Shown here: in pieces, positions 1 to 64,000 of the stretch
Position numbering within the stretch: the stretch's first letter is position 1
How the letters are laid out: each line of letters starts with the position of its first letter
NCBI GenBank assembly: GCA_037893245.1
Contig: JBAIAA010000352.1
Coordinates: 1,550,001-1,614,000, forward strand
Length of the DNA: 64,000 nucleotides
Reading direction: 5' to 3'
Source of the DNA: Crossaster papposus
Taxonomy: Eukaryota > Echinodermata > Asteroidea > Velatida > Solasteridae
The notes under the pieces: generated by a model
What the model saw: only the letters and a program-made list of their open reading frames with translations
Told to the model about the DNA's origin: nothing
Databases searched by the model: none
Position numbers and translations under genes: made by a program

Positions 1-1130
1 TAAATTACGTTGGTGATGACATCACCCCGACACAAATTGAAACATTTGGTTGCGGAACACTGCTACATGTATTAGGATTTTAACCAGCTAGCCAAACCCT
101 GGCTAGTAATAATGCATCTGCAATACAAAGCAGGAGGCTGTGGGTTTGAGTCCCACCCAAGTGATAGTTTATAAAAAACGTTGGTAGCTACTGGTAAAAC
201 ACTTTTGGCCATAAGCATGCACAAGGAAGAAGGTTAGTCCGTAAATAAGGGGTTCAAAAGTGTGGCATTTTTTAATGTCCTGGTTACACCTGGGGCCAAT
301 TACATGTAAGCACAAAAATGTGCTTAGCACAAAAAAGTCTTGCTCAGCAAAAACAGGTTATCGGCCAAAACTCCACAGGCTTTTCATTCAAAGCAAAAAC
401 CAGCTGAATACCAGTTACAAACAATAAACATCAATTGAAATTTTAGTTTGTAACCCTGTTTTTTTTCCAACGAAGAATTTTCATGCTAAGCAAATGTTGG
501 TGCTCACACGTTTTTAGAAATTGGCTCCCTGGTCTAGTAATTTACCAAGCAAGTGTCACTGAAATTGACTTTAAACTTTTTTATATAATTTGTTTTGTAG
601 GTACTGGTACTTTTCTTAATGTAAATCACTTTTTTAGAAAGAAGACGTCAAAGAATGCGTGCTGAATTTAAAAATATTATTTTAATATCAAATGTAACAG
701 GGATATGAACACTTAGACCCCTAATTAAAGGACAGTCCTGGATAGAAAATAATAAAAGAATGTAATTTCTAAAGATGCGCGCCAGAGACGCATGTTTGCA
801 AATGTCCATTAGTAGTTGATTTGTAATCTACGAATGGTGTGCGCAAACCTTTGAACGATGCACACGCGTGCATTGGAGCTGGTAATTGATTGGTTGCTGT
901 GCGTGACATGATTCAGCTGCAATTGGCTGAACAAGAACGTAACCTGAATGCTGAATGTGGTCGCAATTCAAATTTTGGACTCGGCAAATTTGGGGCTGCA
1001 ATCGCAATCTTAAAATATTGTTTTCTTGGACTATTGGTGGCCCATAAACAAACATACAAGCATACTTCCCCTACCCTTAGGCCAAAACTACCTATACCAG
1101 TAGATGGAGAATCTTTTCAAGAGAAAAATG
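1..1130. repeat. Upstream copy of a locally duplicated GPCR-flanking segment
   Basis: Bases 1-290 match 5825-6130 closely: the ACACAAATTGAAACATTTGG start, the tRNA-like B-box stretch near 150, and the CACAAGGAAGA stretch. Bases 820-1130 match 6138-6400. Copy A carries extra sequence at 289-820, including a GGGGCCAATT-family element. The B-box-like part (GGTTTGAGTCCCACCC) suggests an old tRNA-derived SINE inside the unit. Nothing in 1-1130 looks coding. Confidence 0.75.
289..531. mobile_element. Degenerate GGGGCCAATT-family short inverted-repeat element (copy 1)
   Basis: The element begins TGGGGCCAATTAC, repeats TGCTTAGCA-type motifs in both orientations, and ends AGAAATTGGCTCCCT. It matches the better copies at 21505, 38318 and 53310. 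It is absent from the paralogous segment near 6130, so it entered one copy after the duplication or was lost from the other. Confidence 0.65.
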
Positions 1131-1566
1131 ATACCAATATATCTTGATTTGGGCTAGTAGTTTTAGCTCCAGACCCTGTTTTGTAAAGCACAGCCGCGTC
1201 AGTGGTCCTTTCGCACCGAGAAATAACTAAAATGTGGTTTATTTATTTTTTGATGCGAAAGAACCACTGACTTCACTTCACTAAATAGAATCTGGAGCTA
1301 AAACTACATTCTCCATTGTTGGTATAGGTAGTTTTGGCCTCAGGCTAGTGGAAGTATATGTGACCCAGCACGAGTAAATGAGACACTTTGCGGCAAAAAT
1401 GAAAATTGAGATTTTGATTTCATCATTTAAAGCTTGTTTAGCTTTAAATGATGAAATCAAAATCTCAACTTTTATTTTTGCCTCAAAGTGTCTCATTTAC
1501 TCGTGCTGGGTCACATATGCTTGTCCGTTGTGATATTATTGTACATTTTTTTTTAGGCCACCCTGT
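1030..1566. mobile_element. GGTGGCCC-end inverted-repeat element carrying a nested fold-back element
   Basis: The outer ends are TTGGTGGCCC and GGCCACCCTG. Inner arms are complementary: ACTACCTATACCA pairs with TGGTATAGGTAGT, and AGTGGTCCTTTCGCA pairs with TGCGAAAGAACCACT. A fold-back element sits in the right arm at 1359-1515. A related copy is at 6335-6860 and a more diverged one at 33656-34067. Confidence 0.7.
1359..1515. mobile_element. GTGACCCAGC fold-back element, near-perfect palindrome (copy 1)
   Basis: Both halves of this roughly 157-bp element are complementary almost end to end. Tips are TATGTGACCCAGCACGAG and CTCGTGCTGGGTCACATA, and the centre is around AAAGCTTGTTTAGCTTT. It is non-coding and non-autonomous. 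Sister copies are at 6413, 55150 and 58940, all with a flanking TA. Confidence 0.85.
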
Positions 1567-1814
1567 ATCATTGATAGTACTAACACTTAATCAATTGAGT
1601 TTGTATGCACCTTTCTTTCGGTTTTGAGCACCTTTGCTGCTTCAAATTACAAACATGCACAACTGACAATTCGTGTTTATGTGACCTGCTCCAACGGAAC
1701 CCAGATAAAGTTGACAATTTTAGTTATTTAGATTTTGCTCTTTTTAAAAAAATTCTCTAGGTTCTCAACTTTAAAATGGTGTATTATTTTATACATATGT
1801 AACCCCACCCTTTC

Positions 1815-2040
1815 TCTTGTAATATTTTTCAAGATGCTTGTTTACTTCATTCGATAGAGTGGCCATCACCCATGATGTGCGGTGTAGATTGGAGCTGCAT
1901 TCAACATTTTCTGCAGATATACATGTAGCGAAGCGTGTTTGTCCTATTTCAAGATTGCTCCAGTTTTATACTATTGGGGAATATAACACCTTGAGATCTT
2001 CTAGAAGTGTGTAGTTGAAACAGAAAGTTTTGTTCACCCT
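1815..2040 (-). pseudogene. Truncated GPCR paralogue: N-terminus plus promoter relic
   Basis: Read on the minus strand, the segment from about 1875 to 1815 encodes the residues ATLSNEVNKHLEKYYK after a one-base frameshift. The intact GPCR at 4169-5641 has STLSTELNKHLQNFYK at residues 10-25. The homology then stops abruptly, leaving no membrane segment. The upstream part (1880-2040) also aligns with the 5' flank of the intact gene, for example GTGTGTAGTTGAAAC against GTGTGCAGTTGAAAC. The TATA-like box of the intact copy is not preserved. This is a 5' fragment left by tandem duplication. Confidence 0.7.
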
Positions 2041-2539
2041 TCCTCTCTATTTTCTCACAATTCTCAAAGACCTATTGTTATGCACGTGATATGCATGTAT
2101 CTCGTGACAGCAGTTACCAAAGCAGATAATTCAGTTTCGCTTCTGCCATTTAGAATTAAAGTTGTTTCAGTTTTTATTATTACGTATTTAATGCGTATTT
2201 CCTTGATTGAAATTGGTTGATGTTACCGATAATGAAAAGTGACAAAATTAAAACTTCTTTAATTTAACTCTAACCCTCCCAAATCTATTAAAATCAATAC
2301 CCTTGTTTTTTGTTTTTTTGTTTGTTTTTTGTTACGGGGGACGGGGGAACTTGGTCCTACAGGCCTGCGGTGAATATATTTGGATTATGATGGACGTTGG
2401 CACTGCTTGGAGAATTGGTCTGATTTTGTCCATCGTTCATTACTGAGCTGTTGTTCATCAATATCAACCACCACTTGAGTGGATTTGGGTAGATTTGGTC
2501 CTGTACTTGAAATGCATATGGAACACCAAAATGGCATAA

Positions 2540-2690
2540 ACTCCAATCAACACATTGATCAGTCTTTTACATCGATCGATTGATCGGTCTTTTACATCTA
2601 TCGATTGGTCTTTTACATCTATTGATTGGTATTTTACATCTATTGATTGGTCCTTCCATCAATCGGTCTTTTACATCGATCACACTTTGT
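2540..2690. repeat. Short tandem repeat, about 22-bp unit
   Basis: The motif GATTGATCGGTCTTTTACAT and variants (ATCGATTGGTCTTTTACAT, ATTGATTGGTATTTTACAT) are repeated about six times. Any translation here is a by-product of the repeat. Confidence 0.8.
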
Positions 2691-3016
2691 AATTATGTGT
2701 CTACATTATACGTAAACCTAAACTCCCCTAAGTATAAGTTCCCTTTCAAATACAATGCCTTTAAAGTCTGCCTGCCTTGACGAAAAAACTCACGGATTCT
2801 AAATTTGTATATTTTTTTTTTAAAGAAATAAAATCACTTGAGGGGGTTATTTTAGTCATATGAATCCCGGTAACCTGCAGACCACTTTTAGGTTGAAATC
2901 AATGATTTTTTTGTAATAATGAAACACGAACTACTTCTTGGTTTGTCAGAGATGGTAACAAAAAATTACAATTACAATTTAAATCTAATATCCTCAAAAA
3001 GTATTGACTGAGATCT

Positions 3017-3154
3017 TTAACCGGTTCGCGTCGGATGGCCTGTAATAGCTCCCAAGAATGCTGACCTGAACCCGTCTCGGATCGAGGTTCATGGGAATTT
3101 GTCACGCGCCTGGGCCCGGTCAATGTCAAAATAATCCTGGCGCGAACTGGTTAA
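3017..3154 (-). mobile_element. CAGTTCGCGCC-family element, internally shortened (copy 1)
   Basis: The ends are TTAACCGGTTCGCGTC and GGCGCGAACTGGTTAA. The interior keeps the family motif CTGAACCCGTCTCGGATCGA, so the copy is inverted relative to 14172. TTAA flanks both ends. Confidence 0.75.
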
Positions 3155-3308
3155 AAAGCACAAAGGTAGATTTCATTCTGAAAGGTAATCTCTGTCGGTG
3201 ATAGACAATATGGCTTTGTGCTCATTTCAGTGGAACAGTTACAAATTACAAGTATATAAGAAGCATGCATCTGTACATTCACTCACTTATTTACAACTTC
3301 AATAACAT

Positions 3309-3400
3309 AATAATAATAATAATAATAATTACATTTATATTGCACGCATTCCATAAAAATATGTTCATGTGCGCTAATCACTCGAGCATTACTGAAACAT
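3309..3400 (-). repeat. (AAT)n tract with a SINE/LINE-like tail
   Basis: A run of TAATAATAATAATAATAATAATT is followed by sequence that on the minus strand reads GCGCACATGAAC and TGCAATATAAATGTAATT. This is the same kind of microsatellite-ended 3' tail as at 9010, 12900 and 19640. No head could be identified. Confidence 0.45.
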
Positions 3401-3601
3401 TTTACTATACATGTATTTAAACAAAATTCTCACAAGTTCTTGTTGAACAGAAATGAAATATAGGTAAAAAATAAATATTAATTGTTTTAGAAACAAAAAT
3501 GTGGGCTTGAAATGTCTGAAGTTTAGACTTGTGTGGTAGGTCCCATTGGATTTATTTTGAGAGTCGGCAATATATCATCACTGAAACATTGTAGTTTTAA
3601 G

Positions 3602-3825
3602 AATACGCAGTGGCTATCATTAAGGCAGTTGACGATCTGATTCCTTGACTTATACCCAGCCCGACATTGACAAAAAAATCTGGATATCGCTCTTGAAACC
3701 AGACTATTTGATAGTCAGGTTCAAAGAATAAAAGATTTCATAGTATTGTCAATGTCGGGCTAGGTAAGTCAGGGAATCAGATAATCAACTGCTGTAACGA
3801 TAGTCACTGCGTTGAGAATATCCCT
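3602..3825. mobile_element. Palindromic short element
   Basis: The left arm (CGCAGTGGCTATC, GGCAGTTGACGATCTGATTCC, CTAGCCCGACATTGAC type) is complementary to the right arm (GTCAATGTCGGGCTAG, GGAATCAGATAATCAACTGC, GATAGTCACTGCG). It is a non-coding inverted-repeat element of about 220 bp. I saw only one copy here. Confidence 0.75.
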
Positions 3826-4168
3826 AAAGAGAGAACACATTGCATTGACATTTTATAGTGAGCTTTTCAGTATTTTGCCACCATTTTTTTTTTTAAACCC
3901 TCACAACTTTATCCTGGATCATTGTTACTAAAAACTTGCAAGTGTTGCTGGCACTCTTGAGACCGCTGTTCCCCTTGCATGAATGGGTGGGAAGTCAGTC
4001 ACCCTGGAACATTGTTCTTGACAGTTTTAGAGTGACTCCCTGCTGGTTCGTGATGCGCATAATACTACTCCTATGGCACTTGGCTGTTGTGCCTGGAACA
4101 TTGTTTGAGAGTTACTTACAAAGTGATTGTTGACTACATGTACCTGCTGACTCGGCACACTGCTGACC

Positions 4169-5641
4169 TTACATGGATGGTTTGCACTCATCAGTTACCA
4201 GATAACATTGTTCTTGACAACTTTCCAATGATTGACTCCCTTCTGATTCTGGATGTGCATACTGCTGCCCTTGTGATAATGGCTCGGTGCCAGTCAACCC
4301 AGGACATTGATCCTGAGTACTTGCAAGTGACTGCTGGCTCTCTGCTGGTTCTGGATGTACACACTGTTCCCTTTGCATGGATGGCTTGCAGTCAGTCAGA
4401 CTAGAGCATTTTTTCTGGGGAGAACTTGTAAACTCTGGGGTCTCCGCTGGTTCTGCATGTACCTCAACATGCACTTGAACATGCTGCTGACTGTGCGTGG
4501 ATAACTTGCTGCTGCTTGGCCTGGAACATTGTTCTTGACAGCTGTCTAGTGACTGCTGACTCTCTGGGTGATTTGCACGCTCTTGGCTTAGTGGCTTGCT
4601 GCTGCTTGGCCTGGCAGCACGCTGCTCTTGGTCATTTTCTGCCTGTGGAATCGCACGGAGCTCAATCTGCTTCCCAGGCTGCGATGGTTGGCTGGGATTC
4701 AGTCTTGGGCAGCAACGACAGCACAGTTTGAGAAATGAGAAAGCCTTGACTACAGCTGCACGATAGTCTGCGTTTGTGGCACTGTAGACCAGGGAATTGA
4801 TTGAACTATTGATGAGTTCAAAAATTGTAAAACATGTAATCAGAATGGATTTTTTTTCTATAAGTTGTAGAAGTTCAACAACCTGTGAAGTTGAATACTT
4901 GTTTTGCACAATAATAAGAATTGACAATGCAGTGTGTATTGAGTTCAAAATGAAGAAAACAGCAGTATTGATGATCACCATACAGAGGACCTTGCCTGCT
5001 CGCTTGGGACGGTTTGGCAACAGGGCTGATTGTCTGCGCACTTTCACTACCACATAGATGTACAAAGCAAGAGTTACTATCAAGCAAACAATGGCAATAA
5101 TGGAAGTAATCCAAAAGACGACATCAGTAAAGATAGTCTCTGGTAAGAATATCAGAATCAAACCAACAGTGATTGTAGGCACCCAGACTCCTGCTGATAT
5201 CTTGGCTGCTCGAGATTTAGAGGCTTTCTCTTTGTGTGTCAGAGGATTACGCACTGCAGAGAATCTCTCAGCTGCTATGGTAACCACAAAGAAATGAGAA
5301 ACGGCAAGAAGCGAGTATCTGACACTTACACATACTTTTTCCGCAAGGAAGTTGTTTAACTTGAAGGGTGAACACAATGCAAATATAAAGTCACCCGTAA
5401 GGAAGAGTGAGTCAGCCACAGCCAGATTGGATAAGTAGATGTTGATGATTGTACGCATGGACTTCACTCGAATGACTGTGAAGAGAAACACAAAGTTAAA
5501 GAGGATGCCGATTGGTGCAATGATTTCAGTACTTAACCATATTATTTGGTTGATTCTGTCTTCACTCTTGTAAAAGTTCTGAAGATGCTTGTTTAATTCA
5601 GTTGACAGAGTGGAGTTGTCTTCTTGGTAGCCATTGGCCAT
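4169..5641 (-). CDS. Orphan rhodopsin-type (class A) GPCR, intronless, 490 aa
   Basis: An uninterrupted 490-residue frame encodes a seven-helix receptor of the plasma membrane. There is an NST glycosylation site at residue 9. TM1 is about 34-57 (GILFN, Asn49), TM2 about 66-90 (LAVAD, Asp77), TM3 starts at Cys104 and ends in ERF (125-127) in place of DRY, TM4-TM6 are about 147-166, 176-200 and 216-245, and TM7 ends NSLVY (282-286) in place of NPxxY. A CCRCC cluster at 307-311 after TM7 could be palmitoylated. The second extracellular loop (about 167-177) lacks the usual Cys partner for Cys104. The roughly 180-residue tail carries imperfect repeats of the type SQQSLxSxQxQC. The ligand cannot be predicted. 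The absence of introns and a nearby truncated copy fit a lineage-expanded orphan or chemosensory-like receptor. If the missing first exon of TRMT2A lies upstream of the window, this gene sits in a TRMT2A intron on the other strand. Confidence 0.9.
   Translation of the reverse strand: MANGYQEDNSTLSTELNKHLQNFYKSEDRINQIIWLSTEIIAPIGILFNFVFLFTVIRVKSMRTIINIYLSNLAVADSLFLTGDFIFALCSPFKLNNFLAEKVCVSVRYSLLAVSHFFVVTIAAERFSAVRNPLTHKEKASKSRAAKISAGVWVPTITVGLILIFLPETIFTDVVFWITSIIAIVCLIVTLALYIYVVVKVRRQSALLPNRPKRAGKVLCMVIINTAVFFILNSIHTALSILIIVQNKYSTSQVVELLQLIEKKSILITCFTIFELINSSINSLVYSATNADYRAAVVKAFSFLKLCCRCCPRLNPSQPSQPGKQIELRAIPQAENDQEQRAARPSSSKPLSQERANHPESQQSLDSCQEQCSRPSSSKLSTHSQQHVQVHVEVHAEPAETPEFTSSPQKKCSSLTDCKPSMQREQCVHPEPAESQQSLASTQDQCPGLTGTEPLSQGQQYAHPESEGSQSLESCQEQCYLVTDECKPSM
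4180..4700 (-). repeat. Coding repeats in the GPCR C-terminal tail
   Basis: The part of the GPCR that encodes residues about 315-487 contains degenerate direct repeats. Units resemble ESQQSLDSCQEQC, ESQQSLASTQDQC and GSQSLESCQEQC, spaced by SSSK or EPLSQ-type linkers. The tail is rich in Ser, Gln and Pro, as expected for a disordered cytoplasmic tail with phosphorylation sites. Confidence 0.65.
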
Positions 5642-5772
5642 AGTTCATGTACAGTGTAGCATTTCCAACATTATTTGCAGATGCAGTGTAGGTATTCTTG
5701 TTGTAAGAACACTAACAGAGAATCTTTGAGGAGTGTGCAGTTGAAACTGAAATCTACTTTGTGTCTTCTCCC

Positions 5773-5784
5773 CTTTTATATATT
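5773..5784 (-). promoter_or_regulatory. Candidate TATA box of the GPCR gene
   Basis: On the minus strand the sequence reads ATATATAAAAGGGG, about 135 bases upstream of the GPCR ATG at 5641. This position suits a TATA box with a 5' leader of about 100 bases. The aligned place in the truncated copy near 2045 has lost the motif. Confidence 0.45.
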
Positions 5785-5824
5785 CTCTTTGTTTATTTAG
5801 GATAAGTTTGTATACATCGTTTGT

Positions 5825-6410
5825 AAATTATGTTGGTAATAAAGGAAACAAAAACAGTTTTCAATTTACATCACCCCGACACAAATTGAAACATTTGGTC
5901 GCGGAACTTGCTGCTATTGGGATTTCAACCAGCTAGCCAAACCCTGGCTAGCAATAGAAAGCAGGAGGCCATGGGTTCGAATCCCACCCAAGTGATATTT
6001 TTGTTTATAAAAAAAATTGGTAGCTATTGGTAAAATACTTTTGCCCATGCACAAGGAAGATGGGTTAGTTCATAAATAAGGAGTCCAAAAGTGTGACATT
6101 TGTTAGTGTCCTGGTTACCCCTGGGGCCAATTACATGTAATAGTGTGCGCAATCCTTTAAACGATACACGGGCGTGCATGGGAGCTGATATTGATTGGTT
6201 GCTGTGCGTGACATGATTCAGCTGCAATTGGCTGAACAAGAATGTAACCTGAATGCTGATTGTAGTCGCAATTCAAGTTTTGGACTTGGCAAATTTAGAG
6301 CTGCAATCACAATCATAAAATATTGTTTTCTTTGACTACGGGTGGCCCTTATTAGGCCAAAACCACCTATACCAATAGATGGAAAAAAAATTCAAGAGAA
6401 AAATGATACC
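5825..6410. repeat. Second copy of the duplicated GPCR-flanking segment
   Basis: This segment lies directly upstream of the intact GPCR promoter and matches 1-290 and 820-1130. It lacks the extra 289-820 block of the first copy. Together with the pseudogene near 1815 it shows that the duplicated unit is GPCR, then promoter, then this flank. Confidence 0.75.
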
Positions 6411-6860
6411 AATACGTGACCCGCATGAGTAAATGAGACAAATTGATTTCATCATTTAAAGCTTGTTTAGCTTTAAATGATGAAATCAAAATCTCAATTT
6501 TCATTTTTGCCGCAAAGTGTCTCATTTACTCGTGCTGGGTCACATATATCTTTATTTGGGCTAGTTGTTTTAGCTTCAGACCCTGTTTTGTGAAGCACAG
6601 TCAAGTCAGGGGTCCTTTCGCACCAAGAAGCTAAACCATGGTTTAGTAATTTGCTGGTGTGAGTGTGACAGGACCACTGACTCCACTTCACAAAATAGGG
6701 TGGAGCTAAAAATCCTAGCCCAAATCGAGATATCCTGGGGTAATTGTTCTTCTAGAAAGATTCTCCGTCCATTGGTATAGGTAGTTTTGGCCTCAGGGTA
6801 GTGGAAGTATGCTTGTTCGTTGTGATATTATTGTTCGTTGTTTTGGAGCCACCCTGAGAG
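6335..6860. mobile_element. GGTGGCCC-end inverted-repeat element (copy 2) with nested fold-back
   Basis: The ends GGGTGGCCCTT and GGAGCCACCCTGA and the inner arms (CAGGGGTCCTTTCGCACC against a diverged GGACCACTGACTCC arm) match the element at 1030. The GTGACCCAGC fold-back is inserted here in the left arm (6413-6546), not the right arm, so the two insertions are independent. Confidence 0.7.
6413..6546. mobile_element. GTGACCCAGC fold-back element (copy 2, partly deleted)
   Basis: The tip is ACGTGACCCGCATGAGTAAATGAGAC, then the left arm is shortened. The right arm is full length and ends TCGTGCTGGGTCACATAT. Confidence 0.8.
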
Positions 6861-6875
6861 TGCTAACAATTCATC

Positions 6876-7095
6876 AGGGGCCAATTTCATTGAGCTGCTA
6901 AGCAACAAAAATTGCTTAGCCCCAAAAATCTTGCTCATTAAAAACAGGTTACCAGCCAAAATTCTACGTGTTTATCAATCCAGAACAATAAAGATCAGGT
7001 GAAAATTTGGTCTGTAACCTTGTTTTTGCCAAAGACAAAATGTCATGCTAAGCAAATTTGTGTGCTTAGCAGCTAGCTCTATGAAATTGGGCGCA
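6876..7095. mobile_element. GGGGCCAATT-family element (copy 2)
   Basis: It starts AGGGGCCAATTTCATTGAG, contains TTGCTTAGCC and CATGCTAAGCAAATTT in opposite arms, and ends CTATGAAATTGGGCGC. It lies about 110 bases before the first recognised TRMT2A exon. Confidence 0.8.
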
Positions 7096-7205
7096 GAGTT
7101 GTCAAGCACCTTTCCTTTGTTTTTGAACTCATTTGCTGCGTTAAATGACAAACGTGCATAACTGACAATTGGTGTATAATGTACATGTACTTTCCCTTTT
7201 AACAG

Positions 7206-7294
7206 CAACTGAAAAAGATGCTGCTTGGTTTGCATCTGAAACCCAAGAAAGTCAAGGCAGTCAACAAGGCCACCTATGCTTTTGTGACATTCAG
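7206..7294 (+). CDS. TRMT2A: TRMT2A exon: N-terminal half of the RRM
   Basis: The exon is preceded by TTTTAACAG and followed by GTATGG. It encodes [17 protein letters not shown] through YAFVTF, the last RRM strand (RNP1-like position), and ends two bases into a codon. The preceding RRM strand (FKLELxNLP in relatives) is not visible upstream. Confidence 0.85.
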
Positions 7295-10200
7295 GTATGG
7301 AATGTGAACTCTCTCAACTTTTGCAACCTTTGCAAGTATCCAGTCCTGTGTTAGTGTTTGCCAAAGACGACAGTAATCGATATTGTGCACGTCGCGTAAT
7401 TTTTTTTCATTCAGTGCGCCTGCAAATGACACGATTTTAGACCAGCTTCCCTACTCACACTGTCGTCTTTGCAAACCTGCTCCAGGGGTTTATCTTTTTC
7501 CTTATTTCTACGCCGGTTTTTTTAGGGAGCCCTGCAATACGCGCACGCACACAATTCCTTTGTCAAGCAGCGCTGATTAGATATCCTGGATAAACTGATC
7601 AACTTTGCTGGCAGACTGGTTCCCGGTCTGCACATTATAAATACGTATAATAGGGGCTGGAACCAGCGAACGTAGGCCCGGGCGACTGCTGTCAAATAAT
7701 TAACAAATAATAAAATAATAAACTAAAAAAGTTCCTGTGTACTTTTTCTTTTGGTTTCGGCAAAAACTGATCAACTTTGCTGGCAGACTGGTTCCCGGTC
7801 TACACATTATCGATACTTATAATAGGGGCTGGAACCAGCCAACGTAGGCCCGGGCGACTGCTGAATGGGTAGTTGACTGCGTGAATTCTTATGGGATTCG
7901 AAAAACATTTGTGATCGAATTTGCATGAAAAGGTCACGCCCCATTTTTGCAGGTTTGCAGAGACGACAGCAGGCCTATGACTAGGGGAGCTAGTCTATAA
8001 TCCTGTCGTTTGTGGGCACACTGCAAAAAAAAGATTTTACTCGAAATGCTTGCACAATATCAGTTACTGTCGCCTTTGGTAAAGACTAATAATAATAATA
8101 ATATCAGAGGATGTGTATAGCCCAATGTATCTGGAGAACCATTAAAAAAATAAAACATTAAAGACTAGTCCTGCAATACACTATTATTTCGATGTCTGCC
8201 CAGTTCGGTTTCATTTGGCCAGACTATTTGTGACCCGCTCCAGGAAAAGGCGACATAAGTCACGAAAACTAAAAATAGAGTTATGTACTGTACATGATTG
8301 AAAAGTCCAGGATATAAGCTTTCATTTGGTACATAGTACAGCTCCATAGCCCCTCCCGTTCCGGTGATATTCTGATTTTAGCAGATTCAGGATACCTCCA
8401 TATTGAACAACTGGAGTAGTGTGATAGATTGAGGATTTTAAGCCTAGCGTTACTGCAGGAGTTTGATGGATTCAGGATACAGAAATTTAGGTGATGGACT
8501 GTGATGGACTCCATGGAGAAACGCACTGCAATTTTTTGTATGCCACCTAGGTATCCTGAATCTGTCACAGTCCATCAAACTTTTGCTGGTGGATTATGAT
8601 GGACTCAGGATCTCTCCATGATGATGCATACTGGTGGAGTCTGATGGACTCAGGACACCAGCAGTTTTTGCAAACCAAAATTGGTGGACTGTGGCGGATT
8701 CAGGATACTTTCTAGTAAAAGCCGTGAGGGAGTTAGGGTTAATGGGTTCCATGGAATTCAAAATACACAACTGAGAAAACAGGCTTCGAAACACAACAAA
8801 ACTTGGACAATACATTGCAACCATGCACTCTTAAAAGTTTTGTTTCACTTTATTTATCGAATTCCAGCTTTTGGGTAATTAAATCGAAAACTTTGGATAT
8901 TCAAGTCGTCATTTAAGACAAAAAATGAAAATCAAATTTTGACAAAAATATTTACCCTATTAACTTTAACATGCCATTACTCATAAATGCATCGCGCAAC
9001 TTTATATGTAATAATAATAATAATACACAGTTCTTATAAAGCGCACATATCCTAGACACTAGATCAAGGCGCTGAACAAATTAATACCCCTGGTCACTGG
9101 GCCATTTTCAATCCTTAAACCATCTCAGCTCCCTGGGGAGTATACAGCCTGTGCTGCAATATATGCGCTACTAGGCTAAATCAATCACAATAACCACCGC
9201 TGCCCTCACAGGTACCCATTTGCCCCTGGGTGGGGAGAAGCAATTATAGTTAAGTGTCTTGCTCAGGGACACAAGTGTCCCGACCGGGACTCGAACCCAC
9301 ACTCTGGTGAATAGAACACCAGAGCTTGAGTTCGGTGTTCTTATCCACTCGGATACGACACCCTACAAAGTAGAGAGAAGACAATGAGAAGAAGGTACAG
9401 TTTTAGAGGTGGGAAGAAAACCCCAGAAGAATATCCTGGGGAAAACCCACGGAGTCAGGCAGGGACTGAAAACCCAATCCACATATTGGCCCAGGCGGGG
9501 TTCGAACCCGGGTCATAGTGGTGGAAGGCGAGGAAAGAACCGCTACGCCAACCTGACTCCCTATATGTCACCTTTTCCTGAAGCGGGTCACATTTGAGAC
9601 ACGCAAGAAAAACTGGCACCATGAAATTAGAGTCAAGGGGTGAGTGACTCTGAAGCTTCTTAAAAAGTGAAAGTTGAGTGTGCTGATGCAATGGAACACA
9701 AATATGAGCACAAGGAAACATCGTACGTTTTAGTTTTGGTGTTTGGATAATCAAGAAAATAATTGAAATACATACATACATGTATATGCATCAACGACGA
9801 TTTGAAACAAGGAAATTTCACATTCTATTAGTTACTTGAAACTGAAAATGTAATCAGACTTCGGCTATCAAATAAACTACATGTACTAAGAAAGTTCCGT
9901 GTACTTTTTCTTTTGGTTTGTCGAAAAAACCTGATCAACTTTGCTGGCAGGCTTGTTCCTGGTCTGCACATTATCAATACTTTAGGGCTGAAAACAGAAA
10001 TCTCTCTAAACCCAAATTCAGAAAAATATTTTGACCTAACATTTTCAACATCACCCTAATTTGTTGTCTTCTTTCATTATTCCCTAACCTAATTCTACCT
10101 CTAGACCCCTTTACTGGAGACCCAAAATGCTATAGGGACAGGAAAATGTCCCCACAAATCGGTCAGGTTTTTCCAAACAAAAGAACCTGTCCCCACAACT

Positions 10201-13200
10201 AGGTGTATGCTAGAACACAGTGATATGGGTCACAGGTCATTCAGGATAATCAAACTAGCACACAAGTTTGATTGCTCAAGCTGGTCACACGAAGCTGGCA
10301 ATTACCATACCTCCGCCAAGGAGATTATGTTTTTGCCGGTTGTTTGTTTGTTGGGGTGTCTGTTTGTTTGTCTTTTAGCTAGCAGGATTTTATAAAAAAA
10401 CAACTGGTGGGATTTTAATGAAACTTGGTAGATAGATAGCTTATGGGTCAAAGGGAATTTTCATTAAATATTCAAATTCATCTGGATCCAGATTAGGAAT
10501 CTGGATTACTTCGAATGATGTTTTAACATTTGGAGATACTTGTGCATATTTTGCGGTTGGGCCGGAGGTCTGCGGTCTATCGATCGAGGGCCTTTGTTTC
10601 TAGTTCTTAACTGTCTTCGGCTACATTTGTATCCCTCATCAAACAGTTGCCAAGAAGATAAGGAGGAAGCCTTGAAGGTACTCAGCGGTTACAAATGGAA
10701 AGGACAAGTGCTGAAAGCCAAGGTACCGGTACATGCATTCACAAAAGCCGTGTTCCTTATTTTGGTCGATCTCCTGCGACTTTTCTGTAGAATGGCAATA
10801 TCAAATGGGCAGACAAGCTGTAACGCAAGTTTCTGAAATACGTGTACGCCAGAGATTTGGTGACAGATTGTTGTTGTTATTGTAACGGTGGCATATGACA
10901 TCGGGGCACTAAACAGATTTTCCCCTCAGTGCACACTGACAGTATGTGGAAACATTCAGCAATAAAACATCTTTAATATTTTGCCATGGCCTTTTTTTAT
11001 CGTAATAGTTACCAAAACGTTACCAAGAAACACAACCCATTGCCAAACGAACAGATGCTTATTTTCAAGAAAAAAAAAACCCACCCTTGATACATTGACT
11101 TTATAAACAAAACGGCACAAGAGTTGTGATGGAAGGTCTACTTCAAATGTAACCTGAGTTGCCGTGGAATTGCACCCCTAGCATTGGCTACCAGTGGAGG
11201 GGTTCTAGAGGCGCTGATACTGCTGTGGTTACAGGTTCACACTCCCACGATGACTTTTTTAGGCATGAGCTCTTTTAGACTTTTATCTGAATTCAGACTT
11301 TTAAAATCTCAGCCAAAGACATCATTATAAGTGACACGCTCCATCGAAATCAGGAATAAGTCTCGAAATGACTTTTTGAGATCTGCGCATGGTGAGAAAG
11401 GGAATTTCATAAGCTTTCTAATGATACCCATCACAAGTGTGTATCTTCTTATGTTAACGAGTTATGGTCTGATGAAGATGACAGGTGTGTATTTATTTGC
11501 CGAATTGACATTCCGAGAAAAACAGCTTTGAAATAAACAAAATTGACAAAAATCATACGGACAGCGAACACAAATCCTCTTTATTTTCATCTTTATTGAT
11601 CGTTTTTACATACAAGACATTAATGACAATAATCTGTGATAACTACACTTCCTAAAAATACAATGTTCAGAAAAACGACTTGGTCACAAATTTCACCCAT
11701 GCGTTCACTTCAACGGCCGATTGCGTAAAACGCCCCCAGCGACTTATTCCTGATTACGATGGAACGGGTCACATATAGAAAGATGTGTATTTTTTTCAGA
11801 CATTTCATCAATTTTTTCAGGCTTTTTTCTTAATTGACATTCTCATACCTGGTTTTTTTGTGCAGCTTGCCAAGCCAGTCGAGGACCCGTACACTAAGAG
11901 CGTCGCTCTGAAGCGGAGCCAAGATGAATCTGAGGGCAACAGCAAAGAAGCTAAGAAGAGGAGGGAGGAGGACAGCTTACCGGTAGAAGAGAGGTGAACA
12001 CATTGAGATGGAATGCAGGGTTGGGATGGATTCGAACCACCAGCAAAAAAAACTCCCAAAACCAACTCAAGTTTTCAACCATCTGAAGTCATTACTCTGT
12101 GTTCACTGGTTTTAAAATCTGTGACAGTGTGGATACAAAGTGATAAAAAAAAAAATTATTTGGTGTAATTTTTGTGTCGCCTCAACAAATTGTTGGAGGC
12201 ACTACCAGTCTTAACTTCTCCATATCCGTATGCCCATGTTCCCATAAGACACAATTCTTCTATAGATTACTACAGTGAGTACAGAACATTCCAAATGAGG
12301 CAAATGGTGCATTGAACATGAGCGAGTAGCAACAAAAACTACTCCTGAAAGCTTGTGGAGTGTCGTGGCCGAGTGGTTAAGAGCGTGTGTTTTCTGTTCC
12401 ACAGAGCGTGAGTTTGAATCCCGGCCGTCGACACGTGTGTCCTTAAGCAAGGCAATTAAACCACCATTGCTTCGTCCTTCAGATGGGACGTAAAGCCGTT
12501 GGTCCCGTGTGTGTGTATTGTGTATATATTGAACCAGGACACGCACGTAAAAGAGGGGTTCGCCCCGGTGTTTCTGGCATTTCGTTCATCCTCCTACTGG
12601 TTTCTTCAGGCTTACGAGCTACAGTGCCTTGGGCGCTTTTGAGGAAGCCTCGGTTTCATTGCCAAAAAGAAATAATAATAAATAATAGAAGTCCTACTTT
12701 TGCCCTAATTTTGTCCTCTGAAGTCCTACTTTTGTATTTTTTTCTTTCCATTTTTGAAATTTGGATCCAACGTTTTTACTACTTGTTTACCTTGGTCTGC
12801 TTGAAAATCTGCTCTAGACCATATGCACAGCAGCCATCTTAGAGGGCAATGCCTTTGCATGCTATTGAACCTGCTGTGCATTCATTTGTAATTGTACACA
12901 ATAATAATAATAATAATAATAATAATGGTATTTATAAAGCGCATTTTTCCAAAGGTTTCAATGCGCTTGAGAACAACTCCACGAAAACAGAAAAAGATGA
13001 AATTGCAAAATGAAAGATGAGAGCAAACCTAGGATGAAAACAGATATGATTTGAGTTTACGTTTAAACTGGTGAACAGAGTTACAATGACGAATGTTGAG
13101 AGGTATTGAGTTCCAGCATCTGGGTCCAGCCACAGAGAAAGCCTTATCACCTGCAAGTTTGAATGTGCGTTGTACTTTTAAGTTATGCTCCGAGCGGAGA

Positions 13201-16200
13201 CCACGTCGGTTGGGCTTACTGAGGTCAAGTGAATGTATTATGTATTGTGGATGCGTGCCTGAGAGTGCCTTGTACATATTCACAGCCGTTTTAAAGATGA
13301 TGCGTTTTTGAACAGGTAGCCAGTGTAAGATGGCCGCTATGCATAAGGTCTATTACAACAACAACAAGTTCACTCTGAAGTACCGAGTGCAATGTTTTGC
13401 ATCCTTTCTCAATTCTGCAGGTTAAACAACACAGTGACTCCACTGTGGAAGCGCCCGTACGAGGAGCAGCTATCCATCAAACAGACCAACACGGGAGAGT
13501 TTCTGCGGAATTTATCTAAGATGCTGCAGCGGAACGTTGGGGAGATGTCTCTCTGGCTGAAGGAACAAAAGTGAGGTGTTCACCAAAGACAAGGGAGGTT
13601 TGCGCGTCAGATTGGACGTGCGACTTTCCCTGACAGAAAAAAAAAAATACAAACAGTTTCGAGACAGTTTTGTGGCAGATGGTCTTAAAAAAAAAATTGT
13701 TAAAGCTCTGGAAATAAGTGCCTATTTGTTAAAGGGGAATTCTATCCTAGAATGCCCAATTGGGATACAAAATGCATTTTAAATTAAATGGCATTGTTTG
13801 AAAACATATTTAAAAGTATGATATAAGTATACAGGGTGAGTAAAAACAAAATGCTTTTTTGATATCAAAGTCAGTTTTATCAGAAATATAATATATTTTT
13901 GCCCAAAACTTATTTTACCAGAATTATGTCATATTTATGAAATTGCATGGTCTATTCAGAATAGCCGTGACATAATTCTGGTAAAATATATTTTGGGCAC
14001 ACATATTCTTTTTCTGATAAAAATTGATTTTGTTTTTGTTTTTTTGTACTCATCCTGTACATGGTGCAACCACCTGTTTTTGTGTTATTCCTGCGACAAT
14101 CGCACAAAAAACATTTTTTTAAAACAAATTCACAAATTTGCTCCGTCGGGATTCAAACCGACGTCTCGTGTTTAACCAGTTCGCGCCGGGATTATTTTAA
14201 CATCGCCGAGCCGACGGGCGGGATTATTTTTAACGAAACTCGATCCGAAGCGTGTTCAGGCTGATAGTGCCGGGAAGCACACCCACGCATTTCCGGCCTT
14301 GCGCGCTGCTGACATACATTTCCAAACTTGAACTTGGCGTGTTTATGCGTCATCCGTTTTGAATTTGGGGGAATTTTTTCGTTTATATACGTCATCCGGC
14401 GCGAACTGGTTAATAGTGCCCTCTTCATTTCTTTGACAGAAAGCACCATAGTGGGATGGCATGTGAGTTGGACCCAATCAAGCCATCGGTGAGTGAGCTA
14501 GTTGACCAAAGTTTGTACTTTAAAGAGAGGATACACCATTGGTAATTGCTTGAATTACCATGTATAGGTTGATTTAGGGGGTTGCATTTTATAGTAAATA
14601 TAGTTTAACTGACCTGTTTACAATCATGGATACTGAGAAAAGCCTGGTTCTTATGTTGTTATTGTTTTATCGCGATCGCCAATTTATCGCGATCGCCGTC
14701 CGGCGATTAGGATTTTTTTAAATAAAATTATATTTTTTCAGAACAATTACAGGATATCTCGCGCAATAATTTTGCTGGATGCCTACAATCATTATTTACT
14801 TACAAATAATTAAGATATTTCTTATAATTCGGTAGTAAATTTTGTTGATATCTGCAAATGGTATATATCCTACCTTTAACCCCTTAGGTGCTTTTTGCTA
14901 GGAATGATCCTTAAAGAGGGGTAAGCCCCAAAATCCCCGAAGATGTGAAAACTTTTCGTTAGAACGAAAAATGGAAAAACGTAAACAATAAGCCCCCTTT
15001 TCAAGTCTTAAAACTTTAGTATACGTCCAGGAAAGGTTTTTAGTTAAAAAAAACCAAACGTTTTTGCATTTTTAGGCCTTACAATGTATCTCCTTCGTGT
15101 AGCGTTACTAAGAACTGTACCCATCTTTCAAATTCCAACACTATATGGGAAAACTGTACACACAAACTGTTGGACTCTAATTCTGGAGGTATATGCCTAA
15201 ACCAGTATTAGGGGCCCATTACCCCATTCCAACCAAACCTGGTGTTGGAGTTTGACTGGATGGGGAATTTTGAAGTTAATTTACATTTTTGTTGCCGTTT
15301 CTTCACTCACAGCCAGTTTTAGAGAGTTACCGCAATAAGTGCGAGTTCACCATTGGCAAGAGTGTAGATGGCGTCGGTGAGTAAAATTGGCATTCAATAT
15401 TTTTCTTTAATCGAATCTCTTCATTTCTTATTTCTGTGTCCTTTGGTTTTGATGATTAAAAAGTGCAAATTGCCTGGAATAATCCCTGAGGACAGAAGCA
15501 CAATAGGCGAACAATAGATCTTTTCAGTTTTCGGGCGTTCGTCTTCTGTTGAATTTTGTCCTCTGTCGTTAAAGTGTACAATAAGTCTATGGTGTTAGGT
15601 TATAGTACAGGGGGTCAGGAACAAAGGGAAACACAATAGTGGATCCTGGGTCGTTATTGCAAAACACAACTTGATGTACAAGTGCAAATAATGTGCCTGT
15701 TATGAATACCGCAACTGAAAGTTTTTTGTTTATTTCTAATTCCTTGTGACGTTTTCATGAAACGTGACCCCCTGATAAATTGTTACAAAGTTTTTTCAGT
15801 TTCATGTCTTTGTTATTTTCATGGACAGATAACACCGTTGGTTTCCGGCTTGGCACTTACAAAGGTAAAGTCTTTCTTCCGTAGTTTCGTTGTTTTTTGT
15901 GTGCAAAAGACGTAGATCGGTTTTGTAGTTTGATTGGAATTGCTGTTTGTGGGTGTGGCCTATTAGTGTAGCTACTGATCAACTTTGCACAAAGGAATTG
16001 AGTGGTTACCAACCAATCAGAATGTAGCACACAGATGTGGGTGTGGCCTATTAGTAGCTACTGATCAACTCTGCGCAAAGTAATTGAGTGTCAACCAATC
16101 AGAATGTAGCACACAGATGTGGATGTGGCCTAGTACTAGTAGCTACTGATCAACTCTGCACAAAAGAATTGAGTGGTTACCAACCAATCAGAATGTAGCA

Positions 16201-19200
16201 CACAGATGTGGGTGTGGCCTATTAGTAGCTACTGATCAACTCTGCACAAAGAAATTTCAATTTTAAAAGTGGTTACCCACCAATTATAATGTAGCACACA
16301 AATGTGGATGTTTTAGTTTTTTATGTTGTTTTGTTTTTTTGGGGGGTGTTTTATTTATTTATTTGTTATTTTTTATATTTTTTATACACAATACACAATA
16401 CTCCCAGCTATGATCAAACACGACAAACAACGCCAGTAAGCAGCCAAATAATCTTGTGAAAAGAACAACAAACTGGGAGCATGCACAGCAACATTATAAG
16501 ACTTAAAAAACAAAACAAACAAAAACAAACAAACGTGCTCGAGTTACTCTGAACTCTAATACATGAAGCCGGGCTTTAAGTATGGCCTATCAACAAATTA
16601 TGCACAGCCTCCTTAAAGGTAGGATACACCATTGGTAATTGCTCAAATTATCATGAATAAATAGATTGGGGGGGGGGTGGTTGTATTTTATAGTAAATAT
16701 CGTTTAACTGACCTGTCCTGACCTTTACAATCATGCATGCCGAGAAAAACACGAAAAACAGCGTTTGTTTTCAACCGGCGTCGAGCAGTTATTCTTATGT
16801 TATCTTTGTTTTTTTCATGATCGCCGGATCTTTATAAAATTCTACTTTTCTGAATAATTACAGGATATCTAGCGCAATCATTTTGCTGAATGCCTAGAAT
16901 CATTATTTACTTTGAAATAAGTAAGATATTTCTTAATAATTTGGTAGTAAATATTTTCGATATCTGCAAATGGTGTATACTACCTTTAAAACACTAAGCT
17001 CCCTCATCTGAAGGCTGCCTGATGATATCAGGGGAAATCCTATTCCAGATGTTTACAGCAACTGGTAGGAAGCTCTTGTCATAATCCAGCAAGGTCCCCG
17101 TAACCTAATATTTGTTTGCGTGTGTGACTGGTATTTCAACCAATCAGGTGGGCACATGTCCGTGGTCAACCCGTCCGCCTGTCGCCACGTCTGCCCGGCC
17201 ACCCAGGCCATCGTGGCCACCTTCCAGCGATACCTGCAGCGAGACACCTCGCTGACCAGCTACGACCCGCAGGTCCACACTGGCCACTGGAAGATGCTGC
17301 TAGTCAGAATCAGTCGGAACGGCGGGAGGATGGCCGCTGCGTTCTTGAACCCGCAGGCGCTGTCCAAGGTCTCTGCTTTTAGCTTGGAATACTTTCTTTT
17401 TTTTAAAACCAGTTCGCGCCGGGATTATTGTAACATTCACCGAACCTAGACGCTGGTTATTTTTTTAACAAAACTCGATCAGACGCGGGTTCAGGCCGAT
17501 GGTACCGGGAAGCACACCCATGACATTTTGATCTTGCTCGCTGCTGACGGACATTTCCGACCCTGCTCGTTGCGTGTTTATGCGTCATCCATTTTGAATC
17601 TCAGAAAAACTTTGCATGTATAAAAATATACGTCCTTCGGGATCGTATACGTTTGGTAATTACTCCAAAAATTAATGGCATTAAAAACTTACTTGGTAAG
17701 AAGTACAGCAGCTTTGGATAGTATAATGCATTTTTTGAAACTTTTCCTTTCGAAGTACTGCGGTTATGGAAAAAGATATCACTTTTTATCCCAAAAGATT
17801 TGAATCTGAGAAGCGTTTCTGCAGTGACGTTTCTCAGATTGTGTATTCCCATGCAGATTAATCTTCCTGCGTGGACAGATTTTCGGCAATATCTCAAACT
17901 CACCACCACCTTTTGAAATGAAATTTGTACCTGTACTTTTAGGTTAGTTTTATGGTATATATCAATAACTATATAGGATTGAAACAAACAGTGGGTTCCA
18001 ATTACCAAACGTATACGATCCCTTTAAGTTTGTGATAATGATTTAACAAGATTGATGATGATGAAAGGCTAAAAAGGCAGTTAAAAAATAGGGGTCTCAG
18101 AACACAGGAGTGTCAGAACATAGGCTGAGTAGTCGGAATATAGTGGTTTCTGAACATAGGTGTTTTGGAACATACATTGTAGGTGTGTAATTGTCTCGGG
18201 TGTTTATGAATGAAGATTCAAAGATGTGTACTTGCAGTGCACATCATCTGTTTTCAGAAACTTTCATTTTTTTTTTCCAGGAAGCCATAGAGGCCGAGAA
18301 GCATAAGCTGTGCAGTTACTTTAAGGAAGGGGAAGGCAAGAATTGTCAGCTGACCTCACTGTATCTGAATCTTCAGGGACAAAAGTGAGTTTACAAAAAC
18401 ATCCCAACATGGATTCATGTAGGGCCAAAACTGTCAATAATAAAACTGTGATGAAAAAACAATATCGCAAAGAAAAACATTTTCCTGGGGCCGATTTCAT
18501 GAAACTCGTCTTATCTTGCGACTCATTTTTGGATTTAAGACGAGTCCCCGCTCTAAGATTGTTCTTAGCTAATACGTGTCCTTAACCCATCTTAAGAAAG
18601 ACGAATCAAAACAAAATGTGGATTAACTGAATTTGGTAAATTGGAGGCAGTACTTGAACAAAATCAGTTGTTTCCCATTGATAGTGGGTTGACTATCAAT
18701 GGAAATAGGTACAAAAAATTTCCTTTTTCTTCAAAATTACAGCACACCAGGTTTCATGAAATTTAGCCCTGTTATGTGGCCATAATACTGGACTTCCTAC
18801 GTATCCAAGGATATGGAGGGAGTCCAGTATTACGGCCACAGAATGGGGCTACCATGATTTCACAGAGACTAGTATTATTCACTTACAGTCCAGTAATTGG
18901 TAGATTTCACAATAATTTTTAGATGTATACAAATGTTGTATATTAGCTATAACGTGGAATGTTTGTTTTTTTACCCATTTGTAGCAGTCAAACCTATGTG
19001 CACCTGGATGGTGAGGAGCATATTACAGAGGATCTCTTGGGTCTCAGGTTCAGAATATCGCCGGATGCATTCTTCCAAGGTAAATCCAGATTTGTAATGA
19101 CTCGCGTCGAGTCATCAGGCCCTGGACCAGGCGGCAGCTGTTTATAGGCGCTCATTCGGCCTCGACTCTCACCGGTACCCATTTATACTCCTGGGTGGAG

Positions 19201-22200
19201 AGAGGCAATTGTAGTCAAGTGTCTTGCCCAAGGGCACAAACACCATGTTTCTAGCAGGGTTCGAAACCCACGCACCATCGTACATGTGTCGAGCACCATA
19301 ACCACTGGGGTGTCGTGGCCAAGTGGATAAGAACACCGAACTCAAGTTCTGAGTGTGGGTTCGAGTCCCGGTCGTGACACTTGTCCCATGAGCAAGGCAC
19401 TTAACTATAATTGCTTCTCTCCACCCAGTGGTAAAATGGGTACCTGCGAGGGCAGAGATGGTTATTGTGATTGATTTAGCCTAGTAGCGCATATATTGCA
19501 GCACAGGCTGTATACTCCCCAGGGAGCTGAGATGGTTAAAGGATTGAAAATGGCCCAGTGACCAGGATCGAGTAATAATGTTGGAAGCGCTTTGAGATGC
19601 CCTTCGGGTGTGAAAAGCGCTATATAATTCCAAGATATTATTATTATTATTGCATTCTACTACCCGCTAGGCCAACCTGACCCACTGTTGTTTGTCCTGA
19701 TGCAGTGAATACCGAGGCAGCTGAAGTGCTGTACACCACCGTAGCTGAGTGGGCCGAGGTGACGCCAGCGACCACCGTACTGGACATCTGTTGCGGTACT
19801 GGAACCATTGGAATCACACTAGCAAAGGTCAGCTCCTCGCAAACACATTCTTGAACGCTTTAGGGAACTGTATCACCACAGTACAGACTGTGATAATACA
19901 GGGGCAAGGGGAAGGGTACCGTATGGGTCATTCCGTGAAGTCAGGACGCAAAGTGTGACATTGTCTTGTAGGCGTCTTGAGAATTGACTTGTGATCACTT
20001 GTGGTGACTTGTGATTGTATTGAGAATAGACAATAGATCAAGTAGGCCACACCCCTAGCAAAATTGACCAATTGACCACAGTGTATGATTTTAAGGTCTG
20101 ACAAATTGTTGCCACTTTGTCCAACGAGAATTCACTCCAGCATATAGTTTGAGGCACACTTTTTGTCGATTTAACTTTAATTTTGTTTTACTTGTATGCC
20201 CCAAGTCATGGTTAGAGGTATGATACACCATTGGTAATTGCTTGAATTATCATGAATGGGTGGAATTTTTTTTTTTTTGGGGGGGGGGGGGGGGGGGAGG
20301 AGGGGGTTGTATTTCATAGTAATAATCGTTTAACTGACCTGTTTGAAGTTTTACAATTATGGATGCCGAGGTAAAGCAAGAAAAACAGCGTTCGTTTTCA
20401 ACCGGCGTTGGGCAGTGGTTCTTATGTTGTTCTTGGTTTTTTTTTGCGATCACCGCCTGGCGATCGATTGTTTTCATTATTCACTTTCAAATGAGTAAGA
20501 TATTTCCTAATAATTCGGTAGTAACATTTTTTGATATCAGCAAATGGTGTATCCTAAGCGGTGGTGTTATGTTATGTTTGACTTCCAGTACTTTTAACCA
20601 GTTCGCGCCGGGATTATTTTAACATCACCGAGCCGAGGAGCGGGATTATTTTTAACGAAATTCGATCCGAAGCGTTTTCAGGCCGATAGTCCTGGAAAGT
20701 ACACCCACGCATTTCCGGCCTTGCTCGCTGCTGACAGACATTTCCAGCCTTGCTCGTGGCGTGTTTATGCATCATCTGTTTTGAATCTGGGGAAAACTTT
20801 GCGTTTATATACGTCATCCGGCGCGAACTGGTTAATAAAGGGGAAAAGTAATTTGTGGTCGTTTTCTAAGCCAAAGGCATTATCTATTTGTAAGTAACTA
20901 GGTTGTAATGCACTGTTCAAGTGACCGGCCAGGCACGCGTCATGCTACCGGGTCATTGCTATGGCAGGCGTGGCCTACTAACTGGATCGGTGCATTGATT
21001 TGAGATAGTCGGATTGACATCTGACTTGTTATCGCCCAGAGATTTGACCGGATTACAACTGTGTTTTTCTATTTTCTTCAGAGAGTAAAGAAGGTCATCG
21101 GCGTAGAGATTAACCAGCAGGCTATCAACGACGCAGTCTTCAATGCAAAGTCCAACAGTAAGTCAGTGGCTCAGTACATGGCAGGGATGTAGTCGAGTCC
21201 ATCACAGGTCCCTGCAAGTCCCTCCAAGTCCCTGTAAGTCCCTGTAAGTCCCTGCAAGTCCATCACAAGTCCTTCAGTTCCAATTCAAATCACAAGCTAT
21301 TCAAATCAGCTTTGACAAAGGCATTTCTTTGTCATTGTTCATCCAGTTACTTGTGACTGCCTTTATGAACGGACTTGTGACTGGCTTCACGAAAGGACTT
21401 GTGAAAGGACTTGCAGGGACTCTACTACAACCCTGGTACATGGACAGCACTAATTAGCCCAGGGCATGGCTTTGAAATCAGACGTGGGAAACATTCCTAG
21501 TTTGCCAGGGGCCAATTTCGAAGAGCTGCTAAGCAAAATTGTTTGCTTAGCATAAAAAAGTCTGGCTCATTAAAAACAGGTTACCAGCCAAAATTTTACG
21601 TGTTTTTCATGCTAAGCAAAAAAACAGCTGATTATAAATCCAGAACAGTAAAGATCAGGTCAAAATTTGGTCTGTAACCTTGATTTTGCCAAGGACAAAT
21701 TGTCATGCTAAGCAATTTTTTTTGCTAAGCAGCTCTATGAAATTGGCCCCTGGCCTAGTCAACCCAACCCATAGAGCTACATTAGGTTACTAGAGCGCTG
21801 GCTCGATATACACATTGATGCTTGCTGGGCGCATCCATGTTTGTGCACAAACCTATGGAAAACTCAAAACTTTGTACGGCTTTTGCATATCTGCGTTTGT
21901 AATCTATACAGTGCGTTACCGAAGCCGATACGCCCAAAACCAAAACGCAAGATCAGCAAATGAGCGTGCGTATCCGCGCGCTGCAGTTGATTTTGCCGTA
22001 ACTTTTTTTTAACTGACATGACACGCGTAAAGTTGTTTGCGTTCAGTTCAACTTGCACGCGCGTTGCATTTAGAGTAGGAGTACACTTTCTTTAAGATTC
22101 AATCCATCTATTTATATTATGTTCTACAACACGCACATGAATTCAAAATGTCTGCGCGCAGAATGGATTCAAAGTATCTCCGCGTGTAAGAATGAAGAGT

Positions 22201-25200
22201 TAGCGCTCTAGTAATTTAATATAGCTCTATGACACAACCCGACGCACATCATTAGTGCAGAGGTTTTACCACGTGATTGCCGAGATTGGCTGACTGGTTC
22301 AGAAAACATTGGTTTGTTTAATAATGTGAAGCGCTTCGAGACCGTTGGTGATAAAGCGCTATACAGGGTGTCCTTAAAAAAAGTATACCCATCTTCAAAT
22401 TCATATTATTGCAAAACTACTGAATGTTTCTGAAAAATACAAATGTCTGTTGAAAGGATAGAATGCCCTCTGTCCAATGGTATAAGGTTCATTATGTTAT
22501 TGCCATGGATGACTGAACAAACAAGACATTTATGAAAGGTACTGAAATCAGCACTGTGACAAGTTGTTTTTACTTGTGTGACAAAGCTCAGGCAGGTGTT
22601 TGTAAGGACAAATTGTTTTATAGTTTAAACACATTGAAAAAGCAATGACTGGGTCGATGAATCATTTTTTCTGATCCCTTTCTTTTTGTGGTACACTTAC
22701 CTGACAAATTTAAGGTGATGTACCCTCCACATGGCCACTATTCCTGTTAATGCATAGCTGGCATCTTCGTCTCATGTCTCTCACTGCCCGCCTTATCATC
22801 CCAACTTGTCACAGTGCTGATTTCATTACCTTTCATAACTGTCTTGTTTGTTCAGTCATTCATGGCAATGACATATTTAACCTTATACCATTGGACAGAG
22901 GGCATTCTACCCTTTTAACAAACATTTGTATTTTTCAGAAACATTCAGTAGTTTTTCAAAAAAGTATACCCATTTTCAAATTCATATACTTTTTTTAAGG
23001 ACACCCTTGTATAAGCACCGCACATGATTATTATTATTATCTTTGTCTGTCCTATCTATTTCAGATCTCAGTAATATAGAGTATGTGTGCGGTAAAGCAG
23101 AGGTAGTGTTACCAGACATGACACAAGATCTTAAGGATTGTGATGACATCGTGGGTATCGTAGATCCCCCAAGGCCTGGCATACGTAAGCCTTCTCATTC
23201 TATCCAGGGATGTAGTCGAGTCCATCACAAGTCCCTGCAAGTCCCTGCAAGTCCATCAAAAGACATCCAGATCAGCTTTGACAAAAGCATTCCTTTGTCA
23301 TTGTTCATCCAGTTACTTGTGACTGCCTTTATGAAGGGACTTGTGGCTGGCTTCACGAAAGGACTTGTGAACGGACTTGCAGGGACTCGACTACAACCCT
23401 GATTCTATCTATTCAGGGTGTCCTCCGAAAAAAGAAAACACATTTTTTTTCAGGCAAATTACTCAATAATTCAGATTTTTTTTTTTTTTTAAAGTACACA
23501 TCATTGAAAAGCTCATTTTCTCTCCTTTCATATGATACCAATAACAGCTCACTTTTTGTTTTAATCAAATGTGACCCGCTCTGCAAAAATGAGTCTGTCG
23601 CAAAATACAATTTTTACGTAAATTTACGTGATTTTTTTTCAACAACTAAATTTATGTTTTAAGGCATTTTGGTTTCTCCGACACCTTTATTTTCAGATCT
23701 GATCAATTGAAAAGATTGTTTTGATCCCTAAATTAAATTTAATACAGGTTTTATCATTCTCTTGCCATAGCATCTGATGAAGCACCACAATTGTAAATCT
23801 TCATTTCTTTTCAAAGAAATTTTTAATATAACTAGGACAATTTCCCAAAATTTGTAAAAGACCATTGCATTACACTACAGAGTTGTGCCATATATCAAAT
23901 GAAAGCTTATTTCCTGACCAACTGTAAAATTGAAAAAAAAATCACTTGATTGGCTGAATTCTGAATTGCAGCTCCCAAGGTTCTGCAGGCCATTCGCAGA
24001 TGCGCCAACCTAAGACGTCTTATTTACGTCTCGTGCCACCCGCAGAATGCCATCAACAACTTCATAGAGTGAGTCGGAATATACATGTACATTAAATTGG
24101 TTTACGGAAGTTTAATTCAGGATTTATTGCTAAATGTGAAAAAAATACAACAGTGCACTGTGCAAAGCATTACGCATAGACTTCTTTACCTGACAATCAT
24201 TTCAACCATTTTGATAACATTTCTTCAAACAAAACCCCAAATTGAGAGAAACGAACACCCGATTCTCATAGTTGATCAACTTTTTAACCGAAATGAACAA
24301 TTAATCTTTATGTTACCATTCACGACAAAAGGGCTGTAAAGTCGCCAGAGCTTATTTTTGAGAAAAGGACCATTAAAATATGTGAACAACTATAAAAAAA
24401 CTAAAACAATTCGTATTCAGTGTTACTTGTTGTAGCTAACCATAAATTCCAACTATGTCTTTGTACTACATCATTTTAAAGCTTATTTCATTTCTCTAAA
24501 GATCTCAAACGTCAAGATGCCTACTTTACAGCCCTTTCGTCGTGGACGGTCACATATGTTAAAATATAATGTCCCTTTGAAAAGGTCACATGTGAACAAA
24601 GTGTGACATCATCAGTACATGGGATTATTCTATTTGTACGCGAAAAAAATATAACCAATATTAGGTCGTCAATTTTTTGTTTACGCGTCTGAGGTAGATC
24701 GGTCAGTCGGATAAAAATAGGAAAACAAATTAATTTCACTTGCACCTGTATAGACGATGTTCCCTCTGACGTAACGTGTTTACATCTGTATTAAAATGTG
24801 CCCGGCAGTATGCCCACACATCGTTTTTTACATAAAATTTGCTTAAAGAGTGACGTCGCAGGTCAGATCGCCTTTGAATTATATGACCTCTGATGTCATC
24901 TCTTAACCAAATTTATGTAAAACATGATGCGTGCGCACATTTGAATACAGATGTAAACAGATAGAGGGCACATCGTCTATAGATTACTAAATTAAATGAT
25001 GCCATGTGCGTACTGTCTATAGTGAGTTTATCATTGAATATAACAAAAATGAAGCCATCTTATGCAAGATATAGTTGACTAACATTATCTACACCATGCA
25101 GCTCACCACGTTATACTAGTAAAAAAAACATCGCATCAAAATTTGATGTTAACCAGTTCGTGCTGGAGGATGTATAGACACGCCATGAGCAAAGCCGGAA

Positions 25201-26446
25201 ATGCGTGGATGTGCTATCGGCCTGAACCCGCCTCGGATCAAGTTTTGTTAAAAATAATCCCGGCGCGAACTGGTTCAGGTTTTTTTCCCCCTTGGCTCAG
25301 TCGTAAATGAGAATCTATGAAATAAAAAGGTAATACCCTTAATAAAAGTTCAGAAACAGTGTCTGTTAGCGCATTTGGTTTTCACCACAAAATCACATTA
25401 TGGATACATGGAGATAGTGTGTTGCTTTTTATATAACTGCATTAAATAAATATTCAGTAAAAATGCACAAATGGCATTGAAACATTCAACAAAATCACCA
25501 AATATTAAAACCTTAATCCCCAAATATTTGATTTAGACCTGAAACCCTGTACATACAAATATCACTAAAAAATAAATAATGCAACCTCATGATTAAAATG
25601 ACAGCCATGTCAGCACGTGCATATTTTGTTAATTTACTTTGAAGTCCCAATGTCAGATGTCATGACCTCACTTTGTAAAAACCAAAAGAAGAGAACTTTC
25701 GGAATTAACTTGGGCAAAGTCAATAGGAAAGTATTTGAACCCAGAACCAGGATTCTGTGAAACCGAGTTGTATTTATAGCAAGTCAATCATTGTGGCCTC
25801 GTGGTCAGGAACATTGAATTCGCCGTCTGTGGGTAAAGCTGCAGGTTGTGGGTTCAAGCCCAACTTTTGGGCTACGATGCGTGTGCCCTTGGGCAAGGCA
25901 CTTTGTCACTCATTACTTCTCTCCACCCAGGAGTGAAATGGGTACCTGTGAGGGCAGAGATGGTCGTTATTAGCTGCTTTGCGCCAAAATGGCAGCATTG
26001 AGCTGTATACTCCCCAGGGAGCTGAGAAAGTATTTGGAATGTTTTGTTGGCCCAATGACCGGGTAACATTTATACATTGCCTTCTATCCTTAGGCAATTT
26101 GGCGCTGTATAAATCCAGTTATTATGCACACATAATTGCATTTCATGAAAAATATACCTTTTTTTCAACTTGACTCGGGACTGGATTTAGTGGTTATTAC
26201 AAAGATAATTTCCCGTTATTTTGGTTCTTCCCCAGTCTCTGCCGACCGATTTCCAATCGCATCAAGGGCATCCCGTTCCGGCCGACCAAGGCAGTGGCCG
26301 TGGACCTGTTCCCCCACACCAAACACTGCGAGCTGGTCATCCTGTTCGAGAGAGCCGACCGTGTTGATTCCTACTACGAGCTGCCCGAGGGCATAAAGAG
26401 TTCCAGCAATACCGACGGCGAAATTTCAGCATCAGTCACACGTTGA
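7206..26446 (+). CDS. TRMT2A: TRMT2A: tRNA (uracil-54-C5)-methyltransferase, 15 exons, 5' end missing
   Basis: Exons at 7206-7294, 10647-10722, 11866-11993, 13421-13570, 14440-14488, 15313-15376, 15829-15864, 17148-17368, 18281-18384, 18985-19079, 19706-19827, 21082-21157, 23065-23184, 23972-24068 and 26236-26446 join in frame into 546 codons including the TGA stop. Order of domains: RRM ([21 protein letters not shown]), acidic/basic linker, TRAM-like central region, then a class I SAM-dependent methyltransferase of the TrmA/Trm2 family. The methyltransferase shows [12 protein letters not shown] (SAM-binding motif I), IVDPPRPG, and YVSCHP with the presumed catalytic Cys. The family makes 5-methyluridine at U54 of cytosolic tRNAs. 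It agrees with vertebrate TRMT2A (about 625 residues) along its length. The N-terminal residues before the RRM were not found in 1-7205, so the first exon or exons may lie upstream of the window. Confidence 0.93.
7593..7863. repeat. Direct repeat pair of about 100 bp
   Basis: The stretch from CTGATCAACTTTGCTGGCAG to GCCCGGGCGACTGCTG occurs at 7593-7692 and again at 7763-7863. A third partial copy with the same AAAGTTCCGTGTACTTTTTC lead-in is at 9879-9985. All lie in a TRMT2A intron. Confidence 0.8.
8361..8720. repeat. Degenerate minisatellite, GATGGACTCAGGATAC type
   Basis: Variants of TGATGGACTCAGGATAC, GGATTCAGGATAC and the inverse GTATCCTGAATCTG recur every 30-60 bases. Some units are inverted, so short open frames here are not genes. 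Confidence 0.6.
9008..9363 (-). mobile_element. tRNA-derived SINE (Ser/Leu-like head) with (ATT)n tail
   Basis: On the minus strand the head reads GGGTGTCGTATCCGAGTGGA, with an A-box and a variable-arm hairpin. The B-box GGTTCGAGTCCCGG follows, then a body with TGAGCAAGACACTTAACTAT and GTATACTCCCCAGGGAGCTG. It ends in a GCGCTTTATAAGAA-type tail and an ATT run. A near-identical plus-strand copy is at 19308-19651. Confidence 0.85.
9363..9560 (-). mobile_element. tRNA-derived SINE, second head type
   Basis: On the minus strand it has TGGCGTAGCGGTTCTTTCC (A-box region) and GGGTTCGAACCCCGCC (B-box), followed by a unique body with TCCGTGGGTTTTCCCCAGG. It abuts the Ser/Leu-like SINE exactly, so one was probably the other's insertion site. 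Confidence 0.7.
9985..10210. mobile_element. GTCCCCACAA-type interspersed repeat (copy 1)
   Basis: CTATAGGGACAGGAAAATGTCCCC, TTTTTCCAAACAAAAGA and CTGTCCCCACAAC match the inverse of 62625-62770. The rest of the stretch is AT-rich with no coding signal. Confidence 0.5.
10300..10510 (+). repeat. Interspersed repeat with CCTCCGCCAAGGAGATTATG
   Basis: The run CCTCCGCCAAGGAGATTATG, then TTTTTGCCGG and several GTTTGTTTGT units, then ATTTTAATGAAACTTGGTAG, resembles a repeat type I know from several marine invertebrate genomes. Its class is not certain from one copy. Confidence 0.4.
10647..10722 (+). CDS. TRMT2A: TRMT2A exon: C-terminal half of the RRM
   Basis: Acceptor CATCAAACAG, donor GTACCG. 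It completes FVTFS and encodes [20 protein letters not shown], the last RRM helix and strand. The GTACCG donor is weaker than the others, but the phase fits both neighbours. Confidence 0.85.
11330..11776. mobile_element. GTGAC-end inverted-repeat element, 447 bp
   Basis: The left end GTGACACGCTCCATCGAAATC and the right end GATTACGATGGAACGGGTCAC are complementary over about 30 bases (inner GGAATAAGTC against GACTTATTCC). It is non-coding and lies just before a TRMT2A exon. Confidence 0.75.
11866..11993 (+). CDS. TRMT2A: TRMT2A exon: charged linker after the RRM
   Basis: Acceptor TTTTTTTGTGCAG, donor GTGAAC. It encodes [18 protein letters not shown], then a Lys/Arg/Glu-rich linker ending LPVEE. 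The start matches the LARPKADP part of vertebrate TRMT2A. Confidence 0.88.
12354..12692 (+). mobile_element. tRNA-derived SINE, third type
   Basis: The head GTCGTGGCCGAGTGGTTAAG (A-box) and the B-box GAGTTTGAATCCCGGC form a Leu/Ser-like tRNA relic. The body has AGATGGGACGTAAAGCCG and CCTTGGGCGCTTTTGAGGAA, and it ends in AAATAATAATAAATAATAG. No clear target duplication was found. Confidence 0.75.
12900..13335 (-). mobile_element. LINE 3' end: C-terminus of ORF2 plus 3' tail
   Basis: On the minus strand a frame starts at [13 protein letters not shown] (about 13333) and runs through [20 protein letters not shown] to [10 protein letters not shown], with a stop at 13029. Both motifs mark the last part of the reverse-transcriptase polyprotein of CR1/L2-like invertebrate LINEs. 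The 3' UTR ends GCGCTTTATAAATACC plus a long (ATT)n run at 12900. The element is 5'-truncated, as usual for target-primed insertion. Confidence 0.85.
13421..13570 (+). CDS. TRMT2A: TRMT2A exon: start of the catalytic-module region
   Basis: Acceptor AATTCTGCAG, donor GTGAGG. It encodes [20 protein letters not shown] and ends SLWLKEQ, matching VTPLWTVPYAEQL in the vertebrate protein. Confidence 0.92.
13830..14060. mobile_element. Palindromic element, ACAGGGTGAGTA ends
   Basis: The left arm (TATACAGGGTGAGTA, TTTGCCCAAAACTTATTTTA, CCAGAATTATGTCA) pairs with the right arm (TGACATAATTCTGG, TAAAATATATTTTGGGCA, TACTCATCCTGTA). It is about 225 bp and non-coding. Confidence 0.8.
14172..14413 (+). mobile_element. 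CAGTTCGCGCC-family element (copy 2, full length)
   Basis: The ends are TTAACCAGTTCGCGCCGG and CCGGCGCGAACTGGTTAA, 242 bp including TTAA at both sides. Only the outer 16 bases are inverted; the interior is unique (CCGATAGTGCC, GTGTTTATGCGTCATCCG). TTAA flanks suggest mobilisation by a piggyBac- or Kolobok-like transposase. Confidence 0.85.
14440..14488 (+). CDS. TRMT2A: TRMT2A micro-exon
   Basis: 49 bases between ATTTCTTTGACAG and GTGAGTG encode [16 protein letters not shown], aligning with RHKHNKACCPLEGVRPSP of the vertebrate enzyme. Confidence 0.88.
14523..14880 (+). mobile_element. GGATACACCATTGG-family element (copy 1)
   Basis: It runs from GAGGATACACCATTGGTAAT to ATATCCTACCTTTAA. It shares the family interior: AGTAAATATAGTTTAACTGACC, GCGATCGCCGTCCGGCGAT and ATTACAGGATATCTCGCGCA. 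Confidence 0.85.
15313..15376 (+). CDS. TRMT2A: TRMT2A exon
   Basis: Acceptor CACTCACAG, donor GTGAGT. It encodes [19 protein letters not shown], the YRNKCEF signature of TrmA-type methyltransferases. Confidence 0.93.
15829..15864 (+). CDS. TRMT2A: TRMT2A micro-exon, 36 bp
   Basis: A 36-base exon between CATGGACAG and GTAAAG encodes [12 protein letters not shown], matching EDNTVGCRLGKYK. It is easily missed by gene finders. Confidence 0.92.
15945..16310. repeat. Tandem repeat, about 85-bp unit, four copies
   Basis: Each unit runs GTGTGGCCTATTAGTAGCTA, CTGATCAACT(C/T)TGC, ACCAACCAATCAGAATGTAG, CACACAGATGTG. Copies start near 15949, 16037, 16122 and 16207, with decay in the last. It lies in an intron. 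Confidence 0.85.
16613..16988 (+). mobile_element. GGATACACCATTGG-family element (copy 2)
   Basis: It is bounded by TTAAAGGTAGGATACACC and GGTGTATACTACCTTTAA. It has the full family interior and a G-run after the first 60 bases. Confidence 0.88.
17148..17368 (+). CDS. TRMT2A: TRMT2A exon, longest internal exon
   Basis: Acceptor CAACCAATCAG, donor GTCTCT (weak). It encodes [20 protein letters not shown], then [18 protein letters not shown] and [12 protein letters not shown], all aligned with vertebrate TRMT2A (YDPETYTGHWKQLTVRTS). It is clearly more GC-rich than the flanking introns. Confidence 0.93.
17407..17637 (+). mobile_element. CAGTTCGCGCC-family element (copy 3), 3' end lost
   Basis: It has the normal 5' end AAACCAGTTCGCGCCGGG and interior, but stops at ATACGTCCTTCGG, where the next element begins. 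The right inverted repeat is missing. Confidence 0.8.
17638..18027 (+). mobile_element. GGGATCGTATACG-family element (copy 1)
   Basis: The left end GATCGTATACGTTTGGTAAT lacks the usual TTAAAGG. The right end is ATTACCAAACGTATACGATC followed by CCTTTAA. The interior holds AAGTACTGCGGTTATGG and TGAGAAGCGTTTCTGCAGTG. Confidence 0.85.
18281..18384 (+). CDS. TRMT2A: TRMT2A exon
   Basis: Acceptor TTTTTTTTCCAG, donor GTGAGT. It encodes [19 protein letters not shown], then [13 protein letters not shown], the segment before the catalytic domain. Confidence 0.9.
18764..18846. repeat. Perfect-stem hairpin in an intron
   Basis: AGCCCTGTTATGTGGCCATA, ATACTGGACTTCC pairs with GGAGTCCAGTATTACGGCCA, CAGAATGGGGCT around an ACGTATCCAAGGATAT loop. 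This is the remnant of a small inverted-repeat element. Confidence 0.65.
18985..19079 (+). CDS. TRMT2A: TRMT2A exon with a tandem (NAGNAG) acceptor
   Basis: The acceptor reads TTTGTAGCAG, so splicing may begin at 18985 or 18988; both keep the frame and differ by one Ser. The exon encodes [20 protein letters not shown], then [10 protein letters not shown], the start of the catalytic fold. Donor GTAAAT. Confidence 0.92.
19140..19306 (-). mobile_element. SINE fragment, inverted, head to head with the next SINE
   Basis: On the minus strand it reads GTGGTTATGGTGCTCGACAC, B-box GGGTTTCGAACCC, then GTGCCCTTGGGCAAGACACT and CTCCACCCAGGAGTATAAAT. It shares its body with the other SINEs but has a different head. 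Confidence 0.7.
19308..19651 (+). mobile_element. tRNA-derived SINE (Ser/Leu-like head), full length
   Basis: The head GGGTGTCGTGGCCAAGTGGA, B-box GGTTCGAGTCCCGG, body GCAAGGCACTTAACTATAAT and ATACTCCCCAGGGAGCTGAG, and tail GTGAAAAGCGCTATATAATT plus (ATT)n are all intact. It is the same family as 9008-9363. Confidence 0.88.
19706..19827 (+). CDS. TRMT2A: TRMT2A exon: SAM-binding motif I
   Basis: Acceptor CTGATGCAG, donor GTCAGC. It encodes [17 protein letters not shown], then [17 protein letters not shown]. The glycine-rich loop is the SAM site of class I methyltransferases. Confidence 0.95.
20213..20557 (+). mobile_element. GGATACACCATTGG-family element (copy 3)
   Basis: The family interior is present (GTTTAACTGACC, ATGGATGCCGAG, GCGTTGGGCAGT) with a deletion in the middle and a poly-T/poly-G run at 20264-20302. 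It ends GGTGTATCCTAAG. Confidence 0.8.
20597..20835 (+). mobile_element. CAGTTCGCGCC-family element (copy 4, full length)
   Basis: The ends TTAACCAGTTCGCGCC and GGCGCGAACTGGTTAA lie about 240 bp apart, with the same interior as 14172. Confidence 0.88.
21082..21157 (+). CDS. TRMT2A: TRMT2A exon
   Basis: Acceptor ATTTTCTTCAG, donor GTAAGT. It encodes [20 protein letters not shown], then NAKSN. VIGVE is motif II, whose acidic residue contacts the SAM ribose. Confidence 0.95.
21182..21434. mobile_element. CAGGGATGTAGTCGAGTCC-family element (copy 1)
   Basis: It begins 25 bases after a TRMT2A donor site. The left end CAGGGATGTAGTCGAGTCC is followed by repeats of AAGTCCCTGC; the right part has mirrored GGACTTGTGA units and ends CTACTACAACCCTGG. 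Confidence 0.85.
21506..21750. mobile_element. GGGGCCAATT-family element (copy 3, full length)
   Basis: The ends CAGGGGCCAATTTCG and AATTGGCCCCTG and the inner TGCTAAGCAAAAA arms are all present. Confidence 0.88.
22362..23015. mobile_element. Large palindromic element, ATACAGGGTGTCC ends, about 650 bp
   Basis: The arms, about 300 bases each, are inverted copies. Left has GTGTCCTTAAAAAAAGTATA, CCCTCTGTCCAATGGTATAA and CAGCACTGTGACAAGTTG. Right has CAACTTGTCACAGTGCTG, TTATACCATTGGACAGAGGG and ATACTTTTTTTAAGGACACC. It has no coding capacity and lies just before a TRMT2A exon. Confidence 0.88.
23065..23184 (+). CDS. TRMT2A: TRMT2A exon: DPPRPG motif
   Basis: Acceptor TCTATTTCAG, donor GTAAGC. 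It encodes [19 protein letters not shown], then [18 protein letters not shown] is the target-uracil-binding loop of the TrmA/RlmC/RlmD group. Confidence 0.95.
23205..23402. mobile_element. CAGGGATGTAGTCGAGTCC-family element (copy 2)
   Basis: It begins 21 bases after a TRMT2A donor site. The ends are CAGGGATGTAGTCGAGTCC and GGACTCGACTACAACCCTG, with the central AGCTTTGACAAAAGCATTCC. Confidence 0.88.
23972..24068 (+). CDS. TRMT2A: TRMT2A exon: catalytic cysteine motif
   Basis: Acceptor TCTGAATTGCAG, donor GTGAGT. It encodes [20 protein letters not shown] followed by [11 protein letters not shown]. The Cys of YVSC is the presumed nucleophile. The next residues are His-Pro where the family usually has Asn-Pro. 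Confidence 0.94.
24750..24985. mobile_element. Palindromic element, TATAGACGATG ends
   Basis: The left arm (TATAGACGATGTTCCCTCTG, GTTTACATCTGTATTAAAAT, TTTTTTACATAAAATTTG) is an inverted copy of the right arm (CAAATTTATGTAAAACATGA, ATTTGAATACAGATGTAAAC, AGAGGGCACATCGTCTATAG). Confidence 0.8.
25149..25275 (-). mobile_element. CAGTTCGCGCC-family element (copy 5, internally deleted)
   Basis: TTAACCAGTTCGTGCTGG at the left, GGCGCGAACTGGTTC at the right, inverted relative to 14172, about half length. Confidence 0.8.
25788..26127 (+). mobile_element. tRNA-derived SINE, GTGGCCTCGTGG head
   Basis: The head TTGTGGCCTCGTGGTCAGGA, B-box GTGGGTTCAAGCCC, body CCCTTGGGCAAGGCACTTTG and ATACTCCCCAGGGAGCTGAG, and tail TTTGGCGCTGTATAAATCC are present. 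Related copies are at 43317 and 54991. It ends about 100 bases before the last TRMT2A exon. Confidence 0.82.
26236..26446 (+). CDS. TRMT2A: TRMT2A last exon with stop
   Basis: Acceptor TTCTTCCCCAG. It encodes [20 protein letters not shown], then [20 protein letters not shown] and a 34-residue variable tail, stop TGA at 26444. [12 protein letters not shown] is the family C-terminal signature. AATAAA at about 26705 is a plausible poly(A) signal. Confidence 0.95.
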
Positions 26447-27283
26447 TTTCCCCCCCCCCTTCTCAACACAAATTAATACTGTTATAAAGCTTTTTGTCAA
26501 ATCTAGTATTTGTATCTTGGCAAGGACAGGAAAATATTTCTCGGAAAATTAACCCCCCAAAAATGAGATCCAACTAGTGTCCCCACAATGGCAATCTAAT
26601 GTTCCCCTTATTGCAAGGAGTGAGTGAATAGGGTTTAACGCCGTGCCGGCATCAGTGGCCATATTTCCAGCGGGAATGTGTACAAATATAAGACAATAGG
26701 CAGTAATAAAAAACAATCAAGTGAACTGTGGAGAATATATAAGACTTGGAGTCAGAAGGAACAATTATCACAAAGGAAAAGAATAAGAACGTTTCAAAAG
26801 AATGAAGGAACTATTGTATAAATGGGTCCCGCAAGGCCGGTCGTTTCCCTTGCAGTTTAAGGGCCCGGGCCCCGGCCCCGGCCCCGCCAGTATTTTCACT
26901 TATTGCAAAGTAAATTTAACAGTAAGTTACCCAAAATAGTTGAAAAAGTTAGCGGTTCGACACATCAGTCATAAAAAAAAATGTTATAAACCAACCGAGA
27001 GTCATGAAAGACTTAAAGGCGATGAAGCACAAGTCTGAATACTGCATTTTTTCTGAACAGTCTTGAAACAGATGCTCAGGTCCGGAAGTGTCTCCATAAT
27101 GAGGCCAGTTCAGTGTTTCAACTGCACATGTGCACAATCACTCGGGTCATTCGCAGTGATCGAAGACACAAGGAGGTTAAACGACCCTCGTATGGTAATA
27201 AGAATGGCATTACGTCAGCGATTTTGATCCCGAATAACCTTAGACCTGGACTACTTTATCGGACACTAGACTCCAGCCGAGCG
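26447..27283. other. Intergenic gap between convergent TRMT2A and DCTPP1
   Basis: It holds the TRMT2A 3' UTR with AATAAA near 26705, a GC-rich run GGGCCCGGGCCCCGGCCCCG at about 26862, and the presumed DCTPP1 3' UTR. No gene was seen. Confidence 0.55.
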
Positions 27284-27474
27284 TCAGTCGTACTCGGAGT
27301 ATTTCTTGCTGGAGCCGTACACCTTCTGCGCTGGGTACTTCTTAGCATTGATACCCACTTTCTCCAAGGCGGCGCGGGGCAAGTCCACGTGGCATTTCTC
27401 GGCGAGTCGGATCAGGTACATGAGAACGTCGCTCAACTCCTGACCGAGGTGCTTCTTGTCCTTCTCCGACCAAT
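27284..27474 (-). CDS. DCTPP1: DCTPP1 last exon with stop
   Basis: Acceptor AATTCCCTTCAG. It encodes DWSEKDKKHLGQELSDVLMY, then the AEKCHVDLPRAAL and YPAQKVYGSSKKYSEY segments. Glu and Asp of QELSD complete the metal site. Confidence 0.95.
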
Positions 27475-30400
27475 CTGAAGGGAATTGTGAACATTTGTCG
27501 TTCAATTTGGCAAGGTCCTAAACATTTTTCCTCCCAGTCTGCCTCCACTAACCTAGCATATGGGTAGCACAACTAGAAGTTGAAGACGGGTGTTGCGCTC
27601 CGTCTCAACAATTGATTTTCCGGGTCTATCGCTTTGAAGAAGAGATATACTGACAATAGGCCTCTTGAGGACCTCTACTTACTTACTACTTAAACTTTTT
27701 TCAGAAGGCCAAGAAGACATGTCAACAGTTATTGCGTAGAGCCTTAAAAAAAATATAAATTTAAAGGCAAAGGTAGTTACCTTCTAATCCCTCTTTGCAC
27801 TCTCCTCGCCACTGACTGCAGAATAGAGAAAGAACAAAGTTACACAAAATGGCAATGTTGATCATTTTTGAAGCACGAAATGATCTTTTGCGACAATAAT
27901 TCCATCTTGTTCTTTGAGAATGTATTTTCGTGATTAACAATAGTATGATTGATTTACCTTTTTTGAGATAAGCTATGGATAGCTTATCTAATTAAAAAAC
28001 AAACATCTGCCTAAAAGATTTGAAGTTTGCAGAGGACATGTGGTTCTGTTTGTTTTCGCAGGGCGCTGAACCACATGATCTTGTGTATAAAACAAGATAC
28101 ATAAATAGGTACCTGTGAGGTCAGAGAAATGGTTATTGTGGTTTAATTTGTGCCGAAAGGGCCAGCGTCAGGTTGTATACTCCCGAGTCCACAGCGAGCC
28201 AAGACGATATTTAGAATGTTTTAATGAAAAGGGTAATAATGATTGTAGCACCAAGGCTTAAGCCCCTATCTGATTGATGCAAATGCTTTATGGATACAAA
28301 TTGTCAAATTTGTTTCCCACAATAAAAATGCACGGTGTGAACTTTGGATGCCTTGGCAACTCAAAAATACGGAAAACACAATCGATTTTGAAATTGTTTG
28401 TTCATGTATGGCGATTATTCAAAAAAAGGTTTTGGGGGATATTCCTCAGTGGGTCACAAATACGCATTATTATTATTATACTATATTTTACTATATTTCC
28501 CATTTTTTTCATTACACAATTTCTGGAAATCCTGAATATGTCACTCAGTTGAAATTTTACTTACAAAAGCTCAGAGACTTCGCCAACTTCTCCAATCTGT
28601 ACGGGGAAAGAAAAGTTCAACATTTCTTGTCAAAGACAAAACAGTATTGACTCTACATGTGCATACACCAGCCACAAAAAGATACAACTTTATTGGAGAA
28701 CAGACTTATTAAAGTTTATGTGTACCTGCTGTTGCATCAACCTCTGCTCTTCAATAAATATTTAAGAGCCACTTTAACGTAACCAGGCTTTTTTTGTTTG
28801 GCTAGTATATGTGATTTGTCATGAGCGTAAAGTCGCACGGAGTGATTTCCCAGTACGGCCAGTCAAAGTAAAAATTTGAAGGGGTGGTCGATTTTGAGAT
28901 TATATGCTTTTTTAAAGACTAAATCCCCAATAATCAATTCCCAATTTTTCAGGACGATCAGATAAACAAAAATAAAAAAATGAGACAATTTTGACTATGC
29001 CTTTCTTTCCGCGTTCACACAATTTCTCGCAAGAAATGCCTGTTTTCTCATAATCTCTGTATTAAGACTCTAGACTAAAAAATAAAAAAAATAAAAATAT
29101 TGAGTATCAAACCTTCAAGTGTTATATACCATTGGAAAGCTCTGTTTCCACAGAATTTAGAAATACCCATATCTCAATTTTTGATTTTGCCGACTTTACG
29201 CTCATTTTGTGATGACAGGTCACATGTGACTACCCTATTTGTTCAGGTTGTATTTAAAGGTAGGATACACCATTGGTAATTGCTTGAATTAGGGGAGTTG
29301 AATTTTATAGTAAATATCGTTTCACTGACCTGCCTAAAGTTTTACAATCATTGCCAAGGAAAAAAGGAAAATAAATGGCGTTTTTTTTCAACCGACGTTA
29401 AGATTTGTTTTTTAGAAAATTTAATTATTCGGAACAATTACAGGATATCTAGCGCAATCATTTTGCTGAATGCCTAGAATTTACTTTCAAATGAGTAAGA
29501 TATTTCTTAATAATTCGGTAGTAACATTTTGTCGATATCTGCAAATGGTGTATCCTACCTTTAAATTAATTAATAAAAGGGTATGCATTTTATTGGAATT
29601 CACCAGAAATGGAAATAAACACCTAATTACTTTCAGATTAAATCAAATGAATTCTTTGAGGTTTCTGTATATACCGGTATGTATTTGTTTCCATCTTTGA
29701 ATCTGTTATTCTAATTCACAAACAATTTGTTAGTTTTATAGTTGGCTAAATAACTTGCTAATCATAATCGCTTTTAGAGGATGACTACGTTATGTAATAC
29801 ATTACAATTATAAAGTCACTGATGTATAGTGTAATGGGGACAAGACAAAAAAAAAGCAACTGGGCACCGAATTCCTAGAATGCAGGCTTTACCCATATAA
29901 AAAAGTAGTGACCTTTGAGGGTTTTATCCAGTTCGCGCCGGGATTATTTTTTACGAAACTCGATTCGAGGCAGGTTGAGGCTGATGGTACCGGGAAGCAC
30001 ACCCACGCATTTTCATGCCTTGCTCGCTGCTGACAGACATTTCCAGCCTTGCTTGTGACGTGTTTATGCGTCATCCGTTTTGAATCTCGGGAAAATTTTG
30101 CGAGTATATACGTCCTCCGGCGCGAACTGGTTAAGGTGTAGTTTTTGTTAATACACCTTTGTTTTTGTCCACAGCAGCATAAGTCTCATTCAGCATATTC
30201 TGAACTCACTTATCCTTTGTTTACATATAAGATCTGGAAGTACGTACAGTTGCAGTACTCGTGCCCAAAGCCCTTCATCATGTGATTCACATACGACAGT
30301 GTGCAACGTTGTTGGGACATACTCAATAAGATTTTTTGGGGAGTTGTGGGACATAAAAAAAGGAGAAACATGGCTTAACCCTAACGCTCCTCAATCCTCC

Positions 30401-31672
30401 AAAATTCTCATTGCAGTTTTGGAGGATTTTTGAGAATTGAGGCTGTATGGGGTTTTACAAAAATGAGGATTTTTGAGGATTGAGGCACAATGTTGTTTCA
30501 AGTGTGAAGGATTTTTAAGGATTGAGGCTGAATGAGGATTTCAAAAAAATGAGGATTTTGGAGAAATGAGGCTGAATGGGGTTTTCAAAAAATCATAATG
30601 AGGATTTTGGAGGATTGACTTTTTTCAATCCCCAGAATCCTCATTGCAGTTTTGGAGGATTAAACAAATTGAGGATTTTGGAGAATTGAGGCACATGATG
30701 TTGTTTCAAGTGTGGAGGATTTTTGAGGATTGCGGCTAGATGGGGTTCTCAAAAAATGAGGTTTTAAAACAAAATGAGGATTTTGGAGGATTGAGGATGG
30801 TTGCTAGCAAAAAGGGCCTGGGGGGTTAGGGTTAATATGAGATTTGAGCGAGTCTTACCATAGCAAGCAGAAGGTTCCTAGGTTGATGGAATTGGTCCCA
30901 ATCTCTCTGCTTGGCAAACTCCGCTTGAACAGCTCTCCTACACACACGCAATAAAGGAATCAAATCACAATTTGTTACACAACTGATGCTGCCAACTGTC
31001 AAGACTCAATCTCGTATGCGAAAGTCTTAAAACCTTAAAGGTAGGATACACCAACACACCATTGGTAATTGCTTGAAATATCATGAATAGGTACATTTGG
31101 GGGGTTGTATTTTATAGTAAATACCGTTTAACTGACCTGGAAGTTTTACAATCACGGATGCCGAGAAAAGTTTGTTTTCAACCAGCGTCGAGAAGTTATT
31201 CTTATGTTATCTTTGGTTTTTTCGCGATCGCTGTCTGGGGATCGCAAATTTTTCTTTCTAAAATTTAATTTGTCGGAATAATTACAGGATATCTAGCGCA
31301 ATCATTTTGCTGGATGCCTAGAATCATTATTTACTTTCAAATAAGTAAGATATTTCTTAATGATTTTTGATATCTGCAAATGGTGTACACTACCTTTAAC
31401 TAAACTGCATTCTATAGTTAAGCCCCCCTTTTGAATGGATCAGATACGTACAGTTCTTCCATGGACGGCCCGTCGCTAAACCGGAATTCCTTCTCGTTAT
31501 TTTCCCCAGACGATGCAACGCAGTCCTCCCCGTTCTCCCCGTCCATGTCCAAAGATCGCACCTCCGTTATGTTCAACAGTTGGTCCGGGCCTAGTTGGTC
31601 CGGGCCGAGTTCGCTCTTTGCGATTGCACTTGCTTGCTGTAGTTGCTGGTCACCGTCGGATGCGTCGTCCAT
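27284..31672 (-). CDS. DCTPP1: DCTPP1: dCTP pyrophosphatase, five coding exons, complete
   Basis: Exons 31672-31452, 30937-30859, 28596-28565, 27815-27781 and 27474-27284 join with matching phases into 186 codons (185 residues plus stop), close to the 170 residues of human DCTPP1. The enzyme hydrolyses dCTP and modified dCTPs to the monophosphate plus pyrophosphate and protects the nucleotide pool. Domain: all-alpha NTP pyrophosphatase (MazG-like). The metal-binding motif is complete: E103 and E106 in GEVGEVSELF, E135 and D138 in QELSDVLMYL. FRFSDGPSMEEL (63-74) and RDWDQFHQPRNLLLAM (85-100) match the family. Residues 1-60 are an acidic, low-complexity extension. ATG at 31672 is the first Met of the exon. 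The same exon has a good acceptor at 31737 and stays open upstream, so a longer product is possible. Confidence 0.92.
27551..27680 (+). mobile_element. SINE fragment matching the body of the 39386 SINE
   Basis: GCATATGGGTAGCAC, CCGTCTCAACAATTGATTTT, GAAGAGATATAC and TGACAATAGGCCTC repeat the body of the SINE at 39386. The tRNA-like head is missing. Confidence 0.7.
27781..27815 (-). CDS. DCTPP1: DCTPP1 exon 4, 35-bp micro-exon
   Basis: Between CTGCAG and GTAACT it encodes QWRGECKEGLE, the loop between the two metal-binding helices. Confidence 0.9.
28100..28260 (+). mobile_element. SINE body fragment
   Basis: TAGGTACCTGTGAGGTCAGAG, GTTATTGTGGTTTAATTTGT and GTATACTCCCGAG match the shared SINE body. 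The head is absent. Confidence 0.6.
28565..28596 (-). CDS. DCTPP1: DCTPP1 exon 3, 32-bp micro-exon with metal-binding EVGE
   Basis: Between TTTCCCCGTACAG and GTAAGT it encodes IGEVGEVSELF. The phases fit both neighbours exactly. It supplies the first two metal-binding glutamates. Confidence 0.92.
28809..29226 (-). mobile_element. TGACCTGTCATCACAAAATG-end element (copy 1), about 420 bp
   Basis: This is the inverse of 63468-63896 along its whole length. The ends share GAGCGTAAAGTCGCACGG at one side and CTTTACGCTCATTTTGTGAT at the other. It is non-coding. Confidence 0.85.
29253..29564 (+). mobile_element. GGATACACCATTGG-family element (copy 4, shortened)
   Basis: TTAAAGGTAGGATACACC to GGTGTATCCTACCTTTAA with a deletion that removes the GCGATCGC hairpin. 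Confidence 0.88.
29926..30135 (+). mobile_element. CAGTTCGCGCC-family element (copy 6)
   Basis: ATCCAGTTCGCGCCGGGA to CGGCGCGAACTGGTTAA, with the part between the two ATTATTTT runs deleted. Confidence 0.85.
30400..30805. repeat. Degenerate minisatellite, GAGGATTTTGGAGGATTGAG
   Basis: Units of GAGGATTTTTGAGGATTGAGG with GGCTGAATGGGGTTTTCAAA linkers recur every 40-60 bases, with some inverted units (TCCTCCAAAATTCTCATTGC). It ends about 50 bases before the DCTPP1 exon 2 donor. Confidence 0.75.
30859..30937 (-). CDS. DCTPP1: DCTPP1 exon 2
   Basis: Acceptor GTGTGTGTAG, donor GTAAGA. It encodes RAVQAEFAKQRDWDQFHQPR followed by NLLLAM, the first two helices of the all-alpha fold and very close to the human sequence. 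Confidence 0.93.
31035..31399 (+). mobile_element. GGATACACCATTGG-family element (copy 5)
   Basis: TTAAAGGTAGGATACACC, with a short internal repeat AACACACC, to GGTGTACACTACCTTTAA. It ends 53 bases from DCTPP1 exon 1. Confidence 0.88.
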
Positions 31673-31736
31673 CTGGGAGTTAGTGTCGACTGACGAAATT
31701 GAGAGACGTCTATTGAAGGTGGATGACGGCGCATGA
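31452..31736 (-). CDS. DCTPP1: DCTPP1 exon 1, or internal exon of a longer transcript
   Basis: The donor is GTACGT; CT plus G makes the Leu of MEELR. On the 5' side CTTTTACCATCCCAG is a convincing acceptor at 31737, followed by an open frame reading HAPSSTFNRRLSISSVDTNS before the Met at 31672. The exon is therefore probably not the first one. Confidence 0.85.
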
Positions 31737-32012
31737 CTGGGATGGTAAAAGTAAGGTAAAATATTAAGACAAATTTACCCAAGTGAGCAAAACATTACAT
31801 TAACACAGGAATACAGAATAATTTGTTTAAGGTCGTATCTCGGTCATGCCAGGCCTATAGCTTAGTTAAATGATTATAACAATTCAAACATTAATCACTG
31901 CACGAGCGCAGATGTACGTCTTTTCTTGATTGACACAAAAAGTGGCTTTGAAATCTTTTAAAAAAATATTGTGATTTTTTGTCCGACAACTTTTGTTATT
32001 GTTTTGTTATGT

Positions 32013-32087
32013 TAACCAGTTTGCGCCGCGATTATTTTGACATTGACCGGACCCAAACATATACACGTCCTTCAACGCAAACTGGTG
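32013..32087 (+). mobile_element. CAGTTCGCGCC-family element (copy 7, about 75 bp)
   Basis: TTAACCAGTTTGCGCCGCG and CAACGCAAACTGG ends with only 40 bases between. This is an extreme internal deletion. Confidence 0.7.
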
Positions 32088-33351
32088 AGAGTCCAGTTCA
32101 TTTTAAAAGTATTTTCTAACAAATTTGAAATTTGTTTCTCAGTTTCTCATTGTCTTGTGCCCAGACCAAATGATTCCGACTAGGGTATTTTCAAGTCAGG
32201 GAACCAGATTATAAACCAAAAATAAAAAATTAATTTTAATATGGCGTCAGAAATAATATAACACTCTATACCAACAATTTACAATTAATAACATTATTAA
32301 CGTTAATACTCTAAATATATTATTATAAAGAAGTTACAACTAACATTATTTATTTAGTACACTTCTAAACACTAAACACTTCTATTAACTGGTCCACATG
32401 ACATGCCTGAGGAACAGACTGTACCTGCACATTTTCCCACCTGTCCGTCGACTTTAAATGTAAAGTGCGCCACCACCAAGTAGCAGATTTGTTTTATGAA
32501 GAGCGCCCCCAAACACGCGCCGTGCTAATATTGTCAGTTGCGTCGCGGGTAGCTTATTTTCGCATGCATGGCCAAATACTCGATTTCTGATGAGTAAATA
32601 ATTAAGTGTTTGCGCACAGTGGGCGTTTTCAAAGTACGCCTGTGTAGACATTCTTTTGAATTTGTATAGTTAAGAACTCTAGCCTGGACCAAATTTCACC
32701 AAAATACTAATTTTCCTCACGTCACACCATTCACATCGAACATTCTTTCTAGCCACTGTCACTTTTCCCAAATAATACCGTAACCCATTTATTACCTCTA
32801 GAGCTCTTATATAAAAAAAAGAACAAACCTTGCGTGGACGTGGCCAAGTCCACACAAGGTGTTCAGTTCGTGTATTGTGTGGACTATTTGTTTGCAAGTA
32901 CAGTCCGGCAGAAGGATGTACGTATGCCCTTATGCGCAAACGCGTAATCGCCAAAAATGTTCCCAGCAAAAGGGCATATGCAAAACAACTGCCTATATTT
33001 TAATGAATTGTAAACATTTATCCTTAAAGTTAACACAAATTGCTCTCAAAAGTTGTGATTCAGGTGTGTGACAAATATAAAATGTGTACAGTTTATGACA
33101 CGTGTAAGAGAACATTGGATTCATAGTACGTGTGTGGGAACATTGGAGCCTTTTAACGCATTTTTTTATGAAAGTGATGTTTGCGTCAGAACGCTCGTAT
33201 ATGCCCATTCTGCTGGGCACCCGATTGTACAGTGTACATGTACTTTGTACCGTGAAGTAATTTTGAGTCCGGCCTACGTATCCAAGATTGACTCTTTCGA
33301 TCTCGAATTTCTACAAATCTGCTTATACTAGAGAAAAGAAATCAATGGTGC

Positions 33352-33586
33352 TTACCTCTGAGCGTACACGATGGCCTTGTTCTGCGGGGAAGCGCTGCCG
33401 CCGACGGCCACAGACCCATCGTACCCGTGTGCGTGACCCGCCTTAGAGTAGTCGATCAGTTCGTCTTGATATAAACTCGAAGAGTCGCCGAAAAAATCAC
33501 CCACATCATCAGGCGAACGAGCCCCGCTCATGTGATCGGGTGTGTGCACGCGTGACGCGGTTCTGCATAGTGCCTTATTCCGCTGT
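33352..33586 (-). CDS. Exon 4 of the unrecognised gene, stop or alternative donor
   Basis: Acceptor GATGTGACAG. It encodes QRNKALCRTASRVHTPDHMS and an acidic stretch SPDDVGDFFGDSSSLYQDEL, ending KAIVYAQR with TAA. The bases AG-GTAAGC at 33357-33350 form a near-consensus donor overlapping the stop. Confidence 0.6.
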
Positions 33587-36500
33587 CTGTCACATCATGG
33601 AGGAATACTAGTTTATTCCCATCAATTATTATCCATATTGGTTTGTATTATTCATTATACAGGGTGGCCCCTAAAACACGGACAATGCATACTTCCACTA
33701 CCCTAGCCAAAACTATCTTTACCAATAGACGGAGAATCTTTCTAGTAGAAAAACGCTACCAAGATAATCATTTGGGCCAGTATAGTTTTAGCTGTAGATC
33801 CTATTTTGTGAATCACAGTCAGACGTCCTTAACCTTTCGCACCGAGAAAATCATGTTAAATTGGCAAGAACGGTTTAGTTATTTCTCGGTGTAAAGTGAC
33901 CTCTGACTTTGCTTTACAGGGTCTGGAGCTAAAACTATAAAACCCAAATCGAGATATCTTGGTATCGTTTTTCTCCAAGATTGTCCTTCCATGTTATAGG
34001 TATAGTTTTGGCCACGGGGTAATGAAAGTACATGTATATGCTTTGTCCGTTGATGCATGCTTGTCCAGGGCTGCGTTCCACTTACGCGAACTGTTTGCGC
34101 GAACGTTCGCCTACGTTTTGAGTTGGCGTTAGTTGAAGTGGAACGATATTTTAAAAAGTACGTTTTCAAAATGGCGAACCCCCAGTGACAGTGAGATTGT
34201 TTGGTTGGCTGTTTTTTGTCCAGCTCATTATTTTTCTTTAAAAGATCCCTGTGAATGCTCAAAACAATCCACCGTTTAAAACGAAAAGTATGAAACGTAA
34301 ATTAAAACCGTGAAAACAACACTGCCGTCTGCTAACCTCTTCGCCATCTTTAAAATACGTCACTGGCCAACAGCGAACAGCTCGGAATGTCGTTCGCCGT
34401 TTTCGCTAACGTTCGCTAAAATAATTGGCGCATATTGCGTTCCACTCACGCAAACAACGCTAACGTTGGCCAACGTTGGCAACGTTCGCGTGAGTGGAAC
34501 GCACCCCTGGTTTGTTTGGGGGACACCTTTTTATGCTCTTATATTTGTTTTTAAGAGTGAACAAAAATTACTCTCCAAAAAGAGTGAATCCCTTACATAG
34601 CCACTCTATTGGGCTGGGTTCGGACGGTCTGTTCTTGACACGCGCGAAACTCGTCCGCCGAAACTTTCCGGCGTAAGAGCGCGAATGGAGTTTCGCGTGT
34701 GTCACGAACAAACCGATCGAACCTAGCCCGAAGGAGTAAAACCCCAGTAAAAAAAAGAAGAAGTTTAAACCACTCCAAAAGAGTGCAATTTCCACTTTGT
34801 TGAGGAACCACAAGGGACTAGTCTTAAAAGAGTGGCCCCTTGCGACTAAAAAAAAGGAAGAAGGAATAACTTTTGCAATGACTTTTGGTTTTAGTAATAT
34901 AGTATTCAGTTTAGAGTACCTGGAATAACTGTTTATACTAATGGGGGCGCTGTTCCCCTTTCTTGTCACTTACTTTCGCTTGTAGTGCGTGACGGCGTTG
35001 CAGATGTACGACTTTACGGCGCGTCGCACTTTGTTTTTCACCGTCACTTCGTTCCTGAGTAGCGGGCAGAGGCGCATGACCTGTTTGCATGCAGTAAAGT
35101 ACATTGGTTTGGTAAGCACTTAAAATGAGCAACCACAATGACAACCCTAGAACCAAGCCCCACACAGGGCCACGTTAGTGGGGCTACAGCTATCCCGACC
35201 ATAGCCTTAAATGCTAACACTAACCACCGAAGCCGCACGGCGATGTCGTAACCATAGCCACACGGCGGTGTCGTTTTGGTTGTAGTGTTTGACTACAATG
35301 AGTGCCTTCCGATTGGTTCATTTCCACTCATTCATAAATTGTTGGAAAGAATGTAGTATCCCTCATCCTGCCGCAACTTCCTTGGTTGTGTACAATGGTG
35401 TGTACGTGTACATGTACATGTAGGCCTATGGTATTATGGAGAGTTTGATCGAGTGCATGCAATTTCAAAGTACTTACAAAACAAAATATAAAATTGGAAA
35501 TATTTCTCAGTGTCCCAGGTTCTGCCTTTTTCACAATTTTTTGCACAATAAAATGGTTATTTTTCTGCGAACCTGACTGGTTTGTGAGTTCTTATACTAA
35601 TTGGTCAGCTGAAGACACAAAGTTTGTAAATTAAATGTCACATCATTTGTTTCCTCTTAAAGGGATCGTATACGTTTGGTAATTACTCCAAAAATTAATG
35701 GCAATAGAAACTTACTTGTTAAGAAGTGCGGCAGCTTTGGATAGTATAATGCATTTTTTAAAACTGTTCACTTCGAAGTACTGCGGTTATGGAAAAAAGA
35801 TATCTCTTTTTATCCCAAAAAAATTGAATCTGAGAAGCGTTATACCCCCGTCACACCGGACTGGCGTCCTTACTGCGTCCTAAAATAGAGGACGCCGATG
35901 GTCGCCGTGAGAACCCCAATCCTTTTTCTTTAAAATATCAAGATTTCGGTCACCCGTCACACCGGGGTCCTGTGCTCCGCGATCTGTACGTCTACTCGGC
36001 GTCCCCACGGCGTTCTCACCACGACCTTACCGCGTCCTTGGCGTTTCTATTGAGTTTGCACGGCGTCCCCACGGCGATCATCGGCGACCTCACGGCGTTT
36101 TGGGCGTTTCTACCACGACCTTACCGCGTCCTTGGCGTTTCTATTGAGTTTGCACGGCGTCCCGACATCGCAGTAAGGACGCCATAGACGTGGTGGGGTC
36201 GTGGTAAGAACCCCATAGACGTGGTAAGGACGCAGTAAGGTCGCCGCGGGGTCCACGATCCATTTATTCGCGTCTCCACGGCGACCCTACCACGTCCATA
36301 CTGCGTCCCTAGGGCGTCCTTCGAGTTCCTACTGCGTTGCTACGGCGACCATGGCGACCCCAGGGCGATCCCACCGCGTCCTGATCCAGGACGCCAAACC
36401 TCGGCGTTTACTTTGAACATGTCCGAAGTAAACGCCGTCGCTCTGCGACCTTCGGCGTCCTTGGGGTCCCCACGGCGTCCTTCTGCGTTCTCACCACGAC

Positions 36501-39500
36501 CCCGCGGCGTCCATGGCGTCCCTACCGCGTCCTGGGTCGCCGTAGGAACGCAGTAAGGACGCCAGTCCGGTGTGACGGGGTATTACTGCAGTGACGTTTC
36601 TCAGATTGTGTATTCCAATGCAGATAATTCTTCCAGCGTGGACATAACCGCTCCAGATTTTTGGCAACATTTCAAAATCGCTAACACCTTTTGAAATGAA
36701 TTTTGTACAGGTTAGTTTTATGGTATATATCTATAACTATATAGGATTGAAACAAACAGTGGGTTCCAATTACCAATCGTATACGATCCCTTTAAACTGT
36801 GAGATTTTCTCTGTCTTTTACCTCTGTGATGATGTCGTTCATGTGATGGCATTTCATACTCGAGAGAACACCGGAGTAATTCTCCACAGCCTGTCTTACT
36901 GCAGACTAAAAAGACACAAATAAATAAAAAATGATCCATATTTCTAGATGACTCTATAGCCGTGTTCGCACTGGATAAACGTTTTTGGTAACTTTACCAT
37001 GACGCCGGGTAACATTCCGATGGGTTAATCTTCCCACCGTTCACACTTGGATTTAATTGACGCGGGTAGAATTGCCGAGACCGTGGGTAAACTAACCGAG
37101 CTGGCTCAAAAACAATAAAGAGGGCGCCTTGCGTGTCCTATGACCACGACCGGATCGTCTGTTCCCGACGCTAGCTCTCAACATTATTTTCTTACATAAT
37201 GGGTGATGGAAGATTTAACCGAGACGTCGCGTCCGCACTGGATTTTCTGGCTCGGTTAAACTGACCTGGTCAATCTTCCTGGGCACCCTTGGCTCGGTTA
37301 AACTACCCACGCGGCGTGGGTAAGTTACCTGTGAGGAAAATTACCCAGGCTGTTCGCACTGGACTTGAAATGGGTAAGTTACCCATTGGCTCGGTTAGTT
37401 TGCCCAAATTAAGTCCAGTGCGAACAGGGCTTATCATGAGTTAGAGGACATTATGTGACCCGCTTTGTGAAATTGAGTCAGATGTCGCACAGCGCGCTTA
37501 TGAGATTTGGGTGGTTGAACGCGGAGAGGGGATTTTTCATAAGAAAATTAGATATTTCTATTTTATGATTTTCACCTTGGTTAGGATCTATATTTTCAAT
37601 TTCTACATTAAAACATGCTGAATTAACACAGTGGGAAGGGCTTGGTTGCTTAGGGTTTCTATTGCATACATCTCATATAAAGGGAAATATCTTTTGTAAT
37701 GCATGATTTCTCATGAATGGGGTTTTTAGATTTCGCAAAATCGTCAAATTAAAATTGGTATATCACAATAACGCAACATGCTACAGACCTCCCACATAAT
37801 TAGAGATCTTTATTGTTAATGTGTTATTGTTGAAACTACTGAATAGTCATGACGCGAGGGGTGCTGGGAAAAAAACAACTATGCGTCCCGGAAGTTCGGT
37901 TTCTCGTAAAGTCTCGTACGTTCTCGAGGTCAACTTACACGCTGTATTCCCATGATGTCTTTGTTGAAACTACAAATTGTACTGATGCGGCGATGAATAA
38001 TGGAAAGACATCTGTTGTTATCGAACAGATAAAAACAGTTAATTGTAATCTTATTACTCGAAGATTGCCGCCAATGCCACCGGAACTTAGTATGTGCATA
38101 ATTCTCAAAAGGACGGTCAGACCAACTTAATGTTGTCGCATGTTTTAATGAACTGTGCTGGTACATGTACTTTAAATTTTCATGCAATAGTCATTTGAGA
38201 TTTTAGCATTTGCATATCTTAATAATATGTTTAGTCTGAGTATCATCCGTTTGTGTAATAATGCCAGTCGGCCGCTCCGTGTTCAACGTCTGATATTGCA
38301 ATTTGCGACCACACGACCTGGGGCCAATTTCACGGAGCTGCTAAGCACAAAAATTTGCTTAGCATGAAAATTGTCCTTGGCAAAAACAAGGTTACAGTCC
38401 AAATGTTCACGTGATCTTTATTGTTTTTGATTGATAATCAGCTGTTTTTTTGCTTAGCATGAAAAACACGTAGAATTTTGGCTGGCAACCTGTTTTTAAT
38501 GAGCAAGACTTTTTTTGTGCTAAGCAAATTTTTGTGCTTAGCAGCTTCGTGAAATTGGCCCCTGAGTCGTAGCCATTTAGAAATGGTGACGTCATTTCTA
38601 TCAGATATGCAGATGTGGGCTGTTGATTGGTCAATTTGGCTGCTGTGATGCAACAATTGGTTTCCCAAGACCGCGATATAGAAGGCGCCCGCTGAATGGT
38701 CAGAATCTGCCGAGTCAAGACGTGGCGTTAATTGTTATGCAAAGTTAATCGCCCAATCAGCGCGAATGTCGTAGAAGGCTTGTTCGCAAGTGGCTGGTCG
38801 GTTGGCTTCAAAGAGTTGCCGATCATTCATGCGTACTAGCTCAAATTCAGTTATTCAAAATGTGGATACCTTATGTCATGCAGTATGGACTGAAATGAGT
38901 TGTATAATTTTACTGCGTCGTAGACACAATGGGATTACGCCAAAGTGCTTTCCATAATGTTCAGTCACATTAACATGACTGATTAGTAAACATCGATGTA
39001 TGTAGGCGTTTTCAACCAAAATGGTTCGAATAAAATCTCCCCTCCCTTAATCTATGTGACGAAATATGAATAATGTGCCGTATTGAACGCGGCGCGGCCC
39101 CTAACGTGGGTGCACTTTGGTTGTTTGCATCTATACTGTTCCTTGATATTGTAAATGTTTTACCTCAAAGCTCTAAACATTTCTTATTCATAAATCTTCA
39201 GTTTACCTACTTGTTAATTCAAAGTAAACAACCAAATGTATTTTGGCGTAGCCTGCTTTTGAGGTCCATAATTAATTACTCTTTAGAATTGCGTCAAAAA
39301 TAAAAAAATTACTTTCTGACAAACTTCTTGTTGGGAATATGAGCGAAGGTATATATAGGTATGCCTTATGGTTTATCGGAATTTGGCCGGTTTAGCTCAG
39401 TCGGTAGAGCACCGGACTAAGGATTGCAAGGTCCGCAGTTCAAATCTGCCTTCGTTCGCCCAACATATGGGTAGCACTTTGGTGCGGTAAGAGAACTGGG

Positions 39501-42500
39501 AGTTTTCCGTCTCAACAATTGATCTTTCTGGTTTAGCGCCAACGAAAAGGGGATATACTCCCTGGTTGTATGTCTGATACCGACAATAGGCCTCCTCGAC
39601 CTACCCCACCTTACCCTTATCGGAATTTGTAGACATTTGTACATGTTAACTTGTGATTTTCCGAGATTAATTCTTGCGAGCCACGTTAGGGATTCGGCCG
39701 ATTTTGTGCCCATTTTCCCAGACGCTGCCCGGCCACCGTTTTTGTTATTTTATATTTCGGACTAAATGTCACGACATTGAGCATGCAAGCAATATTAAAG
39801 GTAGGGCACACCATTTGTTCCTACACTCCAAAATAGTATTATTACCTAACACACCCCACTAAAAAATAATTCCTGTGATTCCGGGAACACAATTACCAAC
39901 TTAAAATAGGGAGGGGGGGGGGGGGGGGTTTGTCCCCCTGTCTTATATCTTGCTAATTATGTCAAAAAGAAACCATTTTGCTTAACTCTTACAACAATAT
40001 ATGGAAGAAATCTCTCTTAAATATTAATTTGAGACTTTCAAACATGGCTGGTGAAATACTGAGGACCTCTTTTTTTTGTCTTGAAAAACAAAATTGGACG
40101 ATTTTGTGGGCTTAAAAATTGACTAACGTTGGCCCTAATTTATGTGGCATGTTTCCAGCACCCCTGGTCCCTGTCTGCCCGAACCATATTGTGGGAAAAT
40201 AAAATGCTGAACCCCCCTCCCCCCCCCCCCCCCCCGGGACGCGATTTTTTTCTTCTAAACGACATCGCCACAGAACTGGTTTTTAGCGTATCTAATTGGC
40301 TATCTGTTACGTCATGGTAGTAAATTTTACTCTCAATTTATTGACCCTAGGATTCTCAACTTTTTGAACCTAGGACTCTGGGTTTTATTGACCCTAGGAC
40401 TATCAACTTATTGACCCTAACCTTAACCCTTTTGGACCTTTAGGACTCTAGGCTTTTTTAACCCTAGTACACGTCATGCAATGCGACACATGGATGAATG
40501 GATGACGTAGATGTTAAACAACCAATCAGATGCGCTAAAAACCAGTTCTATGGCGATGTCGTTTGGGAAAAAAAATTGCCCCCGGGACAGCTAAACTCCT
40601 GAGACCAAAATGAACTGGCCCTGCAACTGTGGTGCATTTACCCCTACAATAGTGAAATTGAAGGTTAACACTGCTGCGAATATGGGAAAATGAAATTTTG
40701 TAAAACAGGACTTTGTGTTACATGTGGAGAAAAGTGTGAAAACAGTTTCCCACGTACGCGTAAAAAAGTGTGAAAATAATTTCCCGCGTTGGCAACGTGT
40801 GAAAAAGTGTGAAAAGAACTCCCCCACACTGCGAATGGGAATTGGAAATATTGTGAAAAGGTGTGAAAAAGATTTCCCTCTCGCGTGAAAAGGTGTGAAA
40901 CTACTTTGATTATAAATTCGGTACCCTGTGTAAATGAAAAGGCGTTAAAAGAGTTTCCTTCCTAAGGTCAACTGTATACTGTACAACTAGAGTACATGTA
41001 CGTTTGTTTATGGTGTAAATCGAGGAGTTTCTTTTGTTCCTCTCGATAATTTCCTTTGTTTGTACTCTAACTTTTTCCGAAGGCTCTCATTGGTTTTGTA
41101 CACGAATCTCAATCGAGGACGTCCTCGATTCTAACCCTTAACCCCAATTCACCTTCATGTCGCCAGGCATGTGTCCTCCATTTACACCATAAACAAACGC
41201 ATGGATACATGTATACTCATTTCATTTGTGTTTCCAACATTGGTCTGAAGATTGTGGGAAAGTAATTCGGCCTATGTCGACCGAGGGCTGTCCGTTCTCG
41301 GTTGAAAGTTTAACGAAATAAAGATACACGCGATTTCACGAAAGAAAAGAGGATATAATGTTTTAGTTTTCGTCAGTCTGAAGGTGATTTATAACATTTT
41401 TTTACTGTAAAATAGTAAAGTACTTTACTGGCAGCAGGGGCGCCAGTAATGTACTGTACCAAAAAAAGTATTTTTTTGTTAAAGTAAAATGTAATACTAA
41501 TAAACAAATCGGCTAGCCAAGAATAACGTTTCTGAAGATATAATTCTTCGGCATGGTCGCTGGAAAACTAGAATGGCTAAGAACCGTTATGTTATAAAAG
41601 AGATCTGAGCCAACGACTTGAGGTTTCCAAAGCCGTATTGACCTGATTACTGTTTGTTTTTCGATTTAAAGGTATGATATACCATTGGTAATTGCTTGAA
41701 TTATCATGAATAGGTAGAATTTGGGGGTTGTATTTCATAGTAAATATCGTTTAACTGACCTATTCGAAGTTTTACAATCATGGATGCCAAAAAAGCAAGA
41801 AAAACAGCGTTTGTTTTCAACCGGCGTCGAGCAGTTATTCTTATGTTATTTGGTTTTTTTCGCGATCGCCGTCCGGCGATCGCGAATTTTTCTTTATCAA
41901 ATTATATTTTTCAGAACAATTACAGGATATCTAGCGCAATCATTTTGCTGGATGCCTAGAATCATTATTTACTTTCAGACGAGTAAGATATTTCTTAATA
42001 ATTCGGTAGTAAATATTTTTGATATCTGCAAATGGTGTATCCTACCTTTAAAAGAGATGTTAGCTAACGACTTGAGGTATCCAAAGCCGTAATGACCTGA
42101 TTACTTTTTGTTTTTAGATTTAAGGGGTGATTCGGTAAGATGTGTCTGCCAACACGATACGGCACTTTGTTGAATACCGAATTTAACCAGTTCGCGCCGG
42201 AATTATTTTACACCGAGCCGAGGGGCGGGATTATTTTTAACGAAACTTGATCCGAAGCGGGTTCAGGCTGATAGTGCCGGGAAGCACACCCACGCATTTC
42301 TGGCCTTGCTTGCTGCTGACAGACATTTCCGAACTTGAACTTGGCGTGTTTATGCGTCATCCGTTTTGAATTTGGGGGGAAAAATTGCGTTTATATACGT
42401 CATACCGCGCGAACTGGTTAATACGAGTGCCATCGAGGCAGAGTGTTACTTGGGTAGTTGCCCTTGTGAGCCAGCGAGGCTTATAATGTATGTGCATAAT

Positions 42501-44420
42501 TGTTAACTTTGTATTGTTGTTGTTGTTGTTCCAGGCGCACACCAGAAGGCCGAGATGGCCACGATTGTAATAAGGCAGTTACCTTGTTGCATTATGCCCT
42601 TCGGTATTGTAATTTCTGTGAAGTTTCATACATCATTAATGTTTATGCATTTGGCATCATTGTGCAGTCCCATGCTGCTGGCTCAATAAAATATCGCAAT
42701 GAATTTCGTTTGCATACTCTGTTTTTGTTAAGTTGTGTCGGTGTTTGAAAACCAAACTGTTTTCCATGCGTTATATGAGCGCAGCGAAGTAGCATGAAAG
42801 GGCTATTTTGTAGTCTGTACTCGGTAGGTTACCACAATTTTATATATTTAGAAATTGAATAGAATTAGAATGGAAACCAGACTAAATGGAAATATAAAAT
42901 GTACACATTACGTATGCTACGATAACCTACTATAGGCCTAATACTACTATTACTAACTGTAATACTATAGCGGTTTTAGCTTTATACTCCGTATTTATGA
43001 CGAAGTTACAGTTTCCCCTGAACATTTTTAATATTTCATTTGGAATTCATTGCCGATGTTTACAGCAAAACACACAAAATTAACTTTGGGGAATTGTTTA
43101 AATAAAACTCATTATGGTCAAGAAAGTGCGTTTTAGGGCTAAAAACAAAAATTCAAAATGACTTTGGTGAACACAAATTTCTTTAGTTCTGATTGGACAG
43201 TTGCTGCTTAATGAGATTTGTGTAGAATAACTGTTAAATTCTGTACACAAATAACTCTAAATATACGGTGACAATGGAATACAGTTTATTACTGTATAAT
43301 ATTATGAACTGTAGCGTGGAGTGCCGCGGCCTCGTGGTCTGGCGAATTGAATTTGTAATCTGTGGGCTGCGGGTTGTGGGTTCGAGTCCACCCTGGTTAC
43401 CGTGGTACGTGTGCCCTTGGGCAAGGCACTTTGTCACTCATCGCTTCTCTCCACCCAGGAGTAAATGGGTACCTGTGAGGACAGATGCTTTGCACCGAAA
43501 TGGCAGCATCGAGCTTGTATACTCCTCAGCAGAGAGCTGATGAGATGGTATTTAAAATGTTTTTATATATTGAAGCACCGCACATTATTGTTATTAAATG
43601 CAGTACATTTAGAACATTTTACAGCAACATTTTACAGTGTGATACTCACATTGAAATGTAGATGTGCTTTGGGGTTAGGCGCCAATTCAATCTTGAGCCC
43701 TTTCCAGGCCGAGGACACACCAGGCGTGACGGCCGATCCGCCCGTGTCCTCGTCGCCGTCGTTTCGCTTGGACCTCGGACTGTAGAACAGGTCGGCCTGG
43801 GAGTACATCATCGGCACCAGGCTGTACATGGACGAGGTGTGCTTAGAAGTCAGGATCTCTCGCAGGCTCTTCCGGAGTCCGCAGAAGACGGCCGAGCGTC
43901 CGACGGGGCTGCAGCAGTAGTGCTTGCTGACTTGACTCGTCCAGGGCGGTAGGGCCGACGATGCCGGTGTTGCCAGCGTGGGCAGTAGCATCGGAACGGT
44001 GATGGGATGGTACGCATGGCTTGTCAGCGGCGGTGAGCCTCCCCTGCGGTCCCTGCCCGCCCTGTGAGTTGTGTCTCTTCGCTCTCTGTCCGTCATGGCT
44101 GCACTGATAAACGCAGACACCGCCGTCTGGATAACGTGGCAACGCTCCTTTTGGCGGTAATGGTCTGTGATGCTGAGACCATTCAGTGAGCCACCGTAGC
44201 ACAACAGAGGATGCCCAACTTTTAGCTTCAGTGAGTTCGGTGAGTTCGGTAAGTTCAGTGAGTTCGGTGAGTTCAGTGAGTTCAGTGAGTTCAGTGAGTT
44301 CAGTGAGTTCAGTGAGTTCGGTAAATTTGATGAGTTCGGTGAGTTTGGTGAGTTCGGTGAGTTCGGCTCACGTGGGGAAGACTGGAGGTGGTCGGATTCG
44401 TCTTTGAAAGAGAAGTCCAT
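33352..44420 (-). CDS. Unrecognised multi-exon protein, four exons upstream of DCTPP1
   Basis: Exons 44420-43650, 36905-36822, 35080-34974 and 33586-33352 join in phase into 398 codons plus a TAA stop at 33352. I do not recognise the family. What can be seen: the N-terminus (about residues 17-70) is a run of NSP/NSL tripeptides; then a basic segment; SSMYSLVPMMYSQADLFYSP near the end of exon 1; an alpha-helical block SAVRQAVENYSGVLSSMKCH; and a basic helix KNKVRRAVKSYICNAVTHYK. The C-terminal part is acidic and Ser/Gly/Asp-rich. There is no signal peptide or membrane segment. The start at 44420 was chosen because it has a good context (CCGATGG) and begins the non-repetitive peptide MDFSFKDESDHLQ. 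Splice sites are all GT-AG. The last exon ends in CAGAGGTAAGC, where the stop TAA overlaps a strong donor, so it may instead splice into DCTPP1. Confidence 0.6.
33656..34067. mobile_element. GGTGGCCC-end inverted-repeat element (copy 3)
   Basis: It begins ACAGGGTGGCCCCTAAAAC. TTTAGCTGTAGATCC and GGTCTGGAGCTAAAA, and CTTTCGCACCGAG and CTCGGTGTAAAG, are paired arms as in 1030-1566. The right tip is cut by the next element. Confidence 0.65.
34066..34510. mobile_element. Inverted-repeat element, GTGCGTTCCACT ends, about 440 bp
   Basis: The left end CCAGGGCTGCGTTCCACTTA and the right end GAGTGGAACGCACCCCTGG pair. The interior is rich in CGTTCGC and GCGAACG motifs. Confidence 0.78.
34549..34840. 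mobile_element. AGAGTG-repeat element with a nested hairpin
   Basis: AAAAAGAGTGAATCCC and CCAAAAGAGTGCAATT flank a hairpin at 34609-34730 whose arms are TTGGGCTGGGTTCGGACGGT and CCGATCGAACCTAGCCCGA. The hairpin looks inserted in the outer repeat. A related AGAGTG-rich sequence lies at 48236-48486. Confidence 0.6.
34974..35080 (-). CDS. Exon 3 of the unrecognised gene
   Basis: Acceptor GCATGCAAACAG, donor GTAAGT. It encodes VMRLCPLLRNEVTVKNKVRR, then AVKSYICNAVTHYKR. It is basic and probably helical. Confidence 0.65.
35657..36795 (+). mobile_element. GGGATCGTATACG-family element (copy 2) split by a Harbinger-like element
   Basis: TTAAAGGGATCGTATACG at the left and CGTATACGATCCCTTTAA at the right. 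Halves 35657-35842 and 36583-36795 rejoin to the uninterrupted family sequence GAGAAGCGTTACTGCAG. Confidence 0.88.
35843..36582. mobile_element. Harbinger-like non-autonomous element, 740 bp, TTA target duplication
   Basis: The terminal repeats TACCCCCGTCACACCGGACT and AGTCCGGTGTGACGGGGTA extend over more than 35 bases, and TTA flanks both ends (35840-42 and 36583-85). The interior is far more GC-rich than its surroundings and consists of many short GGCGTCC, CCACGGCG, ACCGCGTCC and inverse units. A 3-bp TTA duplication is typical of PIF/Harbinger elements. There is no transposase frame. Confidence 0.85.
36822..36905 (-). CDS. Exon 2 of the unrecognised gene
   Basis: Acceptor GTCTTTTTAG, donor GTAAAAG; 28 whole codons encode SAVRQAVENYSGVLSSMKCH, then HMNDIITE. 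It is amphipathic and helix-like. Confidence 0.65.
36959..37437. mobile_element. Inverted-repeat element, GTGTTCGCACTGGA ends, about 475 bp
   Basis: The left end AGCCGTGTTCGCACTGGA and the right end TCCAGTGCGAACAGGGCT pair, and TAT flanks both sides. The interior has repeated GGTAAACT and AACCGAG motifs. Confidence 0.8.
37438..38317. other. Intron sequence with one GTGACCCGCT end
   Basis: ATGTGACCCGCTTTGTGAAA at 37454 is the start of a GTGACCCGCT-type element whose right end I did not find. The remaining AT-rich sequence shows no gene. Confidence 0.4.
38318..38563. mobile_element. GGGGCCAATT-family element (copy 4, full length)
   Basis: CTGGGGCCAATTTCACGG and GAAATTGGCCCCTG ends; the inner part is inverted relative to 21506 (CATGAAAATTGTCCTTGG near the left end). 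Confidence 0.88.
38564..39372. other. Intron sequence without a recognisable feature
   Basis: AT-rich; short open frames only. No repeat family was recognised apart from the flanks. Confidence 0.4.
39373..39629 (+). mobile_element. tRNA-derived SINE with a 13-bp target-site duplication
   Basis: The SINE at 39386-39616 is flanked by identical TTATCGGAATTTG at 39373-39385 and 39617-39629. The head GGCCGGTTTAGCTCAGTCGG has an intact A-box and GCAGTTCAAATCTGCC an acceptable B-box, but the anticodon stem and acceptor do not pair, so it is not a functional tRNA. The body GCATATGGGTAGCAC-type and CGTCTCAACAATTGAT are shared with 27551. Confidence 0.9.
40233..40590. mobile_element. Inverted-repeat element, CGACATCGCCA arms
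   Basis: Left CCCGGGACGCGATTTTTTTC, ACGACATCGCCACAGAACTG, GTTTTTAGCG pairs with right CGCTAAAAACCAGTTCTATG, GCGATGTCGTTT, TGCCCCCGGGA. The centre has repeated TTGACCCTAGGA units. It is preceded by a run of Cs at 40213. Confidence 0.7.
40690..40925. repeat. GTGTGAAAA-rich repeat (copy 1)
   Basis: Units of AAAGTGTGAAAA with TTTCCC-type linkers recur. A related stretch is at 51360-51600. Confidence 0.6.
40990..41210 (-). mobile_element. CGTTTGTTTATGGTGTAAAT fold-back element, dispersed copy
   Basis: It starts CGTTTGTTTATGGTGTAAAT and ends ATTTACACCATAAACAAACG, about 215 bp. Inside are AGGAGTTTCTTTTGTTCC, AATTTCCTTTGTTTGTAC and CCCCAATTCACCTTCATG, the inverse of the tandem unit at 61609-62600. 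Confidence 0.82.
41217..41665. other. Intron sequence, low information
   Basis: It includes a small inverted pair around TTACTGTAAAATAGTAAAGTA and GGCGCCAGTAATGTACTGTA. No gene was seen. Confidence 0.35.
41666..42051 (+). mobile_element. GGATACACCATTGG-family element (copy 6, near-consensus)
   Basis: TTAAAGGTATGATATACC to GGTGTATCCTACCTTTAA, including the GCGATCGCCGTCCGGCGATC hairpin. It is among the best-preserved copies. Confidence 0.9.
42183..42422 (+). mobile_element. CAGTTCGCGCC-family element (copy 8, full length)
   Basis: TTTAACCAGTTCGCGCCGG to CGCGCGAACTGGTTAA, with TTAA at both ends. Confidence 0.9.
42423..43315. other. Intron sequence without a recognisable gene
   Basis: AT-rich sequence with a short GTTGTTGTTGTTGTT run near 42516. 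I found no splice-bounded open frame that extends a neighbouring gene. Confidence 0.35.
43317..43600 (+). mobile_element. tRNA-derived SINE, GCGGCCTCGTGG head
   Basis: GTGCCGCGGCCTCGTGGTCT, B-box GTGGGTTCGAGTCC, body CCCTTGGGCAAGGCACTTTG and CTCCACCCAGGAGTAAATGG, tail GCACCGCACATTATTGTTAT. It ends 50 bases from exon 1 of the unrecognised gene. Confidence 0.8.
43650..44420 (-). CDS. Exon 1 of the unrecognised gene
   Basis: 257 codons from ATG 44420 to donor GTGAGT at 43649, with GC content far above the flanks. The reading frame is open further upstream to 44780, but that stretch reads like non-coding DNA. The segment ending LKIELAPNPKAHLHFN precedes the donor. Confidence 0.65.
44215..44375 (-). 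repeat. 9-bp coding minisatellite (Asn-Ser-Pro/Leu tripeptides)
   Basis: About 17 units of GTGAGTTCG or GTGAGTTCA on the plus strand encode NSP/NSL/NLP on the minus strand inside exon 1. The period is a multiple of three, so copy-number change keeps the frame. Confidence 0.85.
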
Positions 44421-45400
44421 CGGATAGATCGAGCCTTTTTGTTTTCTTTCTTTTTTTAATACAAACAACTCTCTTTGAGTTGGTGCTCTGAATATAGTTA
44501 CTTGAAGGTGGCAACAATCTAGCTTCACGCAAACGGATTCAAGTCTGAGTGAAATTAATGGAATTCGCCGCAAACCTATACCTACGAGTACCGTGTGCTT
44601 GAATTCACCGAAACCTTTAGAGCAGCATGCCCCGTGCTTTTTCACAGAATGCAGGGTGTTGCGAGCTTTCGTGGGTATAAATAAACCCATGGTCGTGACA
44701 GATGGTCGGTTGGCGCGCGTGCATTTCAAAATACATTTGCATAGCGTTATGAGAGATTGCTGGTATAGCATGTCCCGCATGCCTCACTGCACTGATATTA
44801 AAAGTGCAATGTAAAGTCAATTGAATCAATCAATAAAACAAATGAAGACGTGGTGCTTTTGAAACTTATGCGGTGACACAATAGGGGCATGTTCAGGTTT
44901 TGATCGGGGGGGGGGGGGGGGGGGGGGTGGACTAGCTGCAAAGAAGAGTGTGGGGAGGGGAGATTTGCTGCGATTTTGTTGGGGATGATTTGTCTAAGTA
45001 TAGACCCCGATCCACTTTAGATACTTTTACCAAAAATGCGTGCCCTGTGCTGTTGAGAATTTTTTTTACAATTTTTACAATTCGTTTCAACAAAAAGGAA
45101 CCTCTTTTCCTGCGATTTTATGCGACTGTATACCCTTTGGAAATAGGCATTCATTTTACGCATTAGTAAACGGCAGCCCTGCAGGAGCCGAATTATAATA
45201 TTGTTCGGCCACAAATGTTTTATTTAGTTTTCTCTATTAAGAAATCATTACAATTTTAAATGTCGATGACACGGGTATGCTCTTTATTAGTACGACATTA
45301 ATATTGATATCCGGTTTGAAATTAACCACCTGACTGTTAAACCCCTAAAAAATATTATAGGCATTAATTTGGGGTATGTACGTTTTAAGGTCATTGAAGC

Positions 45401-45807
45401 TTAAAGGGATCGTATACGTTTGGTAATTACTCAAACAAATTTTGGCAATAAAAACTTACTTGCCAAGAAGTACAGCAGCTTTGGATAGTATAATGCATTT
45501 AAAAAACTTTTCACTTCAAAGTACTGCGGTTATGGAAAAAGATATCACTTTTTATCCCTAAAAATTTGAATCTGAGAAGCGTTACTGCAGTGACGTTTCT
45601 CGGATTGTGAATTCCAATGCAGATTATTCTTCCTGCGTGGACATAACCGCTTCAGATTTTCGGAAATATCTCAAAATCGCTACCACCCTTTGAAATGAAA
45701 TTTGTACAGGTTAGTTGTATGGTATAGGCCTATATCTCTAACTGTTATAGGATTGAAACAAACAATGGGTTCCAATTGCATGTACCAAACGTATACGATC
45801 CCTTTAA
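45401..45807 (+). mobile_element. GGGATCGTATACG-family element (copy 3, intact)
   Basis: TTAAAGGGATCGTATACG to CGTATACGATCCCTTTAA, 407 bp, with a short TAGGCCTATATC interruption near the right end. Confidence 0.9.
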
Positions 45808-45896
45808 AAACAATCTTCTTAAAGTTATGAAAGTCCATGAATTATCCATGCATCTTTTAAATAACAATTAATTAAGACGTGTCGTGTGAACTAAAA

Positions 45897-46659
45897 TGTG
45901 ACCTGCTCCCACGAAAACGGCGTAAATTCGCGCTATACTATATTGAGTTATGATTGAAAATAGCCGATTGGACAGTAGGGATTCGTTTTGGGGGTTCAGC
46001 TGATGGGAAACCCCCGACGAACGTTACTCACATCGCTTTGTTTACCTCGTTCGTGCCGGCGTTTGTGACACTTTGTGATCGCAAATTTAGTTTTCTCAGT
46101 AACTGTTTTCGAATTGATGTCTGTAATGACCGCTAGTTTTGCTCAATATTAGATATTTGTTAAATACCCAACCCAATAAATTATATATCATTTTAAAGGG
46201 ATCGTATACGTTTTGTAATTGGAACCCACTGTTTGTTTAAATCCCGTACAGTTATAGATATATACCATAAAACTAACCTGTACAAAATTCATTTCAAAAG
46301 GTGGTAGCGATTTTGAGATGTTATGTCTACGCAGGAATAATAATCTGCATTGGAATACACAATCTGAGAAACGTCACTGCAGTATTACGCTTCTCAGATT
46401 CAAATTTTTGGGGATAAAAAGTGATATCTTTTTCCATAACCGGTATACTTCGAAGTGAAAATTTTCTAAAAATGCATTGTACTATCCAAAGCTGCTGTAC
46501 TTCTTACCAAGAAAGGTTTTTATTGCCATTAATTTTTGGAGAAATTACCAAACGTATATACGATCCCTTTAAACCTAAGAATTCAAGTAATATGAAAATA
46601 CCAATATCTCAAAATATCAAAAGGTCAACTTTACTCTGATTTCGTGGGAGCAGGCGACA
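45897..46659. mobile_element. GTGACCTGCTCC-end element with a nested GGGATCGTATACG copy
   Basis: The left end GTGACCTGCTCCCACGAAAA and the right end TTTCGTGGGAGCAGGCGAC are inverted. The inner element at 46193-46572 is in reverse orientation. The same tips occur at 58212 and 59287. Confidence 0.8.
46193..46572 (-). mobile_element. GGGATCGTATACG-family element (copy 4, nested)
   Basis: TTAAAGGGATCGTATACG to GATCCCTTTAA with the interior inverted relative to 45401. It lies only 385 bases from copy 3. Confidence 0.9.
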
Positions 46660-47099
46660 AAATACTTATTGTCTGGCCAAAAGCCGGGTGCGTGTCCTAT
46701 TGCCTTGGAGAATAATTGTCCTTTTTTTCTACACTGAGGAAAAATATAGGCCTAATTGTGTATTTTAGACTATAAGCTATAACTCACGTTCAGAGAGCTC
46801 ATGTCCCGATCACAATTGTTTACGTATAGGCCTGAACTGATAAAGAAAACTATTGTGAATTGTCCACATGCGAGTGACAAGTTCACATTCGACACAGTGA
46901 ATATCTGTGTGATATTCGTCTGTTTTTAGGTGTTGACTATGGAGTCAGCGTTCATTATACAATTGCTTTTCAGTCGTTTGAAATAGTAAACAATTCAATT
47001 TTTTTTTTTGGGGGGGGGGGGGGATTTAGGCTGTAATTTCACTAATAATCAGTGGAATGTTTTAGTACCTATTCTGCTGGTACCAACCGTGTAACTAAA

Positions 47100-47660
47100 G
47101 CCGTGTTCCCATTGGACTTTTTGTTTAGTTAACGTACCGCGACTTTTCTGTAGAAACCCAATGGGAACGCGCGGCTAACGTCCCTGTCAACGTACCGCGG
47201 CGGTGATGTAATAAGCCATTTGCGCGTGACCAGAGTTAAATTTGAATAACACCTGGTACACTGACTTGCTCATGCAGCTTGGAACAGTTTAACTTTAAAT
47301 TCTCCAGACCAAAGACGCTGCTGCTATATCACGTGATTCGGGGCAAGCCTTACGCTAGCAACCCCCAGCTCTGGAATGGTCTGGTGTCTTTTTGCCATTC
47401 TCACCCATTGTAAACAATGTATTGGTGCTGAGCGTCTCTTACGTAACTATGCAAAAGCTTGCCCCGAATCACGTGATATAGCAACAGTGTCTTTGGTCTG
47501 GAGAATTTAAAGTTAAACTGTGCCAAGCTGTACTGTGTGAACAAGTCAGTGTACCAGATATTATTTAAATTTAACTCGGGGTCACGCGCAAATTGCTTAT
47601 TCTATACCAGGCCGAAATTAAAGTGGTCGCGAAAAGTTATCGGCTGGGACGCTGAAAAGT
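47100..47660. mobile_element. Inverted-repeat element with long inner palindrome
   Basis: AGCCGTGTTCCCATTGGACT opens the region. Inside, GCCATTTGCGCGTGACC, GTTTAACTTTAAATTCTCCA, TATATCACGTGATTCGGGGC pair with GCCCCGAATCACGTGATATA, TGGAGAATTTAAAGTTAAAC, GGGTCACGCGCAAATTGC (47215-47605). The far end may be AAACACGGCTTT at 48550. Confidence 0.7.
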
Positions 47661-48235
47661 CAAATTAATGAGAACCGCCTTGTCCTGTAAAAGTACCGCG
47701 ACCACGCGCGCGTAAACTGCTTTGTCTCGGGGTGCACCACCCTAATTGAAAGGAGAATTTATACGCGAGGTCATCTGCATGAAATGTGCCCCCACAATTT
47801 CTTTAAAAAAAAGATGCCGTTTGGTGAAAGAAATGGTGGGATTGTGTAAATATAGCATAGAATCAACTCCCTGGTTTTTGAGCTTCAATCTGAGGGCAGA
47901 CTTGACAAAATTACGGTTGAAAAATGGGTCCTAATTGCCCTAGAATGTGGAGGGATGCCATGGCTGCTTTCAGGCTCGGGAAGTATCACTTTTCGGAAGG
48001 TGAGTTTCTTTTGGTGTGAATATTAAAAAATGTAATCGGCTAACCTACTAAAAATTGAAAAGAAATGGAAAGATAAAGGCCAAGACAAGATAAACCCCAG
48101 TGATGTCGGTGTGCATGAAACTTGGTCCTAAACATTGTTGATTTTACACTGTTTTTAATGGGACTTGAATTAGGCCAGTGCACCCCTCGAGGTCAAAATG
48201 TGATTGTATGCGCAACACATTCTGCTATCTCTCTG

Positions 48236-48486
48236 AATTCCAAAGAGTGGAACTAGGGACTAGAGGTTTTAGAGTGGATCTCACTCTAAATATAGATTGA
48301 AACGCACTTAAAAATGGTACCATTTCAGTGGAATTTGATTAGATTTCAGCGGAATTTGATTAGATTTTAATCTTTTTTTCGAGTGAATTAATTTCACTCT
48401 AAAACGTCTGGTTCCTAGTTTCAAACTGTGAGAGTGAATTTTCACTCGAATGGAGTGAATTTTAACTCTTTGGAAATAAGAGAGCA
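48236..48486. repeat. AGAGTG/CACTCT-rich inverted repeat
   Basis: TTCCAAAGAGTGGAACTAGG and CCTAGTTTCAAACTGTGAGA are loosely inverted, with repeated TTCACTCTAAA and TTTAGAGTGGA. No coding signal. Confidence 0.55.
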
Positions 48487-48559
48487 GTCTTACACAGATA
48501 ATAAAAAAATAGTATTAACCGCGAGGCAGCGGAATAAGCAGTCAAATTGAAACACGGCT

Positions 48560-48934
48560 TTAAAGGTATAGGATACACCATTTGCAGATACCGAAAATAT
48601 TTACTACCAAATTATTAAGAAGTATCTTACTTATCTGAAAGTAAATAAGGATTCTAGGCATCCAGCTAAATTATTGCGCTAGATATCCTGTAATTGTACC
48701 GAAATATTGAATTATATTTTAAAAGATTCGCGACCGCCGGGCGGCGATCGCGTAAAAACAAGAACAACTTCATGCATAAGAATAACTGCCCGACGCCGGT
48801 TAAAAACGAATAGTTTTTTTCTTGCTTTTTTCTCAGCATCCATGATTGTAAAACTATAGACAGATCAGTTAAACGATATTTACTATAAAATACAACCCCA
48901 AACTCCCACCCATTCATGTGTATCCTACATTTAA
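48560..48934 (-). mobile_element. GGATACACCATTGG-family element (copy 7)
   Basis: Reverse orientation, from TTAAAGGTATAGGATACACC to GTGTATCCTACATTTAA. Confidence 0.88.
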
Positions 48935-49125
48935 GGTGGGATACACCATTCGCAGATATCGACAAATTTTACTACCGAATTATTAGGAAATATCTTACTT
49001 AGTATTTTAAAGTAAATAATGATTCTAGGCATCCAGCCAAAATAATGATTGCGCTATAATCCTGTAATTGTTCCGAAATATTGAGTTTACTTTATACAAA
49101 TTAATAATTACGATCGCAGGACGGT
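48931..49125 (-). mobile_element. GGATACACCATTGG-family element (copy 8, partial, abutting copy 7)
   Basis: TTAAGGTGGGATACACCATT begins within the last TTAA of copy 7, so two copies lie head to tail and share one TTAA. The right part is lost. Confidence 0.8.
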
Positions 49126-50345
49126 TTAGTTCATTAATTGGTATTTTTCTATTGTTTACAAAAGTGCATGCACCTTTTGTTTAATTTGACTAAAAGTGAA
49201 GGAAAACTGAGCTCTTCTATATTAATTAGTAATCGAAATCTCATCTCGAAACATCTGGGACATGCTGTCTTGAACTCGTATACAATTAACAATTGAATTT
49301 TAATGTTGAGTGTGTCATTATACAAAGATTTGACCGGAACTAATTTTGTCTCGCAATTGAAATGTCCATCTGGCTTATACGCTTGCGTGCGTTTAGTTTC
49401 CGATAAAGAATTGCATTAACCCAACCTGTATGATTAAAGATGGAAATCCATTAGTATTAGCATGCAAGAAATAGTAGCCGCCCGTAATACTGAGTAATTA
49501 CAATGTTAAAAGTATATTTATTTGAATCGATTAGCATATACATTTTGTAACGACACGGCAGAGACTACTACTGACCAAGTCTACCCGCATATCTGAATGT
49601 TGACGTAAGATGCATTAAGTATGTTTATGATTAATTTATAATGTTGTTAAAGTATTGCTTGTGAGCGCTGTGATGACTAGTCTGAGAATCAGCTAGCGTG
49701 CCCCCGCCAGCTCTTCCATGTAGTTTCGCCACTGCGTCACCTCCTTGAAATATAGCCCAACCCACTCTACCCAATCTTTGTTTATTATATTGTCTTCCCC
49801 AAAACACCACACTTCTATTGAGTACCGCCACTTTCAGGAATAGTCTAGTACAAGTCTAAGATTTGGGCCTGTGTTGTAACTATGTCTTGACTTTCTCCTG
49901 GTAAAAATTGAGCAAAATCGGCAAGAAATTGACTGCAACATCATCGATTGAATTGCGCAACTCGAGAACCCAAATTTGCAACTTTCTGTCGTAACATTTT
50001 GCTCATTATAGAACGACTTGTATCACTTATACATCACCAATATTCATCAATTGTTTTAGTGTAATGCAATGAAATACAAACAATTACTGTACAAAAAAAA
50101 TCTACAAATACAATGACACACAAACAAATACAATTAATCATAAAAACTCCTTATGCCAAACATGAAGCAGAATGATGCAAATTGGGTTTTTAAGTTGCGC
50201 ATTTCAATCGGTGGTTTTGCAGCGCAAGGCTTTGCTGATTTTGTTTAAATTTGATCAGGAGATAGCAAAGTCTGTACATATACATACACAATGTACCATT
50301 ATACAAACCGCATACCACGGCCAAAGTACTACATGTATTAATAAT
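49126..50345. other. Intergenic sequence between divergent genes, no gene recognised
   Basis: AT-rich; only short open frames. This is part of the 8.2-kb gap between the unrecognised minus-strand gene and PLPP, so the 5' ends of both may lie here, but no clear promoter motif was seen. Confidence 0.35.
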
Positions 50346-50348
50346 AAC

Positions 50349-50564
50349 CAGGGATGTGGTCAAGTCCATCACAAGTCCCTGCAAGTCCCTGCAAGTCCCT
50401 GCAAGTCCCTGTAAGTTCCTTTAAGTCCATCACAAGTCCTCCAGCTCCAATTCAAATCACAAGCTATTCAAATGAGCTTCGACAAAAGCTTTATGAAAGG
50501 ACTTGTGACTGGACTTGTGAAAGGACTTGTGCAAGGACTTGCAGGAACTCGAATACAACTCTGA
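50349..50564. mobile_element. CAGGGATGTAGTCGAGTCC-family element (copy 3)
   Basis: CAGGGATGTGGTCAAGTCC followed by four AAGTCCCTGC units and an AGTTCC variant; the right end GGAACTCGAATACAACTCTG is more diverged. Confidence 0.82.
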
Positions 50565-50617
50565 TAATAACTGCACATTCCCCCATTTCTGAAGGTGCAA
50601 CTTGTATACAAACTGGA

Positions 50618-51069
50618 TACCTAGAATCATAATTTACTTTCAAAAGTAAGATATTGTTTTTTAATTCGGTAGTAAACAAAATCAATATCTAATGGTGTAT
50701 TGAATTATTATAAATGGGTCGATTTGGGGGTTGTATTTTATAGTAAATATCGTTTAACTGACCTTTCCCGAAGTTTTACAATCATGGATCCCAAGAAAAG
50801 CAAGGCAAAAGGCATTCGTTTTAACCGGCGTCGGGCAGTGGTTTTTATGTTGTTCTTGTGGTGTTTTTTTTGCGATCATCCATCTACCGTTCGGCGATCG
50901 CGAATTTTTCAAAATAAAATTCAATTTTTAGGAACAATTACAGGATATTTAGCGCAATCATTTAGCTGGATGCCTAGAATCATTATTTACTTTTATATAA
51001 GTAAGATACTTCTTAATAATTCAGTAGTAAATATTTTCGATATCTGCAAATGGTGTATCCTACCTTTAA
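50618..51069 (+). mobile_element. Composite of two GGATACACCATTGG-family copies
   Basis: The 3' end of one copy (ATACCTAGAATCATAATTTA to AATCTAATGGTGTAT) is fused directly to a second copy lacking its 5' tip (TGAATTATTATAAATGGGTC to TCCTACCTTTAA). Confidence 0.8.
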
Positions 51070-51099
51070 GTTTAAGTACCCAAAAATACACGCGAGGCT

Positions 51100-51225
51100 T
51101 ACCCCCCCCCCCCCCCCTTAGTCCTAGGTCTATAATTTGTCAGGGTTTTACTGTTTCTGCCAGTGTCCGGACTACAACAATTAGGAACGTTTTGTTAATG
51201 CTGTCACCCCCCCCCCCCCCCCACA
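51100..51225. repeat. Two long C runs
   Basis: Runs of C at 51100-51117 and 51207-51222. Copy length is likely to be variable or misassembled. Confidence 0.7.
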
Positions 51226-51359
51226 CACATTTCACTGTCGGTACAAATGTTTTTGGAGGTACCTTTGAATTAAACATCGACGAAACAAAGTCCGCCCACG
51301 TTTAAGTTATATGCTTGACAATGATTCTGTTTGTGCATATTACAGTACAGTGCAATACT

Positions 51360-51605
51360 TGAAAGTTTACACTGATAATGAAATTTTGTGAAAAGTGGGA
51401 CAATATTATTGTGGGAGAAAAAGTGAAAATGGTTTCCCAAGTGTGAAAAAAAAGGCTATAGGTGTGAAAATGCCAGAATTCGCACTTGCTTAAAAAAAAG
51501 TGAAAAAAATTCCCTGCACTGCGAATGGGAATAGAACATTTTTTGAAAAGGTATGCGTGATTCCACTTGTGTGAAAAGGTGTGAAATAAATTCCCATTTT
51601 AAGGG
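51360..51605. repeat. GTGTGAAAA-rich repeat (copy 2)
   Basis: AGTGAAAATGGTTTCCCAAG, GTGTGAAAAAAAAGG and CACTGCGAATGGGAATAGAA parallel 40690-40925. Confidence 0.6.
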
Positions 51606-52617
51606 ACTGTACTGTAATTACATCAAAGGAAATGGCTGAGGAAAACGCCAGTACATGTACCAACAAATAATGGGGCGCGGCGCGCAGCGCCGGCCGCGCC
51701 TGATGATTAGCGCTGGTAGCGTTTTTCTGAGCTATACCCTATGCAAAATCCAGGGACCCCCCGCACAGAAAAGGACAAAAAAAGACTGTGAACAAAAACA
51801 ACTGGGTACAATGATGCTACAGTATGTGCACTGCAGTAGGCAGATTATTGACGGCACCGTATATCGCCGCACTGTGAACTATAGAGCCTGTCCATTCTCT
51901 GACAAGAATTATGTTTCAGTATTTTTGGTCGACACCGTACGGTAATACAGTATAAGATAACATCATACATTGTGTCCAATACTATATCATTGTTTTGGAA
52001 ATGGCAAAGTGCCGACCATGCGCAATAGCGCACCTGTGACCGGTCACGTGAGAGGGTTTAACCAATAATATTGTGAAAATCGGACTCTTTTCCCTACATG
52101 TATTTTGTAATCAGGGGAAAAGAGTCAAATTTTCACGGGAGTCTGATATTCATATCACAGTGAAACCTCAACCGAAACATGGCCGCGCGAAGCCTTACAT
52201 TTTTGAAACGCTAATCCCTGAAAATATGTGTGTGGGGTGCTTTGTTTGTAGGAACTTTACGATTTTAGAAATTTTTTATCACTACTATTGAAAGTTAATT
52301 GTGCTTTTGAAACCCAATTTATCTGTTCTATTTTGTTAACATAATGTCCTGACATTGTATATAAAAGAAAAAGATAAAAAACATTAATTTTGTGAGACAA
52401 AGTCCGGGGGCTACCTCAGTTTCACAAAATGGGCACGTTTTGCTTTTTGTCAGAGCTTTTGTTTATGAATAGCGCCACCAAGAGTCAGGCTAGTTACATA
52501 GTACAGTATTTCTTTTGCAGTGTGTGTGAACTGAATGACTAATTTTTAATCATAAATTACTCACTGAAACTGCAGCCCAATTCCCCCCATTCCGTTGAGA
52601 AACTCTACAGAGTCAAC

Positions 52618-52681
52618 ATGGCAGGAAGCGGTGCTGCAAAATGTGGATTTATTCTCCTGGATACTTTGGCTTTGGTGCTTG
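52618..52681 (+). CDS. PLPP: PLPP exon 1 with start codon
   Basis: ATG in context GTCAACATGG, donor GTAAAT. It encodes MAGSGAAKCGFILLDTLALV, the start of TM1. No upstream in-frame alternative is supported. Confidence 0.8.
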
Positions 52682-55600
52682 GTAAATAATTAATAATTTT
52701 CTTGTTAAACTTTAAAGTTTAACTTTAAGTTGTTGTTTCAAAGTCAAACCGTACCGAGGCGAGGTACCGGTGTACCATGGAGGAATAAGCCAGTCTTATT
52801 CCTCCATGGGTGTACGGAGCTATATATCAAAGGATACACCATTTGCAAATATCAAAAATTTTAACTACCGAATTATCAAGAAATATCTTACTTTTTTAAA
52901 ACTAAGTAAATAATGATTCTAGGCATCCAGCAAAATGATTGCGTTAGATATCCATAAATTTTTACGAAAAATCGAATTGATTTGAAGAAAAACAATAATT
53001 CACGATTGCCGGACGTTAACCGCGAAATAAACAAGAACAACATAAGAACTACTGCCAGACTCCGGTTGAAAACAAACGCCGTTTGTTCTTGCTTAACTCA
53101 GCATCAATGATTGTAAAACTTCGGACAGGTCAGTTACACGATATTTACTACAAAATATAATCCCCCATTCATAAATTCAAACAATGGTGTATCCTACCTT
53201 TAATATAACGCACACGTGCATGTCATTACATTAGCCTAGCAAGTTGAAAATTTTAGTTCTTAAAAGCTTATCATACATGTATATAAGATAAGAACGAAAT
53301 TGACGACATTACCTGGGCCCAATTTCATAGAGCTGCTAAGCAAAAACATTTGCTTAGCACAAAAAGTCTTGCTCATTAAAAACAGGTTACTAGCCAAAAT
53401 TATACATGTTTTTCATGCTAAGCAAGAAAACAGCTGATTATCAATCCAGAACAATAAAGATCAGGTAAAAATTTGGTCTGTAACCTTGTTTTTGCCAAGG
53501 ACAAATTGTCATGCTAAGCAAATTGTTGTGCTTAGCAGCTCTATGAAATTGGCCCCTGTGGTCATCTCTAAATTCACCCTTTGCGAGAAAGCAATCACTC
53601 ACCACATAACCATGAAAACTGGTTTAGGCATGGCAGAAATCGATCCTATTCCTACACCCAACAAAGATCCTGTCAAAATTCAGATACGATCAAGTACTTA
53701 AAGCAGAAGGTTTTCTTCTGAGTTTCTGTGGTCTACAGCTGTGCATTGAAACAGCCAACTGACTTGTGCACAAAACATTGCCAGTTAGGCCGTGTCCGAA
53801 ACGAGTGTCTAGAGCTACGGTCTACTTCTACAGCTACGTCTACGTAGGCGCTAAGGCAAATAGAATTCGGACGTGGCTATGGTAGAGCCTACGGCTAGTT
53901 ATTGCGCCCCCAAGCGATGCTTGAATTAGTGTTTGCAAAATTACGACGTAAGAATGTACAACCATTATCGTCTGCTAGATGTTACGCAATGTTTGTTTAC
54001 AGCCAGTCCAAATACCTGATGAAATTGACGTATTTGTCAATCTGTTGGTTTCAATTCAATGCACTATTATTGAAAAATAAACAAAAATTTGCTCCAAAAT
54101 TAACGTTAGTGCTGCCGCCATTTTGTTTTGCCGGACCAAGACAACTTCTTTTACGGCTAGATTTTTGTGACGTTGTAGCCGTAGCTGTAGCTCTAGACGG
54201 CATTTCGGACAGCGCTACAAAATGGCCGCCGTAGACAATAGACCTAGCCGTAGCTCTAGACACCCGTTTCGGACACGGCCTCAAGTTCAACGCACTTCCA
54301 GACTAAAATCTACAGCACCTGACTACAGTTTGACCTGGGGCCAATTTCATAAAGCTGCTTATTAAAGCATACAAATTGCTTAAACACACAACATTCTTGC
54401 TTAGTAAAACCAGCGTACCAGCCACAACTTCATGTGATGTATATTGTATGTGATTGGTACTTAGCTGTTGTTAGCTTAGCATAACAATTGCATGACAATT
54501 TGGTTCCTTACCTGATTTATTAAGCAAGGGTTTCTGTGCTTAATAAGCAACATTTTGTGCTTAGCAGCTCTATGATATTGGCCCCTGACAGTAACAATGC
54601 TTTGCAAATACAGCGCTACAATGCGCATGCCCGGTTTATGTATCGGGTTCTCGACGGCTGTTTGGTGATGAACTGACAGGAATAGGTAGTCGCTATAGGA
54701 AATGCAGGAGGTTGTTTGTTTTTATTCTTCCATGTTGTATCTCATTCTTGTCAATAGTATTTGCATTATATTACCAAAACAAATTCATATTTCCAAAGAT
54801 TTTTCGTAATGGATTGCCATTATGGGGTTGCCGAGGCGAGGAGCAAAATGATATTTTTTTTATTTTCTCCCTCTCACTGGATTATACGCATGAATGCACA
54901 ACAGCCTTTGTCCAGCAGCTGCAGTGCACAATGGACCAGAGCATGCAGCTGCCTCACAGGCTGAATGTAGGATAACAGGATTTTGTATGTCGAGTGCTGT
55001 GGCCTAGTTGTCTGGAGCATTGAATTTGCCATATGTGGGTAAAGATGCATGTTGTGGGTTCGAGTTCGGCCTGGGACTATGGTGCGTGTGCCCTTGGGCA
55101 AGGCACTCTGTCACTTTACATGTATTGCTTCTTCAAATGTATGAGTAAATATGACCCAGCCTGAGTAAATGAGACACTTTGCGGCAAAAATAAAAATTGA
55201 GATTTTGATTTCATCATTTAAAGCTTGTTTAGCTTTAAATGATGAAATCAAAATCTCAATTTTCATTTTTGCCGCAAAGTGTCTCATTTACTCGTGCTGG
55301 GTCACATATGTGGGTAAAGATGCAGGTTGTGGGGTTCGAGTCCGGCCATGGACTATGGTGCGTGTGCCCTTTGGCAAGGCACTTTGTCACTCATTGCTTC
55401 TTCCAACGTATGAGTAAATGGGTACCTGTGAGGGCAGAGATGGTTAATGTGGTTGTTATTAGCTGCTTTGCGCCCAAATGGCAGCATTGAGCTGTATACT
55501 CCCCAGGGAGCTGAGATGGTATTTGGAAATTGGAATGTGTCGTGGGCCCAATGAGCAGCAGCCGATTTCACGAAAAGTGCGTAGCTTGCACCATTTTCTT

Positions 55601-58600
55601 ACGGAGCATTTCACGAAACTTGGCGTAGCTGTGCAACGTTTTAAACAGCGTTTACGACGACTGTTCGCGTATATTTGTGTTCTTTCACGAAATCTTCATT
55701 GTATCATCTTCGCCCACCATTTTAAAAATAGTTTTGTCCGACTTTCCGCGAAATCGTGTGGCAACATTAACAATTCTGTCACGGGAAAAATAGTGATTCC
55801 TTTACTTCAATCATGAAACTGTGAGTGTCTTAATACGTTGAGCAATGACGGGCTCCACGTCAATTACGATTTGCTGGTAAAGGTCCTTTTCAGTCGATAC
55901 GCCATATCTTACGCCACCTAAATTGACTGCGCAAGCTACGCCATAATTTGTTGCATAAGCCGTGGACTTACGCACTGTCAAACTTTCGTGAAACTGTCGT
56001 AAGCGAATTGTTGCGCAGCAAACAAAAGTGGCGCAGCTTATAGAATTACCTTTTATTATGAGATTTTGTTTCCCCTACAGTTGCAGTACCAGCAATATTA
56101 TTCCGTATCCCAGGTCTGAAACTACCCATCTACCAGCGAGGTTTTTTCTGTAATGACGAGAGTCTATCCTATCCCTACAAGGATTCTACAGTCTCCTCGT
56201 CTGTGCTGTATTCAGTGGGCATAGGACTTCCCCTCGTATTGGTAGGTGTTGGCCGGATCACCGCTATACTATCAAGTGGGTCCACAAAGCAGGGTTGTAG
56301 TCGAGTCCCTGCAAGTCCGTTCACAAGTCCTTTTGTGAAGCCAGTCACAAGTCCCCTCGTAAAGGCAATCACAAGTAACTGGATGAACAATGACAAAGGA
56401 ATGCCTTTGTCAAAGCTGATTTGAATAGCTTGCGATTTGAATTGGAACTGAAGGACTTGCAGGGACTTGCAGGGACTTGCAGGGACTTGTGATGGACTCG
56501 ACTACATCCCTGCCACAAAGTACAAATCACTATGTGGACCTGTGAACAAAAGATGTCCACACAGTGCAGGAATTCTAGACATTATGTGGACTCTACAGAG
56601 GTCCACACAGTGTATTCCACTTTCTGGAAAGCAGGTTTAGAGGTAGATCGAACCCGCCTCGGATTGAGTTTCGTAAAAAAAATAATCCCGCGCCTCGGCT
56701 TGGTGATGTTAAAATAATCCCGGCGCGAACTGGTTTTAAAATAGATGACGGATAAGGGTCTTTCCATAAATAAGGGGGCCAAAGCGTGACATGGCGTTAT
56801 TTCTCAAAATGTAATTTACTTTCTATATTCTTTGCATGTTCGTATGGTGGGGATAGCTCATACGTTTAATGTATAACTTCAATTTCTCGAATCAGATTTT
56901 TTGTTTTCATATACGATCCAAAACTATCCATCACACTGTAATGGAGACACCGGTGTCTCAGTTACAGTGTGAAGTGTGAAACTTGTGACTTGTTTTGCCA
57001 TAAATTAGTAGGTTTTCATTAAAAATTTAAATTTCAAAGGGTAATATGTAAACATCATTGGTATACTGTAATTCAGCTATTTTCAATGAAAACCTTCAAA
57101 CGTTGGCCAAGCAGTAAAGGCCGACAGTTTTACGCGTAACCGTGACACTGGTGTCTTTGTTACACCGTGACTCAAAAAGTCCTGTCTCTCTTATTATGCA
57201 TCATAAATGTCTGAATCGAGCAAAGTGCATAGTAATACATGCTACATGTGTATGTATGACTTTTTGAGTCACGGTGTAACAAAGACACCAGTGTCACGGT
57301 TACGCGTAAAACTGTCGGCCTTTACTGCTTGGCCAACGTTTGAAGGTTTTCATTGAAAATAGCTGAATTACAGTATACCAATGATGTTTACATATTACCC
57401 TTTGAAATTTAAATTTTCAATGAAAACCTACTAATTTATGGCAAAACAAGTCACAAGTTTCACACTTCACACTGTAACTGAGACACCGGTGTCTCCATTA
57501 CAGTGTGATGGATAGTTTTGGATCGTATATGAAAACAAAAAATCTGATTCGAGAAATTGAAGTTATACATTAAACGTATGAGCTATCCCCACCATACGAA
57601 CATGCAAAGAATATAGAAAGTAAATTACATTTTGAGAAATAACACCATGTCACGCTTTGGCCCCCTTATTTATGGAAAGACCCATAAACACGTCACAAGC
57701 AAGGCTGGGTGTGCTACCCACAGATGCTGAAAAACCGCATTGAATCAAAGGTTCGTGAAAAACTATCCCGTGCCTAGTGTCCGGTTCAGTGTCAAAATAA
57801 TCTTGGCGCAAACTGGTTAAAACAAATTTGTACTTTAATCATCCTGTTTAAGGTCTTTGGACGCGTGCCACTATGGGTGACCTTTTAGGCTCTGTTGATA
57901 ATATTCTGTCAATTTAGAGCTATAATTTTTACTTGATTTTGCAATGTTCACACTTTACATTAACGGAACAAATTTTTTTTTGGTTCAGTTTTGTTCTGCG
58001 CGTATTTTTTTTGGGGAGGGGGATTGGAAGTTGATTGAAATAAACAGGTTATTTGAGGAAAACAAAATAATTGAAAAACAGGAAGAAAGAGATTTGCTGG
58101 CTCAATAGTGCAGCATACAGATTTATAGTATAGGATCTAATTATAGATTCTAAACTCTCCACCCCTTGATACGTGTAAGTAGGGTTTATTAAGCCGTGTT
58201 TCCGACAGGATATGTGACCTGCTCCCACAAAACCAGCTATAAGTGACTTTTTTGAAAAGTGAGATATTGTTATTTCCATTTTACACATCTTCAGCTTTCA
58301 TTTGGTACCAAAACCACCTTTATACCATACATACTTCTAATTTTATGAGGATATTAAAGGGTAACTGAAATTCAAAACTTTAATATGTCGAAATATACGC
58401 TTTAATAACGCTGAATACTTAACAACTGCAAAAACTTCTTATTTGTTTAGGTTTGCTCATTAATCGTGACCCTAAAATGAAAAGCAATATGCGCCGTGCC
58501 CCGCCCACAAAAGATGACGTCACGGTAAGAATATAGCGTGGCTATACCAGACTAAGCCTAGCCTTGAATACAAGACTGCACTGTATCCGCAACTTGGGAT

Positions 58601-61600
58601 CATCGTTTGTCATAACACCAAACGTGTACATAGCACGCAATGCATTATTATAGAGAACCAGCTGAGTATACATAATAATTCATTGCGGGCTATGTACACG
58701 TTTAGTGTTGTGGCAAACGATGATCCCACGTTGCGGATACAGCATAGCCTTGTACAGCCACGCTCTATTCTTACCGTGACGTCATCTTTTGTGGGCGGGG
58801 CACGGCGCATGTTGCTTTTCATTTTAGGGTCACGATTAATGAGTATTCAGCATTATTAAAGCGTATATTTCGCCATATTAAAGTTTTGAATTTCAAGTAC
58901 CTTTAAGACTGCGTGTACACGCGATTCTATGGAAATCAAATGTGACCCAGCACGAGTAAATGAGACACTTTGAGGCAAAAATGAAAATTGAGATTTTGAT
59001 TTCATCATTTAAAGCTTGTGCAGCTTTTGATGAAATCAAAATCTCAATTTTCATTTTTGCCTCAAAGTGTCTCATTTACTCGTGCTGGGTCACAAATAAT
59101 GAGTAAGGTTTCAAAACACCATAGTAACCAGTACATTAGACAAATTAAATCAACATCAAATTTGTTACAGCGTCTTATCATGACATATCTATCATTTCCT
59201 GTTGATTAATTTTTTTATTTAATTATAGAGCTGTATTTTGAAATAGCCTGTGTGACTTATGTCGGGTTTCGTGGGAGCGGGTCACACATACATTGAAAAA
59301 TAGAATGTCAATAAAATGCTGAATAATGTGATGCACAATACACATCTAGCTGCCGAGTGCCAACGTTTCATGGAAACCAAACCCTCAAACCCGAACCCTC
59401 CTCAATCTTCCAAAAAAAAAAGAGCGTTTTTTTTTAGGATTGAAGTAGAATGGCAACAAAAAGTATCGGTTGATTTTTCAGGGTACCATACATTGGGTCG
59501 GGCTTGTGCAATGTAATCTGTACCCAGCATTGTTTATGTTTAGTCGCCCATATTAAATGGAATCCTGCCTTATGCTCGTTATTTATATTGCCTATATAAT
59601 TATATGTCATTGGCAATGTCTCAACCCATAGCAGCGATTGGTGGAGGATTTTTGAAGGTTTGAGGAAATGGTTATTGGTCACCAATGTATTTAAAGGGTG
59701 GGAATGGGATGATTTTGCAGGCGGGCATAGAGGTTTGTATTTACCTCTGACATTTGCTGGCATTTATTGTGTAAAACTTGTCTCATTTGAAATCCCAGTT
59801 ACGATCAAACTTGGGTCATGTATGCAATATTGTAACCTTTATAATTATAATGGTCATGTCAAAGGTCAAGTACTGAGGTCAAAACTAATTTTTGAGGTCA
59901 AGTTGTAAAATAAGGTAATCGCAAAAGTGTAGGCGAGACACGTGGTTTGAGAACCATCCTTGTTTTTGTTTATTTGCAGATCCTCTTGACTGAGGTGACC
60001 ATCTTTGCTTACCGTCGTCGTCAGGATACGGAGTACCTCCCCCAGGGCAGCTTCAATCGCTGCTGCTGTGACGTAGTCATACCCCCTCTTCTCTACCAGC
60101 TCCTCAAGTATGTCGCCCAGTTCCTCTTCGGCTTCTGCGTGACCCTGGCCGTCTACGACATCTCCAAGAATGTGATTGGCCGGCTCCGGCCGCACTTCTT
60201 CGAGATCTGCCAGCCCAACTTGGACAGCTTCAACTGCACGGCGGGGATGCGACCGCTGTACGTGGAGGACTACGAGTGCACGGGAGATGACGCGCACAGG
60301 ATCGAGGAATCACAGTAAGGTTTTTATTGTATATAATTGTGTTTTATTGTGTTCAACTGTTACTTGAAATTTGCTTGCGGTGCAATATGAAACAAGATAT
60401 GGGACGGAGAGAACCCCCCTCCTACTTGCGACTGTTGTGGTTCCTCAGGAATTCTTTTTAGGCTTTTTAGGGGGGTACATTGTAACAATAGTCTAGAGAG
60501 TGTATAGTTATGGTGGACTAAGGAGGAATCTGCCGGTCCTATATCTTGCTGGGCTTTCGACCTAGGCTTTCGAGACTAAGGCTTTCGAGACCAAGGCTTT
60601 CGAGACCAAGGCTTTCGAGACCAAGGCTTTCGAGACCAAGGCTTTCGAGACCAAGGCTTTCGACCTAGGCTTTCGAGACCAAGGCTGAGACCTAGACTTT
60701 CGAGACCAAGGCTGAGACCTAGGCTTTCGAGACCAAGGCTGAGACCAAGGCTTTCGACCTAGGCTTTCGAGACCAAGGCTGAGACCTAGGCTTTCGAGAC
60801 CAAGGCTGAGACCTAGGCTTTCGAGACCAAGGCTTTCGAGACCAAGGCTGAGATCTAAGCTTTCGAGACCAAGGCTGAGATCAGGCTTTCGAGACCAAGG
60901 CTGAGACCTAGGCTTTCGAGACCAAGGCTTTCAACCTAGGCTTTCGAGACCAAGGCTTTCAACCTAGGCTTTCGAGACCAAGGCTGAGACCTAGGCTTTC
61001 GAGACCAAGGCTGAGACCTAGGCTTTCGAGACCAAGGCTGAGACCTAGGCTTTCGAGACCAAGGCTTTCGACCTAGGCTTTCGAGACCAAGGCTGAGACC
61101 TAGGCTTTCGAGACCAAGGCTTTCGAGACCAAGGCTAAGACCTAGGCTTTCGAGACCAAGGCTGAGACCTAGGCTTTCGAGACCAAGGCTTTCGACTAGG
61201 CTTTCGAGACCAAGGCTGAGACCTAGGCTTTCGAGACCAAGGCTTTCAAGACCAAGGCTTTCAAGACCAAGGCTGAGATCTAGGCTTTCGAGACCAAGGC
61301 TAAGACCTAGGCTTTCGAGACCTAGGCTGAGACCTAGGCTTTCGAGACCAAGGCTAAGACCTAGGCTTTCGAGACAAAGGCTGAGACCTAGGCTCTCGAA
61401 ACCGAGACCAACACTCTCGAGACCGAGACCAACACTTCTGTACATGTTTATGCTTTCATAAATGTTGATAAAGCCTGAATGCAGTGACCCTTAGGTGAAA
61501 AGACAATTCGTCATTGGATTGCCGAGGTCAAAGGTCACATAGGGGCCATTAGAGGTCGTCGTTTAAACATGCACACTCGCGACCCGAGAATCACTTGTGT

Positions 61601-63086
61601 GTACATGCGCTTGTTTATGGTGTAAATGGAGGACACATACCTGGCAACACAAAGGTGAATTGGGGTTAGGGTTAGAATCGGGGACGACCTCGATTGAGAT
61701 CGTGTACAAAACCACGTCGAAAAAAGTACAAACAAAGGAAATTATCGAGAGGAACAAAAGAAACTCCTCGATTTACACCATAAACAAACGTGATGGTACA
61801 TGTACATGTAGTAGTAAAGCCACAATTGTTCATCTATTTAAACTCAACCGAACGAAGGTGAATTGGGGTTAGGGTTAGAATCGAGGACGACCTCGATTGA
61901 GATCGTGTACAAAACCACGTCGGAAAAAGTACAAACAAAGGAAATTATTGAGAGGAACAAAAGAAACTCCTCGATTTACACCATAAACAAACGTGAGTGT
62001 ACATGTAGTAGTAAAGCCACAATTGTTCATCTATTTAAACTCAACCGAACGAAGGTGAATTGGGGTTAGGGTTAGAATCGAGGACGTCCTCGATTGAGAT
62101 CGTGTACAAAACCACGTCGGAAAAAGTACAAACAAAGGAAAGGAAATTATCGAGAGGAACAAAAGAAACTCCTCGATTTACACCATAAACAAACGTGATG
62201 GTACATGTAGTAGTAAAGCCACAATTGTTCATCTATTTAAACTCAACCGAACGAAGGTGAATTGGGGTTAGGGTTAGAATCGAGGACGACCTCGATTGAG
62301 ATCGTGTACAAAACCACGTCGGAAAAAGAGTACAAACAAAGGAAATTATCGAGAGGAACAAAAGAAACTCCTCGATTTACACCATAAACAAACGTGAGTG
62401 TACATGTAGTAGTAAAGCCACAATTGTTCATCTATTTAAACTCAACCGAACGAAAGTGAATTGGGGTTAGGGTTAGAATCGAGGACGACCTCGATTGAGA
62501 TCGTGTACAAAACCACGTCGGAAAAAGAGTACAAACAAAGGAAATTATCGAGAGGAACAAAAGAAACTCCTCGATTTACACCATAAACAAACGTGAGTGG
62601 GTAGGCACTCACTGCGTTAGGGGGACAGGCTCTTTTGTTTGGAAAAGACAGACCGAGTAGTGGGGACATTTTCGAGTCCCCATAGCGCGTTGGGTCTTCA
62701 GTAAAGGTAGAACAAGGTAAAATTGGGTTAGGGTATAATGAAAGAAAATGTAGAAGAGGACAAATTAGGGTGATGCTGAAAATTTTAGAATTTTAGAGTG
62801 TTCTGAGTTTGAGATTAGAGAGATTTCAGTTTACGCACAACCCTATGGGTTGTCCCCATAACGCTATGTACCACACGAGTACATGTACATGTAGTAGTAA
62901 AGCCACAATTGTTCATCTATTTAAACTCAACAGCCAAATGTCTTGTGACATTTACAGGCAGCTTTCCCACTCATGTCCTGTCGATTATGTTTTCTTTCTT
63001 TGATTCATTCCGTCTTCTCTTTTGGCAGTCGTTCCTTCCCGTCTGGCCACGCGGCTACTGCCGTCTACTGCATGTTATATCTGACG
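52618..63086 (+). CDS. PLPP: Phospholipid phosphatase (PLPP/LPP family), four exons, 3' part outside the window
   Basis: Exons 52618-52681, 56081-56241, 59980-60314 and 63029-63086 join in phase into 206 codons. The family removes phosphate from phosphatidate, lysophosphatidate and related lipids at the plasma membrane, with its active site on the outer face. TM1 is about residues 11-29; RGFFCNDESLSYPYK (about 40-55) is a family signature. Further helices are at about 58-80 and 117-134. Catalytic motif C1 is KNVIGRLRP (K138, R145, P146), followed by PHFFEICQPN and an NCT glycosylation site at N160. Motif C2 is RSFPSGHAA (PSGH 191-194). Motif C3 with the catalytic His should lie in the missing exons. 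C2 reads FPSGH where vertebrate PLPP1 has FYSGH. It cannot be assigned to PLPP1, 2 or 3. Confidence 0.93.
52745..52815. repeat. Hairpin with 20-bp arms
   Basis: TACCATGGAGGAATAAGCCA and AGTCTTATTCCTCCATGGGT form an almost closed palindrome just downstream of PLPP exon 1. Confidence 0.55.
52828..53203 (-). mobile_element. GGATACACCATTGG-family element (copy 10)
   Basis: Reverse orientation, CAAAGGATACACCATTTGC to TGGTGTATCCTACCTTTAA. Confidence 0.88.
53310..53557. mobile_element. GGGGCCAATT-family element (copy 5, full length)
   Basis: TGGGCCCAATTTCATAGAGC and GCTCTATGAAATTGGCCCCT ends, with internal TGCTAAGCAA arms. Close to the consensus. Confidence 0.9.
53785..54286. mobile_element. Inverted-repeat element, GGCCGTGTCCGAAACG ends, about 500 bp
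   Basis: The left end AGGCCGTGTCCGAAACGAGT, GTCTAGAGCTACGG and the right end CCGTAGCTCTAGACACCCGT, TTCGGACACGGCCT pair. GTAGC- and CTACG-rich subterminal units follow on both sides. Confidence 0.85.
54334..54588. mobile_element. GGGGCCAATT-family element (copy 6, diverged)
   Basis: CTGGGGCCAATTTCATAAAG and AGCTCTATGATATTGGCCCC ends. The interior TTAATAAGCAA differs from the other copies, suggesting a subfamily. Confidence 0.82.
54991..55560 (+). mobile_element. SINE with a partial internal duplication around a fold-back element
   Basis: The head GTCGAGTGCTGTGGCCTAGT and the body match the SINE at 43317. A stretch of about 115 bases beginning ATATGTGGGTAAAGATGCA is present twice (55030-55148 and 55307-55420), separated by the GTGACCCAGC fold-back at 55150-55308. 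Confidence 0.78.
55150..55308. mobile_element. GTGACCCAGC fold-back element (copy 3, nested in a SINE)
   Basis: ATGACCCAGCCTGAGTAAAT to CTCGTGCTGGGTCACAT, arms almost fully complementary. Confidence 0.88.
55557..56045. mobile_element. Inverted-repeat element, TTTCACGAAAGTGCG type ends
   Basis: CGATTTCACGAAAAGTGCGTA and TACGCACTGTCAAACTTTCGTG, with AGCTTGCACC, GGCGTAGCTGTGCAACG and GTTGCGCAGC motifs, are loosely inverted. It ends about 40 bases before PLPP exon 2. Confidence 0.5.
56081..56241 (+). CDS. PLPP: PLPP exon 2
   Basis: Acceptor TTTCCCCTACAG, donor GTAGGT. It encodes AVPAILFRIPGLKLPIYQRG, then FFCNDESLSYPYKDSTVSSS and a hydrophobic end GIGLPLVL. Confidence 0.93.
56290..56512. mobile_element. 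CAGGGATGTAGTCGAGTCC-family element (copy 4, inverted)
   Basis: It begins 49 bases after the PLPP exon 2 donor. CAGGGTTGTAGTCGAGTCC at the left and GGACTCGACTACATCCCTG at the right, with three tandem GGACTTGCAG units. Confidence 0.88.
56648..57820 (-). mobile_element. Two CAGTTCGCGCC-family fragments, one split by a giant palindrome
   Basis: 56648-56735 is the inverted half of one copy, ending GGCGCGAACTGGTT. A second inverted copy begins about 56742 (AGATGACGGATAA), is interrupted at 56756-57681, and continues ATAAACACGTCACAAGCAAG to GGCGCAAACTGGTTAA (57820). Confidence 0.7.
56756..57681. mobile_element. Near-perfect giant palindrome, about 925 bp
   Basis: The arms of about 420 bases are almost identical inverted copies. 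GGGTCTTTCCATAAATAAGG, ATTACAGTGTGA-type and TACGCGTAACCGTGACACTG at the left pair with CAGTGTCACGGTTACGCGTA and CCTTATTTATGGAAAGACCC at the right. The short spacer is around TTATTATGCATCATAAATG. ATAA flanks both ends. No protein is encoded. Confidence 0.92.
58354..58916. mobile_element. TTAA-bounded palindromic element, about 560 bp
   Basis: TTAAAGGGTAACTGAAATTC and GAATTTCAAGTACCTTTAA tips. Arms include GCGCCGTGCCCCGCCCACAA, GATGACGTCACGGTAAGAAT and their inverses. The centre has its own pair around TACATAGCACGCAATGC and GCGGGCTATGTAC. Confidence 0.88.
58940..59094. mobile_element. GTGACCCAGC fold-back element (copy 4, nested)
   Basis: AATGTGACCCAGCACGAGTA to TACTCGTGCTGGGTCACAAA. The centre differs slightly (AGCTTGTGCAGCTT). 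Confidence 0.88.
59980..60314 (+). CDS. PLPP: PLPP exon 3 with catalytic motif C1
   Basis: Acceptor TTTATTTGCAG, donor GTAAGG. It encodes the intracellular loop YRRRQDTEYLPQG, the third helix, KNVIGRLRPHFFEICQPN and the extracellular loop with FNCTAG. It is markedly GC-rich relative to the intron. Confidence 0.95.
60535..61437. repeat. Minisatellite of about 890 bp made of 15- and 12-bp units
   Basis: AGGCTTTCGAGACCA (15 bp) and AGGCTGAGACCT (12 bp) alternate singly or in runs, with decayed units at both ends. Both lengths are multiples of three, so long open frames arise on the minus strand (LGLESLGLSLGLESLG) but have no coding support. It lies in PLPP intron 3. Confidence 0.95.
61609..62600 (+). 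repeat. Tandem array, about 200-bp period, five units, derived from a fold-back element
   Basis: Units start AAGGTGAATTGGGGTTAGGG near 61654, 61856, 62055, 62256 and 62453, and end CTCGATTTACACCATAAACA. The first unit is preceded by the inverted tip TTGTTTATGGTGTAAATGGA, which together with the first right tip makes a complete copy of the element at 40990-41210. A CATGTAGTAGTAAAGCCACA segment joins the units. Confidence 0.9.
62620..62880 (-). mobile_element. GTCCCCACAA-type interspersed repeat (copy 2)
   Basis: GGGGACAGGCTCTTTTGTTT, GTGGGGACATTTTCGAGTCC and TTGGGTCTTCAGTAAAGGTA mirror 9985-10210. The right side has GGTTGTCCCCATAACGC. Confidence 0.55.
63029..63086 (+). CDS. PLPP: PLPP exon 4 with catalytic motif C2
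   Basis: Acceptor TCTCTTTTGGCAG, donor GTGAGT. It encodes HRSFPSGHAATAVYCMLYLT. The His of PSGH is one of the two catalytic histidines of the PAP2 superfamily. Confidence 0.95.
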
Positions 63087-63467
63087 GTGAGTCACTCTCC
63101 CCTTATCACTCCCCCTCCTCGATCCCTGCTCCCCTTCTTTGCAAACCTACCCTCTCCTTCTCTCATGATTACACACATCCTCCCGGTCGGGGATTAAAGT
63201 TAGCTACTCGCTCCGGGGAAACTCCTAATGATTCTATATCCTTCTTAATGGGCTCGTTATCATTGTTCAGCCAATCTGCACGACATCCTGAACTTTAAAA
63301 TCAAATCTCCCCTTGCTACATGTTAGCGTTCAGGTTATGCTGTACTGAGATAGAGGGTAAAGCCAAGGTAAAAACAAAAGATTGTTTCTTGTACGAGGGT
63401 TTTGAAAAATGGGTGACCTAGGGAGAAAAAAAAGTATGTGGGTGAAGCTATAAACTGGTTTATATAT

Positions 63468-63896
63468 ATGTGACCTGTCATCACAAAATGAGCGTCAAGT
63501 CGGCAAAATCAAAAATTGTGATATGGGTATTTCTAAATTCTGTGGAAACAAAGCTTTCCAATGGTATATAACACTTGGAGGTTTGATACTCAATATTTGT
63601 TTTATTTTTCTTTTTTAGTCTGGAGTCTTATAATACAGAGATTATGAGAAAACGGGCATTTCTTGCGAGAAATTGTGTGAAAGGCATAGAAAAGCATAGT
63701 CAAAATTGTCTCAAAAACTAATTTTGTTTTTATCTGATCGTCCTGAAAAATTGGGAATTGATTGTTGGGGATTTAGTCTTTAAAAAAACCATATAATCTC
63801 AAAATCGACCACCCCTTCAAATTTTGACTTTGACTGGCTGTACTAGGAAATCACTCCGTGCGACTTTACGCTCATTTTGTGATAACAGGTCACATA
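63468..63896 (+). mobile_element. TGACCTGTCATCACAAAATG-end element (copy 2), about 430 bp
   Basis: ATGTGACCTGTCATCACAAA to TTTGTGATAACAGGTCACAT, collinear with the inverse of 28809-29226. Confidence 0.88.
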
Positions 63897-64000
63897 TTGA
63901 CTTGGCCAGGGTTGTGGGTTTCGACGATAAATAAATCACTCAATTTAATATGTAATTGAGTTGAGCTCAACACATTTTCGGTTTATAATCCGTGGTCTTA

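Follow-up and report, generated by a model that had tools for sequence, protein, structure and literature searches.

Exon chain on the minus strand

We analysed a window of 64,000 nucleotides of the Crossaster papposus genome, in which nine minus-strand exons form a chain running from an upstream gene (exons 1-4) into DCTPP1 (exons 5-9), with 1619 nt between exons 4 and 5. As the preliminary description had proposed, the nine exons keep one unbroken frame when joined, giving 1815 nt or 605 codons (604 residues and a stop), and GT-AG is present at 8/8 junctions. Splice sites were scored with general metazoan frequencies and ranked against the 3683 GT and 3428 AG sites of the minus strand. The donor of exon 4, GAG/GTAAGC, is the third strongest of these GT sites (top 0.08%), and the acceptor of exon 5 is in the top 1.72% of AG sites and coincides with a sharp step in G+C, from 0.32 in the 164 nt upstream to 0.49 in the first 67 nt of the exon. 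Both sites had been described as good from the letters of the sequence, and the scores agree. Weaker sites in the chain are the acceptors of exon 3 (top 15.4%) and exon 4 (top 13.9%) and the donor of exon 5 (top 13.2%). Coding signal was assessed from codon-position composition (periodicity) in the stated frame, with p values obtained by shuffling; a codon-usage model was uninformative with its small training set, and a position-specific model was used instead.

Table 1 Exons and candidate features of the locus, in minus-strand order.
Feature	Coordinates	Strand	Remarks
Exon 1, upstream gene	43650..44420	-	ATG at 44420; 257 open codons; donor GTGAGT; Asn-Ser-Pro/Leu repeat at start
Exon 2, upstream gene	36822..36905	-	Coding periodicity p 0.011
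Exon 3, upstream gene	34974..35080	-	Periodicity p 0.003; weak acceptor; ends in phase 2, donor makes an automatic TAA
Exon 4, upstream gene	33356..33586	-	Periodicity p 0.0014; weak acceptor; ends in phase 2, with a very strong donor at 33355
Candidate separate 5' leader exon of DCTPP1	32441..32783	-	TATA match TATATAAG at 32813; inferred transcription start ~32783; donor 32440
Candidate alternative last exon of upstream gene	32349..32406	-	RHVMWTS and stop; acceptor score 3.47; AATAAA at 32354
Exon 5 head	31673..31736	-	One base and 21 open codons, from acceptor to ATG at 31672
DCTPP1 first coding exon (chain exon 5)	31452..31672	-	Coding from ATG at 31672 or 31546
DCTPP1 second coding exon (chain exon 6)	30859..30937	-	Chain frame, match to DCTPP1
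DCTPP1 third coding exon (chain exon 7)	28565..28596	-	Chain frame, match to DCTPP1
DCTPP1 fourth coding exon (chain exon 8)	27781..27815	-	Chain frame, match to DCTPP1
DCTPP1 last coding exon (chain exon 9)	27284..27474	-	Chain frame, match to DCTPP1; holds the stop codon

DCTPP1 in exons 5-9

DCTPP1 is an ordinary animal nucleotide-cleaning enzyme, and by homology exons 5-9 clearly encode it, in line with the name that they had first been given. Mouse RS21-C6/DCTPP1 (chain 2a3q) aligns to residues 44-183 of the 185-residue form of the predicted product with an E value of 3.8e-43, and PF12643 scores 35.1 bits, above its cut-off of 27. MazG itself, a related family, falls just short of the cut-off of its model PF03819 (20.3 bits vs 22), and the single NCBIfam match is weak (13.1 bits vs a cut-off of 208). 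A scan of genome contigs with DCTPP1 gave 2 bacterial relatives among 28 candidate stretches. DCTPP1 (dCTP pyrophosphatase 1) is one of the MazG-like all-alpha NTP pyrophosphatases, and the acidic residues of its metal-binding ExxE and ExxD motifs, in GEVGEVSELFQW and ELSDVL, are identical to those of the mouse chain.

Homology to mouse DCTPP1 starts just past the ATG at 31546, near the mouse protein's own start, so that no upstream exon is needed for DCTPP1. Unlike in the mouse protein, the frame stays open and coding-like for 42 residues ahead of the mouse-like start, as far as the ATG at 31672, and 21 further open codons lie between this ATG and the acceptor. In solved DCTPP1 chains of 110-111 residues, the shared core is preceded by 10-15 residues, compared with ~30 in the full mouse chain.

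The upstream gene

Exons 1-4 look coding, except for the repeat head of exon 1, in the frame assigned to them by the preliminary description, which had taken them to encode an unrecognised protein. Periodicity is present in exon 1 after the repeat (p 0.0024) and in each of exons 2-4 (Table 1), and it is absent from the repeat head (p 0.32); a 9-nt tandem repeat occupies 44227-44366 within exon 1. The coding signal reaches the donor of exon 4, the last 26 codons of the exon having a LOD of 4.4.

We searched the upstream exons for known families. The profile PF10523 of the BEN domain, which occurs in Insensitive, BEND6, NACC1 and BANP, matches exons 2-4 with 16.5 bits (E 0.01) and all 604 residues with 13.6 bits, both below the Pfam cut-off of 23.2. 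This weak match covers the C-terminal half of the domain (profile positions 39-74 of 76) and straddles the exon 2/3 junction, and hhalign places the upstream exons on 20 columns at the same C-terminal end, with a probability of 0.8% and P 0.066. The N-terminal half of the domain (Leu-rich helix, Ser/Thr-Gly stretch) was not found, and a crude regular expression for the missing stretch had no match on the minus strand between 36900 and 50000. Among solved structures there was a single chance-level match, to an unrelated protein (E 2.4). With the score below the cut-off, an hhalign P value of this size and this result from the structures, we did not accept the BEN identification. The open frames that contain exons 1 and 5, each scanned by itself, matched no Pfam family at E <=0.1, and a scan of viral contigs with exons 2-4 gave no match.

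The stop codon at the exon 4 donor

A TAA at 33354-33352 overlaps the donor of exon 4. The preliminary description had noted this overlap and counted 398 residues for a protein ending there, and the arithmetic holds (1193 nt plus G make 398 codons). Its further claim, that use of this one site would choose between proteins of 398 and 604 residues, fails, the TAA being a by-product of the donor: phase 2 together with a GTAA donor makes the overlap automatic, and a donor overlaps an in-frame TAA at 3/8 chain donors, those of exons 3, 4 and 7. Since the pattern is always present with phase-2 GTAA donors, it is no sign of a two-protein choice, and if there is no fusion the locus stands as a caution that such introns always mimic a stop at the splice site. 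The first in-frame stop past exon 4 is merely the GTAA of the intron, as at exons 3 and 7, which suggests that exon 4 is internal.

The start of exon 5 and the gap before it

The frame upstream of DCTPP1 had also been said to read like protein. This is borne out from the ATG at 31672 onward, whereas the stretch from acceptor to ATG does not show it. The 42 codons after the ATG (31669-31544) have periodicity with p 0.0014, and among 7195 local non-coding windows 0.01% reach their score; in the 21 codons preceding the ATG, tested together with it, coding periodicity is absent (p 0.45). When pooled, the head and the following 42 codons (64 codons, upstream of 31546) are still coding-like (p 0.0064). 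Windows scoring no higher than the 21-codon head make up 49% of non-coding windows. Among coding windows the same is true of 0/8 in exon 2, 0/15 in exon 3, 5% of 56 in exon 4, 0/53 in exon 5 from the ATG and 18% of 171 in exon 1 after the repeat, and, with leave-one-out scoring, of 2% of 92 in the DCTPP1 core, 5% of 111 in the PAP2 piece and 36% of 470 in the receptor gene; because of the last figure the low-score test is a weak one. The head is probably 5' UTR and possibly a fusion linker. At 31734 a further ATG, out of frame, starts a reading frame of 47 codons that overlaps the ATG at 31672.

The gap between exons 4 and 5 contains a candidate leader and a candidate last exon (Table 1), neither of which the preliminary description had named. 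The leader's donor is in the top 0.38%, and its sequence has stops in the DCTPP1 frame and several upstream ATGs; by chance, 5.0% of 2496 stretches of the same length contain a TATA match with a donor of this kind after it. AATAAA or ATTAAA hexamers are found at 33004, 32793, 32354 and 32240. At a usable intron length, the acceptor at 31736 is the best-scoring one of the gap (4.06). A higher-scoring acceptor at 33327 (5.07) is separated from the donor by 28 nt, which is too short for an intron. We also rejected an additional internal exon at 32586-32441, as it runs into a stop in frame before reaching the donor and would, by its length, put exons 4 and 5 out of phase.

Given the exon 5 acceptor, a phase match with an open frame is expected by chance in about 12% of cases (1/3 x 0.36). 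Strong minus-strand acceptors are open for 21 codons in 21, 21 and 20 of 57 cases in the three frames, and strong plus-strand acceptors in 25, 24 and 21 of 68.

Two neighbouring genes or an in-frame fusion

Two separate genes account for the sequence no less well than an in-frame fusion does, and we lean towards two neighbouring genes on the same strand, the poorly known upstream gene and a normal DCTPP1 with a leader of its own, as the probable arrangement. The upstream transcript would use the strong donor at 33355 to continue beyond exon 4 into a further, unplaced exon. The acceptor at 31737 would probably link the first coding exon of DCTPP1 to a non-coding leader of that gene. DCTPP1 would be translated as 185 residues from the ATG at 31672 or as 143 residues from that at 31546, and the phase match and open frame across the gap would be coincidence, with the chance value given above. 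The onset of coding periodicity at the ATG at 31672, with none in the 21 codons before it, the mouse alignment beginning close to the mouse start, the TATA match with its donor and the candidate last exon with its AATAAA all argue for this arrangement. Against it, the leader is a prediction from the letters of the genome, its TATA-donor pair has the chance frequency noted above and it carries upstream ATGs; the ATG at 31734 with its frame would be awkward inside a 5' UTR; the exon 4 donor and the exon 5 acceptor rank high, as third strongest donor and best usable acceptor of the gap; the receptor-gene windows weaken the low-score test; and the head scores as coding when pooled with the next 42 codons.

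A fused gene or in-frame read-through isoform, in which exon 4 is spliced to exon 5 to give 604 residues with DCTPP1 at the C terminus, seems to us rather unlikely. Every junction is canonical and in frame, the two sites facing the gap are strong, the coding signal runs up to the exon 4 donor, exon 4 looks internal and the 64 codons upstream of 31546 are coding-like as a whole; the short N termini of solved chains also suggest that an altered DCTPP1 N terminus could be tolerated. However, the 21 linker codons have no coding signal of their own, phase and openness would agree by chance about as often as one case in eight, the gap holds rival sites, and no such fusion is mentioned in titles or the beginnings of abstracts, among the matches listed, for DCTPP1 with echinoderm or for any two of DCTPP1, BEN domain and fusion. 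Transcripts joining adjacent genes (tandem chimerism, cis-SAGe) are described in extracts from the literature, and here too the two predicted genes share a strand, lie 1619 nt apart and have a candidate upstream donor and downstream acceptor in frame. A shorter DCTPP1 from its own start could possibly exist alongside. In its fullest form, a lineage-specific fusion of a nuclear, possibly BEN-like DNA-binding protein with a C-terminal dCTP pyrophosphatase, accompanied by a shorter, free DCTPP1 whose translation starts internally, we regard the proposal as a shade more doubtful. If real, a fusion would tie a nucleotide-pool enzyme to a possible chromatin protein, an unusual partner for DCTPP1, and with a BEN-like protein it would bring dCTP clean-up to chromatin.

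It is very improbable that exon 4 is the last upstream exon, with the TAA at 33354-33352 as true stop, the donor and the acceptor at 31737 fortuitous and DCTPP1 transcription starting in or just before exon 5: an in-frame TAA does follow exon 4, polyadenylation hexamers lie in the gap and G+C steps up at 31736, but this reading requires the true stop to sit on the third strongest of 3683 donors, and a top-1.72% acceptor to fall at the exon edge by chance.

Exon chain and splice sites

Nine minus-strand exons (44420 to 27284), of which exons 5-9 are DCTPP1 and exons 1-4 probably a separate upstream gene, join at the coordinates of the preliminary description into 1815 nt, or 605 codons including the stop, with GT-AG at 8/8 introns, so the single-frame chain proposed there is correct. 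Using general metazoan frequencies to score splice sites on the window's minus strand, we found that the exon-4 donor (GAG/GTAAGC) is the third strongest, in the top 0.08% among 3683 GT sites, and that the exon-5 acceptor lies in the top 1.72% among 3428 AG sites. Three sites of the chain are weak: the exon-3 acceptor (top 15.4%), the exon-4 acceptor (top 13.9%) and the exon-5 donor (top 13.2%). The TAA overlapping the exon-4 donor had been taken as a choice between stopping and splicing, which our analysis does not bear out. In a phase-2 intron two codon bases precede the cut, and a GTAA donor thus always reads xxG TAA, as at 3/8 chain donors (exons 3, 4 and 7); because the overlap is automatic, it is not a sign of regulated choice. 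In sequence, exon 4 resembles an internal exon, since a true TAA stop would need to coincide with the strand's third strongest donor.

Coding content of the two parts

Exons 5-9 encode a DCTPP1, as first named: the Pfam MazG-like family PF12643 scores 35.1 bits (cut-off 27), and mouse DCTPP1 matches residues 44-183 of the 185-residue form starting at 31672 (E 3.8e-43), with the acidic metal-binding positions conserved. The alignment begins just past a second ATG at 31546, indicating that the classical N terminus fits within exon 5 and that upstream sequence is unnecessary. A short in-frame duplication in the first coding exon and two copies of one element in separate introns are listed in the table.

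A position-specific base model, trained on three window stretches (the 7TM receptor frame, the DCTPP1 core and a PAP2 piece), supports the proposed frame in exon 1 after its repeat (shuffle p 0.0024) and in exons 2 (0.011), 3 (0.003) and 4 (0.0014), while the repeat head of exon 1 gives no coding signal by this model (p 0.32). G+C is 0.46-0.58 in exons 1-5 versus 0.32 and 0.37 in two flanking stretches measured. The sole family hint for the upstream exons is BEN (PF10523): exons 2-4 by themselves score 16.5 bits (E 0.01) and the full 604 residues 13.6 bits (E 0.079), both below the cut-off of 23.2, and the match takes in only the domain's C-terminal half. Profile comparison with four BEN sequences, one of them not a database entry, aligned 20 columns at the same end (P 0.066, probability 0.8%); the BEN label may serve as a lead. 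Among the elements in the upstream gene's introns, one would by its look be a non-autonomous DNA transposon, and two near-palindromes are MITE-like.

Fusion or two genes

Two tandem genes, DCTPP1 having its own leader, would explain the data with fewer demands than a fusion of exon 4 to exon 5. A fused reading needs translation across the 21 codons between the exon-5 acceptor and the ATG at 31672, all of which are open. After strong acceptors, 21 open codons follow in 21/57, 21/57 and 20/57 cases by frame on the minus strand and in 25/68, 24/68 and 21/68 on the plus strand (~36% in any given frame), so phase and openness agree by chance in ~12%. This head (22 codons including the ATG) shows no coding signal by the position-specific model (p 0.45), and, being Ser-rich and 21 codons long, is too short to decide on the fusion. 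The stretch that follows, 31669-31544, carries a strong coding signal (p 0.0014, a score that 0.01% of the 7195 non-coding windows nearby reach), and the two taken as one, 64 codons, give p 0.0064. Head-length windows score as low in 18% of 171 for exon 1, 0/8 for exon 2, 0/15 for exon 3, 5% of 56 for exon 4 and 0/53 for exon 5 from the ATG; in leave-one-out windows of the receptor (36% of 470), DCTPP1 core (2% of 92) and PAP2 (5% of 111); and in 49% of non-coding windows. The low score weighs mildly against fusion. The chain and open frame behind the proposed fusion stand, and the exon-5 head lacks coding signal; we regard a single 604-residue protein as possible but rather unlikely. Titles and abstract openings among the matches listed for DCTPP1 with echinoderm, and for at least two of DCTPP1, BEN domain and fusion, mention no such DCTPP1 fusion.

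For two tandem genes, the gap between exons 4 and 5 offers a candidate leader and a candidate upstream-gene acceptor. G+C is raised ahead of the leader's donor: 100-nt bins starting at 32600 have 0.49 and 0.45, followed by 0.25. Joined in this way, the leader would carry stops in the frame of DCTPP1, which would put the start of translation at 31672 or later. Counting against this leader, the ATG at 31734 begins an out-of-frame reading frame that runs over the ATG at 31672, and a TATA-donor pair of this kind occurs in 5.0% of 2496 stretches of equal length, which makes the leader a candidate only.

Features located in the window
Feature	Position	Strand	Details
TATA match TATATAAG	32813	minus	in 1619-nt gap
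Donor	32440	minus	top 0.38%
Candidate DCTPP1 leader	~32783-32441	minus	TATA match and donor, joined to 31736
Candidate upstream-gene acceptor	32406	minus	score 3.47; gives RHVMWTS and stop; AATAAA at 32354
Tandem duplication	31578-31611	minus	15 nt; in-frame GPDQL repeat
Element, two copies	29288-29569, 31095-31404		85-95% identical in pieces; ~1.8 kb apart
Inverted-repeat element	35846-36580		exon 2/3 intron; perfect 33-nt repeats, 669 nt apart; repeat-filled interior
Near-palindrome	34436-34503		34-nt arms, 85% complementary
Near-palindrome	37350-37427		35-nt arms, 80% complementary
7TM receptor frame	4172-5644	minus	491 uninterrupted codons
PAP2 phosphatase gene pieces	59914-60315, 62949-63194	plus	two exon pieces
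Tandem repeats	60559-62599		27-nt minisatellite and 199/401-nt array
CAAGTCCCTG arrays	21208-21261, 23228-23254, 50372-50428, 56453-56489	either	10-nt unit, in rotation

Elsewhere in the window

The receptor frame contains a rhodopsin-family domain (PF00001, E 7.9e-16) and, by eye, a repetitive tail. The PAP2 pieces match positions 3-38 and 48-72 of the PF01569 profile, both below cut-off, and tandem repeats lie between them. The 10-nt unit forms short arrays at four scattered places.
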